54,857 nucleotides of DNA from Candidatus Saccharimonadota bacterium (GTDB lineage Bacteria; Patescibacteriota; Saccharimonadia; Saccharimonadales; Saccharimonadaceae): positions 1 to 54,857 of the forward strand of contig JAGOVX010000002.1 in assembly GCA_018060465.1 (NCBI GenBank), in the 5' to 3' direction. Positions 1 through 54,857 of this stretch are shown piece after piece; positions within the stretch are counted from its first letter, which is position 1, and the number at the start of each line of letters is the position of its first letter. The notes below the pieces were generated by a model. It worked only from the letters and a program-made list of their open reading frames with translations, had not been told where the DNA came from and made no database searches. A program made the position numbers and the translations under genes.

Positions 1-3
1 CCA

Positions 4-561
4 ATGGACGATATTCGTGTATCAACCGTCACGATGCCGCTAGACCAGCCAATCTATACGCTTGCAAACAAATTTGAAAAAGAAGACGTAAAACAAGTTG
101 TTACCAAGAAAGCAAAAACCAACCAAGATGCACTAAAGAATTACGAACGAATTGCTGTTGGCGTACTTGGGGTGTTGGGGCTTGCAGCCATTGCGTACGG
201 TATGCGTCGGCAAATCTTCAAATCACCATACCAGCGGGAGCTTGATCGTATTTACAGGTTACACGATGGTATTATTATCCGAGCCAGCAAACCAGCAGAC
301 ATGACGGGCAAAAATGTAGTGACGGTAAAAAGCTTTGATGACATGCTGAATTTAGAGGAGGAGCTAAAAGTACCGATTGTTTCAAGTCCCGCAGGCAACG
401 ACGGTACGCGCTTCATCATTATTCGTGACGACATAGTGTATGTATATCCACTTGGCAACGTGCTACTAGACGATGAGTCTATAGAAGAAGCGGATAAAAT
501 TGCCTTGCAGAAACGGCCACTGGGCACCGCTGCAAAAACATATAAGCGGCGCATTCAGTAG
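4..561 (+). CDS. single-pass membrane protein of unknown function (5' end uncertain)
   Basis: A 185-residue reading frame from the first ATG in the window; the frame is open to the window edge, so the true start may lie upstream. Residues 1-48 are hydrophilic, 50-67 form one transmembrane helix, and the rest is a soluble mixed domain containing a stretch of the type V.V.SFDDML.L followed by a hydrophobic strand and DDIVYVYP. That pattern is loosely reminiscent of DUF5305-like extracytoplasmic domains, which is only a guess. It lies 15 bp upstream of the LexA-like gene, which has its own -10 box, so the two need not be co-transcribed. No function is assigned. Confidence 0.6.
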   Translation: MDDIRVSTVTMPLDQPIYTLANKFEKEDVKQVVTKKAKTNQDALKNYERIAVGVLGVLGLAAIAYGMRRQIFKSPYQRELDRIYRLHDGIIIRASKPADMTGKNVVTVKSFDDMLNLEEELKVPIVSSPAGNDGTRFIIIRDDIVYVYPLGNVLLDDESIEEADKIALQKRPLGTAAKTYKRRIQ

Positions 562-564
562 CGG

Positions 565-570
565 TATAAT
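565..570 (+). promoter_or_regulatory. -10 box (TATAAT), leaderless promoter
   Basis: TATAAT lies 6 nt before the ATG at 577 and there is no Shine-Dalgarno sequence, so transcription should begin at or next to the start codon. No clear -35 box is visible. Confidence 0.6.
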
Positions 571-576
571 AGACGT

Positions 577-975
577 ATGACACACGAGCGCGCAAGTAAG
601 AAACAGCAAGAACTCCTGAGTTTTGTCGATGGGTTTATAAAGGGTAATGGCTACGGGCCAAGTTATCGTGAAATTATGCGAGCGCTGGGGTACAAGTCAG
701 TTTCCACCGTAGCAACGCACATTGACGGACTAATAGTAAAAGGCTATTTGCGTCGTGGCGTTGATAATTCTGCTCGATCTTTAGAAGTTGTGACTCTGCG
801 AGAGCCAGCGCAGGTGAAGGCGGAAAGTCAAAGCGTATTCGAGGATGAACTGGTAGAGAAAATACAGGCACTCAAGCTTTCTGACGAGCAGTATCAGCAA
901 GTACTAGCCGTATTAGACATATTACACATGCCAGATGTTGCCAAGAAGCTACATCAAAACATTGAACCCTCTTGA
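577..975 (+). CDS. LexA-like winged-helix DNA-binding protein lacking the S24 peptidase domain
   Basis: The 132-residue protein matches the LexA N-terminal DNA-binding domain at about residues 5-72: a KKQQELLSF helix, then GYGPSYREIMRALGYKS and the VATHIDGLIVKGYLRR recognition helix/wing region. LexA is normally about 200 residues, with an Ala-Gly cleavage site and a Ser/Lys peptidase; here the sequence ends in a 60-residue acidic helical tail with neither. It may therefore be a repressor that cannot self-cleave, or a regulator unrelated to the SOS response. The start is fixed by a TATAAT box 6 nt upstream. It ends in TGA at 973-975, just before the tRNA-Asn promoter. Confidence 0.75.
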   Translation: MTHERASKKQQELLSFVDGFIKGNGYGPSYREIMRALGYKSVSTVATHIDGLIVKGYLRRGVDNSARSLEVVTLREPAQVKAESQSVFEDELVEKIQALKLSDEQYQQVLAVLDILHMPDVAKKLHQNIEPS

Positions 976-1001
976 CGATATCAGGGGTAGAACTGTATAA
1001 T
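972..1001 (+). promoter_or_regulatory. promoter of tRNA-Asn
   Basis: TTGACG at 972-977 and TATAAT at 996-1001 are separated by 18 nt. The expected transcription start is near 1008, about 18 nt before the mature tRNA. The -35 box overlaps the stop codon of the LexA-like gene. Confidence 0.7.
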
Positions 1002-1025
1002 CACGAGAGTATTCGTAGCATATAT

Positions 1026-1100
1026 TCCGGGGTAGCGCAGCGGTAGCGCAGTTGACTGTTAATCAATTGGTCGCGGGTTCGAATCCCGCCCCCGGAGCCA
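1026..1100 (+). tRNA. tRNA-Asn (GTT)
   Basis: The acceptor stem TCCGGGG (1026-1032) pairs with CCCCGGA (1090-1096), followed by discriminator G and an encoded CCA (1098-1100). The anticodon loop contains CTGTTAA, with anticodon GTT, and the T arm GCGGGTTCGAATCCCGC is canonical. The encoded CCA means no end repair is needed for maturation. Confidence 0.95.
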
Positions 1101-1139
1101 CATAAAATGAGTCAGGCTAAATGTCTGACTCTTTTTATG
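1101..1139 (+). terminator. rho-independent terminator of tRNA-Asn
   Basis: The inverted repeat GAGTCAG (1109-1115) / CTGACTC (1125-1131) is followed by TTTTT. The flanks CATAAAA and TTTTATG extend the stem around one mismatch, so it could also work in the opposite direction. Confidence 0.8.
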
Positions 1140-1140
1140 T

Positions 1141-1384
1141 GTCCCTAGGCCGGTCTGAACCTGCGACAGAGATTTTCCAGAGGAAAAGATCGTAGTCGCT
1201 GGTTCGGCGAAGGCGACGTAGCAGAGAAAAGCACGAAGTATTTTTCTCTGCAAGAAGCCGGAGGAACCGCAGGCGATATCCAGTCTCGAGAGCCATGCTG
1301 AGCGGGTAAATACACTAAATAGGCTCCATGACCGGAACACCTTGACCCCAATAAAGGAGCGTGGCTCCGAATCTTTTTGTAAGT
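1141..1384. other. structured non-coding interval, possible small RNA
   Basis: About 240 bp without a convincing gene, noticeably more GC-rich than the coding sequence that follows it. It contains several perfect hairpins: TTTTCC/GGAAAA (1173-1187, 3-nt loop), GTCGC/GCGAC (1195-1199 with 1213-1217), GCAGAGAAAA/TTTTCTCTGC (1221-1230 with 1242-1251), and GGAGC/GCTCC (1356-1368, loop GTG) followed by a short T run at 1373-1377 that looks like a plus-strand terminator. No known RNA family was recognised. It lies between the tRNA terminator and the -10 box of the next gene. Confidence 0.35.
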
Positions 1385-1390
1385 TATAAT
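1385..1390 (+). promoter_or_regulatory. -10 box (TATAAT), leaderless promoter
   Basis: TATAAT is 6 nt before the ATG at 1397 and no ribosome binding site is present. Confidence 0.6.
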
Positions 1391-1396
1391 TAGGCT

Positions 1397-1909
1397 ATGA
1401 ATCTTTATCATCATGTACCCGAGCATCAAAATGGAGCAGTAATTTATCCACTTAATCAGTTAAAAGAAAAATTTCCTGATATTTATAAAAAACAGAGTGC
1501 AAAATACGACACCATACAGGAAAAAGACGTAGAGATCCCTAATTTTGGCTATTGGAATGATTGCGTCAATTTAATGCCTGTAAACCCCGGACTTGTCAAA
1601 ATAGAGCTTGATAAATATGGGCACGACACAAGTTGGCCGTGGAATTTCTATAAGATCGACCCAGATATGCTAGACCATTCTAAGCTTATTATTATGATTA
1701 TGACCGAAGATGACGGCATCTTCAAACGTCATTTCATGCCATTCACTAAAGGAGCCTACGAAAAGCATTGTCATATCGGAGAGCCAACCCGACGCGTTTT
1801 TCAGGAAGCAAAAGAAATGGGTGAGCAGCCAAACACATTTGCTCGAGTCCCCCACGTACTTTATAAAGATTCTATAGATACCACGGGACTTGAAATAGTG
1901 AATTTTTAA
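1397..1909 (+). CDS. conserved-looking hypothetical protein, 170 aa
   Basis: A soluble protein with no signal peptide or membrane helix. It begins MNLYHHVP, has the motif PLNQLKEKFPDIY near residue 20, a WND...MPVNP segment near residues 50-60 and conserved-looking aromatic/His residues (FYKIDPDMLDHSKL; YEKHCHIGEP). The N-terminal layout resembles uncharacterised proteins found scattered in bacteria, but I cannot name a family or activity. It is expressed alone: a leaderless promoter precedes it and the next gene has its own -10 box 120 bp downstream. Confidence 0.6.
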   Translation: MNLYHHVPEHQNGAVIYPLNQLKEKFPDIYKKQSAKYDTIQEKDVEIPNFGYWNDCVNLMPVNPGLVKIELDKYGHDTSWPWNFYKIDPDMLDHSKLIIMIMTEDDGIFKRHFMPFTKGAYEKHCHIGEPTRRVFQEAKEMGEQPNTFARVPHVLYKDSIDTTGLEIVNF

Positions 1910-2019
1910 GCCCACGACCAATAAGTGAAATCGGATTCGATTATTTTGTATGATGGTGACGGAAGAATCCTGTCAAAAACCAGCTAACTGTGGCTCTATG
2001 TAATTTTTCTATAAAGATT

Positions 2020-2025
2020 TATAAT
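2020..2025 (+). promoter_or_regulatory. -10 box (TATAAT), leaderless promoter
   Basis: TATAAT is 7 nt before the ATG at 2033; no Shine-Dalgarno sequence lies between them. Confidence 0.55.
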
Positions 2026-2032
2026 CTAATCA

Positions 2033-2644
2033 ATGAACCGCACGCGCAAGTATAGAAAAGGCCAGATTATTTTGTATGGTGGCGAGGCCACTAATGCTGT
2101 GTTTGTGGTAAAGAGTGGGATTGTACGCGCGTATAGTATTTCTGAGAATGGCAATGAAGTGATTATAGCGCTGTTTGGTGCGGGTGATTATTTCCCTTCG
2201 TTTCATAGCGAACACGAAAACCCTATCGCACTATTCTATTACGATGTGCTGCACGAAGCAGAGATTGAGCGGGTCCCATTTGCCGAATTTGTGTCAAACG
2301 CTACGACACAACCTATCTTACTGCAAGAAAAACGATACATCGGCGCGCTGCTGCATATTAGTGCCGTCGTGCAGGCGAGTGCCGATAAAAAAATAGCCCA
2401 TACGCTGCGGTATTTGGCTGTTCGTTTCAAAGCACCCATGCCCACCAAAATCTACACGCGAATTGACATAAAACTTACGCAGCAAAACATTGCAGATATT
2501 TGTAATACTTCAAGAGAAACAACCAACATCGAACTTGGTAAGCTAAAGTCGGCAGGTATGATAACTGAGCGAAATAAATATTACTCGGTTGACCTAAGGA
2601 AATTAAATAAACGCATAGGTGAAGATCTGTCGATTTCGCTTTAG
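2033..2644 (+). CDS. Crp/Fnr-family transcriptional regulator
   Basis: The 203-residue protein has an N-terminal cNMP-binding-like beta-roll (about residues 5-110; VFVVKSGIVRAYS, ALFGAGDYFP) and a C-terminal Crp-type winged helix (about 140-195; LTQQNIADICNTSRETTN as helix-turn-helix). The Arg-Ala phosphate-binding signature of true cAMP binders is not evident, so the effector is unknown. There are no clustered cysteines for an Fnr iron-sulphur centre. It converges with the response regulator at 2652, with only 7 bp between the stops. Confidence 0.85.
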   Translation: MNRTRKYRKGQIILYGGEATNAVFVVKSGIVRAYSISENGNEVIIALFGAGDYFPSFHSEHENPIALFYYDVLHEAEIERVPFAEFVSNATTQPILLQEKRYIGALLHISAVVQASADKKIAHTLRYLAVRFKAPMPTKIYTRIDIKLTQQNIADICNTSRETTNIELGKLKSAGMITERNKYYSVDLRKLNKRIGEDLSISL

Positions 2645-2651
2645 CTAGTAC

Positions 2652-3014
2652 CTAGGAATTATCTTCGACAATTTTGATAATTTCATCTGGAGTTGCCCAG
2701 GCTTTTAGCATGTAGCGGGTTGCACCAAGTTCGAGTACTTCATTTACGTCATCTTTTGAATCTAAATTGCTAAATACAATGACGGGAATATTGTGCGTGT
2801 TTTTAAATTGTCGCAAAAAATCTTTTCCGTCCATAATGGGCATCAGTAGGTCGAGCAAAATGATAGCCGGCTGAATGTTTTTTAGTATATCAAGGGCGTC
2901 TTTGCCGTTTGCAGCATGCGTCACATCGTAGCCAGCTTTTGTAAGCATAATACCAAACGCGTCACTAAGTGTTGCGTCGTCTTCAACTAAAAGCACTGTT
3001 TTGTTTTTGTTCAT
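2652..3014 (-). CDS. single-domain response regulator
   Basis: A CheY-like receiver of 120 residues with no output domain. The acidic pocket EDD (11-13), phosphoacceptor D55 (in LLDLLMP), switch S82 and invariant K104 are all present. It is encoded directly downstream of the histidine kinase and is the likely cognate receiver; output would have to be by protein-protein contact. The Shine-Dalgarno sequence GAAAGGA precedes the ATG. The 66-bp gap to the kinase gene contains a perfect hairpin that may set relative expression. Confidence 0.9.
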   Translation of the reverse strand: MNKNKTVLLVEDDATLSDAFGIMLTKAGYDVTHAANGKDALDILKNIQPAIILLDLLMPIMDGKDFLRQFKNTHNIPVIVFSNLDSKDDVNEVLELGATRYMLKAWATPDEIIKIVEDNS

Positions 3015-3060
3015 AGCCGTCCTTTCGTGACTGTGTTTCTACTACCTACCATACCAAATT

Positions 3061-3081
3061 GCTCACAGACATTCTGTGAGC
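3061..3081 (-). terminator. intercistronic hairpin between kinase and response regulator
   Basis: A perfect 9-bp inverted repeat GCTCACAGA / TCTGTGAGC with a 3-nt loop. It overlaps the last base of the kinase stop codon and is followed on the minus strand by AATTTGG rather than a T run. It is more likely an mRNA-stabilising or attenuating hairpin than a full terminator. Confidence 0.4.
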
Positions 3082-4844
3082 TACACCACATTTTGCTTGG
3101 TGGGCAGCAGAAGCGTAAATGTTGACCCTCCGCCACTATTCTTCGCGTACAGCAGATCGCCACCTTGGCTCAGTGCGAGCATTTTGGCAAGGTACAGGCC
3201 AAGGCCGCTGCCGCCTTCGCTTCTTGAAAATTCATTATCAATCCGACTAAATTTTTGAAACAACTTCGACTCATCATTTGCATCGATACCCACGCCGGTG
3301 TCTGCGACGGAAAACTCCACCATGCCCAAATCGCGGTTATTTTTTAGCGTTATTTTTATAGTAGATTTTTTGTAGGAATATTTTACTGCATTGCTGAGCA
3401 AGTTTTCGATAATCATCATTGAAAACTTTTCATCTGCGGTGCAATACAGTGATTTTGGCAGGGATCGTTTGATAGCTATGCCTTTGTTTTTTGTGGTGTC
3501 GGCAAGTTCATCAATGGCGGAATGTACCAGCGTTACAATATCAATTTTTTCAGCAGTGACTTTGAGCTGCCCAGCATCTGCTTTGGCGACGATTAGTAAC
3601 TGGTCGATGATTTCGAGCTGACGTTCGTTTGCTCCATAGGCTTTTTCGGCAATGTCAATTTGTTCTGGGTTTAAGGCTCCGAAATATCCCTTTTTCAACA
3701 TTCCGATATATTGTCGTACTCCAGTGGCGGGGGTTCTGAGCTGATGTGATGCCAGTGCGAGTAATTCGTCTTTGGTTTTTTGGATGTTTTCGGCGTGTTC
3801 CAGCTGGAGTGTGCGGCTCCGTTTGCTGAGCATCGAATACACAAAATATGCTAGCAGCAAGCTTAGAAAAATGCCAATAACAAGGATGGTGTTTTGCGGG
3901 CTTGCAAGCGAACGGCTGTAGTTATTTTCGGAATAAAACGTTACTTTCCACGTGCGGTCGTTTAGCGTTAGATTTCTTTCGATGCTATTTGGGCTCGGTT
4001 CATATTTTTCGCTTGTGTAAATTTCATTTGGGCTGCCTTGTTCGGTAATGTCTTGCACGTGGTAGTGACTAATTTCGACATCATTTAGCACATCTTGCTG
4101 CGCAAATACATCAATCGGACGATAAATAAGGTAGGTGTAGCCAATGATTTTTTCGTCTCTTTGATCTTTTGGCACATTGACGAGGCCATCGCGATACACG
4201 GGGTAACACATAAGTATGCTAACGGGTTTTCGACTTGCGGATGATGTTTCGTCTTGAACGGCAACGACGGGCGCACTGGCGCTGGCTTCGCCACTTGTTT
4301 TTGCTCGTAGCATTGCGTCACGGCGGCTTTTTTCAGAGTACATATCAAAACCAATTGCCTTTAGGTTTCTTTCTGTTTCTGGGTAAAGAAAGCGAATAGG
4401 AGTGTAAAGATCACGCACTCCGCTGGGGGCTACCCTGACAGATTCTGCCGACTCATATGCCTGCAATTGATCGTGAGACACAGCGTCTGCAAAGCCTATG
4501 CCAAGCAGTTCTTTGAACTTGTTGCCGGCCATTAATGTCGATGTATAGGTGTTCCAATCGCTGGTCGTGATGGCATTTCTGCCTTTGATATTTATCATGC
4601 CGGCTGCACCACGCAGGGCTTGGCGATAGGATGCCGAACGTGCCTCGATATAACTTGCGAGAGCCGTGGCTTGTTGGGTTTCGGTGAGAGTGAGGTTGCT
4701 TCTTTGCTTGTTGAGAGTTGCATCGTAGAGCAAGTAGGTTGAACCAGCGCTTAATACAAGCGTCAACACAAACATCAGAATACTGAATCTCTCTAGAGAA
4801 AACCTACTTCTTTTCATAATTTGCGCAATTTTTTCTACGTCCAT
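3081..4844 (-). CDS. membrane histidine kinase with CHASE-type sensor
   Basis: A 587-residue kinase from the ATG at 4844. The first membrane helix is near residues 20-40; an extracytoplasmic region of about 270 residues resembling CHASE1 follows (YRQALRGAAGMI, LLGIGFADAV), then a second helix (ILVIGIFLSLLLAYFVYSML). The cytoplasmic part has the dimerisation box SHQLRTP with phosphoacceptor His367, the N box (IENLLSNAVKYS), G1 (DTGVGID) and G2 (GSGLGLYLAK). CHASE1 domains sense small extracellular ligands; the ligand here is unknown. A GTG nine codons upstream is less likely because a -10 box lies 6 nt before the ATG, within that extension. Confidence 0.88.
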   Translation of the reverse strand: MDVEKIAQIMKRSRFSLERFSILMFVLTLVLSAGSTYLLYDATLNKQRSNLTLTETQQATALASYIEARSASYRQALRGAAGMINIKGRNAITTSDWNTYTSTLMAGNKFKELLGIGFADAVSHDQLQAYESAESVRVAPSGVRDLYTPIRFLYPETERNLKAIGFDMYSEKSRRDAMLRAKTSGEASASAPVVAVQDETSSASRKPVSILMCYPVYRDGLVNVPKDQRDEKIIGYTYLIYRPIDVFAQQDVLNDVEISHYHVQDITEQGSPNEIYTSEKYEPSPNSIERNLTLNDRTWKVTFYSENNYSRSLASPQNTILVIGIFLSLLLAYFVYSMLSKRSRTLQLEHAENIQKTKDELLALASHQLRTPATGVRQYIGMLKKGYFGALNPEQIDIAEKAYGANERQLEIIDQLLIVAKADAGQLKVTAEKIDIVTLVHSAIDELADTTKNKGIAIKRSLPKSLYCTADEKFSMMIIENLLSNAVKYSYKKSTIKITLKNNRDLGMVEFSVADTGVGIDANDESKLFQKFSRIDNEFSRSEGGSGLGLYLAKMLALSQGGDLLYAKNSGGGSTFTLLLPTKQNVV

Positions 4845-4850
4845 AGCATT

Positions 4851-4856
4851 ACTGTA
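4851..4856 (-). promoter_or_regulatory. extended -10 box (TG-G-TACAGT), leaderless promoter
   Basis: On the minus strand TGGTACAGT is followed by 6 nt and the ATG at 4844. This supports that ATG over the upstream GTG at 4871. Confidence 0.5.
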
Positions 4857-4986
4857 CCAGATTGTAATCACGAAAAATGTTGTCTAGGCAACAGAACTGG
4901 TGTTTGTTGCGTCATATTTTGGAAATTTGCTAGTCGCTATTATTGGATTATCGCAAGCAACAGAAGCGAACATTAACAACAAAAGA

Positions 4987-5067
4987 ATGGCACAGAAACA
5001 GTTGCCCGGCGGCCATTCGCTGGTACATAAGGAGGATCATAAATTAGAAAAAGGAGGACGGACATGA
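4987..5067 (+). CDS. possible 26-residue peptide coupled to the next small gene
   Basis: A short hydrophilic reading frame (begins MAQKQLPGGHS) whose TGA overlaps the ATG of the 55-residue gene as ATGA, the usual arrangement for coupled translation. Its own start has no good ribosome binding site, so it may be only upstream leader sequence; two strong Shine-Dalgarno motifs (5028-5034 region and 5051-5056) lie inside it. Confidence 0.3.
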   Translation: MAQKQLPGGHSLVHKEDHKLEKGGRT

Positions 5068-5231
5068 TAACACTATCAAAAGATCAACTCGAACAAAGGA
5101 TTCATCGATTTTTATCACGAAAAGCTGATGAATTTCCAGAAATCTTTGAAGAAGATACGATGACCAAAGCATGGCAGCGACTACGAACGTTTATAGCGGA
5201 ACTGCACATGTACAGGACGCGAACAGCGTAA
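5064..5231 (+). CDS. small hypothetical protein, 55 aa
   Basis: A frame of 55 codons behind a near-perfect AAAGGAGG (5050-5057) with 6-nt spacing. The product (starts MITLSKDQLEQR) is highly charged and probably helical, with a DEFPEIFEED acidic patch followed by a WQRLRTF basic helix; it has no membrane segment. It lies 48 bp upstream of the GlsB-like gene and is probably co-transcribed with it. No family was recognised. Confidence 0.6.
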   Translation: MITLSKDQLEQRIHRFLSRKADEFPEIFEEDTMTKAWQRLRTFIAELHMYRTRTA

Positions 5232-5279
5232 CACTTCACTAATCACACTAACCAATGTTTAATCTAAAGGAGAAATAAT

Positions 5280-5534
5280 ATGTCAATAATTGTATGGATA
5301 ATCTTCGGTGCACTAGCTGGATGGGTAGCATCTATGGTTGCAGGAACTGATGCACGACAAGGTGCATTTGCGAATATAGTAGTCGGTATTCTGGGTTCAT
5401 TCCTCGGCGGCTTCCTAATGTCGCTTATTGGTAAAAGTGGGGTGACAGGTTTCAACCTATACAGCGCTATTGTTGCAGTACTAGGCTCTGTGGTACTACT
5501 TACCATCTACAAAGCCGTGATGAAAAACGCATAG
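5280..5534 (+). CDS. GlsB/YeaQ/YmgE-family small membrane protein
   Basis: 84 residues with the family's usual three short membrane helices and Gly-rich faces: IFGALAGWVASMVAG at the N-terminus, then ANIVVGILGSFLGGFLM and a C-terminal AIVAVLGSVVLLTIY. The family (transglycosylase-associated, Pfam Transgly_assoc) is often stress-induced, with unknown biochemical role. AAAGGAGA precedes the ATG and a strong terminator follows. Confidence 0.9.
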   Translation: MSIIVWIIFGALAGWVASMVAGTDARQGAFANIVVGILGSFLGGFLMSLIGKSGVTGFNLYSAIVAVLGSVVLLTIYKAVMKNA

Positions 5535-5555
5535 GTACATAATAACGCCTAAGAT

Positions 5556-5589
5556 AAAAAGCCATACCCGCATAACGGTATGGCTTTTT
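5556..5589 (+). terminator. rho-independent terminator after the GlsB-like gene
   Basis: AAAAAGCCATACC (5556-5568) pairs perfectly with GGTATGGCTTTTT (5577-5589). The symmetric A/T arms make it potentially bidirectional. Confidence 0.9.
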
Positions 5590-5683
5590 GTTATATAGGT
5601 AGTGCGGTAATTCACGATATTGGCGCGATCTGTCATACTGTAGTAATGGCACTGTATCATCACACGCATCACAGGAAAATTAC

Positions 5684-6229
5684 ATGAAATACGTTGCACT
5701 GCTGCGAGGTGTCAATGTGGGCGGCAAGCATCGTGTTCCGCAAGCAGATTTTAAAAAAGTGCTAGAAAGCTTGGGATTTTACAACGTTGCTATTTATTTA
5801 AATTCGGGCAATGCGGTGTTTTCGAGCGATGTGGTGGTTGACACACTGCAGGTACAAACCGCACTGGAAAGCTTTTTTGGTTTTTCAATACCTACGTTGA
5901 TTTTACGGGCCGACAAGCTGCAAATGATCGCTGGCTCAATACCAGATGATTGGAGCAACGATTCGGCAAACCCAGAAAAGCGCGGCCAAAAATCCGATGT
6001 GGTGTATCTTTTTGATGAGGTGAACAACGCGGATATTTTACACGAAATTGGTTATAATCCTGAGATTGAAACTATGCAGTATGTCGATGGGGCTGTGATC
6101 GCAAACATAGCCCGAACACATCAGGCAAAGGGAAGTTTGCAAAAAATGATGGGCACACCTTTGTATGCAAAATTGACGGTGAGAAACGTGAATACTGCCA
6201 GAAAATTAGCCGAGCTTTGCAATGAGTAA
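5684..6229 (+). CDS. DUF1697 family protein
   Basis: 181 residues with the family start YVALLRGVNVGGK, the LGF..V.IYLNSGNAVF segment and the C-terminal YAKLTVRNVNTARKL. DUF1697 proteins are widespread soluble proteins of unknown function. An AGGAAAA ribosome binding site precedes the ATG. The 3' end overlaps msrA by 8 bp, so the two are translationally coupled and the protein may share the oxidative-damage context. Confidence 0.88.
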   Translation: MKYVALLRGVNVGGKHRVPQADFKKVLESLGFYNVAIYLNSGNAVFSSDVVVDTLQVQTALESFFGFSIPTLILRADKLQMIAGSIPDDWSNDSANPEKRGQKSDVVYLFDEVNNADILHEIGYNPEIETMQYVDGAVIANIARTHQAKGSLQKMMGTPLYAKLTVRNVNTARKLAELCNE

Positions 6230-6713
6230 AAAAGCATATTTAGCTGGCGGGTGTTTTTGGGGCATGGAAGAATTGGTGCGAAACCAACCAGGAATCATTG
6301 ATACCGAAGTCGGATATTTGGGTGGCAACAATGAGAATCCAAATTATGCAAACCATCCGGGGTATGCCGAAGGGCTCGAAATTAGCTACGATGATACCAA
6401 AACGTCGTATCTAAATATATTGGATTTCTTTTTTCAGGTGCACGATCCGACCACGAGAAATCAGCAGGGCAATGATATAGGCACATCATATCGATCGGCG
6501 ATATTTTATCAAAATAAGGCCGAACTGGCGGATGCAAAACGAATGATTGGCATCGTAAATGCATCGGGAAATTGGCCGCAGCCGGTTGTCACGAGCCTTG
6601 AGCCATTTACGGTTTTTTGGCCTGCCGAGACCGAGCATCAGGATTATTTACGTGACAATCCAGGTGGCTATACGTGTCATTATGTACGATCATTTGGTAG
6701 TTACTTGCACTAA
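6222..6713 (+). CDS. msrA: peptide methionine-(S)-S-oxide reductase MsrA
   Basis: 163 residues. The catalytic motif GGCFWG holds nucleophile Cys11; the substrate pocket is seen in HDPTTRNQQGNDIGTSYRS, and the C-terminal NPGGYTCHYVR carries a further Cys. It reduces the S epimer of methionine sulphoxide, free or in proteins, with thiol electrons. No signal peptide, so it acts in the cytoplasm. It overlaps the DUF1697 gene and is followed by msrB after 35 bp, giving both stereospecific repair activities in one unit. Confidence 0.95.
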   Translation: MSKKAYLAGGCFWGMEELVRNQPGIIDTEVGYLGGNNENPNYANHPGYAEGLEISYDDTKTSYLNILDFFFQVHDPTTRNQQGNDIGTSYRSAIFYQNKAELADAKRMIGIVNASGNWPQPVVTSLEPFTVFWPAETEHQDYLRDNPGGYTCHYVRSFGSYLH

Positions 6714-6748
6714 AAACGATAGCGTCAACTGCTATATAAGGAGAAAAG

Positions 6749-7117
6749 ATGAACGAACTTACTGATGAAGAAAAACGAATAATTTTAGATAAAGGTACCG
6801 AAGCACCGTGGTCTGGTGATTTGCTGGGCACTACAGCGCAGGGGTTGTACGTATGTCGACAGTGCGATGCTCCGCTGTATCGATCACAGGACAAGTTTGA
6901 ATCACACTGTGGCTGGCCGAGTTTTGACGATGAAATTGCCCATGCGGTGCGGCGAACAGTCGATGCCGACGGCACGCGAACAGAAATCACCTGCGCAGCA
7001 TGTGGCGGGCATTTGGGTCATGTGTTTGAGGGCGAGGGGTTGACTATAAAGAACATACGTCACTGTGTGAACTCAATATCTATGAAATTTGTACCACAAA
7101 AATCGGATGACGCGTAG
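6749..7117 (+). CDS. msrB: peptide methionine-(R)-S-oxide reductase MsrB
   Basis: 122 residues. Two CxxC pairs (C36/C39 and C82/C85) form the structural zinc site; the catalytic Cys106 is in IRHCVNS, and GHLGHVF and HCGWPSF are family signatures. It repairs the R epimer of methionine sulphoxide. AAGGAG precedes the ATG. Cytoplasmic; partner of the upstream msrA. Confidence 0.95.
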
Positions 7118-7124
7118 GCACGAC

Positions 7125-7559
7125 TTATCCGACAGTTTCGGCGCCGACCATGCCACCAGAAGTTTGAGCTTCTTGAAGCAGCATCTGCAAGGTTGGTAGG
7201 TGTATATCGTTAATCTTTTTGATTCGTATGCAGCTACGGCCCACACTCACCTTTCCTAAATCTGCAGTGTATTTTTCTGCCAAATATTGACCATCTTTGC
7301 AGGCACACACATAGAGGCTAATGTAATTTTTTTGGTTGGCAAGTGCCACGATTGGCCATGGTTTTGGTTGCTTGGTTTTTCGATCAATGTAGTGAAATGT
7401 GCCATAGCCTAGCATGTTGTATGCAAAGTGCGGTGCGAGATCGGGTGCAGATTTTTGGATAAATTCATGCAAGAAATTGACCGCATCTTTGCGCTCGGCT
7501 GGAACACTATCTAAGTACTCCTCGACGGTATGAGCACTATTGCTGGCGAACATATTCAT
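7125..7559 (-). CDS. DUF1801 family protein
   Basis: 144 residues with the family pattern: VEEYLDSVPAERKDAV helix, APHFAYNMLGYG, PIVALANQKNYISLYV and a C-terminal SCIRIKKIND. DUF1801 (YdhG-like) proteins are small soluble proteins of uncertain role, some with iron-binding frataxin-like folds. AAAGGAAA precedes the ATG. It converges with msrB, 7 bp apart, and diverges from the small membrane protein at 7628. Confidence 0.85.
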   Translation of the reverse strand: MNMFASNSAHTVEEYLDSVPAERKDAVNFLHEFIQKSAPDLAPHFAYNMLGYGTFHYIDRKTKQPKPWPIVALANQKNYISLYVCACKDGQYLAEKYTADLGKVSVGRSCIRIKKINDIHLPTLQMLLQEAQTSGGMVGAETVG

Positions 7560-7615
7560 ATTTTTCCTTTCGGTAATGCTACGAGAATTATAGCAAATAT
7601 CGCATCGTTACTTGC

Positions 7616-7621
7616 TATAAT
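7616..7621 (+). promoter_or_regulatory. extended -10 box (TG-C-TATAAT), leaderless promoter
   Basis: TGCTATAAT ends 6 nt before the ATG at 7628 with no ribosome binding site between. Confidence 0.65.
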
Positions 7622-7627
7622 AGAAGT

Positions 7628-7834
7628 ATGCAAAAAATAGCTACCAAAATATTTATATTAGCATCAATCACGTTTGGCATTACTGGTATTATATTAGTAA
7701 TTACAGCAACTGGGCCTGATCAAGCGGATACGCCATTGACCAAGTTCCTTACGAGATTCCTGATGGCGAATGTATTTGTGATTTTATCGTCATTTGCGCT
7801 GAGCATCGCAGGCAAATACCTGAGTAGCAAATAG
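7628..7834 (+). CDS. small two-helix membrane protein, 68 aa
   Basis: Two predicted transmembrane helices (about residues 8-27 and 46-64) joined by a short polar loop with Asp and Lys/Arg. No family recognised. A consensus -10 box 6 nt upstream of the ATG supports it as a real gene. It converges with the helicase gene. Confidence 0.65.
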   Translation: MQKIATKIFILASITFGITGIILVITATGPDQADTPLTKFLTRFLMANVFVILSSFALSIAGKYLSSK

Positions 7835-7847
7835 CGCATAGCCTAAG

Positions 7848-9041
7848 CTACTTTACAACAAATGTAAGTGCCTTGCCGGCCTTGCCAGCTCGACCAGTAC
7901 GTCCAATTCGGTGCACGTAATCATCGTACATTTTTGGCGGGTCAAAGTTGATAACATGTGATACGTCATCAACATCAATTCCTCGTGCCGCAACGTCTGT
8001 GGCAACCAAAATTCCTACATTGCCCTTTTTAAAGCTATCGAGTGCTTTGTTCCGCTGAGACTGAGATTTGTTGCCATGGATCGCAACGGCTGGCAAAGAA
8101 TTCTTTGATAGACTGTCAGCCAGGCGCTGTACGCCGTATTTTGTTTCACCAAACACGATGACTTTTTTAAACTCGTCTTTGTTCAAAAGTTCTGTAAGAA
8201 TTTGCGCTTTGTGACCTTTGTCATTTGCGTAGATTACATCTTGTTCTATATGATCGTTGGTTTGATTTTTTACCACCGAAATAGTGACAGGATCGTGCAT
8301 GAATTCTTCAACAATAGCTTTTACGTCATTTGTCATGGTAGCGCTATAGCAAAATGTTTGTCGTTTTTTCGAGAGCTCGGCTTCGATAGCACGAATGCTC
8401 GCAACAAACCCCATGTCGCACATACGGTCGGCTTCATCGAGTACAAACGTTGTTGTACTGTGTAGTCGCAGCACACGACGGTCGATAAGGTCTTTGATAC
8501 GACCTGGTGTGCCAATAATCACATGTGGTCCGCGCTTGATCTGCTGGATTTGTCGCATGATATTCATGCCACCAACAGCTAAAGCTGAATAGAGTTTTTG
8601 GCCAGCTGAAAATCGTCGAAACTCGTCGTCGATTTGCTGGGCTAGTTCGCGAGTTGGCGCTAATATAAGTACCGACACGGGCAGGCTATCTTGCGAAAGT
8701 TTTTGAATAATTGGCAGCAAGAACGCTGCTGTTTTACCAGTTCCTGTATTTGCCAGGCCTATAATATCGCGGCCTTCAAGGGCTGGGGGAAGACACTGAT
8801 CCTGAATAGGTGATGGTTCACTAAATTTTAGGTATTCGAGTGTCGCTTTTAGGCGGTCGTTAAGCGCAAAAGACGCAAAACTATGTGTTGGTACATAGGG
8901 AGCTTCATTCTTTATTTCAACGGATTTATTGATAAATCGACTAGGGTGTATACCAGATGATTTACTGTATTTTGATACGGCACGACGTTTGTGCGGTGCA
9001 GGGCGCCGCCGGTACGAGCCGGAGCTAAAGTTTTTTTGCAT
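7848..9041 (-). CDS. DEAD-box ATP-dependent RNA helicase
   Basis: 397 residues with every core motif in order: Q motif (FSEPSPIQDQC), I (ANTGTGKT), Ia (PTRELAQQ), Ib (GTPGR), II (DEAD in VLDEADRM), III (SAT), V (ATDVAARGID) and VI (HRIGRTGR). The first 40 residues are a basic Arg/Lys/Ser-rich tail, and there is no C-terminal extension, so RNA contact probably relies on the N-terminal tail. Likely roles are ribosome assembly or mRNA unwinding in the RhlE/CshA range. AGGAAGGA precedes the ATG. Confidence 0.93.
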   Translation of the reverse strand: MQKNFSSGSYRRRPAPHKRRAVSKYSKSSGIHPSRFINKSVEIKNEAPYVPTHSFASFALNDRLKATLEYLKFSEPSPIQDQCLPPALEGRDIIGLANTGTGKTAAFLLPIIQKLSQDSLPVSVLILAPTRELAQQIDDEFRRFSAGQKLYSALAVGGMNIMRQIQQIKRGPHVIIGTPGRIKDLIDRRVLRLHSTTTFVLDEADRMCDMGFVASIRAIEAELSKKRQTFCYSATMTNDVKAIVEEFMHDPVTISVVKNQTNDHIEQDVIYANDKGHKAQILTELLNKDEFKKVIVFGETKYGVQRLADSLSKNSLPAVAIHGNKSQSQRNKALDSFKKGNVGILVATDVAARGIDVDDVSHVINFDPPKMYDDYVHRIGRTGRAGKAGKALTFVVK

Positions 9042-9288
9042 TATGATCCTTCCTGATCGTTATACATATGATGAGCGACAGGAATTATCAGATAATACGA
9101 GCATTCATCCAGCAGTTTTTTGATTTTTATAATAACTACTATTTATATTGTAGCATTAAAATAATAAAAATTCAAGAGCTTGGTGTTTTTACGCGCTATT
9201 AGGTAATTTTTGCAACTTTGTGCTTTTTTCAAAAGTCCCGTATTGGGTGCAGTGTACTTTTCTGCTAGGAATGCGGAGTCCAGAGAGG

Positions 9289-9294
9289 TATACT
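9289..9294 (+). promoter_or_regulatory. -10 box (TATACT) of the restriction-modification pair
   Basis: TATACT is 10 nt before the ATG at 9305 and directly abuts the alternative GTG at 9296, favouring the ATG. The 260 bp upstream (9042-9288) is strongly AT-rich with no gene, consistent with acquired DNA. Confidence 0.45.
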
Positions 9295-9304
9295 TGTGGA
9301 AGGT

Positions 9305-10441
9305 ATGGCAAATAACAATCTTACGTCTGCGAAAACGGCAAAAAACGATGAATTTTATACACGGTATAGCGATATTCAGAAGGAGATTGAGGCGTATTTG
9401 GAATACGACAAAGATACGTTTCGAGGTAAGGTTATATACTGTAATTGCGACGATCCGTATGAAAGTAACTTTTTCAAATTTTTTGTATTGAATTTCAAGC
9501 GGCTAGGCTTAAGACGATTAATAACAACAAGCTATAAGCCATCGCCGGTTGCAAATACACAACTTGGGCTCTTTGGTGACGATAAAACAATAAGCCCTGA
9601 AAAGGGCAGGCCAAAAGTAACGGCCAACAAATTTATTATTAATGATGTTGGCGATGCAAATGGTGACGGAGCTTTCAATTTAGGTGATGTTGCAGAGCAG
9701 CTGCGGGCAAACAAAAATAATGAATGGACTCCATTGAAAGGCGAAGGTGATTTTCGGAGTGATGAATGTGTCGAGCTGCTGCGACAGGCGGACATTATCG
9801 TGACGAACCCGCCATTTAGCTTGTTTAGAGAATACATAAGGCAGTTGTATGATTATAATAAAAAATTCATAATTCTTAGCAATAAGGGTGCCGTAATTTA
9901 CAAGGAAGTCTTTCCTCTGTTTCAAGAGAATAGACTATGGTCTGGCCGAACTACATGGGGAGGTGGAATGTGGTTTGAAACGACGAATCTGCAAGATGTT
10001 GACAAAGTTATTGACGGCAAAAATATGAAGAATGTTCCTTCCATTTGGCTCACAAATATTGATCATGGTCGGCGACACGAAAAAATTCACTTAATGTCCA
10101 TTGCCGATAATTTAAAATTCAATAAAAAAATGAAAGATAAAATCGCTTACGATCACTACGATAACTACGATGCGATTGAAGTGCCTTTTACGAATGCAAT
10201 TCCTAATGATTATGACGGCATTATGGGTGTACCTGTTAGCTTTCTCGATAAATACTCGCCTGAGCAGTTTGAAATTATTTGGCAAGCAAGTGGCAATACC
10301 AGGGCTTCTGCACCGAAGGAGATTCTAGAGGTACTTAACTACAGGCCTCATGCGGAAGATAGGGGTGGTTGTGGAGTTATTAATGGTGGTCGTGTATTTA
10401 GCCGGATATTGATACGACATAGAAAGGAAGAAAATGTATGA
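9305..10441 (+). CDS. EcoRI-family adenine-specific DNA methyltransferase
   Basis: 378 residues from the ATG. The catalytic motif IV is NPPF (168-171), preceded by ADIIVT; the N-terminal [14 protein letters not shown] and the [20 protein letters not shown] segment match the EcoRI-type N6-adenine methyltransferase family, which protects its cognate recognition sequence from cleavage. The target here cannot be read from sequence. The stop overlaps the start of the nuclease gene by 4 bp (ATGA), so modification and cleavage are made together. A GTG three codons upstream is possible but sits at the -10 box. Confidence 0.9.
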
Positions 10442-11604
10442 TTACGAAACTGAATGAGTATACCGTTCATGAAGTTATTGAGGGTTTTGAATACAGTGAG
10501 CTAGAAGGCAAAGGCTTATTCGGCTTAAACGGTAAATTAACTATTCAGCCAGAATATCAGCGGCATTATATCTATGCGGAGCAAGGCAAAGAAGTAGCTG
10601 TTATTGAAAGCTTGCTAAAAGAATATCCTTTGGGCTTGTTGTATTTCAATAAAGTTGCAGAAAATCAATATGAGGTGCTAGATGGGCAGCAGCGTATAAC
10701 AAGTATCGGTCGATTTGTTCACGAAAAGTTTGACGTAAAGTATAACGATATGCAGCACACGTTTTCTGGGTTGCCTCAAGAGCTTAAAGAACGCATTCTG
10801 GGCGCACCACTGCTTGTCTATATTTGTGAAGGAGAGGAGCAGGAGATAAAAGATTGGTTCCGTACTATTAATATTGCCGGCATACCTTTGACGCATCAGG
10901 AAATTCTTAATGCTGTCTACTCTGGCCCGTTTGTGACGGCCGCAAAGGAAGTATTTAGTAATAGTCAGAACTCTAATGTGCAAAAATGGGGTGCCTATGT
11001 GGCAGGTGACTTGAAGCGGCAGGAGTACCTGGAGCGTGCTATTCAGTGGTTGGCTGGCGATGACACAAAGCTCGTTGAAGCTTATATGAGTGCGCATAGG
11101 TACGGTAATGATATTAGTGAGCTTAAAGATCATTTTGATACAGTAATTAATTGGGTGAGTGAAGTGTTCAGTGATGTGAAACCAGAAATGCGGGGCTTGG
11201 CTTGGGGGGAGTGGTACAAAAAATACCACGATGTTCACTACGATCCGAACGATGTATCACAGAAGATGCATGATTTGTACGGTGATCCTTATGTTGAGAG
11301 CCGCAAAGGCATATATGAATATATCTTAGGTGGTTGCAAGGAAACTAAGCTATTAGGTGTTCGCTTGTTTGATGAGCCAACTAAAAAATCGGTATATGCA
11401 AAACAAACAAAAGTCGCTCGCGCGAAGGGTGTGTCAAATTGTTCATATTGTCAAATTGGTCACGATGCGAATGCTGCCAAGATTTGGGCGATTACTGATA
11501 TGGATGCAGACCACGTATCGGCCTGGAGTAAGGGTGGCGAGACTTCCTTGAAAAACTGCGAAATGCTCTGCAAATCTCATAACAGGGCGAAAGGGAATCG
11601 ATAG
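10438..11604 (+). CDS. DUF262-HNH endonuclease, probable restriction partner
   Basis: 388 residues. The N-terminal DUF262 (ParB-like nucleotide-binding) domain shows QPEYQR (37-42) and LDGQQR (81-86), its two signature motifs. A helical middle region leads to a C-terminal HNH zinc nuclease (about 335-388) with [12 protein letters not shown] and the CEMLCKSHN pair. DUF262 proteins such as GmrS hydrolyse nucleotides to license a linked nuclease. Overlap with the adenine methyltransferase gene argues for restriction of unmethylated DNA. No regulator (C protein) or second nuclease is present. Confidence 0.85.
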
Positions 11605-11614
11605 GCAAGGTGCC

Positions 11615-12418
11615 TTACTGCAAAAGTGCCTTCATTTGTTTGGCGATGAGTTTGGTGGCAAATACTGGATTCAGCCGGTAGAGTTTGTTCATAAGTTTAG
11701 AATCTTTGCCGGTAAAAATTTGAGGCGAATTTTTCTGGATACCATCGACAATGATAACGGCAGCATCGCGGGCTGGTAGCATTGGAAATTTGCTGGTATC
11801 GACAGAAGTTGCACGAGGCATAGCAACGCCTGAATTTTTTGTAATGTTGGTAGCTGTGGCGCCTGGAAATACCAAACTGACATGTACTGAACTATCGAGT
11901 AATTCAGCGTAGAGGCCTTCGGTAAGTAGCTTTACTGCCGCTTTTGATGCACCGTACACACTTTGGCCTGGCACGGGTAAAAAACCTCCCATGCTCGCTA
12001 CATTTACGAGGTGTGCTTCATCGCGAGCAAGTAGGTGTGGCAAGAACGCTTTTGTGACGTAGAGAGTTCCGTAAAAATTGACATTCATAACACGTTCTAT
12101 GGCGTCGTAGGTAAGTTCGTTTACTTTTACGAAAGGCTGAATAATGCCGGCACAATTGATAACGCCATCGACTGCACCATGAGTTTTAATGATTTCACTG
12201 GGGAATTTCTGTACAGCTGTTTTGTCGCTAATGTCTAGCGTATGTAGACTAAGCGAATCGGCGTGTTTACCAGATTTTTGTTTGGTTGCCGCCAGGCCTT
12301 CGCTATGTAAATCGACTGCTGCTACGGTGGCACCACGCGCTAAAAGTTCAAGCACTAGCTCGCCGCCAATGCCCCCGCCTGCGCCAGTTACTACGAATAC
12401 TTTGTTCTGTACTTTCAT
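11615..12418 (-). CDS. short-chain dehydrogenase/reductase
   Basis: 267 residues of classical SDR type: NAD(P)-binding TGAGGGIG near the N-terminus, NCAG, the catalytic Ser in VNVASMGG and YGASK (Tyr/Lys). The C-terminal Lys/Leu-rich tail (MNKLYRLNPVFATKLIAK) resembles SDRs that associate with membranes or lipid substrates, but the substrate is unknown. A GGGGAA ribosome binding site (12421-12426) fixes the ATG at 12418; the longer frame from 12463 lacks one. Divergent from the EamA gene. Confidence 0.9.
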   Translation of the reverse strand: MKVQNKVFVVTGAGGGIGGELVLELLARGATVAAVDLHSEGLAATKQKSGKHADSLSLHTLDISDKTAVQKFPSEIIKTHGAVDGVINCAGIIQPFVKVNELTYDAIERVMNVNFYGTLYVTKAFLPHLLARDEAHLVNVASMGGFLPVPGQSVYGASKAAVKLLTEGLYAELLDSSVHVSLVFPGATATNITKNSGVAMPRATSVDTSKFPMLPARDAAVIIVDGIQKNSPQIFTGKDSKLMNKLYRLNPVFATKLIAKQMKALLQ

Positions 12419-12497
12419 AATTCCCCTGTTTTTTATATACGTATAGTGTAATTGTATACCCATGCCCGGAAAAGATACACTGCGTAACCAACTACGG

Positions 12498-12503
12498 TAT
12501 ACT
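12498..12503 (+). promoter_or_regulatory. -10 box (TATACT), leaderless promoter
   Basis: TATACT is 6 nt before the ATG at 12510 and inside the longer alternative reading frame that begins at 12462, so the shorter start is preferred. Confidence 0.6.
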
Positions 12504-12509
12504 AATGAG

Positions 12510-13442
12510 ATGAAAAGAAACGCGCTGCATCATGGATCGATTGCGGTTGTAGTAGCATCACTTTTATGGAGTGTAGATGGCTTGCTACGAACAAGCCTAT
12601 ATAGTTTGCCGCCAGTGGTTATTGTAGCCTGGGAACATGCACTTGGGTTTGTGGTGCTTTTGCCATTTCTTGTGATGGCGCGAAAAAGTTTTAAAAAATT
12701 ATCACGGCCACAATGGCTTGCCATAGCGCTGGTGGCGCTTCTTTCGGGGACGGCAGGCACAATTTTCTATACCGCGGCACTGGGGCAGGTGTACTATATA
12801 CCTTTTTCAGTAGTGGTAGTGTTGCAGCAGTTGAATCCTGTATTTGCAATTGCAACCGCAGCAATCTTGCTAAAAGAAAAGCCAAGTCGTACGTTTTTCA
12901 TACTGACAGCAGTGGCCTTGGTGGGTGCATATTTAGTCTCGTTTCCAAACTTGTCGATTAACTATACAACGGGTAGCGGTACAGTGATTGCGGCATTATA
13001 CGCAGTTGCCGCAGCTGCCTCGTGGGGAATAGGCACGGCATTTTCAAAATATGCTTTGAAAGACACGTCGTATGTACAGATAAGCGCTGCGCGTTTCGGG
13101 CTTACGGCATTATTTGCACTGATGCTTGTGCCGTTACTTGGCGCAGGGCCAGCGCTTCAGACGGTTAATCCAACCCAGTGGTACAGCCTACTGGCAATTA
13201 CATGTTCGACAGGCTTGGTGGCGCTGGTAATTTATTACTATGGATTGCAAAAAATTAAGGCTTCACATGCTGCTACCCTGGAACTAGTTTGGCCGCTATC
13301 TTCTGTAGTTGTAGGCTGGGTATTTCTACATCAAACCCTGAGTGCGACACAGCTAGTGGGCGCGTTGATACTACTTATTTCGACGTATGTGATAGGTCGT
13401 TCTGCGACTGATCAGACAAATAAAAAGCACGAATGGCGGTGA
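12510..13442 (+). CDS. EamA-family (DMT superfamily) transporter
   Basis: 310 residues with ten predicted membrane helices in two EamA repeats: the first begins HGSIAVVVASLLWSVDGL, the second AALYAVAAAASWGIG. Typical family ends (IKASHAATLELVWPLSSVVVGWVFL) are present. These carriers export or import small metabolites; specificity cannot be predicted. Ends in TGA. The last 68 bp overlap the 3' end of the riboflavin kinase gene on the other strand. Confidence 0.88.
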   Translation: MKRNALHHGSIAVVVASLLWSVDGLLRTSLYSLPPVVIVAWEHALGFVVLLPFLVMARKSFKKLSRPQWLAIALVALLSGTAGTIFYTAALGQVYYIPFSVVVVLQQLNPVFAIATAAILLKEKPSRTFFILTAVALVGAYLVSFPNLSINYTTGSGTVIAALYAVAAAASWGIGTAFSKYALKDTSYVQISAARFGLTALFALMLVPLLGAGPALQTVNPTQWYSLLAITCSTGLVALVIYYYGLQKIKASHAATLELVWPLSSVVVGWVFLHQTLSATQLVGALILLISTYVIGRSATDQTNKKHEWR

Positions 13443-13788
13443 CGTCTTTTGTGAGTTGGCTAATGACTTCTTTGGTTGATGCAAAGGGAAGTGGCGGGCG
13501 AATAAATGCACCAAGCTGAAACTCAATTGTCTGAGCATATAAATCATCGTTAAAGTCGAGTATATGAATTTCAAGTGAATTGTGCGACTCGCCTTCAGAA
13601 AATCGAGGGCCAAAATATAAGACGCCACTGAAGTGGCTGGAGCCAATACGCACTCGTGCGTGGTAGACGCCGGGCGTTGTGCCTTTAGGCACTAGTTCAG
13701 CAGATAGGTTTGCCGAAGGAAACCCAAGCGTGCGGCCAATCTTGTCGCCGTGTAGGACGGTACCTTTGTGCCACGAATTGCTGTGCAT
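13375..13788 (-). CDS. stand-alone riboflavin kinase
   Basis: 137 residues corresponding only to the C-terminal flavokinase domain of bacterial RibF: GRTLGFPSANL (ATP/flavin site), GVYHARVRI, LEIHILDFNDDLYAQ with the catalytic acidic residue, and FIRPPLPFAS. The N-terminal FAD synthetase domain of usual ~310-residue RibF is absent. It converts riboflavin to FMN with ATP. FAD for the ApbE and ferredoxin-reductase-like proteins in this window must come from another enzyme or from outside. The start is set by a TATACT box 6 nt upstream. Confidence 0.88.
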   Translation of the reverse strand: MHSNSWHKGTVLHGDKIGRTLGFPSANLSAELVPKGTTPGVYHARVRIGSSHFSGVLYFGPRFSEGESHNSLEIHILDFNDDLYAQTIEFQLGAFIRPPLPFASTKEVISQLTKDVTAIRAFYLSDQSQNDLSHTSK

Positions 13789-13794
13789 TTCTAC

Positions 13795-13800
13795 AGTATA
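13795..13800 (-). promoter_or_regulatory. -10 box (TATACT), leaderless promoter
   Basis: Read on the minus strand, TATACT is followed by 6 nt and the ATG at 13788; no ribosome binding site is present. Confidence 0.6.
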
Positions 13801-13898
13801 CCTTTGTTGGAAGTATTTAGTACATCTGTTGCGAACATGCTACTTATGCTATTATGGATGGTAATAAGGTAGATAAGTGTAAGGAGAAGTAATCTCGT

Positions 13899-14447
13899 AT
13901 GGACAATTCGTCATACCGTAGTAATCGTCATGTGACTCAAGCTCAGCCAGCCGAACAAGAAGCGGCACCGGCCCCAACAGTCGAGGAGCGTCCTGCTGGT
14001 CGTGTGGTGAAGCACCCAAGAGTTGCAAAAACTAAAAGATTGCCAATGTCATGGCTACTCGCCGCCCTGGCTGTTGTAGTACTTTTGTTGGCAGGCTGGT
14101 TTGTATTGCGTCCAACTGGCGCGGCTGGCTCGATTGATGGTGATAAAGTACAAGCCGTCTTTTTTACAAACGGACAAGTGTATTTTGGTAAATTGCACAT
14201 GGTAAACGATGAATACATGAAGCTGACAGACATTTTTTACTTGCAAGCAAAAACAGCAACCACAAAGGATAGCCCACAGCAAACCTCTGGCGGCTCGGCG
14301 TCTGACGTACAATTAATAAAATTGGGTCAAGAGATTCACGGGCCTGAAGACGCAATGGTATTCAATAAAAGCCAGATCCTTTTCTTTGAGAACTTAAAGA
14401 AAGATGGCAACGTCTCTAGCACGATTGCCAAATATCAGAAGAAATAG
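13899..14447 (+). CDS. membrane-anchored extracytoplasmic protein of unknown function
   Basis: 182 residues: a disordered Gln/Pro/Glu-rich cytoplasmic N-terminus (1-47), one helix (about 50-68, WLLAALAVVVLLLAGWFVL) and an outer domain beginning VQAVFFTNGQVYFGKLHMVN. That domain has the strand pattern of a small beta barrel. AAGGAG at 13881-13886 is 12 nt from the ATG, longer than ideal; TATTAT at 13850-13855 is the probable -10 box. Likely in an operon with the following gene, 9 bp away. Confidence 0.65.
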   Translation: MDNSSYRSNRHVTQAQPAEQEAAPAPTVEERPAGRVVKHPRVAKTKRLPMSWLLAALAVVVLLLAGWFVLRPTGAAGSIDGDKVQAVFFTNGQVYFGKLHMVNDEYMKLTDIFYLQAKTATTKDSPQQTSGGSASDVQLIKLGQEIHGPEDAMVFNKSQILFFENLKKDGNVSSTIAKYQKK

Positions 14448-14456
14448 GCTTGCCCA

Positions 14457-15011
14457 GTGACGCTACGGGTTGGTAAGCGCTGGAATCCACAGAACTGGCG
14501 TAGTGTTGGACATCGTCAGTACGCAAAAGAACAACGACAACGATTGTTGAGTATTGCGCTTGGAAGTGCAGGGGTGTTGTTTGTGCTTGCCTTGATCGCT
14601 GGCTTTGTCTACGTGTGGTATACGGGCCGTTTGCCGGTTCAAGCACCCGTTGTTGTCACACAAGAGGAAGAACCGGTAGCGACCCAACCAATCAAACCAA
14701 AAGTAACACGTGTGGGTGTGGCCGTGCAGCTACTTACATCGCCAGTGGCGCCAGGTGAGTATGCGTCACTATCCATTCACACGAGTCCACTTGCACGCTG
14801 TACGATTAACCTTGAATACAATACTGCGCCGGTGAAGGACGCTGCCCTGGCAACAAAGATAGCCGACGAGTATGGAGTTGTAACATGGTCGTGGACGGTT
14901 TCAAAAAATGCACCAATAGGCAATTGGCCTCTAGGAGTACGATGCTCGTACAAAAAAGATGCAGGAGTGATACAGCGAACAATACGAATTGAAAATCCGA
15001 AAAAGCCGTAA
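14457..15011 (+). CDS. membrane-anchored protein with outer beta-sandwich-like domain
   Basis: 184 residues starting at a GTG that follows the preceding gene by 9 bp without a clear ribosome binding site. A basic N-terminus with WNPQNWRSVG precedes one membrane helix (about 36-57), a Pro/Val linker and a 100-residue outer domain (SLSIHTSPLARCTINLEY...WTVSKNAPIGNWPLGVRC) with two cysteines that could form a disulphide. The layout is that of Ig-like export proteins in this lineage. Function unknown. Confidence 0.65.
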   Translation: MTLRVGKRWNPQNWRSVGHRQYAKEQRQRLLSIALGSAGVLFVLALIAGFVYVWYTGRLPVQAPVVVTQEEEPVATQPIKPKVTRVGVAVQLLTSPVAPGEYASLSIHTSPLARCTINLEYNTAPVKDAALATKIADEYGVVTWSWTVSKNAPIGNWPLGVRCSYKKDAGVIQRTIRIENPKKP

Positions 15012-15014
15012 GAT

Positions 15015-15599
15015 CTACTGAAGTGATTTTATATATCGTACTAGCGAATCGTTTGATATTTCGCTATCAGTCTTGATAAGAACAAGTGTTTCGTCCTTTG
15101 TAAAAATAATTGACCGAGGTCCACCCGCGGCACTTCCAACATAGATCTCCATATCATTTAACGTTATTTTATCGTTGGCATGATAACTTTCGGCCAAATC
15201 CTTGATATTTTCCTTGATATTTTTTGAAAAACTACTGGGAATACGCTGCTGGCTAACAATAATTGGTACAACGCCGACCTTATCTGAAAATGCGTATACT
15301 GGATCTGCACCAGGTGGACTTACTTTTGTCCAGCCACCGAAATCTTTACTGGTTTTACCAGGCGGCAGGTAGGTTTTAAATGTCGGAGTACCCTTTGTTA
15401 GCTTACTTGAACTGGCAACGGTGCGCTTTGATGGGCTTTTTGAGGATGGGCCGGCTTCTGAATGGAAGTTTTTTAGTAGTAGGTATCCAGCAAGCAGTAG
15501 CACAAGACTTACGACAAGCGCAGAACGTGGAATACTGTACAAGATTCGTCGTATGGTACGGCGCCATGAGTGTGCAGGGCGGGGGCTATTAGTGGGCAT
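15015..15599 (-). CDS. membrane-anchored extracytoplasmic protein, last gene of the surface locus
   Basis: 194 residues from the ATG at 15599, which overlaps the end of the giant kelch gene by 11 bp; this coupling is why that start is chosen over an in-frame codon further upstream. It has an Arg-rich N-terminus, a helix (ALVVSLVLLLAGYLLL), a Ser/Lys linker, and an outer domain of about 120 residues (FGGWTKVSPPGADPVYAFSDKVG...). The domain resembles small lipoprotein-like modules but no family is recognised. Its position suggests an accessory role for the giant protein. Confidence 0.6.
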   Translation of the reverse strand: MPTNSPRPAHSWRRTIRRILYSIPRSALVVSLVLLLAGYLLLKNFHSEAGPSSKSPSKRTVASSSKLTKGTPTFKTYLPPGKTSKDFGGWTKVSPPGADPVYAFSDKVGVVPIIVSQQRIPSSFSKNIKENIKDLAESYHANDKITLNDMEIYVGSAAGGPRSIIFTKDETLVLIKTDSEISNDSLVRYIKSLQ

Positions 15600-18500
15600 A
15601 CAGCGGGGTATCATCTGGCATTTGCAAGCCACCGGTAAAGGTGCGTCCATGCATAAGCCGCTTACTTGGATCGGCGGTAAATTGTAGAGTTAAGTCTGAT
15701 ATAGTAGGGCCGCGAGTTACATCATCGGGATAGCCAAACGCTTGTGAGCTATCTATTGCTACGCTGAAGTAGAAGAAGCGACCACAGCCGATATTGGTTC
15801 CAGAACCATCTTTCACAATGTAGGTGCCAGGTGTTCCCAGCGTTACATCTCCAAAATTAGTTGCCTGGCCCCATGTTGTCATAGTTGCACATTTGGTCGC
15901 TGCTTGTTGATTTGCCATACTGCGGTAGTTTAGCTGCCAACGTGCGCCAATTGAGTTGTCAACGCCATTGAGAAGCCAGTAGCTCGGAAAAACATCACTA
16001 TCGGTATCGAACATAATGGAGTATTTTGCGACCTGAGGTTGGGACAGAAGGGTAGTTTGTTGGACGGTATTTGCAGAGCTTGGGTAGGTGACAGTGGCAC
16101 CGCATCCACCTCCTAGAATGTATAATTTTCCACCATCATAGGCAGCTGCTGCGCCATACCGTGAACCAGTGTAGGCTTGGTTTGTGGTGTACCAGGCTCC
16201 AACACCAGTCGGGTTGTTGCCCGTTGCGATGGTAGTGTTTGCGCTAATTGGGGCAACAAGTGTGCTTGGTGTACAGGTAGTTGCCGTGCTTCGCCCACCC
16301 ACTAGGTAGACATATCCATTTGCTGCGATTGCATCAGCTTGTGAGATTGGTTTTGGCAGGCTAGTAGAGTATGTCCATGACCCGCTATCACCAGTTGATG
16401 AGTTAATCTGGGAGTACTGAGTGTCACTGAGGTATATACCGGTACTGTCAACTCCGCCAAAAATATATAGATTATTAGCATAGGCAGCCGCAGCTAGTCC
16501 GCTACGTGCCACATTAAAGCTTGTGCTGGTTGTCGACCATGCGCTCGTTATGTTGCCTCCAGAGTTTAGTTGAGGACTGACATAGACTGTATCACACACT
16601 CCGCCCGAACAGCCTGTGCTTGTGCCGGCACCGCCGACTGCATAGAGCCTATTGTTCCAAACGGTTGCACCAAAATTACTGCGTGCATTTGGCAATCCAT
16701 TTGATGCGGTTCCCCAACTACCGATGGTTCCACCACTTGGCGTTGCATAGTACACAGCACTTTGTGCAGTACCTGCAGCATTTTGACCACCAACGTAGTA
16801 TAGGCTTCCTCCAGCTGCGAGCAGCTTTCCCCACCCAGTAGCTGCCGGTAATGCTGCTTGGTCTGTCCAGGTTCCCACGCCACCGTAGACGTCGAGAGGT
16901 GCAGATGAAACAGTAGTAACGGGAGTGCTGCAGTCGGTTGTACCTGTACACCCACCTGCCATGAATAGATAGCCATTAACGACTGCTGCGCTGCCGCCGA
17001 GTCGCTGCTGATTAGTGGAGTATAGGTTTGCGGCATTTGCATAACTCGCGGGCGCCCCACTGTCGTTGTTATATACCTGGAACGTTTGTATTGAGTTTGT
17101 TTGTCCGCCAGCATTACATGTTGGTGCACTTCCAGCGATACAGCCACCTACAACATAGGCAAATGAGTTTGAAACCGTCAGATTTAGTCCCCATCTTTTA
17201 TTAATGCTGACAGTCGAGACATGCCATTCGCCAATGCTGCCGTCGCTTACATTTATCTTGGCAAACTCAATATCTGCAAGTACGCCACCACCTCCGGAGC
17301 CATCGTAGCCACCTACAACATACAGATAACCGTTGTAGCTAAAGCCTGATCCACGCCGCCTACCAAAATATGTTAGGTTTGAGGATTCTATCCAGCCACC
17401 TCCACTCACGGCAACGATATTATTGCTGTTGTCAATTTTTGCATAGCGAGTTGTTTTTAGGTCTGTTGCACCGTTAGCTAGTCCGCCCATCAGGTAGATG
17501 TAGTTGGCATAGATTGTACCAGCCATGGCACCGAGTCCGGCCGAACTTGCACCGGTTACTGTGCCAATTTGGAGTTGTCCCGACTCTGTGCAGCCCGAGG
17601 GCACTCCGGTGGTGCTTAGGTTGCATTTCACCACCGAGTCGGTGTATCCATTGCTAGCGGCAGGACAGCCGATACCTGTTGCATTTGTGCATCCACCGAG
17701 TATGTACAAGTTATTTGGATTGCTTGTAGAGCTAGGATTTGCTCGGGTAAATGAGTACGGGTAGGAAACACTCGTTGCGCCAATCCCTGTGAGGCCGGTA
17801 GTAGACCACGAACTTATTGACCCGTTGGTTGGATCCGGAGCGGTATAGTAGATATTGCCAATCATACCAGAGGCAGTAAAACCTCCAACAGAATAGAGGT
17901 AGCCATTAGCCACTGCCGAACCAGGCGCTGCAAAGCCGGCCGGTAAAGAGGTAGTGTTGTAGCAGTACGAGTCTACCAATGACCAACTTCCGCAAGAGCT
18001 AGGCTTAACAAGTGATCCGTCACTGCTGATGGACGTATAGATGACACCACGGGACACTGAGCTACATCCAGATGTAGTATTTGAGCACCCTCCCCAGATG
18101 TATAGGTAGCCGTTCATAATTGCGCTACCAGTCAGTACATTGCCAACATAGGCGACACCGGGCAAGTCACAGGTATCGGGATTTGCACCTGAGCACGGTG
18201 CGGTACCACTTGAAACTGAGCTCGCTACGGTGCTAGCTTCCCCGTCACGGTTGATAGTTCCATACTTAATACTCGACAGAGCCGTGGTGCATGCACCAGT
18301 AGTGGTATTTTGACTTGAACATCCACCTACCTCATAAAGCCGATTGCGCCAGGCGACGATGCTATGTCCGGTTCTAGTATCGCTTACGCTGGCATTTGTG
18401 TTCCATTCATCAAGCGTACCATCTGAATTGATGCTCGCAAGCTGAGTAGAGTCAAGAATGGTAGTGCAGTAGCCACTTCCATTGGTAGCGCTACATCCAC

Positions 18501-21288
18501 CACTCACATATACATATGCGCCCCAAGCGGTAGCAAAGTCACCACCATTTGACATGCGAGCTGTAGATAAGCTAGTGGTTTGCTCCCAGCTATTTAGGGT
18601 ACCGTCGGAGTTGATCTTGTTGTAGTAGACTCCAGTAAGAGGTGATCCGCCGATACTGCTGGCCCCTCCGATTAAATATAGCCGATCATTGTAGGTAAGG
18701 GCACTATACCCATATGCGTTGTAGGGCAGATTCGTAGAACTTGACCAGCTTCCTAGCCTACCATCAGGAGTTAGATCGGCAATTTGCGTGCTATTAACGA
18801 CAGATGAAACACCTCCGCTACTAGTTATGCCCCCCATCAGGTAAATACGGTTATTGTACGCAACGGCTTTTATGCCACTGCGCGGTGAGCTGAGGTCAGT
18901 ATCACGGTACCAATAATCCCAGTTCGATTTATTGCTATCACTAGGATGCCAGAGTTGGGGTTCGCCATTTGCGCCAATTTTTGCTACGTAGACAGTTTTA
19001 CATATGCCATTATCACCGGTGCCGTTGCCAGTGGTGCAGCTTGAATCTTCACCACCTATAGCATAAAGAAACCCATTGTACGCAACAAGCGAAAACTTTC
19101 CTCTAGGCGAGGGTAGCTTATATTGTGAAGATGTACACCAGCCGCTACAGGCACCGCTACCAGGGTTGGCGCTTTCAATTGTGCCATCAGAGGTATTCAA
19201 ATGTGCCCATGATACTGTGTCAGTTACGCCAGTGTCACTTGCATACGTAATGATCACAATACCGTTGGTACCAGCAGTACCTGCTGTACGAGAGGCTCCA
19301 CCAGTACCTGCGTTACCAGCTCCTGCACGATCTGCGTCGGAATCGTTGCCAGGAGTTGTACCAGTACCAGCGCTCGTGCTTGCTCCGGTTCCAGTGGTAT
19401 AGCTTGAGCCTCCACCACCTCCACCACCTCCGCGGCTTGAGGTACCGTTGTCTGAACCACCACCTCCACCAGCGTAGCCTCCACCACCTCCACCACCACC
19501 AGCGTAGTAGGTATTGACATCACGGGAACCACCCGAGCCACCACCGCTTATACCGCCGTTGCTTGCACTACCATCAGCACCCGCGGCCTTTCGACCGTCG
19601 GCACCAGCTCCACCGGTAAGAGATGATCCGGCTGTTCCGATGTTTGCGCCTGGAGTATTGCTGGTTCCACCAGTTGCACCCGTGGCACCGTTACCGTAGC
19701 CACCACCAGTTGATGCACCTTGAGTACCATTTTGACCATTAGTGCCACCACCGGCTCCACCTGCTCCACCGGTATACCCACCTGTGCGTCCACCACCGGC
19801 TCCACCTGCTCCACCAGCTGCAATCAAAAGAGACGTAGTGCTGCGGGCAATACGCGAGTAGCCACCACCTCCACCACCAACGCCCGAGCTGTTTGTGCCG
19901 CTACCACCACCTGCACCACCAGCTCCACCAACATATACATTCAGAGTTTCACCAGGGGTAACACTTAGGTTTGTCGTTGCATAACCGCCAGCTCCACCAG
20001 ATCCACCGGAAGCTGCGCCACCGCCACCGCCACCGCCTCCACCAGCTCCCCACGCTTTGACGGTGATAGTCGTAATGCCTGTCGGTACAACAAACGTGCT
20101 AGTGCCGGCTGTCGTAAAGGTAGCAATGCCTCCGTCAGGGTGAACGCCACCAACAGAGTAGACGTAGCCACCAGCTGTGGCAACACCTTGTTTCCACTTG
20201 GTTGTGTCAAGCGCAAGCGTACTTGTCCAGCTATCAAAACGTGCGCCAGTAGTGGCGCCTTTCTTAATTACCTTGTTGTCGACGTCAAAGTCGATATTCG
20301 TTTCGTTGTTACCATTCATAAATTGCTGGGCAGTTACAACATAGATACTGGGGTCAATAGAAAGAGGATAGTTTGCTTTTGCAAGACCACTTGTAACAAC
20401 ACTCAGCGTGGTTCCGTGTAGTTGGAAGCGCGATTTTATGGGCGTTTTGCTAGGGCGAGCTTCGACAATGACAGGGCGGGGAATTGAAAACAGAAGGTAA
20501 TCTTTTTTGGCATTTGCACGCGCTTTTTCCAATAGGGCTGTATCACTTTCACTCGACGCAGTTATATTGTTCATTAATAAACTATTGCCATACACACCAA
20601 TACTGCCATCTTTTTCGGCACGAGCTTCTGTGCCAGAGGGAAGTTTTAGCTGGTAGTCAAATGTTTGCGTGTCACCACCCGATGCATTGTCAAGGATGAT
20701 GTCTTCTTTTAGCCCAGTGCTTTGGGCAGTATATACCAGCCAGCCATTATGATCTCGAAAGGGATACACGATACGAGTATCTTCGGTTTTTTTGCCATCT
20801 GCTAAGGCAAAGCTAGGGCGCACACCGAGTTCAACCCCGCGTGCTTCATCTGATATTGTGACTCCGCGGCCAGCCTTGGCAGCTAGGGTTGCCTTGATAA
20901 GTGATCCGCTTGTTTGTCGAGATGTGTCGCTGTCCGAGGTGCCACTTTTAAAGGAGTATATACCTTTCGATTTGTCAAAGCTGATGCTTTTTTCTAACGC
21001 AGGATTGTTGCGCGGTAAGAGTATAGATGCAGACCGAACGACGTAATTATGGGGCCCAAAAAAGCGATAGAGGTGGTATCCTAGGGCAGCTATAATCGCT
21101 ACAGCTAGTATGGCAATTATGGCCTTGGTTGCCCGTTCTTTTGATGGAAGTGGTATTACGAAATATCGTTTGCCACTTTTTGTACGTTTAACCCATTGGC
21201 TAAAAAGCGACGCCACGAAAGTAGATGGCACTCGCAGCATATGGCGTGCGTTGCTCTTGGTGCGTATTTTTGACGTCTTTATTTTCAT
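15589..21288 (-). CDS. giant surface protein: kelch beta-propellers with inserted Gly-rich domain
   Basis: About 1,899 residues. A basic cytoplasmic N-terminus leads to one helix (about 55-77), so the protein is anchored with the rest outside. A 300-residue beta domain precedes a first kelch-type motif (YVYSVGG); a Gly-rich domain (about residues 410-685) interrupts it; then seventeen more motifs of the form [YLF]-x-Y-x-x-GG follow, enough for two or three propellers. The C-terminus is a separate domain (ARWQLNYRS...). Several Cys pairs recur inside blades (GGCS). A role in attachment to another cell or to glycans is inferred. An in-frame TTG at 21297 is an alternative start. Confidence 0.75.
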   Translation of the reverse strand: MKIKTSKIRTKSNARHMLRVPSTFVASLFSQWVKRTKSGKRYFVIPLPSKERATKAIIAILAVAIIAALGYHLYRFFGPHNYVVRSASILLPRNNPALEKSISFDKSKGIYSFKSGTSDSDTSRQTSGSLIKATLAAKAGRGVTISDEARGVELGVRPSFALADGKKTEDTRIVYPFRDHNGWLVYTAQSTGLKEDIILDNASGGDTQTFDYQLKLPSGTEARAEKDGSIGVYGNSLLMNNITASSESDTALLEKARANAKKDYLLFSIPRPVIVEARPSKTPIKSRFQLHGTTLSVVTSGLAKANYPLSIDPSIYVVTAQQFMNGNNETNIDFDVDNKVIKKGATTGARFDSWTSTLALDTTKWKQGVATAGGYVYSVGGVHPDGGIATFTTAGTSTFVVPTGITTITVKAWGAGGGGGGGGGAASGGSGGAGGYATTNLSVTPGETLNVYVGGAGGAGGGSGTNSSGVGGGGGGYSRIARSTTSLLIAAGGAGGAGGGRTGGYTGGAGGAGGGTNGQNGTQGASTGGGYGNGATGATGGTSNTPGANIGTAGSSLTGGAGADGRKAAGADGSASNGGISGGGSGGSRDVNTYYAGGGGGGGGYAGGGGGSDNGTSSRGGGGGGGGSSYTTGTGASTSAGTGTTPGNDSDADRAGAGNAGTGGASRTAGTAGTNGIVIITYASDTGVTDTVSWAHLNTSDGTIESANPGSGACSGWCTSSQYKLPSPRGKFSLVAYNGFLYAIGGEDSSCTTGNGTGDNGICKTVYVAKIGANGEPQLWHPSDSNKSNWDYWYRDTDLSSPRSGIKAVAYNNRIYLMGGITSSGGVSSVVNSTQIADLTPDGRLGSWSSSTNLPYNAYGYSALTYNDRLYLIGGASSIGGSPLTGVYYNKINSDGTLNSWEQTTSLSTARMSNGGDFATAWGAYVYVSGGCSATNGSGYCTTILDSTQLASINSDGTLDEWNTNASVSDTRTGHSIVAWRNRLYEVGGCSSQNTTTGACTTALSSIKYGTINRDGEASTVASSVSSGTAPCSGANPDTCDLPGVAYVGNVLTGSAIMNGYLYIWGGCSNTTSGCSSVSRGVIYTSISSDGSLVKPSSCGSWSLVDSYCYNTTSLPAGFAAPGSAVANGYLYSVGGFTASGMIGNIYYTAPDPTNGSISSWSTTGLTGIGATSVSYPYSFTRANPSSTSNPNNLYILGGCTNATGIGCPAASNGYTDSVVKCNLSTTGVPSGCTESGQLQIGTVTGASSAGLGAMAGTIYANYIYLMGGLANGATDLKTTRYAKIDNSNNIVAVSGGGWIESSNLTYFGRRRGSGFSYNGYLYVVGGYDGSGGGGVLADIEFAKINVSDGSIGEWHVSTVSINKRWGLNLTVSNSFAYVVGGCIAGSAPTCNAGGQTNSIQTFQVYNNDSGAPASYANAANLYSTNQQRLGGSAAVVNGYLFMAGGCTGTTDCSTPVTTVSSAPLDVYGGVGTWTDQAALPAATGWGKLLAAGGSLYYVGGQNAAGTAQSAVYYATPSGGTIGSWGTASNGLPNARSNFGATVWNNRLYAVGGAGTSTGCSGGVCDTVYVSPQLNSGGNITSAWSTTSTSFNVARSGLAAAAYANNLYIFGGVDSTGIYLSDTQYSQINSSTGDSGSWTYSTSLPKPISQADAIAANGYVYLVGGRSTATTCTPSTLVAPISANTTIATGNNPTGVGAWYTTNQAYTGSRYGAAAAYDGGKLYILGGGCGATVTYPSSANTVQQTTLLSQPQVAKYSIMFDTDSDVFPSYWLLNGVDNSIGARWQLNYRSMANQQAATKCATMTTWGQATNFGDVTLGTPGTYIVKDGSGTNIGCGRFFYFSVAIDSSQAFGYPDDVTRGPTISDLTLQFTADPSKRLMHGRTFTGGLQMPDDTPLYAH
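19240..20060. repeat. low-complexity CCA/GCC-type DNA encoding the Gly-rich domain
   Basis: The plus strand is dominated by CCACCACCACC and CCAGCTCCACC strings, which on the minus strand encode runs of Gly with Ala, Ser and Thr. The repeats are imperfect and coding; long open frames on the plus strand here are by-products of this composition. Confidence 0.8.
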
Positions 21289-21297
21289 AGCCTCCAA

Positions 21298-21326
21298 AGC
21301 TACTCCGGTAGCTATCTGTTATTTTA
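21298..21326 (-). promoter_or_regulatory. candidate promoter and 5' hairpin of the kelch gene
   Basis: On the minus strand TAAAAT (21321-21326) could be a -10 box; the expected RNA would begin almost at a perfect hairpin AGCTAC-CGGA-GTAGCT (21298-21313), followed by TTTGGAGG and the ATG at 21288. The GGAGG is only 2 nt from the ATG, so start selection is uncertain. Confidence 0.35.
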
Positions 21327-21352
21327 GCATAAACAGCATGGCTTCGTAATGG

Positions 21353-24300
21353 CTATTTGTTACTAAATGCGAAGTTTAGGTTGCCTACATAGGCATTGGC
21401 GTTTTGACTTGCCATCACAGTAATCTTGAAGACAATGCTACTACTTGCGGTAAAGCTACAGGTACTTGGATCAGCGGACCCGGTTGCAGTGGCTGTTTGC
21501 CACGATGCTTGCACGCCAGTAGATACGGAGATTGATCCACCACAAGGCGCTAGACCACTTCCGTCGTTGCGGTACACTTGGTAAGTAACAGAGGAGTTTG
21601 TGCTGTCAGTACGTCCCATTAGTGAGGTTTGACCAGAATTGAAGCTCTTGAAGGTGCTTGGAAGTTGGTAGGTGACATAGACACTGTAGTACTGCGAAGT
21701 AGCTTGCGGAGAAGTCCATTTGTAGAAGTTGTAGGTTTCGTTTGATCCACAAATTGTTGGCTGACTGCTGCTGCCATCATTAATATCAAGGTAGTCAGAG
21801 CATAGATCACTTGTCATGGTACCAATGCCTGTGCCGTGCAGTACGGCGTTGGTGTATTCTGGGCTAATCGTGATGATGTTGTCTGGGCTCGAACCGCATG
21901 CACCCCAGCCATCTGCTTCGTAACATTGTAACTTTCCAAGGGTTGTATCGTAGTACATACTGCCGAGTAGTGCATCGTTGTTGGCTGCAATTGGTGCACT
22001 GGCACCCTTGTCGAGCGTAAATAGGGTAGTTGGGCCGCCATTAACACCACCACCAATTTGTACGTTTGGCGTAGAGTTTGAGGCAAGTGTGATTGCAAAG
22101 GTATCAACCAGGAATGTACGAGCGGATGACGCGGCAGCGGTAAAGTAGACATAGGGGTCTGAAGCAGCGGTTCCGCTTGTTGTGAAATAGCAGGTTATCT
22201 GTACCCAGCTATTTCCGACGCTTTGTGTATTGTAGTCGACGCAATCGGTAAAGCTTGTACCACCATCACGAGAATAGCGGACGGTAAAATCATCAAACGC
22301 GCTACCAGAGGTTTGTTTCGCGTACGCCGATACTCGGTAAAGTGTACTAGTAAGTGGGTTAATAGATAGCTTATTTCGGACGCCGCGATAGGTGCCGCCA
22401 GCCGTGATGACTGCTTGGGCACTGTCGCTTGCCTCTTGACCATCGCTGGTATTGCGTGTCACGGTGGAGCCGGTGCCAGTACTTGTCCAGTTGGTTGCAA
22501 AGTTTGTATTGTCATTTACAGTTCCATCGGTTGCGTAGTTGTAGTCGGCGGCGATAGTAACAGACAAGTTGTCGACGTAAAAAGTACGTGCGGTTGCAGC
22601 TGTTTGACGAATCAGTACGGCGTTGCTGGCGGTGATGCCGCTACTTGGAGCAGTGAAGGCGCAGTTTACTTTCGTCCATACACTCGTAACACTTTTGGCT
22701 GTGTTGGTACATGCAACGCTAGCAGCAGTTCCGTCTATCGAGTAGTACACGTTCATGTCGGTGAAGTTGCCGCTGGAAATTCGGGTTGTAAAGCTAATGT
22801 TGTAGTGCATATTTGCGGTAAGAGCGCTTGAAAGCTGGTTCTTGACACCCGTGTTTGCAACGGCTGTAGTGGTAGCAGAGACCGAGCCTTGACCTGTCGC
22901 AATGTAGTTGCCAGCTGTAGTGTAGCGACTGATCGTGGTGCCAGTAAGGGCTGACCAGGTACTTGCAGGGTAGGTGTTGTCTGCAACCCCGCCAGAGCCA
23001 CCGCCAACTTCGGCACCAGCATCTGATGCATATTCAGTCACATTGCTATTTACTTGGAATAAGCCTGCTGCACTTGAAGTTTGCACGCTAAGCAAGGTTC
23101 CGTTGACAGGGCTAACAGTGCTATCACGAATGGTAAGCCCATTAGTATTTGAGGTACTGCTGACTACCAACTCGGCTCCACCTGCCGATTGCAAGGTGTT
23201 ATCGTAGGCTGATTGTAGGGTTGTTGAGCTTGAGGCACCAGCTGCAGTCCAGTCGGCACCATTCCAGATCATTGTTGCGGTAGTATTCTGGCGCATAGCG
23301 ATAGTGTTACCTGTGCCGCCACCATTGACCGAAAGGGTAAAGTCCTGTGAGCCATTTGCCGCCGTAATATATACGACACGACCAGCTGTACTTACTGATG
23401 GATCGGGCATAGTCACTGTTTTACCAGTGGCGTTGAACCCTACAATAATAGCTCCTGAGCCGTTAATAGAGGTAGCAGCGATCGTACAGCTATTTGCTAC
23501 GAGTGAGCCGCCAGTGTAGCAGTTGGCATCGTTTGCAGTTGTTGAGAAGGTAGGGGTATTGATAACAACGAGGCCAGTTGAAGTGCTCGTGCCAGTTGGT
23601 GCACCACCTGAAAGGTAGAGGTTGCCACCGGCTGCATTCGTCGCACCACCAGTACCACCCTGTACGGTTACAGTACCACCAGCACCACTACCATTACCGG
23701 TAGCTCCTTGCATAGTAAGGCCGCTTCCCTGAGTATTACTAGTAGTCTGAGCAACTGCCTGGAGTGTTGTGGCGCTAGTCGCGACACCAAGGTTTATGGT
23801 GCTTGATGATGCGTTAATCGCACTACCTGTTATGCCGACAGTCCCAGTATTGTTACCAATGTTTGTGTTTGCAGTACCGCTGGTATTTATATTGGTGGTG
23901 CCTGTAATATTGGTAGTACCATTTGTAACGGTAAAGTTTTTGCCACTCGCTACAGTTGTGTCGCCGTTCAAGCTCACAGCGCCTGTACCAGTTTTGAAGG
24001 TACCGCTACTCGCAGATTGATCAAAGCTACCAGTTCCAGCTGCAAAGGTTATATTTTTGTTGGCAGCTACTGAAACATCACTGTTGAGGTTGATGGTGCC
24101 GGCAGGAGAAATGTTCACATTGCCACTTGTAGTGGTTTGCAATGTGAGGTCGCCAGCTGTTGTGTTGAGGGCGCTATTTATGTTTGTACTTCCTAGGTTA
24201 GAGAGGGTAGTATTGGCATAGCCACCACTAGTCGCCGCAGTACTCACTACACGCCACAAGCTATTGGTACTGTCATAGACTAGTTGAATTGACGCACCGG

Positions 24301-26524
24301 TTGGTAGGCTAATATCGCCACCAGTTCCAGTAATAATTTTTGAACCCGTTGCGCTGACATTGTTGTTTGCCAGGGTAACGCTCAGTCCATTGATATTTGT
24401 CAGTGTTAGGAATTGGCCGTCGCGCCCTACGGTAATACCCTGAATAACCTGGGCAGCACCGGAAGTGTTAAGCAAGTAGTATGATGCTGTTGCCAGGGCA
24501 GCGTTCGTAGAAGTGCCAGGGGTTGTGAATGCAGAGCCAGCTTTTGTAGCAAATGATGCACTGCTGGCAATGTCGGTATTGCCGTTCAAGCTGACAGTAC
24601 CAGTACCAGTGGCAAACGTACCTGAGCCATTTTGCATAAAGTTACCGCTGGCCATTGTAATACCAGTTGTACCAGTAATGGCACCGGCTGTACTAAGGTT
24701 GAAGGTGTTGCTGCTCAGCTGCAACGTACCCGTTCCGTTGCCTATACTTGTGGCGGCCGTACCCGATGTATTGATATTTGTGGTACCCGATATGGTTACG
24801 GTGCTACCAGTAAGCCCCAAGGTTCCGGTGGCGTTTCCGATACTGCTATTTGCTGTTCCAGACGTGTTGATGTTTGTGGTACCTGTCAGGCTGGTAGTGC
24901 CACTGGTCACAGTCAAGTTTTTGCCGCTGGCAACAGACACATCGCTGTTTAAGTTTATGGTGCCAGCAGGGGCAAGGTTGATATTGCCACTCGTGGTGGT
25001 TTGCAATGTTAAGTCTGCTCCGGTTGAATTAAGAGCGGCATTTATATTCGTACTACCAAGGTTAGAAAGGCTGGTATTTGCGTAGCCACCACTGGTAGCA
25101 ACCGATCCGTTTACTCGCCAGAAACTCGTTGCGGCCGAGCCAGACCAATCGTACACTAATTCAACACTTGCCCCAGCTGGTAGGGTAAGGTCGCTACCGG
25201 TACCAGTGATGATTTGATTGCCTGCGCTTGAGCTACCTGAATTGTTGGACAGGATTGCTGCCTGTGAAGCACTGTTTACAAGTGTGAGGCGGCGTCCATC
25301 GCTCGCGGCAGTTCCGGCAGAAATTCCAGTGATTGTTTGTGCGCTCGCGCCAGTCAGGCGAATCAACGCGCCGCTTAGGGCAACGTTATTTGTGCTGCCT
25401 ACTGTGCTATAGTCTGTTCCCTTTGCGGTGCTAAAGTTTTTACCACTCGCGACTGTAGTGTCGCCATTTAGACTCACTGCACCCGTACCAGTTTTCAAAG
25501 TGCCAGAGCTTGCCGATTGATCAAAGTTGCCGCTACCTGCTGCGAATGTCAAGTTTTTGTTGGCTGCGAGCAGAGTATCAGTTCCGAGGGTGATAGTACT
25601 CGTGTTACTGGTGCCAATGGAAATTGTCCCATCGGCACCAGTACCAGTCTTTGCGCCAGCATTGATGACAACATTGCCACCAGTGCCATTAGTGCCGCCG
25701 GCAGCGCCACCTTGTAGTACCAGGTCTCCACCTGCACTACCTGTGCCACTGCCGCCGGCTCCTGCGCCTACGGTGAGGTCATTCCCGCCCGTGCCGGCTC
25801 CTGCCGTTGCTACCGAAATTGTGTGGTCTGAATTAGAGCCGAGCGCTATATCACCGCTGTTTGAAACGGTAAATACGTCGGTACCGGATGATTGTAGCTG
25901 CATGAAATTACCTCCTCCGGTCTTGTTGAGGTATACGCTAGTTGTATTGGACGATGCATCTGTTTGAACACCTTGTGCGAGCTGAATGAACTGAGTACTG
26001 GTGAGTCCACCAAGCTTGCCAGAGTTGAGGGCATACGGGCTAGAGGACATGCGCTTCATTGGTACCATTTCTCCGTCACCACCACAGTCGGCGTTAAACG
26101 AAGTGGTAATTGTACAACTAGAGGTGTTACCAATATTGACACTAAGCCACAGCGTGTCTTGGTTCCAGTCGATGCTACTACCAAATGCAGTGACAGAGCC
26201 AAGTTCTACCGACAAGTAGCCGTTGCGAATTGAAATACCGTTGCTGCCACTATTGAGCCAGTTTTCGGTCCATTTCAAGGTACCACCAGGGTTGCCGGCT
26301 GCGGTGCCAGCGCCATCTTGGTAGATTTTGAACTGAAGGTTATAGTTGCCATCTGGTACAATCGCGCCTTGCGAATTGTAGAGGCGGCCTTGGAAATTCA
26401 AATGATCGTTAATACCCGCGACAGCAGAAACAGGGTGGTTCAAAGCGAATACACCCATACTGATTATGCCAACGATTACGGCGACGCCTATAAATAGACG
26501 AGATATCCTACCACCAAGGTACAC
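21353..26524 (-). CDS. giant secreted beta-strand-repeat protein with carbohydrate-binding-like domains
   Basis: 1,723 residues from GTG 26524. Residues 9-29 form a signal peptide/anchor with likely cleavage after an A-x-A type site. A head domain (LNFQGRLYNSQG...NYNLQFKIYQDG) is followed by about 850 residues of Gly/Thr/Asn/Ser strand repeats (LTLQTTTSG, GTINLNSD, GTTNINTSG) that suggest a long beta-helix or fibre, containing an internal duplication. Two related jelly-roll-like domains of about 150 residues come next (each ends with RTF.VD), and a C-terminal Cys-containing domain closes the chain. A host-contact or adhesin role is inferred. No sortase motif is visible. Confidence 0.75.
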   Translation of the reverse strand: MYLGGRISRLFIGVAVIVGIISMGVFALNHPVSAVAGINDHLNFQGRLYNSQGAIVPDGNYNLQFKIYQDGAGTAAGNPGGTLKWTENWLNSGSNGISIRNGYLSVELGSVTAFGSSIDWNQDTLWLSVNIGNTSSCTITTSFNADCGGDGEMVPMKRMSSSPYALNSGKLGGLTSTQFIQLAQGVQTDASSNTTSVYLNKTGGGNFMQLQSSGTDVFTVSNSGDIALGSNSDHTISVATAGAGTGGNDLTVGAGAGGSGTGSAGGDLVLQGGAAGGTNGTGGNVVINAGAKTGTGADGTISIGTSNTSTITLGTDTLLAANKNLTFAAGSGNFDQSASSGTLKTGTGAVSLNGDTTVASGKNFSTAKGTDYSTVGSTNNVALSGALIRLTGASAQTITGISAGTAASDGRRLTLVNSASQAAILSNNSGSSSAGNQIITGTGSDLTLPAGASVELVYDWSGSAATSFWRVNGSVATSGGYANTSLSNLGSTNINAALNSTGADLTLQTTTSGNINLAPAGTINLNSDVSVASGKNLTVTSGTTSLTGTTNINTSGTANSSIGNATGTLGLTGSTVTISGTTNINTSGTAATSIGNGTGTLQLSSNTFNLSTAGAITGTTGITMASGNFMQNGSGTFATGTGTVSLNGNTDIASSASFATKAGSAFTTPGTSTNAALATASYYLLNTSGAAQVIQGITVGRDGQFLTLTNINGLSVTLANNNVSATGSKIITGTGGDISLPTGASIQLVYDSTNSLWRVVSTAATSGGYANTTLSNLGSTNINSALNTTAGDLTLQTTTSGNVNISPAGTINLNSDVSVAANKNITFAAGTGSFDQSASSGTFKTGTGAVSLNGDTTVASGKNFTVTNGTTNITGTTNINTSGTANTNIGNNTGTVGITGSAINASSSTINLGVATSATTLQAVAQTTSNTQGSGLTMQGATGNGSGAGGTVTVQGGTGGATNAAGGNLYLSGGAPTGTSTSTGLVVINTPTFSTTANDANCYTGGSLVANSCTIAATSINGSGAIIVGFNATGKTVTMPDPSVSTAGRVVYITAANGSQDFTLSVNGGGTGNTIAMRQNTTATMIWNGADWTAAGASSSTTLQSAYDNTLQSAGGAELVVSSTSNTNGLTIRDSTVSPVNGTLLSVQTSSAAGLFQVNSNVTEYASDAGAEVGGGSGGVADNTYPASTWSALTGTTISRYTTAGNYIATGQGSVSATTTAVANTGVKNQLSSALTANMHYNISFTTRISSGNFTDMNVYYSIDGTAASVACTNTAKSVTSVWTKVNCAFTAPSSGITASNAVLIRQTAATARTFYVDNLSVTIAADYNYATDGTVNDNTNFATNWTSTGTGSTVTRNTSDGQEASDSAQAVITAGGTYRGVRNKLSINPLTSTLYRVSAYAKQTSGSAFDDFTVRYSRDGGTSFTDCVDYNTQSVGNSWVQITCYFTTSGTAASDPYVYFTAAASSARTFLVDTFAITLASNSTPNVQIGGGVNGGPTTLFTLDKGASAPIAANNDALLGSMYYDTTLGKLQCYEADGWGACGSSPDNIITISPEYTNAVLHGTGIGTMTSDLCSDYLDINDGSSSQPTICGSNETYNFYKWTSPQATSQYYSVYVTYQLPSTFKSFNSGQTSLMGRTDSTNSSVTYQVYRNDGSGLAPCGGSISVSTGVQASWQTATATGSADPSTCSFTASSSIVFKITVMASQNANAYVGNLNFAFSNK
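23860..24640. repeat. intragenic duplication, copy 2
   Basis: Encodes (minus strand) a module with TGTVSLNGN, LPTGAS..LVYD, GGYANTTLSNLGSTNIN, LTLQTTTSG and GTTNINTSG in that order, matching the order in copy 1 about 0.95 kb away. Nucleotide similarity is clear but diverged. Confidence 0.7.
24800..25570. repeat. intragenic duplication, copy 1
   Basis: Encodes the first copy of the same module (FDQSASSGT, TGAVSLNGDTTVASGKN, LPAGAS..LVYD, GGYANTSLSNLGSTNIN, LTLQTTTSG). The FDQSASSGT part recurs a second time near 23940-24060, showing partial shuffling. Confidence 0.7.
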
Positions 26525-26662
26525 GGTTTGTTAACTCTTTTTTATATTATTTTGTTTGTTTGATAAAGCTGTTTTTGTCTCAATAGTTTTATCTATTCCA
26601 GCATAACCGATTTGCAATAATTGTGCAAGAAAAATTGTAGTAATAATAACATCTATATATTG

Positions 26663-27655
26663 TTAGAATGTTCGCTGGGATGAAACCAGGAATCCGCGGT
26701 CGGCCAAGATGCGTTTTTCGCGGCGTTCACCAAACCAGAAACTGGTTACAATAGCTACCATAATAGTGTACAGAGGCCAAAGTGTGAGTAGCTTTGCGAT
26801 AGTAGCTGATAGGCCAGTTGCCTTGGTATTTGAAGCATCTGAGTTTGCACCGGCAACTTCAGCTTTGCCATTTACAACTACTGCAACCGTCAGGAAGGCG
26901 ACACGTGCTCCGGCATCTGTTGTTTGGATGGTTACCTGGTAGGTACCAGGCTTTGAGTAGGTATGTGAGGCACTGAAACCAAGATTATTTTTTCTAGGGT
27001 ACAGCGTATTTTTAGAATCACCCCACTCCATACTGACAGCATAGGGTGCAGAACCGCCCAGGATCTGTACCGGCATCGTCATTTCCTGGCCTGGGAAGGA
27101 GCCACGGAATACCGCATCGGTATTTAGTAAAAGCTGGGTGTCCGAGAAATTGAGTGACGCGAGGCCATCAGATTGAGCCGCAGACGCATCGTAGTAGGCA
27201 GTAACCTTATTTGAGTCAGGCCCAGCTTGATTCAGGGCATCATATACCCTAGCAAACAATACGTTTTTACCGAACAATAGATCAACTTGCACAGTATAGG
27301 TACCATTATCATCACAGGGGACGGCGCCACCAAAGATGTTGTTTTTGAATATTTCTACAAGGGTAGTTTTTGTGCAGGTACCACTAACTTCAACTGGTGA
27401 GGTTGCAAAATGCTGATTGTTTGAAGGTTTTGTTATGGTAGCTGCTACTGTTGGAGGTTTAGCAGGCATTCGCCCAGATATAGCGACAGAGCCAGCCTCT
27501 GGTCCCACATACGGCGTGGCAGCATAGGCGGTATAGGCCGTCAGGATAAACCCTACCAGAACGAGTAGTACACCAAGCGGGGCATATGAAGTATGCTCAT
27601 GCGACCTGAGTTGGCCCGTATGGTGGTGATGACTGAGTTTTAGCCACGCTATCAT
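26663..27655 (-). CDS. PKD/Ig-like protein anchored at both ends
   Basis: 330 residues. The N-terminus is His-rich (LSHHHHTGQLRSHEH) before a membrane helix (about 25-46). The outer part has one Ig-like segment (ITKPSNNQHFATSPVEVSG, about 75-150) and one PKD-like segment (YAVSMEWGDSK...YSKPGTYQVTIQTTD, about 200-265). A second helix near 290-310 and a basic C-terminal tail put the C-terminus in the cytoplasm. It sits in the middle of the surface locus and may hold secreted neighbours at the membrane. Binding partner unknown. Confidence 0.7.
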   Translation of the reverse strand: MIAWLKLSHHHHTGQLRSHEHTSYAPLGVLLVLVGFILTAYTAYAATPYVGPEAGSVAISGRMPAKPPTVAATITKPSNNQHFATSPVEVSGTCTKTTLVEIFKNNIFGGAVPCDDNGTYTVQVDLLFGKNVLFARVYDALNQAGPDSNKVTAYYDASAAQSDGLASLNFSDTQLLLNTDAVFRGSFPGQEMTMPVQILGGSAPYAVSMEWGDSKNTLYPRKNNLGFSASHTYSKPGTYQVTIQTTDAGARVAFLTVAVVVNGKAEVAGANSDASNTKATGLSATIAKLLTLWPLYTIMVAIVTSFWFGERREKRILADRGFLVSSQRTF

Positions 27656-27689
27656 AAGCAGTATTATAGCACGGATGAACAGTGGTGGT

Positions 27690-28676
27690 TTAGCGTCGTC
27701 GACGAGCTTGGCTAATAATGCGTTTCTTGAATCGTAGAACCCACACTCGTAGTCCGATAATGGCGGCGACTACAACAGCAGTGACAAGTAGAATGAGCTT
27801 CAAAGGAATCACCCAAAAGCTGATTGTCTTTTCAAATGACTGGTACTTGCTACCGTATACCGTGTGGAGCTTTGCAGTGTAGTAGCCAAACAGCATGCGG
27901 TCTCCAATAACGGTCTTGTCGAGTACGGCAGTGTATTTACGGACACTTCCAGGAAGGACGATGCTTTTTTCGAGGTTCATGCTGACATTAGCAACTTGGT
28001 GGCCGAACATGTCATTGATGGCGATTTGTCCAACAGGCTGTTCGTGTACGTTACCATCGTTTTTTATGCGTGCGCTAAAGCCAACAGGCGTTGATTCGAA
28101 CATACCTTTTTTCTTGTCGCCTTCAGATGTGTAGAAATCTGCGATGCTTAGGCTTTCTTTGGCGTTGCCATTGACTCGCAAGAATACGAGTGCTCCTAGG
28201 CTGGCTGAAAGTGATACCGCCTGCCCCTGTGGACTGGCTGAGTTACCAGTAAATCGGACAACAGCATAGTAGCTTCCTGGAGATGCACTGGCGGGTACTG
28301 CAATTTCTAGGGGTAGGTTTACCACTTGCTTTGAATCGAGTGTTATTTGGGGAATTGGCTGGATCCATGATTTTAGCGAGTAGGGACTTGTTTGGTCCTT
28401 TTTTAGCAAAATTTTCGGTGTACCATCTTCTCCATTGGCAACGAAATCATTGATTTCATTCGTCACAACCAGTTTTACTGACGAGACGTCACGCAACATG
28501 AGCTTAGTTTTGATAGTTGCTCCTGGATCTGCGGAGAGACTAAGGACTGGAGGTGCGATTTCTAGCGCCTGTCCAGTTCCCCTGCTAGCTACTGCAAAGG
28601 CTGGCGAAGCAAGCCCTAGTAGCAATGAAAGGCTGATTAACGTTGATAGGATAATGTGTTTTGTTGTGTTTCTCAT
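27690..28676 (-). CDS. DUF916-like secreted protein with C-terminal membrane anchor
   Basis: 328 residues: signal peptide (1-28, ending ASPAFA), then two beta-sandwich-like domains (ALEIAPPVLSLSADPGATIKTKLMLRD; VGFSARIKNDGNVHEQPVG), one helix (about 289-311) and an RRRR-type basic tail. The domain order and the PGA.......L.D motif resemble DUF916/COG1470 proteins that accompany WxL proteins in Gram-positive surface complexes. It begins only 4 bp after the preceding secreted paralogue, so they are co-expressed. Function as a complex scaffold is inferred. Confidence 0.65.
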   Translation of the reverse strand: MRNTTKHIILSTLISLSLLLGLASPAFAVASRGTGQALEIAPPVLSLSADPGATIKTKLMLRDVSSVKLVVTNEINDFVANGEDGTPKILLKKDQTSPYSLKSWIQPIPQITLDSKQVVNLPLEIAVPASASPGSYYAVVRFTGNSASPQGQAVSLSASLGALVFLRVNGNAKESLSIADFYTSEGDKKKGMFESTPVGFSARIKNDGNVHEQPVGQIAINDMFGHQVANVSMNLEKSIVLPGSVRKYTAVLDKTVIGDRMLFGYYTAKLHTVYGSKYQSFEKTISFWVIPLKLILLVTAVVVAAIIGLRVWVLRFKKRIISQARRRR

Positions 28677-28680
28677 ACGA

Positions 28681-29811
28681 TTAATAGGTAGGTGTACAGA
28701 TGTACGTTAAAGTTGATGTATAATCTCCGACCGCCTGAGATCCAGGCACGTTCACAATATAGCTTACAGTATATATCTGCGCATTGGTAGGCCCACTGGA
28801 GCCTCCATTGGCCGCATTGGCAACTGTTTCACCAGATGTAAACTTGTACTTATCCACAGTTGCATAATCACCAACGGCTTGGCCCTTTATAGTGGTTCCG
28901 TTGGCGCTAGGCGCAACCTCTGTACCAACGCTAGGCGTGGCATTGGCTCGTAAATTTATGCCAAATTGACCAGTCCCTTGATTGCTGGTAACTCCACCGG
29001 GTGTAATGATGGCAGTAATGGTGTGTGCGCCAGAAGTAAGAGTTGCCCCATTTACCGTAATAGCGTATCCACTCTCTGCATTCGTACTGGCGGCCATTTG
29101 ACTCGTTGCAGTAGCGGTGTCAGTTGATGAGAATAGCTTGTTAAACACAATGTTATTTGCAGGTGTTGCTGTAGAGCAGTCTGGTACGCCAGAGCTTGTA
29201 CTTATTGTTTCACCTGTACAAAAAATCAACGACTCGGGCATAGTACCTGTAATAACGATAGGATCAGCGGTGCTGGCAGCCACCGTGCCGGTGTCTTTTG
29301 CGCCAGAGCTCGCATTGGTAGATCCATCATAGGTCACAACTCGTACAAAAAAGGTTTCGTTGGCAGCAGTAGGATTATGAATTCCATCTATTCGTACGAT
29401 CACTATGTCGCCAGCAGTAGCGTTCGCGAGGGTACGAGTAATATAGAACGAGTTTCCACTGGGGCTTGATTGCATCGTAAAGCCTTGTACGTCACCACTC
29501 GAGTTATCACCAACCGTCGCACCGCTTACGCTCACACCAGTCGGTGCGGTGCAGGCTCCAGTTGCTGTAGTGCAGTAGGTAAACTTTATTGACCCCAGCC
29601 CGCCAGAGCTATTGTGCGCCGAAGCGAGTGTAAACGTAAATAAGTTGTTTGCTGTCACATTTGGGTCGGCTCCGCCGTTCCCGCCTGTGCCTTGTAGCTT
29701 CAGGCTGCGTTCGTCGAGCTGTCCGGCATGGGTAAACGATACCTGAGGGCCAGCAACTACCCATACAGCAAAAAATATCAACAAAAATAGCAGTTTGCTC
29801 ACACGTCTCAT
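28681..29811 (-). CDS. secreted surface protein, paralogue B of the WxL-like trio
   Basis: 376 residues from ATG 29811. A signal peptide (LLFLLIFFAVWVVAG...SFTHA) is followed by a two-part outer region: an N-terminal domain (LKLQGTGG...IKFTYCTTATG) and a C-terminal domain beginning VVASTADPIVITGTMPESLIFC-like sequence and ending YTSTLTYICTPTY. It aligns along its whole length with the 29918-31051 product, sharing GTVAASTADP, ITGTMPESL and QMAASTNA. The C-terminal strand pattern resembles the end of WxL domains but lacks the WxL tryptophan. An ATG two codons upstream overlaps the promoter spacing rule and is less likely. Confidence 0.75.
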   Translation of the reverse strand: MRRVSKLLFLLIFFAVWVVAGPQVSFTHAGQLDERSLKLQGTGGNGGADPNVTANNLFTFTLASAHNSSGGLGSIKFTYCTTATGACTAPTGVSVSGATVGDNSSGDVQGFTMQSSPSGNSFYITRTLANATAGDIVIVRIDGIHNPTAANETFFVRVVTYDGSTNASSGAKDTGTVAASTADPIVITGTMPESLIFCTGETISTSSGVPDCSTATPANNIVFNKLFSSTDTATATSQMAASTNAESGYAITVNGATLTSGAHTITAIITPGGVTSNQGTGQFGINLRANATPSVGTEVAPSANGTTIKGQAVGDYATVDKYKFTSGETVANAANGGSSGPTNAQIYTVSYIVNVPGSQAVGDYTSTLTYICTPTY

Positions 29812-29817
29812 GGGCAT

Positions 29818-29846
29818 ATCGTAGCATAAGCAGCATAAGGGGTCAA
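29818..29846 (-). promoter_or_regulatory. promoter (TTGACC-17-TACGAT), leaderless
   Basis: On the minus strand TTGACC (29841-29846) and TACGAT (29818-29823, with TG extension) have 17-nt spacing; the ATG at 29811 follows 6 nt after the -10 box. Confidence 0.65.
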
Positions 29847-29859
29847 TTTGTTATCTTAT

Positions 29860-29895
29860 AAAAAACTTGCGACCAATTTGGCCGCAAGTTTTTTT
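29860..29895 (-). terminator. rho-independent terminator after paralogue A
   Basis: On the minus strand AAAAAAACTTGCG pairs with CGCAAGTTTTTT across an 11-nt loop, ending in a T run. It separates transcription of paralogue A from paralogue B, which has its own promoter. Confidence 0.85.
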
Positions 29896-29917
29896 GTTGA
29901 CTGCGCTACTAGAGAAC

Positions 29918-31051
29918 CTAGAATGTTGGAGTACAAATGTAGGTAAGAGTAGTGCTGTAGTCACCAGCTGGCAAACTACCAGGTACGTTAGCTATGTAGC
30001 TAGCGGTGTAGATTTGCGCGTCGGTGCCGTTTGGCGAACTTGCAACTGTGTTGCCTGTTTGGAAGGCAAAATTGTCAGCGGTGTTGTAGTTCGATGCAGG
30101 AGCACCGTAGTAAGCAATACCGTTTGCAACTGGGTCGGCTGCGGCGCTAATGCCAGGGAAGCCAGGTGCAGCTGTAGCTGTGTTTGCTACTACGTTCATA
30201 CCGAATTGTGATATACCCTTCTTTGAAGTGTCTTGGGTACCACCGATACCAGTAATCGTGTGGATTCCTGAAGTTAGGGTTGCGCCGTTTACAGTAATAA
30301 CATAGCCTGTTCCAGCGTTGGTACTGGCTGCCATCTGAGAGAAGGCAACAGCAGTGTCAGTAGGTGAGAAAAGCTGGTCGAAGGTAATGTTGCTTGCTGA
30401 AGTCGCTGTTGAACAGTCTGGCACGCCAGATGTTTTACTTACGGCTGCACCAGTACAGAACACAAGTGACTCGGGCATAGTTCCGGTGATAACCACTGGG
30501 TCAGCTGTGCTTGCAGCTACAGTACCAGCATCTATCGCACTACCTGTTGTGTCAGTTGACGCATAGGTAGAAATACGCACGAAGAAGGTTTGGTTCTTTG
30601 TCGTAGGGTTTACAACGCTATCAAGACGGTAGCTTACTGTCGTGCCAGCAGTAATTGAGGCTGCTGTACGAGTAAGGTATGGCGAACCATCCGTTGATTT
30701 GTTTAATGAAAACCCAGTTGCACCAGTTTGTGAACCAAGCGCAACGCTACCACCATCGGTGTGGAGGCCAGTAGGCGTGGTACATGTACCAGTTCCTGCT
30801 GTTGTACAATACTGGAGCTTGATTGACCCAACGCTTGGATCACCTACGGCAGGCAAGGTAAACTGGAACAAGTGGTTTACTGTACCGCCTGGTTTTGAGC
30901 CGCCGTCGCTTGCGCCCGCTTGCAATGTAAGGCTACGCGCAGTGATTTGCGTCGCCATAACAGACGATGGTGCAAGGGTCTGAAGCACAAGCCCAGCCGT
31001 CAAGCCACCAAAGGCAAGAAACTTAAATAATGATTTTTGTGGTGTTTTCAT
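29918..31051 (-). CDS. secreted surface protein, paralogue A of the WxL-like trio
   Basis: 377 residues with a signal peptide (about 1-33, ending SSVMA). The mature part has the same two-domain design as its downstream paralogue, including Cys pairs in YCTTAGTGTC and VFCTGA...VPDC that could form disulphides, and ends TTLTYICTPTF. It has the best promoter of the locus and its own terminator, so it may be the major exported product. A cell-wall or S-layer-like role is inferred from abundance signals and context only. Confidence 0.75.
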   Translation of the reverse strand: MKTPQKSLFKFLAFGGLTAGLVLQTLAPSSVMATQITARSLTLQAGASDGGSKPGGTVNHLFQFTLPAVGDPSVGSIKLQYCTTAGTGTCTTPTGLHTDGGSVALGSQTGATGFSLNKSTDGSPYLTRTAASITAGTTVSYRLDSVVNPTTKNQTFFVRISTYASTDTTGSAIDAGTVAASTADPVVITGTMPESLVFCTGAAVSKTSGVPDCSTATSASNITFDQLFSPTDTAVAFSQMAASTNAGTGYVITVNGATLTSGIHTITGIGGTQDTSKKGISQFGMNVVANTATAAPGFPGISAAADPVANGIAYYGAPASNYNTADNFAFQTGNTVASSPNGTDAQIYTASYIANVPGSLPAGDYSTTLTYICTPTF

Positions 31052-31095
31052 TCGCTTTTCTCTTTATTTTTGTTTTAATTGATATTTCTGCATCA

Positions 31096-31124
31096 AATTT
31101 ACCATAGGCGTTTTGCTGTGTCAA
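31096..31124 (-). promoter_or_regulatory. strong promoter (TTGACA-17-TAAATT) of paralogue A
   Basis: On the minus strand a consensus TTGACA (31119-31124) is 17 nt from TAAATT (31096-31101). The leader of about 40 nt is AT-rich with a weak AAAGAGAAAAG site before the ATG at 31051. Confidence 0.75.
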
Positions 31125-31161
31125 CATTTTTTTGCACTTACTTATCCACAGTTTTGAAAAA

Positions 31162-31893
31162 CTAGTAAGTACCGGTCACAATAATCGACTGCTCGCTGCT
31201 GTACTGACCGCCTGGCGTCAAGCCTCTCACATTTACCAAATAGCTAAGCGTATAGATAGTTTTTCCAGAGCTTTTTGGCGCGAGCGCGATAGTTTCACCA
31301 CTGACATATCGATATTGGTTTGGGGTATTGTAATTTACAGCGGCCTCACCGTAGCCAGATACGCCATTGTCTGGATTGGCGCCAAATGAAACTGGGCTTG
31401 TGTTCGCTACTACATTTACACCAAATTGTTCAATGCCTGAAACCGACCCACTAGTGGAGGCAAGTGCAGTGATAGCGTGCCCACCATTTGTCGGAGCATC
31501 GCCGGCCAACTGCGCGACGTAGCCATAGCTTGTGTAATTGGTTACCTCGAAGGTAGCAGTGGCGGTTGCGGGTACCGAGCTGCTAAAATTGCCAAAATCT
31601 GCCGTTGCATCAGTAACCGCCACCATGAGAACTGGGTCGGCCTCGGTACGTGAACCGGCTTCGGTTTGATAATTGGTTGAGGCAGCATGCCCGACGGATA
31701 GGTCGCCTACACCGCTTGTTGACTGATAGTTTGTGGAGTTGGCATTTATTAGCCCGCCAGTGCTTATAGAGGTTTCATCGAAACGGTAATTGCTAGATTC
31801 TGGCTGCTGTACTGCAAATACAGCTGCTGTCGTAAGCACGCTTGCACCTACTATCAGTAGCAATGCCATCCATCTCACATGTTTGATAGCCAT
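31162..31893 (-). CDS. secreted surface protein, shorter third member of the WxL-like trio
   Basis: 243 residues from ATG 31893; an in-frame TTG 12 codons upstream is less likely. A signal peptide (WMALLLIVGASVLTTAAVFA) precedes repeats of the type TNYQ(S/T) (residues about 38-75) and a C-terminal domain that matches the other two members: GIEQFGVNVVANT, YVSGETIALAP, IYTLSYLVNV and the final GTY. It lacks the N-terminal Cys-rich domain of the paralogues. It is the first gene of the minus-strand locus and diverges from the fibre-like gene at 31991. Confidence 0.7.
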   Translation of the reverse strand: MAIKHVRWMALLLIVGASVLTTAAVFAVQQPESSNYRFDETSISTGGLINANSTNYQSTSGVGDLSVGHAASTNYQTEAGSRTEADPVLMVAVTDATADFGNFSSSVPATATATFEVTNYTSYGYVAQLAGDAPTNGGHAITALASTSGSVSGIEQFGVNVVANTSPVSFGANPDNGVSGYGEAAVNYNTPNQYRYVSGETIALAPKSSGKTIYTLSYLVNVRGLTPGGQYSSEQSIIVTGTY

Positions 31894-31953
31894 AATCTTT
31901 ATTGTTGATGAAATGAGCAGTTTTTGCAAGTTGCTGGCAAATAGAATAAGCGG

Positions 31954-31959
31954 TATAAT
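31954..31959 (+). promoter_or_regulatory. -10 box (TATAAT) of the fibre-like gene
   Basis: TATAAT with a predicted start near 31966 gives a 25-nt leader. The leader holds a seven-codon frame (31971-31994) whose TGA overlaps the gene's ATG as ATATGA, suggesting reinitiation. Confidence 0.5.
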
Positions 31960-31990
31960 ACCCCTAAGGAATGGTGGTAAAGAAAAACAT

Positions 31991-33034
31991 ATGAGTGATG
32001 ATCCAAACCAGGCTATGCCGCCTCAGCCAGAGGAGCTGCAGGCAAAAGCAGAGTCGGTAGAGACATCGGCAGACGCTCCAGATGCGAGTGCTGATTCGGT
32101 GGCGCCAAAAGTTCCGCCACGTCCTCGGGTTGCAACCTATCGACCGAATCATCGCGCAACATTTATTGGCATCGGTATAGTTGTGTTAATTTTAGGTATC
32201 AACGCCGTCGCTATTAATTTTTTGATGAATAGTCAAAATGAGCCTGACAAAGCAACAAATCGTAAAGACGTAACGTTGAGTACTAAAACGCTCGACTCGC
32301 TGGGAGTAAGTCGAAACCCAGTTGGATTGCAGGGTACTCAGCTGACGATTGGGCCAGATACACAGTTCAACGGCAAGCTTGATGTGGGAGGCGATGTGAC
32401 AGTTCTGGGCAGCCTAAAGCTTAAAAAGGCATTCTCGGCGCCTGAAGGAAGCTTCGCGACGCTAAAGGCGGGCAAGGTAGCTTTTAGCTCGGTCAATATC
32501 AATGGTGATGCCAGTGTATCGAACTTGATTGCACGAAAGAACGTAACGATCGCAGGTACCACTCGTTTGCAGGGGCCGGTTACTATTACCCAACTCACGA
32601 GCATTGCGAATAGTATGAATGTCTCAGGCAATCTGGCGGTAGGAGGAGTCTTATCGGTTCGTGGATTCCAGGCAAATAGCCTTACGTCTACAAGTACCAT
32701 TACAATCGGCGGCCATATTATTACTCGCGGTGCCAGGCCTGATTTTTCACCAGGCACGGCACTTGGCTACGCGGGAACAGCTTCATTGTCTGGTAATGAT
32801 GCCGCAGGAACTATTACGATTAGCGTAGGCTCTGGTGGAGGAGCTGGCAACGGGCTACTGGGGAGTGTGACATTTGCATCGGCCTATCCTTCAACCCCAC
32901 ATGTGTTAGTATCGCCCTTTAATAAAAGTCCAGGTGATTTTTATGTAGTACGTAGCACCACGGGCTTCTCGGTGTATACATCCAGTACGCTATCGTATGG
33001 CTCATATGGGTTCGACTATTTTGTGACACAGTAG
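31991..33034 (+). CDS. membrane-anchored beta-helix/fibre-like surface protein
   Basis: 347 residues. A Pro/Glu/Ala-rich cytoplasmic N-terminus (1-60) is followed by a helix (about 58-79) and then short strand repeats (LKLKKAFSAPEG, ASVSNLIARKNVTIAG, GNLAVGGVLSVRG) that suggest a right-handed beta-helix like bactofilins or phage fibres. The C-terminal 90 residues (GYAGTASLSGNDAAGTITI...VLVSPFNKSPGDFYV) look like a tail-fibre receptor-binding head. It shares repeat style with the 1,723-residue protein. The ATG is chosen because the longer frame (from 31790) runs through the divergent promoter region. Confidence 0.65.
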   Translation: MSDDPNQAMPPQPEELQAKAESVETSADAPDASADSVAPKVPPRPRVATYRPNHRATFIGIGIVVLILGINAVAINFLMNSQNEPDKATNRKDVTLSTKTLDSLGVSRNPVGLQGTQLTIGPDTQFNGKLDVGGDVTVLGSLKLKKAFSAPEGSFATLKAGKVAFSSVNINGDASVSNLIARKNVTIAGTTRLQGPVTITQLTSIANSMNVSGNLAVGGVLSVRGFQANSLTSTSTITIGGHIITRGARPDFSPGTALGYAGTASLSGNDAAGTITISVGSGGGAGNGLLGSVTFASAYPSTPHVLVSPFNKSPGDFYVVRSTTGFSVYTSSTLSYGSYGFDYFVTQ

Positions 33035-35675
<2,641 letters not shown>

Positions 35676-35683
<8 letters not shown>

Positions 35684-37202
35684 GGTCGGCCTCTTTTTTC
35701 TTATCTTTTTTATTTTTCTTGTTCTTGTTCTTTTCGTCGACTGCTTCAGCTGGAACTTCAACTGGTTTTGGCTTTTCAACTACTACCTCGGCGCCAAACG
35801 CTTGCAGTAATTCTGCTTCGATGCGGTCAAAATCTTCCTCACTTTGCGCTTCTGCTGCGCGTTGTTTGACTGCGGTGCGCAAGGCTGCAACATCAATCGG
35901 GCGATCATCCTGACTGAGCATAATGGTTTCGAGCATCAGTTGTTGTTCGATGAGTGAAAATAGTTCTTCAGGCGGCTGCTGCAACGCCATATATAAATGC
36001 TTTCCACGAGCTAGGTCTAGCCTGGCATCTCGCGATAGCTGCGAACTAAAGTGCGAGAACTCCTCTGCCTGGTGATACCGAGCAAGTGACTTAAAAAGTG
36101 CGGTAGATAGCTGTTTCTGACGAGTTGTTTGGGCTTGTCCACCCACGCGGGACACAGATAGACCGGCGTTGACAGCTGGACGTACACCCTTACGAAAGAA
36201 ACCTAGATCAAAAATAATTTGCCCATCGGTGATAGACATAATATTGGTGGGGAGGTAGGCGGTAATATCGTCATTTGGAGTTAGCACAACGGGCAGGCTC
36301 GTGAGAGTCTTTCCATTAGTAAGCAACTTGCCGGCACGTTCTAGAAGGCTGGAGTGGGTGTAGAAAATATCGCCAGGATAGCTATCTCGCCCTGGGTCAA
36401 CTTCCTGTAAAAGGGAAAGTTGTCGATACGCTTCGGCATGGCCGCTTAGGTCGTCATAGATAATAATAACGTCTCGATTTTCGTTGTACCACAATTCCTC
36501 AGCCATAGCACAGGCCGCATAGGGGGCAAGGTAGCTTTGGGTTAAGGAATCGAAAATATCAGCTTGAACGATGATGGTATTTTTGATGGCGCCTGAATCA
36601 TTTAATTCAGCGATAAGGTGCTCGACATCTACTTTTCGCTTGCCTATTAGCACGTACACTACCAAGCGATCGGTGCCTTGTTGGTTGGCGCTTAACTGAC
36701 TTAAAAAAGTACTTTTACCAGACTTGCTATCACCGAGGATGGCAATACGCTGCCCGAGTACGATCGGGAAAAAGCTATCGACAGCAGTGACGCCACTTGC
36801 TAATTGCTGGTCGAGCATCTTGCGATCCATAATACCGGGTGCGGGGGTAAAAATACCAGAAAATTTAGCTGCTTTTAGTGCACCTTTGCCATCAAGCGGA
36901 TTGCCCATCGGGCTAATAACTCGGCCTACGAGCTCGGGTCCTACTGGAACTTGGAGTTGTGGCCGTTCTACAACCACCAAGCTACCGAGTGCCACATCTT
37001 CAGTATCAATATTGTACAAGATGACTCGGTTGCCGTGCGCTTCTCGCACCATGCCACGTTGACCGTCCTGGAATAATATTTGGGCGCCCACCTGGACACC
37101 TTCGAGTCCTCGAACTTCCACAATAAAACGGTTTACAGCGATAACTTCACCTGTCAAATTGTCGGCTTCTACTAGTTTTTGAAATTGGGCTGTATCAAAC
37201 AC
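35676..37202 (-). CDS. atpA: ATP synthase alpha subunit
   Basis: 508 residues. The P-loop is GDSKSGKST (157-165) rather than the common GDRQTGKT, and VIIIYDDLSGHAEAYRQ plus YPGDIFYTHSSLLERAGKL are clear family signatures. The arginine finger is in GVRPAVNAGLSVSRVGGQAQ. The last 30 residues are a Lys/Asn/Glu-rich tail (NKKNKKDKKKE), atypical for the family. It overlaps the delta gene by 8 bp. Confidence 0.95.
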
Positions 37203-37680
37203 GACGTAGTACCTCGGGCAGGCTCGCCTTGTTGTCTAGAATTGCCCGTCGAATAGACCAGTCGTAAATATGACTACCGCTTCGCACCACCATACCGCCT
37301 AGAATGGTGGCATTAAAATCGAAAGTAACTAGCATAGTGGGGGTAATGTGCTGTCGGCACCAGGCAACAATTGTAGTTTTTAATTTTCGTGACGCCGGCG
37401 CAGCCAGGGTAACGGTCATGCTGGGTGCTTGTTTTTGGTATGCCTCTAGGGTTTGTAGAAGCTCATCCAGGCGTACCGTTGTGAGTGGCTGACTTGTTCC
37501 CCAGGTTCGTATTACTTCTACCGCGACAGGCGACAGCGACAAGGCGTGGTTGCTGGCAGCGACGTGTACTTGTTTTTTTATGGACTCATGAGCAAACCAG
37601 CGGGCATATTCTTTGACATCTAAAATCAAGGCCATCAAATCTTGGGATGAGGCAATCGTATCGGGTAGGCTAAAGCTCAT
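37195..37680 (-). CDS. atpH: ATP synthase delta (OSCP) subunit
   Basis: 161 residues; the normal length is about 175-180. The N-terminal helical bundle is divergent, but the C-terminal signature (LGGMVVRSGSHIYDWSIRRAI) matches the family's GG..V..G....D.S.R pattern. It joins the b stalk to the top of F1. Overlaps atpF by 4 bp (ATGA) and atpA by 8 bp. Confidence 0.88.
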   Translation of the reverse strand: MSFSLPDTIASSQDLMALILDVKEYARWFAHESIKKQVHVAASNHALSLSPVAVEVIRTWGTSQPLTTVRLDELLQTLEAYQKQAPSMTVTLAAPASRKLKTTIVAWCRQHITPTMLVTFDFNATILGGMVVRSGSHIYDWSIRRAILDNKASLPEVLRRV

Positions 37681-38405
37681 ATGCCTAGCCCTTCCCGTAG
37701 CTCGTCTTTGTGTGCTTCTAGTTGTTCTAGTAGGTAGGTTTCTTGGGCGCCTAGGTCAACCTCGTGTTGCAAGGTTTCTGTGAGGAAAGAGGCTACAACA
37801 TCGGCAAGCTTTGCATCCATTTTTTTCAACAAGCGATCTTTCTCGGCTGCCATCTCGGCCTCTAGCTGGGTAGTGAGTTCAACCTTGCGTGCCTCAAGAG
37901 TTTTGTCGATTTCGGCCTGCCTACTCGTTAGGGTTCCTTCTAGACTGGTTTGCAGTTCAATCAAGCGAGCTTCAAAAGCAGATTGGCGTTCGGCTAGTTT
38001 GGCTTCTAGTTCAGCTTGGTGGTTTATAAGATTATGCTCGGCTTCTGCGGCTGCGTGTTTGGCATTCGACAAGACTTCAGCCAGGTTATCTTTGTATAGC
38101 TTCATCTCGGTTTCTACCACGTCGGCACCGACTTTTTCTAGAACAGCATTGAGTTGACTAGTGGTTTCGGCCAGATCTTTTTGTAGTTGGCTTGATGACT
38201 TTTCCAGTACGACTGAAAAATTCTGCTGAGCCGTAGCAAGCAAGTTTTTTCTAAGTTCCTCAGATACAGGATGTTCTTCTGCAATTGTCTTTTGGTTTTT
38301 CTTTGGTCGAAAATGAGCATAGGCATGCTGCGCTCCAAATACTGCCAAGCCACCCATCACAAAGATGTTTAGCATCAGAAAAACTTGTAGCACCCCACCG
38401 CTCAT
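37677..38405 (-). CDS. atpF: ATP synthase b subunit (peripheral stalk), long form
   Basis: 242 residues, much longer than the usual 155-170. One N-terminal helix (about 4-24) is followed by about 190 residues of continuous Ala/Glu/Lys/Leu-rich coiled coil and a short C-terminal region (TYLLEQLEAHKDELREGL). The identity rests on this architecture and on operon position immediately before delta. The ATG lies 6 nt after a TATAAT box formed across the previous gene's stop codon, so the F1 genes may be transcribed independently. Confidence 0.82.
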   Translation of the reverse strand: MSGGVLQVFLMLNIFVMGGLAVFGAQHAYAHFRPKKNQKTIAEEHPVSEELRKNLLATAQQNFSVVLEKSSSQLQKDLAETTSQLNAVLEKVGADVVETEMKLYKDNLAEVLSNAKHAAAEAEHNLINHQAELEAKLAERQSAFEARLIELQTSLEGTLTSRQAEIDKTLEARKVELTTQLEAEMAAEKDRLLKKMDAKLADVVASFLTETLQHEVDLGAQETYLLEQLEAHKDELREGLGI

Positions 38406-38411
38406 ACTTCC

Positions 38412-38417
38412 ATTATA
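38412..38417 (-). promoter_or_regulatory. -10 box (TATAAT) internal to the ATP synthase operon
   Basis: On the minus strand TATAAT overlaps the TAA stop of the 270-residue gene and is 6 nt from the atpF ATG, the same spacing as at other leaderless starts in the window. No -35 box is evident. Confidence 0.5.
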
Positions 38418-39225
38418 ACCTTGTTAGTACCAAATATATTGCTATTATGCCCACAGTTAGAATTGCCATCACGAGCGTCGACATTTGTATGAGGTCACGA
38501 TAGATGGCGGACTGACTCATTGGGTTACGGCCAACAGAGATAATACTACTGCGGATCATCGAGTAAATAATGCTAGAAACTATCACCAGCATCACGAAAA
38601 AGATACCGGCGCTGACTAGCACGGGCAACGGACTTACTTCTTTGCCGGCCAATGAATTTGCAATATTTTGGATTGCAGTAGGGATCAAGGTGCGTTCTGG
38701 TTGCTTGAAAAAGTAGGATACGTTTATTAGAACTGGCACCTCGCCTAGCGTGATCTGCTCGTCTTTGCCATTGTCTCCTTTGATGGTTTGCTTGTCTTGG
38801 ACTACCATGTCGCCCTGCGCAATCCCAACAATACGCACGTTTCCATTTGCACGCATACCGATACCGGAAATTGGCGATGCCGTAATATGGTCGCCACGGT
38901 GGATAGTGCCATTTATGTCTGAAGCGAGCACCGACATAGTGCCCTCGCTTGCGACTTGAACCTGGTTGCCATTCTTGCTCGAGATACGTAGTAGTGAATT
39001 GTCAGAGTTTATGACAACCCCAAAAATGTTATCGGCATTCTTGCTCGTGGCTGCTACCACCTCATCAGTTGAGTCTTTCTTTAGACTTACAATAGATCCT
39101 TCAGTCAGGGTATCGCTGGTTTGGTAACTTTGAGAAATTGGAGTAATCGCAAGCACCACTTGAGAGAGCAGACTGCTGCCCACCAAGATTCCCACCAGTA
39201 TACGGCCCATCCATCTTCTACTCAT
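38413..39225 (-). CDS. unknown exported/membrane protein with a C-terminal helical hairpin, first gene of the ATP synthase operon
   Basis: 270 residues: signal peptide or helix (about 7-27), an outer beta-rich domain (30-150; SIVSLKKDSTDEVV, IFGVVINSD, GDHITASP) and two C-terminal helices separated by ISVGRNPMSQSAIYRD. The GRNP loop and the AIYLVL end of the second helix recall the hairpin of ATP synthase subunit c, but the proton-binding Glu position is Gly and the first-helix GxGxGxG motif is absent. It may be an Fo-associated scaffold or a degenerate c-like protein. TATACT 13 nt upstream is the likely -10 box. Confidence 0.65.
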   Translation of the reverse strand: MSRRWMGRILVGILVGSSLLSQVVLAITPISQSYQTSDTLTEGSIVSLKKDSTDEVVAATSKNADNIFGVVINSDNSLLRISSKNGNQVQVASEGTMSVLASDINGTIHRGDHITASPISGIGMRANGNVRIVGIAQGDMVVQDKQTIKGDNGKDEQITLGEVPVLINVSYFFKQPERTLIPTAIQNIANSLAGKEVSPLPVLVSAGIFFVMLVIVSSIIYSMIRSSIISVGRNPMSQSAIYRDLIQMSTLVMAILTVGIIAIYLVLTRL

Positions 39226-39310
39226 ACGCAGTACTAAAAGTATACCAAGAAACGCCTCAGACTACTACATATAGCTTATGGTATTATGTAGACAAGGAGA
39301 TGACACCATT

Positions 39311-39421
39311 GTGACACATCGCAGACACACGCAAGACGGCTTTACAGTTTTAGAAGTGTTGATAGTTGTTGGCGTAATCATTCTACTTGGGCTGATGATT
39401 TACTTTATGCAGTCCAGCTAA
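39311..39421 (+). CDS. type IV pilin-like micro-protein, 36 aa
   Basis: Starts at GTG 39311 behind AAGGAG (39294-39299). After eight mainly polar residues comes a perfect prepilin peptidase site DG/FTVLE: Gly at -1, Phe at +1, Glu at +5, followed by a 20-residue hydrophobic helix (VLIVVGVIILLGLMIYFM) and stop. The usual globular pilin head is missing altogether. If processed, it would be a bare pilin helix that could act as a minor subunit or membrane plug. TATTAT at 39283-39288 is a possible -10 box. Confidence 0.6.
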   Translation: MTHRRHTQDGFTVLEVLIVVGVIILLGLMIYFMQSS

Positions 39422-39456
39422 TTTTAAGCTTCATTTGACAGTATGTAATCACGATT

Positions 39457-40614
39457 ATGCATCGATATTTTGTTTCTAGCACCGACCAAATTACACCCAG
39501 TACACTTTTACTGACTCTTAGAAAAGATCCTGATGAAGCACGCTTATTCAGCTTTCAACCTGGGCAATATTCTGCTATCGAGTATCGCCGTCATGGTCGA
39601 CCAAGCGTATCACGTTGTTTTTCTATCGTTAGTTCACCTACCGAACAGGATACCCTGCAATTTTCTATGCGAACGAGGGGCACCTATACAACAGCACTTA
39701 CCAAACTCGTCCAAGGCGACGAAGTGTTTGTACGTGGGCCATTCGGTGGTTTCATTTTCGACAGCAGTCGTGATGAACGGGCTGTTTTTATTGCTGGCGG
39801 CATAGGCATAACACCTTTTATCAGTATGGTGCGCTATGCAACAACGCTTCAGTTAAAAAATCATATTACGCTACTTTACGGAGTTGCCACGCAGGACGAT
39901 ATTCCGTTCTTGGATGAGCTTACCAAACTTCAATCACACAACCCACATCTGCGTATTGTCTATGTTGTTGGCAATGGTCCCACCGACAAACTGGCCGAAA
40001 AAACAGCATGCAGTGGGTTTATTAATGAACATGTGCTCGATACCTATGCCAATACGTACAGCGATGCCACGTATTTTATTTGCGGCCCACCACCACTTAT
40101 GAACGGTGTCGTAAAAGTACTTCGTAGCAAGAAAGTACCAAGTCGTCGCCTCATAACCGAAGCATTTAGCCAGGGCTCAAACCGTCAAACTGGTAAAGTA
40201 TTGAGTTGGCCACAAAATATGTATGTCTTGGGTGGAGTAGGTTTCGCGCTGGGTGCACTTGCGATTATGGTTGCCGATATTGCCAAATCACTGCCAAACA
40301 GTAATGTCGTAAAAGGTGAAGGCGTCATTGACTTGCTATCTGACCAAAATCAGCGTGAAAAAGATCTCGACGACATGGTGAACAGGTTGTCGAACGATAG
40401 TGAAAAACGGGGGAGTAGCCAAGCACTGGTCAAGGCGCAGAAGGATGCCAGCACGGCAGGTACTACCACTGTTCAAGACAGCCCGGCATACGTGGCTCCT
40501 TCTCCCAGCGCAGCTTCCTCAGGCGCATCTTCGGGCGGTAGCCCCGTGGCAGCACCAGCGCCGTCACAGCCAGTTTGTACAACGTCGCAAAGTGGAATCA
40601 CTACGTGCAATTAG
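39457..40614 (+). CDS. ferredoxin-NAD(P)H reductase-like flavoprotein with membrane anchor and outer tail
   Basis: 385 residues. The FAD domain shows RCFSIVSSP and GPFGGF; the NAD(P) domain shows GGIGITPFISM and FICGPPPLMNGV (to about residue 245). A single helix (about 254-274) follows, then a Ser/Ala/Pro-rich tail of about 100 residues ending with two Cys (VCTTSQSGITTC). The reductase part should face the cytoplasm and pass electrons from NAD(P)H to a membrane partner, probably the haem protein at 41559. First gene of the redox cluster; TGTAAT 7 nt before the ATG may be a leaderless -10 box. Confidence 0.85.
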   Translation: MHRYFVSSTDQITPSTLLLTLRKDPDEARLFSFQPGQYSAIEYRRHGRPSVSRCFSIVSSPTEQDTLQFSMRTRGTYTTALTKLVQGDEVFVRGPFGGFIFDSSRDERAVFIAGGIGITPFISMVRYATTLQLKNHITLLYGVATQDDIPFLDELTKLQSHNPHLRIVYVVGNGPTDKLAEKTACSGFINEHVLDTYANTYSDATYFICGPPPLMNGVVKVLRSKKVPSRRLITEAFSQGSNRQTGKVLSWPQNMYVLGGVGFALGALAIMVADIAKSLPNSNVVKGEGVIDLLSDQNQREKDLDDMVNRLSNDSEKRGSSQALVKAQKDASTAGTTTVQDSPAYVAPSPSAASSGASSGGSPVAAPAPSQPVCTTSQSGITTCN

Positions 40615-41558
40615 AGACGTATCATGACGAAAAACAAGCTCTGGGCGGCCTTGCTACAATCACTCTCGTAACGTCACTTCCATCTTCGATAGTCCACGAG
40701 AAACTAGCATCGTTGTGGCGTGAGATTTTCTATTTTGAAAAAAAGTTTAGTCGTTTTTTACCGAATAGCGAGCTTACACGTTTCAATAAAAAGGCTGGCA
40801 TACGAGTGCCAGTATCACCAGAGATGCGCAGTGTACTGCGAGCCGCACAGACATGGGCCGTACGTACAGATGGACTGTATAATCCTTTTATCTTGCCTGC
40901 CTTGCAAAGAGCGGGGTACAAACATTCTGCTGTAGAGGGCTACCAAGACGATCAAACGCCAGACTACACCGATCGACACAGCATGCCTGCCGCATCTTTA
41001 GAGATTTCAGATGATTGGGCGTGCATCCCGCATCAGGCGGCGCTTGATCTGGGAGGTATGGGCAAGGGCTATTTGCTTGATGCGCTCGCGGCAAAATTGC
41101 AGCATCCTGCTATTGTGGGATTTTGGCTGGAACTAAGCGGTGATATTATTTCATACGGTACAGATCAGGATGGTCGGCCAATTGTGATAGGCATTCAGTC
41201 AGCCAAAGATACCCAGCAGCGACACAAAAAACTACAAATAGTTGTTGACGGTTCGTTGCTTGGAGTTGCAACCTCTGGTACGTTTCGGCGTACTGCAGAG
41301 AAGTCTGAGCTGCGACACCATATTATTGACCCAAGAACTGGCATGTCAGCGGAAACAGATGTAGTACTCGCAACAGTCTGCGCACCAACTGCACTTGCTG
41401 CCGATATACTGGCATCGTGTGCAGTCATTATGGGTGCTACAAAGGCGCCTGCGTTTTTAGCGGGCTGTAACGCTTCAGCTTGGGTGCTACAATATATAAC
41501 AGCAAGTGGTGCGTATGACCACACGACACATGGTAGCTATGTCAAAGAAGGAAACTAG
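40605..41558 (+). CDS. apbE: FAD:protein FMN transferase (ApbE)
   Basis: 317 residues from a GTG overlapping the reductase stop by 10 bp. The family motifs are present: NSELTRFNK, GLYNPFILPAL, DLGGMGKGYLLD and HHIIDPRTG. ApbE uses FAD to attach FMN covalently to Thr/Ser in target proteins, usually outside the membrane; this copy has no evident signal peptide or lipobox in the chosen frame, so its compartment is unclear. Its target should be a neighbour, but no standard [ST]GAT site is seen; the nearest is SGAS (355-358) in the reductase tail. Confidence 0.9.
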   Translation: MQLETYHDEKQALGGLATITLVTSLPSSIVHEKLASLWREIFYFEKKFSRFLPNSELTRFNKKAGIRVPVSPEMRSVLRAAQTWAVRTDGLYNPFILPALQRAGYKHSAVEGYQDDQTPDYTDRHSMPAASLEISDDWACIPHQAALDLGGMGKGYLLDALAAKLQHPAIVGFWLELSGDIISYGTDQDGRPIVIGIQSAKDTQQRHKKLQIVVDGSLLGVATSGTFRRTAEKSELRHHIIDPRTGMSAETDVVLATVCAPTALAADILASCAVIMGATKAPAFLAGCNASAWVLQYITASGAYDHTTHGSYVKEGN

Positions 41559-42281
41559 GTGAAAAAGTATCTAAAGAATATGGTAGTAGCTGGCCTTCTA
41601 ATAGGCATGGTAGGTGTTGCTACGTGGCCGGCTCGGGTTGAGGCAACGAGTGGTACTGCCACTGTAAAGAGTGTCCCCGGGCAGTCGCTTTCAGATGTTG
41701 TGTTGACACGAGCTAAAAATTCTTGGCCATGGTATATTGTGCGGGCATCAGGGCTCGTTGCAGGCATAGCGCTTGTAGTACTAATGCTTTCGGGTATTGG
41801 TTCTGTAACTGGTCATAGCTTTAAATTCCTAGAACCCCTTACAGCCTGGGCGACGCATCGAGCGCTTGGTATTGTGCTAGCTGTCAGTATGGGAACTCAT
41901 ATGATTATGTTGCTATTTGACCATTTTATACCGTTCACGATACCAAGCCTCCTGGTGCCGTGGGTATCTCAGTACAAACCAGTTACACTATTTGGCATTC
42001 ATTTTGGATCACTCTATGTCGCTATGGGAATTTTGGCGTTTTATGGAGCGTTGGCAATTGTGCTCACATCGCTTTTGTGGATTGATAAAAAGCCAAAAAT
42101 TTGGAAAACTCTACATATTTGTTCATATGGCGTGATTGCCTTGGTATTTTTCCACGCCTTATTTATGGGGACAGACACCGGTGAAGGGCTTATTCGTCTG
42201 GCGTGGATTGCCGGTGGGCTAACGATCGCAATTGCAGCGCTCGCTCGTCTTAGAAGGGTAGGTACAACCCGTGATCCGTAG
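41559..42281 (+). CDS. ferric-reductase-like transmembrane haem protein
   Basis: 240 residues beginning with GTG immediately after the apbE stop. A signal-like helix (8-27) precedes about five membrane helices. Paired His residues occur in ATHRALGIVLAVSMGTHMIML and in LHICSYGVIALVFFHALFMGTDTG, as expected for two b-haems in the FRD/YedZ (MsrQ) fold. Coupled to the adjacent NAD(P)H reductase it could carry electrons across the membrane. No MsrP molybdoenzyme is nearby. Confidence 0.82.
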   Translation: MKKYLKNMVVAGLLIGMVGVATWPARVEATSGTATVKSVPGQSLSDVVLTRAKNSWPWYIVRASGLVAGIALVVLMLSGIGSVTGHSFKFLEPLTAWATHRALGIVLAVSMGTHMIMLLFDHFIPFTIPSLLVPWVSQYKPVTLFGIHFGSLYVAMGILAFYGALAIVLTSLLWIDKKPKIWKTLHICSYGVIALVFFHALFMGTDTGEGLIRLAWIAGGLTIAIAALARLRRVGTTRDP

Positions 42282-43119
42282 CGAGCTATATCATTCGCAA
42301 CATCCATATCGTGCGTATTTTTGGTGGGCACTTTTGTATGCTGTCGTGCTGGGTGCCGCATCGCTTGCATTCTTGAAGTTTGCTAGTTCAGTGCATACCT
42401 ACACTACTCCGGCGGGTACAATTTCACTTCACGTTCCCTATAGCAAATATTTGGCAGGTGAAACCATTAACTTCACAGTTAAAAATGGCTTTACAAGTGC
42501 GGTTAGTATAGAAAATAATTGTCCAAACGAGCCATTAACAGTGTATAGATTTGAGAATACGCACTGGAAACGCATTCACTCTCAGGCAAAGGAAGGTGGG
42601 TGCTCACTAAAAGCACGCCACACCACAATCGAGCCAGGCAAGTCGGTTTCGGGGAGCTACAAGAACTGGCCAGATTTATTTCAACAACCTGGGAAGTATC
42701 GACTAGCCTTGAAAGTTGACTATTTCGACACCGTTTCCTACCAAGATTTTACGGTGATAAAAAAGCCCAAAAAGCAAGTAAAAACCATTCACGTGGCAGC
42801 CCCGACAGCTATTCAGCCGTCTAGTCCGGCGCCTCAGCAATCAGGCACATCAAGCAGTTCATCCGGTGGTTCATCAGGCTCGGGTTCGACCACCTATAAA
42901 ACCAAGGTTGTTTCAATCACAGGCGGTAGTATTTCAGTAAAATATAGCGCCACAACTGTGTATGTACTTTCAATATCACCAAACTCTGGCTGTAGTTACG
43001 AGGGTGGTGGTTCGGGCAGCCAAGTCGAAGTTCAATTTAAATGTGGCGGTACCGAAACTCAGGTGCAAATGTATGTTTCGGGTGGTCAACTTGTTACAAA
43101 AGTCGAACAGGATGACTAG
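42271..43119 (+). CDS. membrane-anchored extracytoplasmic protein of the redox cluster
   Basis: 282 residues from a GTG overlapping the haem-protein gene by 11 bp. One helix (about 16-36) leads to an Ig-like domain (GTISLHVPYSKYLAGETINFTVKN..., about 48-165) with Cys pairs (NCPNEP, GGCSLK), a Ser/Gly linker (about 185-208) and a second small domain with two Cys (NSGCSYEGG, FKCGGT). The strict coupling to the redox genes suggests that it receives electrons or holds a substrate, but no cofactor motif is visible. Confidence 0.65.
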   Translation: MIRSELYHSQHPYRAYFWWALLYAVVLGAASLAFLKFASSVHTYTTPAGTISLHVPYSKYLAGETINFTVKNGFTSAVSIENNCPNEPLTVYRFENTHWKRIHSQAKEGGCSLKARHTTIEPGKSVSGSYKNWPDLFQQPGKYRLALKVDYFDTVSYQDFTVIKKPKKQVKTIHVAAPTAIQPSSPAPQQSGTSSSSSGGSSGSGSTTYKTKVVSITGGSISVKYSATTVYVLSISPNSGCSYEGGGSGSQVEVQFKCGGTETQVQMYVSGGQLVTKVEQDD

Positions 43120-43141
43120 ACGGCATTGGTAGATTGCGTGC

Positions 43142-43147
43142 TATCAT
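43142..43147 (+). promoter_or_regulatory. extended -10 box (TG-C-TATCAT), leaderless promoter
   Basis: TGCTATCAT is 6 nt before the ATG at 43154. Confidence 0.55.
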
Positions 43148-43153
43148 GAAAAC

Positions 43154-44068
43154 ATGCTTCAATATCTTCGATCGACCGATTATTCACCAACAATTGCGCT
43201 TCAAGACAAACTATCTGGCGGTAGCTGGGTGCGCTGCGAAAAGCCAAATGAAGATGAAAAACAGCGCCTGGCTGATTTAGGCATTGATGTCGATATTCTG
43301 ACAGATGCACTCGACCCTCATGAGGTACCACGCGTTGAAGTAGACGGAGATTGGACGTATTTTATTACACGAGTACCTGATGTAGGTGATGATTTCAATG
43401 ATTTCACTACACCAATTTTATTTGCGCTGCATCGCAAGTATGTCGTAACACTTAGCCGAGATAGCCTAGGCAGATTGTGGCAACCATTTATTGACACGGC
43501 CCGTACACGAACAGTTGGCCAGACTGAATTATTTCTACATATGATCGATACAATCGTGCTGCAATACCAGCGCAGGGTGGCTGCCATCAATCGTCAAATG
43601 CGTGCAGCTACTAGCAACGTGACATTGCTGCGTTCGGCAGACATTGCTGGTATTACAGAGTATGAAAGAAAACTCAACGATTATCTTGATGCACTCATTC
43701 CTACCAATACCGCTGTTGAACGCTTGCTGGGAGGTAAGCTATTACACCTGAGTGAAGATCACAAGGATCTCGTTGAAGACTTGTCGATCGACCTAGAACA
43801 GGTGATGGCGCGTTGTAAAAGCTTGCTGCGTACCATTACCAATGTTCGAGATAGCTACCGTGCGGTCATGGATACGAAATTAAACGAAACGATTCGTCTG
43901 CTCACAGTCATTACGTTGACACTGACGATTCCTACGATGCTAGCTGGTTTGTTTGGCATGAATGTACCACTGCCTGAATCGCATTCGCCGTTTACGTTTT
44001 GGGTGATCATTTTGGTGAGCGTCGTTTCGGCATTGCTACTAGGTATTTATTTCCTACGCAAACGCTAA
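43154..44068 (+). CDS. corA: CorA-family magnesium/metal transporter
   Basis: 304 residues with a large soluble domain (1-240) rich in acidic residues, a long stalk helix (LDLEQVMARCKSLLRTITNVRDSY-type region) and two C-terminal helices. The GMN selectivity motif is in FGMNVP near residue 268, and the basic end (FLRKR) is typical. CorA pentamers admit Mg2+ down the membrane potential. It has a leaderless promoter and is a single-gene unit. Confidence 0.93.
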   Translation: MLQYLRSTDYSPTIALQDKLSGGSWVRCEKPNEDEKQRLADLGIDVDILTDALDPHEVPRVEVDGDWTYFITRVPDVGDDFNDFTTPILFALHRKYVVTLSRDSLGRLWQPFIDTARTRTVGQTELFLHMIDTIVLQYQRRVAAINRQMRAATSNVTLLRSADIAGITEYERKLNDYLDALIPTNTAVERLLGGKLLHLSEDHKDLVEDLSIDLEQVMARCKSLLRTITNVRDSYRAVMDTKLNETIRLLTVITLTLTIPTMLAGLFGMNVPLPESHSPFTFWVIILVSVVSALLLGIYFLRKR

Positions 44069-44069
44069 T

Positions 44070-44097
44070 TTGACAAATTCACCAATAAAGCTATAAT
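44070..44097 (+). promoter_or_regulatory. consensus promoter (TTGACA-16-TATAAT)
   Basis: TTGACA (44070-44075) is embedded in a 13-bp palindrome AATTTG-A-CAAATT (44067-44079), a possible operator. TATAAT is at 44092-44097, 11 nt before the ATG at 44109. Confidence 0.7.
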
Positions 44098-44108
44098 TAA
44101 CAAACAAT

Positions 44109-44663
44109 ATGACTACCCGCGAACCTAGCGAACCACGAGTTACTAGCTATAAAATCGACAATATTGACTTTGAGCGCCTATCTGACGAAGCCTATCTAGA
44201 GGAGCTAGCCACTGAGCTATACGAGCGACAGTTCGAAGATACGAAAGATCAGAATGTTAGAGATCAACTAGGCTATCTATACCAAGATGCACTGGGAATT
44301 GTCTTTACAAACAACCTGCACTTATGGGTAGGTACAAGGGTGATTGATCCAGAGGACCCACTTAGTGAGCCGAATAACATTGATAACGAAGAATTCTCGA
44401 ATTGGCCTGCGGTGGTAGAGCTTAAGAAGATTCGGCAGGAGCAGCCGGACTACTTTAACGCAATAGAAGCGCTGCGGGCAGAAGCTTCCGAGTTGCAGAA
44501 TGCGATTATACAAGGTTTTATCAATGATGAAGAGCCTTCACGCGAGAGGGTCATTCAGTACTATGTGTTGTTGTGGAAACAAAACTTGGCTATGACAGAT
44601 ATAGTGAAGAAATTGCAGGATCTTGGTATATCCAGAGTGGATATCGAAGAACTCTATAGATAA
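44109..44663 (+). CDS. acidic soluble protein of unknown function
   Basis: 184 residues, strongly acidic and mostly helical, without membrane segments. The N-terminal part (FERLSDEAYLEELATELYERQF) and the C-terminal VIQYYVLLWKQNLAMTDIVKKLQDLGIS look like paired helices; an LGI-type final helix could be a small HTH, which is not certain. No family recognised. It has one of the two best consensus promoters in the window and precedes the AbrB-type gene, which has its own promoter. Confidence 0.6.
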   Translation: MTTREPSEPRVTSYKIDNIDFERLSDEAYLEELATELYERQFEDTKDQNVRDQLGYLYQDALGIVFTNNLHLWVGTRVIDPEDPLSEPNNIDNEEFSNWPAVVELKKIRQEQPDYFNAIEALRAEASELQNAIIQGFINDEEPSRERVIQYYVLLWKQNLAMTDIVKKLQDLGISRVDIEELYR

Positions 44664-44670
44664 ATCATAC

Positions 44671-44700
44671 TTGACATACTTTTCATACCTCATATACACT
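44671..44700 (+). promoter_or_regulatory. promoter (TTGACA-18-TACACT) of the AbrB-MFS operon, leaderless
   Basis: TTGACA at 44671-44676 and TACACT at 44695-44700 (or TATACA at 44693-44698 with 16-nt spacing). The ATG at 44707 follows TACACT by 6 nt. ATAC-type steps recur through the region and could be contacts for the AbrB-like product. Confidence 0.65.
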
Positions 44701-44706
44701 AGTAGT

Positions 44707-44955
44707 ATGCACAAGAAAAAACTTTATGGTACTGCTACAGTGGGAACAAAAGGGCAGGTAGTTATACCATCTGATGCCCGCGAAGAATTAGGCATAGAAA
44801 CAGGCGACAAGCTCTACGTCGTGGGGGTTGCTGATAAAGGAATGGTGGGCTTTATTAAGGAAGATCAACTTCGCCAAATTATTGAACATATTACTGAAGG
44901 CTTGGAAGATTATAAAAACGCTCTTCATACCACGGAAGAAAGATTCGAGGATTAG
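44707..44955 (+). CDS. AbrB/MazE/SpoVT-type DNA-binding regulator
   Basis: 82 residues from ATG 44707; the longer frame from 44623 overlaps the previous gene. The swapped-hairpin beta barrel is clear: GTATVGTKGQVVIPSDAREELGI followed by GDKLYVVG. The C-terminal 35 residues form an acidic helix (QIIEHITEGLEDY). The MFS gene starts 2 bp after its stop, so it most likely controls its own operon, perhaps in response to the exported compound. It is not paired with a toxin gene, so an antitoxin role is unlikely. Confidence 0.88.
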   Translation: MHKKKLYGTATVGTKGQVVIPSDAREELGIETGDKLYVVGVADKGMVGFIKEDQLRQIIEHITEGLEDYKNALHTTEERFED

Positions 44956-44957
44956 TA

Positions 44958-46646
44958 ATGCATCATCATCTTAGCTTGCGCAGCAAGATTATTATTATGG
45001 CCAGCGTGATGGCTAGTTTATTCCTGGTAGCACTCGACCAAACAATTATTTCAACTGCGTTAGGTAGAATCGTCGAGGAGTTCAACGCGTATGACAGCCT
45101 GAGCTGGATCGTGACTGCATACCTCCTTACTACTACCATTACTGTGCCGATAGCGGGCAAACTTTCCGATTTGTTTGGGCGCAAGGTTATGCTGCTGATT
45201 GGTGTTGGCGTATTTGGGCTTGGCTCGCTGATGAGTGGACTGGCTGGGGATGTAAACCAGCTTGTGCTGTGGCGTGCGTTCCAAGGCATCGGTGGCGGTA
45301 TTATTAGCGCCAATGCATTTACTATTATTGGCGATTTATTTACCTCGCGTGAACGTGGTCGCTGGCAGGGAATGATTGGTGCAGTGTTTGGTCTTTCATC
45401 AGTAGTTGGGCCACTTCTTGGCGGCTGGCTCACTGACAAGCAGCAGATCTTAGGATTGAGTACAGATTGGCGTTGGACATTTTTTATCAATGTACCCGTG
45501 GCCCTCGTTGCATTTTTCTTGATCACTACCTACTGCCCTCCGCTAAAACATGCGTCGAAACATCGTATTGATTATGCGGGTGCGGCATTACTTTCGTTGG
45601 CACTGGCAACACTTGTGCTTGCGGTAGATAACACCGAGACGATTTTCAAGGATGTCATGAACGAGTTACATTTAAGTCTATCTGGCCTGCGTATCATCAT
45701 GGCAGCAATAGTGGTGGTGGCTACCGCACTCTTTGTGTGGAAAGAGCGTCGTGCGGCTCAGCCTATTCTGCCATTACGATTTTTCAAAAATCGTACCTAC
45801 AGCCTCACGATGATCGTGGCTACCTTGTTTGGCGCTGCCTTTATGGGCTCGATTCTTTATCTTACGCAGTTCAACCAGCAAGTGTTTGGTGCGTCACCAA
45901 CCGAATCTGGCTTGATGCTGTTGCCAATGGTTGCGGGTATTATGATAGCGAGTATCGGTAGTGGCCAGATGATTTCTCGTACTGGTAAATACAAGCGATT
46001 TATGGAATTTGGGGTTGTACTGGGAACGATTATGATAGGGCTGCTTACAACACTTACTCCAGAAACTCCCTATGTATACGAAGCGATTATGATGGTATTT
46101 TTGGGGCTTGGCCTTGGTTTCGTGATGCCCGTTATGAATATTGCTGTGCAAAACGAGTTTGAGCAGCGTGATCTTGGTGCGGCAACGAGTTCAATCCAGC
46201 TGTTTCGAGGTTTGGGCTCAACCATTGGTATAGCTATTTTTGGGGCCATACTGACCGCAGGGCTGACTGCAAACCTACATGGCGTTGAAGATTCTCGCTA
46301 TGTGCAGATGATTGCCAAATCACCGGCTGCACACAAGATGGGCGATATCTCTAGCTCGAATACGCTATTGAATCTCAATATGCCTGAACTAAAGACAAAA
46401 ATTACAAATGGTTTTGAAGCGTCAACCAAGGAGATGCCACCAACCATACAAGCCGCCGCCAACAAGCAGTTCGCGCAAGATCAAGCTGAATACAGCCAGA
46501 AGATCGTGCATGCATTTAGCAAATCTCTCCGTGATATCTTTGTAGTTTCCGCCGCGCTCATGGGCGTAGCAGCGATCACAGTCTTCTTCGTGAAAGAGAA
46601 AGAATTGAAACACGAAACCACCAAACGCAGCTCGGGTGTAGAGTAG
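44958..46646 (+). CDS. MFS multidrug-type exporter (DHA2 family, 14 helices)
   Basis: 562 residues. Family signatures include the D-Q-T motif of DHA2 exporters (FLVALDQTIISTALG), W-x-x-x-A-Y (WIVTAYLL), motif A (GKLSDLFGRK), LWRAFQGIGGG and motif C (GLSSVVGPLLGG). About fourteen membrane helices are predicted, with a loop of about 100 residues before the last helix. It would export hydrophobic or cationic compounds with proton exchange. Transcribed with the AbrB-type regulator. Confidence 0.93.
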   Translation: MHHHLSLRSKIIIMASVMASLFLVALDQTIISTALGRIVEEFNAYDSLSWIVTAYLLTTTITVPIAGKLSDLFGRKVMLLIGVGVFGLGSLMSGLAGDVNQLVLWRAFQGIGGGIISANAFTIIGDLFTSRERGRWQGMIGAVFGLSSVVGPLLGGWLTDKQQILGLSTDWRWTFFINVPVALVAFFLITTYCPPLKHASKHRIDYAGAALLSLALATLVLAVDNTETIFKDVMNELHLSLSGLRIIMAAIVVVATALFVWKERRAAQPILPLRFFKNRTYSLTMIVATLFGAAFMGSILYLTQFNQQVFGASPTESGLMLLPMVAGIMIASIGSGQMISRTGKYKRFMEFGVVLGTIMIGLLTTLTPETPYVYEAIMMVFLGLGLGFVMPVMNIAVQNEFEQRDLGAATSSIQLFRGLGSTIGIAIFGAILTAGLTANLHGVEDSRYVQMIAKSPAAHKMGDISSSNTLLNLNMPELKTKITNGFEASTKEMPPTIQAAANKQFAQDQAEYSQKIVHAFSKSLRDIFVVSAALMGVAAITVFFVKEKELKHETTKRSSGVE

Positions 46647-46656
46647 CCATATCCCC

Positions 46657-46685
46657 TTGCGATATGAGTATTTTTCCGGTACACT
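46657..46685 (+). promoter_or_regulatory. promoter (TTGCGA-17-TACACT) of the exported protein gene
   Basis: TTGCGA (46657-46662) and TACACT (46680-46685) are 17 nt apart. The leader of about 36 nt contains AAGGGG (46711-46716), 11 nt before the ATG at 46728. Confidence 0.55.
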
Positions 46686-46727
46686 TCAAACATAAGTAAT
46701 AATCGGTTAAAAGGGGAATATACGAAC

Positions 46728-47537
46728 ATGAAAAGACAATTTCAAGCTGGCTCACACCACGTAGTTCTAACGTTCGTGGCGGTAGTGGCGCTTATAGGAG
46801 TACTTGGTTTTGTTGGGTATAATGCCTGGCAGAAAAAGAATGCAAATGCTGCAGGGGAAGCTTCAGTAGGGCAAACTGTAACGCCAGATGCATACACCTA
46901 CACAAACAACTTGTGTGAGAACAATGCAAAAGATGGTTTGTCAGTCTACACAAAAGTGACAGTTCCAAAAAACGCTGTCCGAAAGCTTAGTGTCAAAATT
47001 GATGGTCGTGAAACTACTACTGACCTTGCAAAATATGCAGCAGGTACAACACAGTATATTGCAACCAAATTTGTTCCTGCTAAGAAGGATACTGCTGTAG
47101 CAGCAAGCCAAAGGAAGCCCTACAACGTCGTAAATGTGCAATTGCTACTAGACACCAAGGCAACAGTCGTATATGTCGCGAAAAGTATAAAATCAGCTGA
47201 TATTGGAGCTTGTATTGTTCCAACTGCTGTGAAAAAAGCCGCACTAGAGAACAAATATGGTGCTCGCGGTCTTTGCTATGACAAAAAAGAAAACAGGCTG
47301 TACGTAAGCTACCCTGCAGCTGCCGTAGCAAATTCAAAGAAGCTACAGCTATACTTCACCAAGTCTGGTAACAAGCGACCAGTGAAGGATCAAAAATACC
47401 TTGGGTTCTACAAAACACTTGCCTACCAATCTGTCATAGTAAACGGCGATACATTTGTGGCAAAGACAGTCGAAGGTAAAAAAGTTGAATGGATTGCCGG
47501 TGGCGCAGCGCTGACAACTGTACGTAACTGTAAGTAG
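46728..47537 (+). CDS. exported single-helix protein with GSHH N-terminus
   Basis: 269 residues. The N-terminus reads QAGSHHVVLTF then a helix to about residue 34 (GVLGFVGYNAW), a start shared with the next gene. The outer domain is rich in Lys, Val and Ala with four to five Cys (NLCENN, GACIV, GLCYD, RNCK), possibly in disulphides, and a YVAKSI/LYVSYP strand pattern. No enzyme motif. Function unknown; its neighbours are another exported protein and a signal peptidase. Confidence 0.7.
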   Translation: MKRQFQAGSHHVVLTFVAVVALIGVLGFVGYNAWQKKNANAAGEASVGQTVTPDAYTYTNNLCENNAKDGLSVYTKVTVPKNAVRKLSVKIDGRETTTDLAKYAAGTTQYIATKFVPAKKDTAVAASQRKPYNVVNVQLLLDTKATVVYVAKSIKSADIGACIVPTAVKKAALENKYGARGLCYDKKENRLYVSYPAAAVANSKKLQLYFTKSGNKRPVKDQKYLGFYKTLAYQSVIVNGDTFVAKTVEGKKVEWIAGGAALTTVRNCK

Positions 47538-47548
47538 TGGTACATTAG

Positions 47549-48051
47549 ATGAGATATACGAAACATAATTTACAACGTGGCTCGCATCATGCGACCACGT
47601 TGTCGCGGCTGTTGTGGGATTGTTGAGTCTTCTCGGATTTGCTGGCTACAACTCATACCAACGGCAGAATGCCGATGCAGCAGGTTCGGGTGGCCCTACC
47701 TCAAAACAGTGTGATGCGCTGGGTCGCAAGTGGAGCAACAATAAATGTCTAAAAGTATGTAAAAAGTCAGGCAAGGCACCATTAACAGGATGGCCCTTTG
47801 ATTATTGCCCAGGTCATGGCGGCGCAGGCAATGGGCTCACCAAAGCAAAATGTGAGTCGAAAGAACTCGGACGTGTCTGGAGCAGAAAGTTCGGTTTATG
47901 TACGAGAACGTGTAAAGATGCAGCAAATTACAAGCTTGTTGTTCGGAGCCCATACAACAAATGTGTCAAGAAAAGCACCACAACATCGCAAAAACCAAAA
48001 ACAACGTCTGTATGTGTTGTAAAGGTTGCGAGCGTATGCGTGAGTGAATAA
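47549..48051 (+). pseudogene. frameshifted gene for a Cys-rich exported protein
   Basis: From ATG 47549 the frame gives MRYTKHNLQRGSHHATT and then runs to a stop at 47624-47626. The -1 alternative from about 47599 continues as VVAAVVGLLSLLGFAGYNSYQ, restoring the same GSHH-helix-GYN design as the upstream gene, and stays open to 48051. A single base appears to be missing near 47597-47599. The rest is Cys-rich (CDALGRKW, CLKVCKKSG, DYCPGHGG, CTRTCKD, CVKK), suggestive of a disulphide-bonded outer domain. It could be a true mutation, a slip-prone site or a sequencing error. Confidence 0.7.
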
Positions 48052-48077
48052 TGTACGTACATTTCCCCTTTTAGATA

Positions 48078-49580
48078 ATGACAAAGATAGCATATGTTCT
48101 AATTGCAGCGTTGGCCGCTGTAGCGTGCCTAGACCCAGTCGTGGCGCATGCAAGCATAGATACCTTAACAGCCAACACCGGTTGTTCGACACAGCCTTCC
48201 TATACTGGCATTATCGAACTTGGCAGTAAAGAGTATGACGCCTACGTTCGTCTAGCCAAACGCGGAGAACACGGCAGGGTAACGGCGTATAGCTCGCAGT
48301 ATGGTACGTATGCACAGTGCCAAACCTTGGGCGTGGTTAACGCCAGCGGTGATAGATGGACAAAAGTTGGAAGTTTTAGGGCAGCCGCAAGTGATACGGT
48401 ACTCGAGCTTGCATCGCCACTCATGAAAGATATTCCAAGTGCAAATCGCCCCACGGTGATGCTTGTTCAGCATGACACGCCAGTTTGTCGACCAGCTATA
48501 GAGTGTAGCGTACGCGTACAGGGGTATAACGGCGTTGTGCGTCCCACGGGCACACAGCTCAACAAAGATTCATTGCATGTGCTAGAGGTAAAAGACCCAT
48601 CTCGTGATGTAGCAAAGAAGGTACGGTATTTTGTTGACGATCAATTAGTGTATACTACACCAACGCTACAGCCGTTTGACATGAGATATGTAGCGTATCC
48701 ATCCCAAGTATTAACGCGAGTGGTTGACTATGCATCTGGGCAGCAGGTTATGTTTCAAGAGCAGTCTTCTACTGTTCACTCGGATACATTCGGTAATTTC
48801 ATATTTCGTCTATGGCAGCGTCAGCCAGTGGTACTCATTGGCATTGCTATAGGGATTCTTGTAACAGTCATCTTTGTAGTAGCACTGGCAGTGAGTCGAA
48901 TCTTTTATCGCCGCAAACTTTGGCGTTACAATCATGGTTTTGTAAAAACAATACCCCCAACCTTGCTGCAAAAGATTACCTATTTTTTGCGTCGAGATAC
49001 AAAAGTCGCAAAAGTGAGTAGAATCGGGCTGATGGTAGTTCCTACGGCAGTCGTGTCGCTAGCGTTGATCATCTTTATAAATAGTTATATTGCGCAGTTA
49101 TTTACAGTTGATGGTCGCAGTATGCAACATACATTGAAAACAGGTGATGTTATGTGGGTAAACAAACTGCAGAAAACGATGGCCACACTAAACGGTAGAG
49201 AATTTGTTCCAAGTCGAGGTGACATTGTGATTGTGCATGCGGTATTTGGCACTACTAAAGCAGTTGACTACAAGGACACGATATATTTAATTAAACGTGT
49301 GATTGCGCTACCAGGTGAGCGTTTAGTGATAAAGAATGGCAACGTAACCATTTTCAATAAAGAACATCCGCGCGGCTTCAACCCAGACAAAGGCGTAGAG
49401 TGGGAGAAAACAATGGTAGGGGATGTTGCAAGTGAAAACATTGATGTTACTCTTACGAATAGCGAACTTTTTATTAGCGGTGACAATCGTCCCGAGTCGA
49501 TAGATTCACGGTTTAATGGCCCGATTAACCTGCGAGAGTTGGTTGGGGTAGTGGTTGCAAAGATCTGGCCATGGAACTAG
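48078..49580 (+). CDS. lepB: signal peptidase I with an extra exported N-terminal domain
   Basis: 500 residues, roughly twice the usual minimum for the family. A signal peptide (1-24, ending VAHA) and an outer domain of about 230 residues (with six or so Cys) precede a helix (about 252-278), a basic cytoplasmic loop (RRKLWRYNHGF) and a second helix (about 318-342). The C-terminal catalytic domain has the nucleophile Ser348 (GRSMQHTL), the general base Lys406 (LIKRVIALPGE) and box E (SGDNRPESIDSR). It cleaves Sec signal peptides, of which this window encodes many. Function of the extra domain is unknown. Confidence 0.88.
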   Translation: MTKIAYVLIAALAAVACLDPVVAHASIDTLTANTGCSTQPSYTGIIELGSKEYDAYVRLAKRGEHGRVTAYSSQYGTYAQCQTLGVVNASGDRWTKVGSFRAAASDTVLELASPLMKDIPSANRPTVMLVQHDTPVCRPAIECSVRVQGYNGVVRPTGTQLNKDSLHVLEVKDPSRDVAKKVRYFVDDQLVYTTPTLQPFDMRYVAYPSQVLTRVVDYASGQQVMFQEQSSTVHSDTFGNFIFRLWQRQPVVLIGIAIGILVTVIFVVALAVSRIFYRRKLWRYNHGFVKTIPPTLLQKITYFLRRDTKVAKVSRIGLMVVPTAVVSLALIIFINSYIAQLFTVDGRSMQHTLKTGDVMWVNKLQKTMATLNGREFVPSRGDIVIVHAVFGTTKAVDYKDTIYLIKRVIALPGERLVIKNGNVTIFNKEHPRGFNPDKGVEWEKTMVGDVASENIDVTLTNSELFISGDNRPESIDSRFNGPINLRELVGVVVAKIWPWN

Positions 49581-49589
49581 CATAAGCTT

Positions 49590-49634
49590 AATACAATATA
49601 ATGTATTGACTGTCAATAGCTAAATTGCTACAAT
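49590..49634 (+). promoter_or_regulatory. consensus promoter with two inverted repeats
   Basis: TTGACT (49606-49611) and TACAAT (49629-49634) have ideal 17-nt spacing. The -35 box lies in the palindrome ATTGAC-T-GTCAAT (49605-49617), directly preceded by AATACA...TGTATT (about 49590-49607). These look like operator sites. Confidence 0.65.
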
Positions 49635-49649
49635 AGTTCTTGCGCTCGT

Positions 49650-49841
49650 GTGCAAAACACGAAAAATAACCGTACCAATAGGTACACTAAAGGTCGAATA
49701 GCTGCACGTAAAACGAGTCGCAACGTGCCTAAAAGGAGCACAAGTCACATGCTAGTTGCAGTCAATTTTGCCCCATCTCGGAGCAAAAAGATCGCCGTGG
49801 ATGTGGTGCCTTCCCAGTGGCAAACGTATATCGAGCAATAG
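49650..49841 (+). CDS. small basic protein (63 aa from GTG, or 30 aa from ATG 49749)
   Basis: A short frame directly downstream of a consensus promoter. The full 63-residue form is very basic (RTNRYTKGRIAARKTSRNV). A good AAAAGGAG site (49731-49738) 10 nt before ATG 49749 suggests that the real product may be only the last 30 residues (starts MLVAVNFAPSRSKK), with the upstream part as RNA leader. The leader begins with a perfect hairpin TCGTGT-GCAAA-ACACGA (49646-49662). No family recognised. Confidence 0.4.
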   Translation: MQNTKNNRTNRYTKGRIAARKTSRNVPKRSTSHMLVAVNFAPSRSKKIAVDVVPSQWQTYIEQ

Positions 49842-49857
49842 AACGTTTGTTCAACTC

Positions 49858-49881
49858 GTAGCCTAGCCTCAGGCTAGCTAC
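49858..49881 (+). terminator. hairpin upstream of the bidirectional terminator
   Basis: GTAGC-c-TAGCC pairs with GGCTA-GCTAC around a TCA loop with one bulged base; no T run follows, so it probably stabilises the 3' end. Confidence 0.4.
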
Positions 49882-49890
49882 ATCCCAACA

Positions 49891-49922
49891 GAAAATCACC
49901 CCAAGGCACCGGGGTGATTTTC
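49891..49922. terminator. bidirectional rho-independent terminator
   Basis: GAAAATCACCCC (49891-49902) pairs perfectly with GGGGTGATTTTC (49911-49922), followed by ATTTTATTTT on the plus strand. It separates the small basic gene from the convergent DsbA-like gene. Confidence 0.9.
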
Positions 49923-49939
49923 ATTTTATTTTGTGCGGG

Positions 49940-50632
49940 CTATGGTGTAACGCCGGCTTTTTTTATTGCATCACGGATTGCTGCATCAAAAGCACCTTCT
50001 GTACCCGACTTGTCACTCGATAGTGCGGTACCGTTTATCCTAAATGTAGGCGTACCCTCTACGTTGTCTTTTCGCCCCAAGGAAAGGTCGAAATTAATTT
50101 TTCTATTTACCGAGCCATCTTTTTTATCAATCAGTTTTTTAAAGTCTGACGCATTTAGTCCAATCTGCGACGCATACGATGTAAATAACTTTGCACGATC
50201 TTCGGCTGATGCGCCCGACCATTCGGTTTGTTTCTCATACAGAATGTTGTGCATTGGCCAGTATTTCCCCATCAGACCAGCAATTTCTGCCGCTGCCGCT
50301 GCCGCTCGGGCATTTGGATGCTTGGTTGTTATTGGGAAATTGCGAAATATGAATGCAATATTCGCTTTGTATTTTTCAGTCACTGTCTTTACGAATGGAT
50401 GTGCATCGCCACAGCCTGGACATTGAAAGTCACCATATTCTATCAGTACTACCTTTGCGTTTTTGTTACCAAATACGTGGTCGGCAATATTGCCAGAGGA
50501 AACAATAGCGGCCTGGGCCTTATTTGAATTTATCTTAGATACATCAACAGTATTTTTTTGCGACCACAGCACTAAGCTACCAAATACTACAGCCACCAAT
50601 ACCGTAAAAATGATCCATGAGCTTTTAGACAC
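49940..50632 (-). CDS. DsbA-like thiol-disulphide oxidoreductase
   Basis: 230 residues: an N-terminal anchor helix (about 6-24) and a thioredoxin-fold domain of the Thioredoxin_4 type with active site CPGC (Cys71, Cys74), the helical insertion (ARAAAAAAEIAGLMGKYWPMHNILYEKQ) and the cis-Pro region VEGTPTFRING. It would introduce or reshuffle disulphides in exported proteins such as the Cys-bearing surface proteins here. No DsbB or VKOR partner is in the window. An AGGAGG-like site (CAAGGAGG) precedes the ATG region. Confidence 0.9.
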   Translation of the reverse strand: MSKSSWIIFTVLVAVVFGSLVLWSQKNTVDVSKINSNKAQAAIVSSGNIADHVFGNKNAKVVLIEYGDFQCPGCGDAHPFVKTVTEKYKANIAFIFRNFPITTKHPNARAAAAAAEIAGLMGKYWPMHNILYEKQTEWSGASAEDRAKLFTSYASQIGLNASDFKKLIDKKDGSVNRKINFDLSLGRKDNVEGTPTFRINGTALSSDKSGTEGAFDAAIRDAIKKAGVTP

Positions 50633-50688
50633 GTTATCCTCCTTGTTCTATTCTATCTATTGTACTGGAAAAAGGCCGTTACGGACAG

Positions 50689-50694
50689 TACAAT
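50689..50694 (+). promoter_or_regulatory. -10 box (TACAAT), leaderless promoter
   Basis: TACAAT lies 7 nt before the ATG at 50702 and inside the longer frame that starts at 50660, so ATG 50702 is preferred. Confidence 0.55.
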
Positions 50695-50701
50695 AGGGCA
50701 T

Positions 50702-51718
50702 ATGTCTGTAGCATTACTTCTTGCACTTTTATTTTTTGTAGCACTTCTTCTTGTGGCTGCCATCACACCAAACACACCACGCCAGAGTATGTTTGAGCTA
50801 AAGCGTCTTGGTGAGGCCGGCAACAAGGATGCTGCGCTTGATTTGCAACGAGAAGCCTTGCGGCAGGACATTCTGTCAGTACAGCGGGTTATCCTCTCAG
50901 TGCTACTAGTAGCGTTCGTACTTGCGACGATAGCCGCATTTGGCTGGGTTATTGGGTCAATAATTGCCGTAGGAGGCGCCTTGCAGTATAGCTCGCTATC
51001 TCGTATACACCCTTTTCGTCATCAGGCGACTGCACTTTACAATCGGTATGAAGCAAAAATCCTTGCAACGATAGAACGATATCAAAAAGGCATGTGGTGG
51101 CTGCGTTCTGTTGCCCCGGAAGCACGAGATGCCAGACTGGGGTCAAAGAGTGAACTTGAACACTTTGTTTTGAATTCTGGCAGCATTCTTTCCGAAGATG
51201 AAAAAAAGCTAATTGTACATAGCCTACGGTTTGATCAGCGCCAAGTAAAAGATGTCATGACACCACGCAGCATGGTAGCGGTTGTCAAAAAAAATGAGCT
51301 ATTAGGCCCACTGGTACTGGATGATTTGCACAAGTCTGGGCATAGTCGCTTCCCTGTAATAGACGAGGATATTGATCATGTTGTGGGCATGCTGTATCTA
51401 CGCAACGTTCTGACGCTTGATACGGCTCGCAGACATACCGCTACGGCAGAAACCGCCATGGAAAAACACGTCTATTTTGTTCATGAGCAGCAAAATCTGG
51501 CACATGCGCTAAGTGCGTTTCTAAAAACACACCACCATTTGTTTATTGTTGTGAACGAGTTTCGTGAAACTGTTGGTATACTAAGTCTAGAGGACACTAT
51601 TGAAGCGTTGATTGGTCGTACAATTGTAGACGAATTTGATGCTCATGATGACCTACGTGCGGTGGCGGCACGTGCTCCAAAGGGCAATCCAAAAACAGCC
51701 ACGTCGAAAGATGTGTAA
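50702..51718 (+). CDS. CNNM/CorC-family membrane protein with CBS pair
   Basis: 338 residues. N-terminal helix (about 2-20), two more near 60-100 forming a reduced DUF21-like membrane part, then the CBS pair (about 185-315) introduced by VKDVMTPRSMVAVV and ending ETVGILSLEDTIEALIGRTIVDEFD. The C-terminal CorC_HlyC domain is missing; the protein stops shortly after the second CBS. Family members export or regulate Mg2+/Co2+. Its TAA overlaps the ATG of the NRAMP-related gene (TAATG), so the two are co-translated. Confidence 0.85.
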   Translation: MSVALLLALLFFVALLLVAAITPNTPRQSMFELKRLGEAGNKDAALDLQREALRQDILSVQRVILSVLLVAFVLATIAAFGWVIGSIIAVGGALQYSSLSRIHPFRHQATALYNRYEAKILATIERYQKGMWWLRSVAPEARDARLGSKSELEHFVLNSGSILSEDEKKLIVHSLRFDQRQVKDVMTPRSMVAVVKKNELLGPLVLDDLHKSGHSRFPVIDEDIDHVVGMLYLRNVLTLDTARRHTATAETAMEKHVYFVHEQQNLAHALSAFLKTHHHLFIVVNEFRETVGILSLEDTIEALIGRTIVDEFDAHDDLRAVAARAPKGNPKTATSKDV

Positions 51719-53049
51719 TGAAACAATACAAGCACGAAAAGCACTTACAGCAACATCATCGTTTGCGCAAAAAATTTAGCCGTTCTATTCGTGTGCTTGG
51801 TCCGGGCGTTATTACTGGGGCTGCCGACGACGATCCATCTGGTATCGCTACCTATTCACAGGCAGGTGCGGGAATGGGCTACGGGCTGCTATGGATGATA
51901 CCTGCAATGTTTCCAATGCTGTTGGCCGTACAGGGCACCTGTTCGCGTATTGGTGCGGTGACGGGCAGGGGTCTGGCAGCGATTTTACGCGATCATTTTA
52001 GCAAAAAAGTACTTTTCTTTGCCGTTGGTCTTGCGGTAACTGCAAATATTATCAACATTGGTGCAGATCTAGGTGCTATGGCTGCGGCCTTGCAGTTATT
52101 ATTCCCTGCGTTGCCGTTTATGGCTGCAGCGATTGGGTTTACCGTTCTTATTTTGGCCTTGGTGATATTCGTAAAATACAAAACCTACGCACGTATTTTG
52201 AAATGGCTTGCCGTGGTACTGTTCGCCTATCCTATTACAGCATTTATTGTTGGTCAGCCTTGGCCCGAAGTGTTTATGCACACACTTACACCACAGTTAT
52301 CACTTTCGGACGGCACTATTTATCTTATCGTAGGCCTACTTGGTACCACGATTTCTCCATATCTGTTCTTTTGGGATACGTCAGAGGTAATAGAAGACGA
52401 AATTGCATCAAAGCGCCTAGGTATCTTTGGGAAAAAACCACCAAAAATAACCAAGCATTTCTTGCGTTCAGTCCGAATAGACAATTTTGTAGGTATGAGC
52501 TTGGCCGCAGTTACGGCGTGGTTCATTATGTTGACGTGTGCAACTGTACTATTTAGTCAAGGAACTACAGAAATCAATACTGCTGCCGATGCTGCTCGGG
52601 CTATTGAGCCACTTGTGGCAGGTTTTCCAAACGCCGGACTCGTTGCAAAAATTATCTTTTCAGTAGGCATTATTGGGCTTGGACTACTAGCGGTGCCCGT
52701 ACTTGCAGGAAGCTCGTCCTATGCGATAAGTGAAAGCTTTGGCTGGCGAGAAGGTTTGTATCGACGCATGAAAAAGGCAGAAGGCTTTTACGGCATTATC
52801 ATAGCTGCAACGGTTGTGGGCCTATTGATAAACTTCTCTGGCATAAATCCTATACAGGCGCTTATCTTCTCGGCAGTATTCAATGGTATTGCAGCGGTAC
52901 CGCTACTGGCAATGATTGCGATAGTGGGACGTAATGAAAAAATCATGGGTGAATATCGAAACGGCAAACTTGTCACATCGTTTGTATGGTTGGCGTTTGC
53001 GGTCATGGGCATTGCTGCCTTGGTTCTTATCGGCTCGCTGTTTGTCTAG
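51718..53049 (+). CDS. NRAMP-related divalent metal transporter
   Basis: 443 residues with about eleven membrane helices. The first-helix metal motif reads DDDPSG (family standard DPGN), and the sixth-helix region reads GTTISPYLFFWDTSEVIEDE, lacking the transition-metal-binding Met of the usual MPH motif. Loss of that Met is known from NRAMP-related magnesium transporters, so Mg2+ rather than Mn2+/Fe2+ may be carried. The overlap with a CNNM-family gene supports the same idea. Confidence 0.88.
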   Translation: MKQYKHEKHLQQHHRLRKKFSRSIRVLGPGVITGAADDDPSGIATYSQAGAGMGYGLLWMIPAMFPMLLAVQGTCSRIGAVTGRGLAAILRDHFSKKVLFFAVGLAVTANIINIGADLGAMAAALQLLFPALPFMAAAIGFTVLILALVIFVKYKTYARILKWLAVVLFAYPITAFIVGQPWPEVFMHTLTPQLSLSDGTIYLIVGLLGTTISPYLFFWDTSEVIEDEIASKRLGIFGKKPPKITKHFLRSVRIDNFVGMSLAAVTAWFIMLTCATVLFSQGTTEINTAADAARAIEPLVAGFPNAGLVAKIIFSVGIIGLGLLAVPVLAGSSSYAISESFGWREGLYRRMKKAEGFYGIIIAATVVGLLINFSGINPIQALIFSAVFNGIAAVPLLAMIAIVGRNEKIMGEYRNGKLVTSFVWLAFAVMGIAALVLIGSLFV

Positions 53050-53064
53050 CACAGGAGTAAGTGC

Positions 53065-53070
53065 TAAAAT
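53065..53070 (+). promoter_or_regulatory. -10 box (TAAAAT) of aspS
   Basis: TAAAAT is 8 nt before the ATG at 53079; no close ribosome binding site is seen. Confidence 0.45.
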
Positions 53071-53078
53071 AAACAGAT

Positions 53079-54386
53079 ATGAAACGAACAATGACAGATG
53101 AACTATCGTCACATGTTGGCGAGAGCGTTACGATGCAAGGATGGCTCCATAAAAAGCGATTGCTTGGTGGATTGAATTTTATTACACTTCGTGACCGACG
53201 CGGTATTGCGCAAAGTCTCATTGACAACAAAAGTGAGGTAGAGAAACTGCGCGGATTGCAGGTAGGAACGGTACTTGCGCTTACTGGAACAGTTGTAGCT
53301 GACGAGCGTGCGCCAGGCGGTGCCGAGCTTCACGATGTGGTCGTTGAGGTTATGGTGCCTGTCAACGATGAACCGCCTATTGAGATCGACAAACCAATTT
53401 CTCATAAACCAGAGAACCTTGATACCTTGTTTGAATATCGCGTGCTTAATCTCCGCAATTTGCAAGAACAAAAGATCTTTCGTATTCGAGCAAGTTTAGT
53501 GCAATCACTGCGTGCTCACTTAATTCACAACGAGTTTGTCGAGATCGACACACCAAAACTTCTAGCTGGTGCAACCGAAGGTGGTGCCGAAGTGTTCAAA
53601 CTCGATTATTTTGGTCACGAAGCAACGTTGGCGCAAAGTCCTCAATTGTACAAGCAAATCATGGTTGGTGCCTTCGAGCGTGTTTTTGAAATTGGCCATA
53701 GTTACCGCGCCGAACCGAGTGCGACGACACGTCATATTACTGAACTGACAATGCTGGATATTGAAATGGGCTTTGTGCATAGTCACCAAGAAGTTATGGA
53801 TACTGTGGCAAACATGACCAAGTTCGTGTTAGAAAATATCTATGAATCTCATGCAGATGATCTAAAAAGTCTTAATGCACCAGCGCTTGTGTTGTCCGAC
53901 GAAGTGCCGAAATTCACAATTGCCGAAATTCACGAACTATACACCAAGGCAACTAAAACTGATACGACAAAAGAAAAAGACTTGACGCCAGATGAAGAAC
54001 GCTGGATCGCAGACTACGCACGCAAAAACCTAGGTAGCGACCTAGTGTATGCAACCGATTTTCCTGCCGAAGCCGGTAAGTTTTATCACAAGTTTAAAGA
54101 TGATGGCACCGTTGCATGGGCCGATCTATTATTCCGTGGTCTCGAAATAGCTACCGTACCACTGCGCGAAAACAACTACGAAAAGATGGTTGCACAAATG
54201 AAAGCAGCCGGGATTGATCCAACGCATGAAGGCTACAAATACTATTTGCAAGCATTTAAATACGGACTGCCACTACACGGCGGGTGTGGCTTTGGTGTTG
54301 ATCGCCTGGTTCAAAAAACCATTGGTCTAAACAACGTCAAAGAAGCCAATCTTTTCCCGCGCGACATCAACCGCCTTACGCCATAG
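53079..54386 (+). CDS. aspS: aspartyl-tRNA synthetase, archaeal-type
   Basis: 435 residues, the length of archaeal/eukaryotic-type AspRS, not the ~590 of standard bacterial AspRS, and without the bacterial GAD insertion domain. The N-terminal OB fold (GWLHKKRLLGGLNFITLRDR) binds the anticodon; class II motif 2 is FEIGHSYRAEPSATTRH and motif 3 is GCGFGVDRLVQK near the C-terminus. Such enzymes are often non-discriminating and also charge tRNA-Asn, which GatCAB then amidates; this cannot be settled from the window. Confidence 0.95.
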   Translation: MKRTMTDELSSHVGESVTMQGWLHKKRLLGGLNFITLRDRRGIAQSLIDNKSEVEKLRGLQVGTVLALTGTVVADERAPGGAELHDVVVEVMVPVNDEPPIEIDKPISHKPENLDTLFEYRVLNLRNLQEQKIFRIRASLVQSLRAHLIHNEFVEIDTPKLLAGATEGGAEVFKLDYFGHEATLAQSPQLYKQIMVGAFERVFEIGHSYRAEPSATTRHITELTMLDIEMGFVHSHQEVMDTVANMTKFVLENIYESHADDLKSLNAPALVLSDEVPKFTIAEIHELYTKATKTDTTKEKDLTPDEERWIADYARKNLGSDLVYATDFPAEAGKFYHKFKDDGTVAWADLLFRGLEIATVPLRENNYEKMVAQMKAAGIDPTHEGYKYYLQAFKYGLPLHGGCGFGVDRLVQKTIGLNNVKEANLFPRDINRLTP

Positions 54387-54397
54387 CAAAATATACG

Positions 54398-54857
54398 TTA
54401 CAAACCACGCATGACAATAATAGCCGCTTCGGTGATAAGCCCAAGTACAGTGCCCATCAAAATTACTGCTGCCACAAAACCTGTGTTGAATTTGTAGGCA
54501 CGAGCGATGATTAGTGCCGTAACGGCCGTTGGCATGCCAGCGTATAAAATAAATGCATTCGAAATAAGCTCTCTTTGATGGATAAAGCCCACTACCCACC
54601 AGGTGATGAACGGAAGAACTAATAAGCGCCAGCCGATGGCAGCAAAGAGTTCGTGGCTATGGTAGCGAATTTTATGCCCAACCAAATAGGCGCCCAGCAC
54701 AAATAGCGCGACTGGTGAGGCTGATGAGCCGAGCATGGCGAGTGGCTTTGTGAAAGGTTCTAGTAGCGCTGCCGGTGGAGATATGATTGCAACGACAAGC
54801 CCCGCGCCAATTGCGATAATCAGCGGATTCTTCGCAAGCTGACGCACGATATTGTTC
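54398..54857 (-). CDS. AEC-family (auxin efflux carrier-like) permease, 5' end cut by the window
   Basis: The C-terminal 153 or so residues of a permease; the frame is open to the window edge. Four to five helices are visible, with family features NPLIIAIGAGL, LFVLGAYLVG and GMPTAVTALIIARAY (the conserved region near the C-terminal half). AEC proteins transport organic acids or amino acids. It converges with aspS, 11 bp from its stop. Confidence 0.75.
   Translation of the reverse strand, partial: NNIVRQLAKNPLIIAIGAGLVVAIISPPAALLEPFTKPLAMLGSSASPVALFVLGAYLVGHKIRYHSHELFAAIGWRLLVLPFITWWVVGFIHQRELISNAFILYAGMPTAVTALIIARAYKFNTGFVAAVILMGTVLGLITEAAIIVMRGL

What the first reader, a model, noticed from the sequence alone, without database searches (positions are those of the whole stretch)
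39457..43119. Compact membrane redox chain: NAD(P)H reductase, ApbE, haem protein and an outer Ig-like protein
Four genes overlap or abut, implying one complex. The reductase has its own anchor and an exported Ser/Ala/Pro tail; the haem protein has the His pairs of ferric-reductase domains; ApbE implies a covalently bound FMN. No recognised FMN-binding domain is present, so the flavin acceptor is unknown; SGAS in the reductase tail is a weak candidate. This could be an extracellular electron transfer route in a lineage thought to have little respiration.
Basis: partly seen in the sequence, partly recalled or inferred. Interest (0 to 1): 0.6.

Follow-up and report, generated by a model that had tools for sequence, protein, structure and literature searches.

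The report
Electron exporter with C-terminal flavin tag
A tiny-genome bacterium carries a conserved four-gene machine that should push electrons from NAD(P)H through two haems to the cell surface, and comparison across relatives suggests its covalently attached flavin sits on a serine at the very end of a floppy outside tail, a kind of flavin attachment site not described before.

Summary
The four genes are real: NAD(P)H reductase (FNR), ApbE, two-haem ferric-reductase-like protein, Ig-like protein, overlapping or abutting. The order is conserved in dozens of Saccharibacteria and, in part, in Parcubacteria, Moranbacteria and Berkelbacteria. The four haem-ligand histidines (spacings 14 and 13) are invariant, and the model resembles NADPH oxidases and STEAP. 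Instead, every readable haem-linked ApbE locus carries an exported, single-TM protein ending in [S/T]-x-x-[S/T], at the C-terminus or a few residues before it (window FNR Ser379). In Saccharibacteria the carrier is the FNR tail; in several other lineages an unrelated small anchored protein. The Ser is written with all six codons (Thr twice), at varied distances from the next gene, so it is selected as an amino acid. Tag-linked and FMN_bind-linked ApbEs fall on opposite sides of a supported split. Half of the genomes with the system hold no detectable FMN_bind protein. Best reading: an NAD(P)H-to-surface electron exporter whose FMN hangs on a flexible C-terminal tag. Flavinylation is inferred, not shown. 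"Little respiration" is only partly true: half of the sampled order encodes haem-copper oxidase, though none was found here.

The parts
39457..40614 (+). FNR: NAD(P)H:FAD reductase, 385 aa, cytosolic N-domain, one TM, exported tail
   Evidence: PF00175 70.8 bits, PF00970 29 bits; RCFSIVS, AGGIGITP and CGPP motifs in sequence; conserved first gene of the operon
40219..40281 (+). transmembrane helix of FNR (residues about 255-275)
   Evidence: hydropathy in sequence; conserved in alignment
40282..40611 (+). exported Ser/Ala/Pro-rich tail of FNR (residues 276-385)
40519..40530 (+).
   Evidence: coordinates
40576..40611 (+). C-terminal tag CTTSQSGITTCN; proposed FMN acceptor Ser379 (codon AGT 40591-40593)
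   Evidence: this C-terminal motif matches once in the whole genome
40605..41558 (+). ApbE FAD:protein FMN transferase, no signal peptide seen (probably cytosolic); Ser224, His239, Asp267 at the catalytic positions
   Evidence: PF02424 161.2 bits; PDB ApbE matches to 3.7e-20; tag side of the ApbE tree
41559..42281 (+). HEM: ferric-reductase-domain membrane cytochrome, two predicted b haems
   Evidence: PF01794 27.3 bits; H100/H114/H186/H199 invariant; STEAP4 1.6e-4; model pLDDT 89 with Foldseek top hits SpNOX, NOX5, NOX2, STEAP2, DUOX1
41856..41900 (+). His100 and His114 codons (spacing 14)
42114..42155 (+). His186 and His199 codons (spacing 13)
42271..43119 (+). IG: single-TM anchored protein, two beta domains (residues about 50-165 Big_14/BsuPI-like, 208-281); accessory
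   Evidence: PF20251 21.2 bits, under cut-off; model pLDDT 86; matches Ig-like folds including BsuPI 3isy; absent from group B

Best explanation
This operon makes a NAD(P)H-oxidising, electron-exporting membrane complex split over separate chains: FNR takes electrons from NAD(P)H onto FAD in the cytosol; the HEM subunit carries them across the membrane on two b haems (inner H100/H186, outer H114/H199); outside, they pass to FMN that ApbE has attached through a phosphoester to a serine in the C-terminal tag of FNR's own flexible tail (Ser379). The tail acts as a tethered arm that carries the flavin to an acceptor at or beyond the cell surface (Fe(III), O2, quinones or a partner cell's carriers; unknown). 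The Ig-like protein is an optional surface partner. Shown here: genes, cofactor motifs, conserved operon, conserved tag, ApbE clade/tag association. Inferred: electron direction, haem pairing, flavin on the tag, final acceptor, and that cytosolic ApbE acts before the tail is exported.
For: Conserved FNR-ApbE-HEM(-IG) order in dozens of genomes. Four invariant His with NOX/FRD spacing across distant lineages and NOX/STEAP matches. Tag: 56 of 58 HEM-linked ApbE loci without FMN_bind have it; one exception carries a Peptidase_S74 domain behind TTAS, the other was a missed ORF ending SMMS. Tag position -3 is T or S, position 0 is S (68) or T (2). All six Ser codons are used and next-gene spacing varies. 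Unrelated carriers share the tag: FNR tails, or stand-alone 1-TM proteins; in L140 the FNR has no tail and a separate protein supplies the tag. The hypothesis was written down before new phylum loci were fetched; the new tag-clade loci with readable neighbours then showed it. The ApbE tree splits tag-linked from FMN_bind-linked at 95/90 (labels corrected). 21 of 44 HEM genomes lack any FMN_bind hit, about ten of them at least 95% complete. Published ApbE biochemistry: the motif ends with the flavinylated S/T, Asp is nearly dispensable, G-to-A and A-to-V keep about 50%, 7-aa tags work best at termini, cytosolic ApbEs exist (PMC12052999).
Against: No biochemical evidence of flavin on the tag. 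The tag lacks the Asp and Gly of the canonical D-x-x-[S/T]-G-A-[S/T]. ApbE appears cytosolic while the tag ends up outside (the same holds for FMN_bind-type ApbEs seen in these loci). ApbE, HEM and tag are linked genes, so co-segregation alone does not prove enzyme and substrate. Sequences are related, so p-values overstate independence. No ferrochelatase was found, so haem must probably be acquired. The final electron acceptor is unknown.
Confidence: 0.6

Rival explanations
1. Same electron-exporting complex, but the FMN acceptor is an unlinked protein or a cytosolic target, and the C-terminal tag is a docking or sorting signal (for example for HEM, the cell wall or a surface partner).
For: The tag is always linked to HEM as well as to ApbE; ApbE has no signal peptide; the tag lacks the canonical Gly/Ala. 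MAG incompleteness leaves room for a missed acceptor.
Against: About half of HEM genomes, many near complete, have no FMN_bind hit; a hydroxyl residue is kept with S-to-T exchange, as a flavin acceptor needs; the ApbE tree splits by tag versus FMN_bind.
Confidence: 0.22
2. ApbE here is a FAD pyrophosphatase or FMN supplier (as reported for Treponema Ftp) and no covalent flavin is made; the complex is a NOX-like ferric or oxygen reductase with only FAD and haem.
For: T. pallidum Ftp hydrolyses FAD (PMC4767422 abstract). NOX-type enzymes work with FAD and two haems only (general knowledge).
Against: Transferase Ser/His/Asp positions are kept; the tag's invariant hydroxyl and the tag/FMN_bind split would be unexplained.
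Confidence: 0.1
3. The conserved tail end reflects translational coupling or overlap with the apbE start, not protein function.
For: In the Cys sub-type the FNR end overlaps the apbE start codon (ACATGC), which fixes the last T-C residues.
Against: Acceptor Ser is written with TCN and AGY codons and Thr ACT; the distance to the next start runs from -40 to +316 nt; stand-alone tag genes precede other genes.
Confidence: 0.03
4. The operon is not an exporter but an importer or quinone-linked branch: electrons flow from outside or from quinols inward.
For: Association with haem-copper oxidase genomes (34 of 44) would allow a link to a quinone pool.
Against: FNR domain class normally oxidises NAD(P)H; no quinone site recognised; this genome shows no COX1.
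Confidence: 0.05

Closest known systems
NADPH oxidase / ferric reductase domain (FRD) superfamily: SpNOX, csNOX5, NOX2, DUOX, STEAP
   Same: Transmembrane bis-haem core with two His pairs spaced 14 and 13, partnered with an FAD/NAD(P)H dehydrogenase
   Different: Haem core and dehydrogenase on separate chains; the dehydrogenase has its own anchor and an exported tagged tail; ApbE in the operon
Flavinylation-associated transmembrane systems (MsrQ-like, PepSY-like, NQR/RNF-like; Meheust 2021 PMC8238504, Huang 2024 PMC11334425)
   Same: Cytosolic donor, membrane carrier, ApbE, extracytosolic flavin
   Different: No FMN_bind acceptor in the operon, and the operon's four products match none of the published acceptor families; ApbE without signal peptide, so the published signal-peptide filter could not see it
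Lactococcus FMN_red with C-terminal flavinylation motif (PMC11334425)
   Same: Flavinylation site on an unstructured C-terminal extension
   Different: There the tail reaches a folded flavin-binding domain and uses a motif-like sequence; here a membrane-anchored tail with a degenerate [S/T]xxS end
Saccharibacterial NQR/RNF-like fusion + FMN_bind + 247-aa ApbE (L053; an NqrF/NqrB-like protein is described in PMC6031116)
   Same: Same lineage, same logic of NAD(P)H to exported flavin
   Different: Different membrane carrier, canonical TGAT/SGAT FMN_bind acceptor, ApbE on the other side of the tree

Membership tests
FRD / NOX superfamily (HEM) | four His in two TM helices, spacings 14 and 13 | tested here: met
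   H100, H114, H186, H199 invariant in 41 sequences down to 29% identity
FRD / NOX superfamily (HEM) | PF01794 gathering score | tested here: inconclusive
   window 27.3 against 28; relative L088 36.5, over
FRD / NOX superfamily (HEM) | fold | tested here: met
   Foldseek top hits SpNOX, NOX5, NOX2, STEAP2, DUOX1 with probability 0.96-1.00, but E no better than 2e-3 and TM-score at most 0.54; STEAP4 by profile E 1.6e-4
FRD / NOX superfamily (HEM) | haem binding | not testable with these tools
   needs spectra
ApbE flavin transferase | PF02424 and catalytic Ser/His/Asp | tested here: met
   161 bits; TSG, HHIID, AAD aligned to solved ApbEs
ApbE flavin transferase | signal peptide or lipobox | tested here: not met
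   no N-terminal hydrophobic segment in the window or homologues; no dedicated predictor was available; cytosolic ApbEs are known, so this does not exclude membership
Canonical ApbE substrate | conserved D-x-x-[S/T]-G-A-[S/T] in an FMN_bind or similar domain | tested here: not met
   SGAS not conserved; no FMN_bind in genome; tag is [S/T]-x-x-[S/T] without Asp/Gly
Proposed C-terminal flavin tag | S/T at 0 and -3 near the C-terminus of an exported anchored tail, next to an ApbE of the tag side of the tree | tested here: met
Proposed C-terminal flavin tag | covalent FMN on the Ser | not testable with these tools
   needs in-gel fluorescence or mass spectrometry
Big_14 / BsuPI-like (IG) | Ig-like beta sandwich, PF20251 score | tested here: inconclusive
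   21.2 against 27; fold match to 3isy, TM 0.50 on the target

The most novel reading that the evidence does not exclude
Patescibacteria use a natural C-terminal 'flavin tag': a dedicated group of ApbEs attaches FMN to a Ser at the tip of an unstructured membrane-tethered tail, with no folded flavin-binding domain, giving a swinging flavin arm that collects electrons from a NOX-like bis-haem membrane protein and delivers them outside.
Probability: 0.5. Interest if true: 0.78.

Novelty: new variant of a known kind. Interest (0 to 1): 0.65.

Why it matters
It would add a new class of ApbE substrate (a bare C-terminal peptide rather than a folded domain), extend transmembrane electron export to many ultra-small, mostly fermentative bacteria, and explain how ApbE genes without any FMN_bind partner earn their keep. 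The published survey required a signal peptide and would have missed it. It is directly testable by a simple E. coli co-expression gel.

Tried and rejected
SGAS as acceptor: rejected, not conserved. HEM N-terminal QGPSV segment as acceptor: conserved only in group A, no [S/T]GA[S/T]. FMN_bind elsewhere in the genome: none. RBS or gene-overlap explanation of the tag: rejected by codon usage and spacing. My first tag pattern on the genome was one base short and missed the window itself; corrected. My iterated FMN_bind profile wrongly matched low-complexity FNR tails; corrected. My greedy ORF caller missed HEM or FNR in a few loci (L076, L082, L086, L097, L128) and ApbE in L151. The IG profile against PDB sequences gave nothing useful. 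Literature: no held paper found that links ApbE or flavinylation with Saccharibacteria or Patescibacteria.
Full report
OBSERVATION. FNR 39457-40614, ApbE 40605(GTG)-41558, HEM 41559-42281 and IG 42271-43119 overlap by 10, 0 and 11 nt. Pfam gives FAD_binding_6 and NAD_binding_1, ApbE (161 bits), Ferric_reduct (27.3, cut-off 28) and Big_14 (21.2, cut-off 27). The genome is 885 kb, 63 contigs, 91% complete, with no FMN_bind.

CONSERVATION. In 295 genomes of the order, the HEM protein finds 52 with a match, 44 of them strong by my reading. Larger regions from these genomes show two forms: group A, FNR-ApbE-HEM-IG, and group B, FNR-ApbE-HEM. A scan of named genome contigs gave 67 loci, mostly Candidatus Saccharibacteria, plus Parcubacteria, Berkelbacteria, Moranbacteria and Azambacteria; 32 have the 4-gene and 17 the 3-gene order, and most others are cut by contig ends or by my ORF caller. 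IG is therefore accessory.

PARTS. HEM: across 41 sequences down to 29% identity only 12 residues are invariant; four are H100, H114, H186 and H199. This is the bis-haem pattern of the ferric reductase superfamily. A profile search finds STEAP4 (E 1.6e-4) and, weakly, SpNOX; the model (pLDDT 89) matches SpNOX, NOX5, NOX2, STEAP2 and DUOX1 first, though with modest TM-scores. ApbE: close to solved transferases, with Ser224, His239 and Asp267 in place, and no hydrophobic N-terminus in its homologues (hydropathy only). FNR: cofactor motifs present, one TM, an exported tail of about 110 residues. IG: one N-terminal TM and two beta domains, the first like BsuPI.

WHERE IS THE FLAVIN? SGAS is not conserved in the tails of homologues. 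What is conserved lies at the extreme C-terminus. Group B tails end TSVS, STVS, TAVS, TRAS, STAS; group A tails end TTAS-IPPP, TTVS-VPRP, TTRPS-KIP, CQTTPS-GRCI or CTTSQS-GVTTCV; the window ends CTTSQS-GITTCN. In Parcubacteria, Moranbacteria and Azambacteria no FNR sits next to ApbE-HEM; instead a small unrelated single-TM protein with a flexible tail ends TTTKAS, TTRVS, TKTS or RTTVS. I wrote the tag hypothesis down and then fetched ApbE loci from across the phylum. The new loci L140, L142, L152, L157 and L164 carried stand-alone tag proteins (KTRTS, KTKTS, TTKTS, VTKTS), L151 an FNR ending RTTVS, and L171 a tag protein (SRAS) about 2 kb away on the other strand. In L140 the FNR has no tail and the tag is on a separate protein, a fission of the same parts.

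COUNTS. Of 58 HEM-linked ApbE loci without FMN_bind, 56 have a tag. Of the other two, one has TTAS followed by a Peptidase_S74 domain (from memory such domains cut themselves off at the Ser-Asp junction, which would leave the tag at the end), and one was a missed ORF whose tail ends SMMS. ApbE loci with FMN_bind lack the tag in 41 of 42; the exception is L122. An unrelated background is about 6 in 1,300 ORFs. Over 70 distinct tails, position -3 is T 60 / S 10 and position 0 is S 68 / T 2 (the pattern used for the 'bare' class forces S/T at -3, and that for the Cys class a nearby T, so position 0 in the 'ext' class and the codon test are the freer evidence). The acceptor Ser uses TCA, TCG, TCT, TCC, AGT and AGC, and the next gene starts from -40 to +316 nt away, so the conservation is of the amino acid, not of a ribosome site; only the last T-C of the Cys type coincides with the apbE start codon. 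In a tree of 66 ApbEs one branch (95/90) separates tag-linked from FMN_bind-linked or other ApbEs; the four 'fmn' rows inside the tag side were false labels, L146 sits at a contig start and L171 has its tag protein on the other strand.

FIT TO KNOWN BIOCHEMISTRY. The motif D-x-x-[S/T]-G-A-[S/T] ends in the flavinylated residue, its Asp is nearly dispensable, G-to-A or A-to-V leaves about half activity, seven-residue tags work best at a terminus, and cytosolic ApbEs exist (PMC12052999). Twenty-one of 44 HEM genomes have no FMN_bind hit. The published survey kept only clusters with a signal peptide on one of its target genes (PMC8238504), so this system would have been missed.

MECHANISM. NAD(P)H to FAD in FNR, to inner haem (H100/H186), to outer haem (H114/H199), to FMN on the tail tip, to an external acceptor. 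The first steps follow from family knowledge, the FMN site is inferred, the acceptor is unknown. Cytosolic ApbE would act before the tail is exported; FMN_bind-type ApbEs in these loci look equally cytosolic.

RESPIRATION. COX1 occurs in 148 of 295 genomes of the order and in 34 of 44 HEM genomes, so much of the lineage is not respiration-free; this genome shows neither COX1 nor ferrochelatase. Haem scavenging has been proposed for a relative (PMC6031116).

CAVEATS. Sequences are related and p-values are only a guide; MAGs are incomplete; topology rests on hydropathy; the tag-ApbE link is genetic, not chemical.

Noticed in passing
33292-39225 (-): F1-ATPase-like cluster (beta, gamma, alpha, delta, b and a 270-aa protein at 38413-39225 with a GRNP-containing C-terminal hairpin) without recognised a and c subunits; canonical ATP-synt_A and ATP-synt_C lie on another contig, C42. 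Possibly a second, non-canonical F-type ATPase.
   Followed up: partly
39311-39421 (+): 36-codon pilin-like peptide (DGFTVLEVLIVVGVIILLGLMIYFMQSS) directly upstream of the reductase gene.
   Followed up: no
L060:741-2150 and L109 (FNR): FNR tails that continue into a Peptidase_S74 endosialidase-chaperone domain (PF13884) directly after the tag TTAS, a phage-type domain on a redox protein.
   Followed up: partly
IG homologues, C-termini (L079, L084, L089-L103 and others): Many Ig-like proteins of the operon end in a Gly/Ser run plus Asp-Asn (GGGGDN$); conserved, unexplained.
   Followed up: no
L129, L133, L134, L137, L140, L142, L164: Between the stand-alone tag protein and ApbE sits another small exported, often acidic protein, in several loci with DxDxDG-like calcium-binding repeats; similar repeats occur in the N-terminus of HEM there.
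   Followed up: no
G288:C5:154359-155706: COX1 of a same-genus genome is split by an in-frame TAA; degenerating oxidase or assembly error.
   Followed up: no
15589-26524 (-): Two very large repetitive exported proteins (1902 and 1723 aa) with glycine-rich and kelch-like repeats, probable surface structures.
   Followed up: no
L053:8964-11704: Canonical FMN_bind (TGAT) + 247-aa ApbE + NqrB/NqrF-like fusion in the same contig as both tag-type operons: three flavin electron-export systems side by side.
   Followed up: partly
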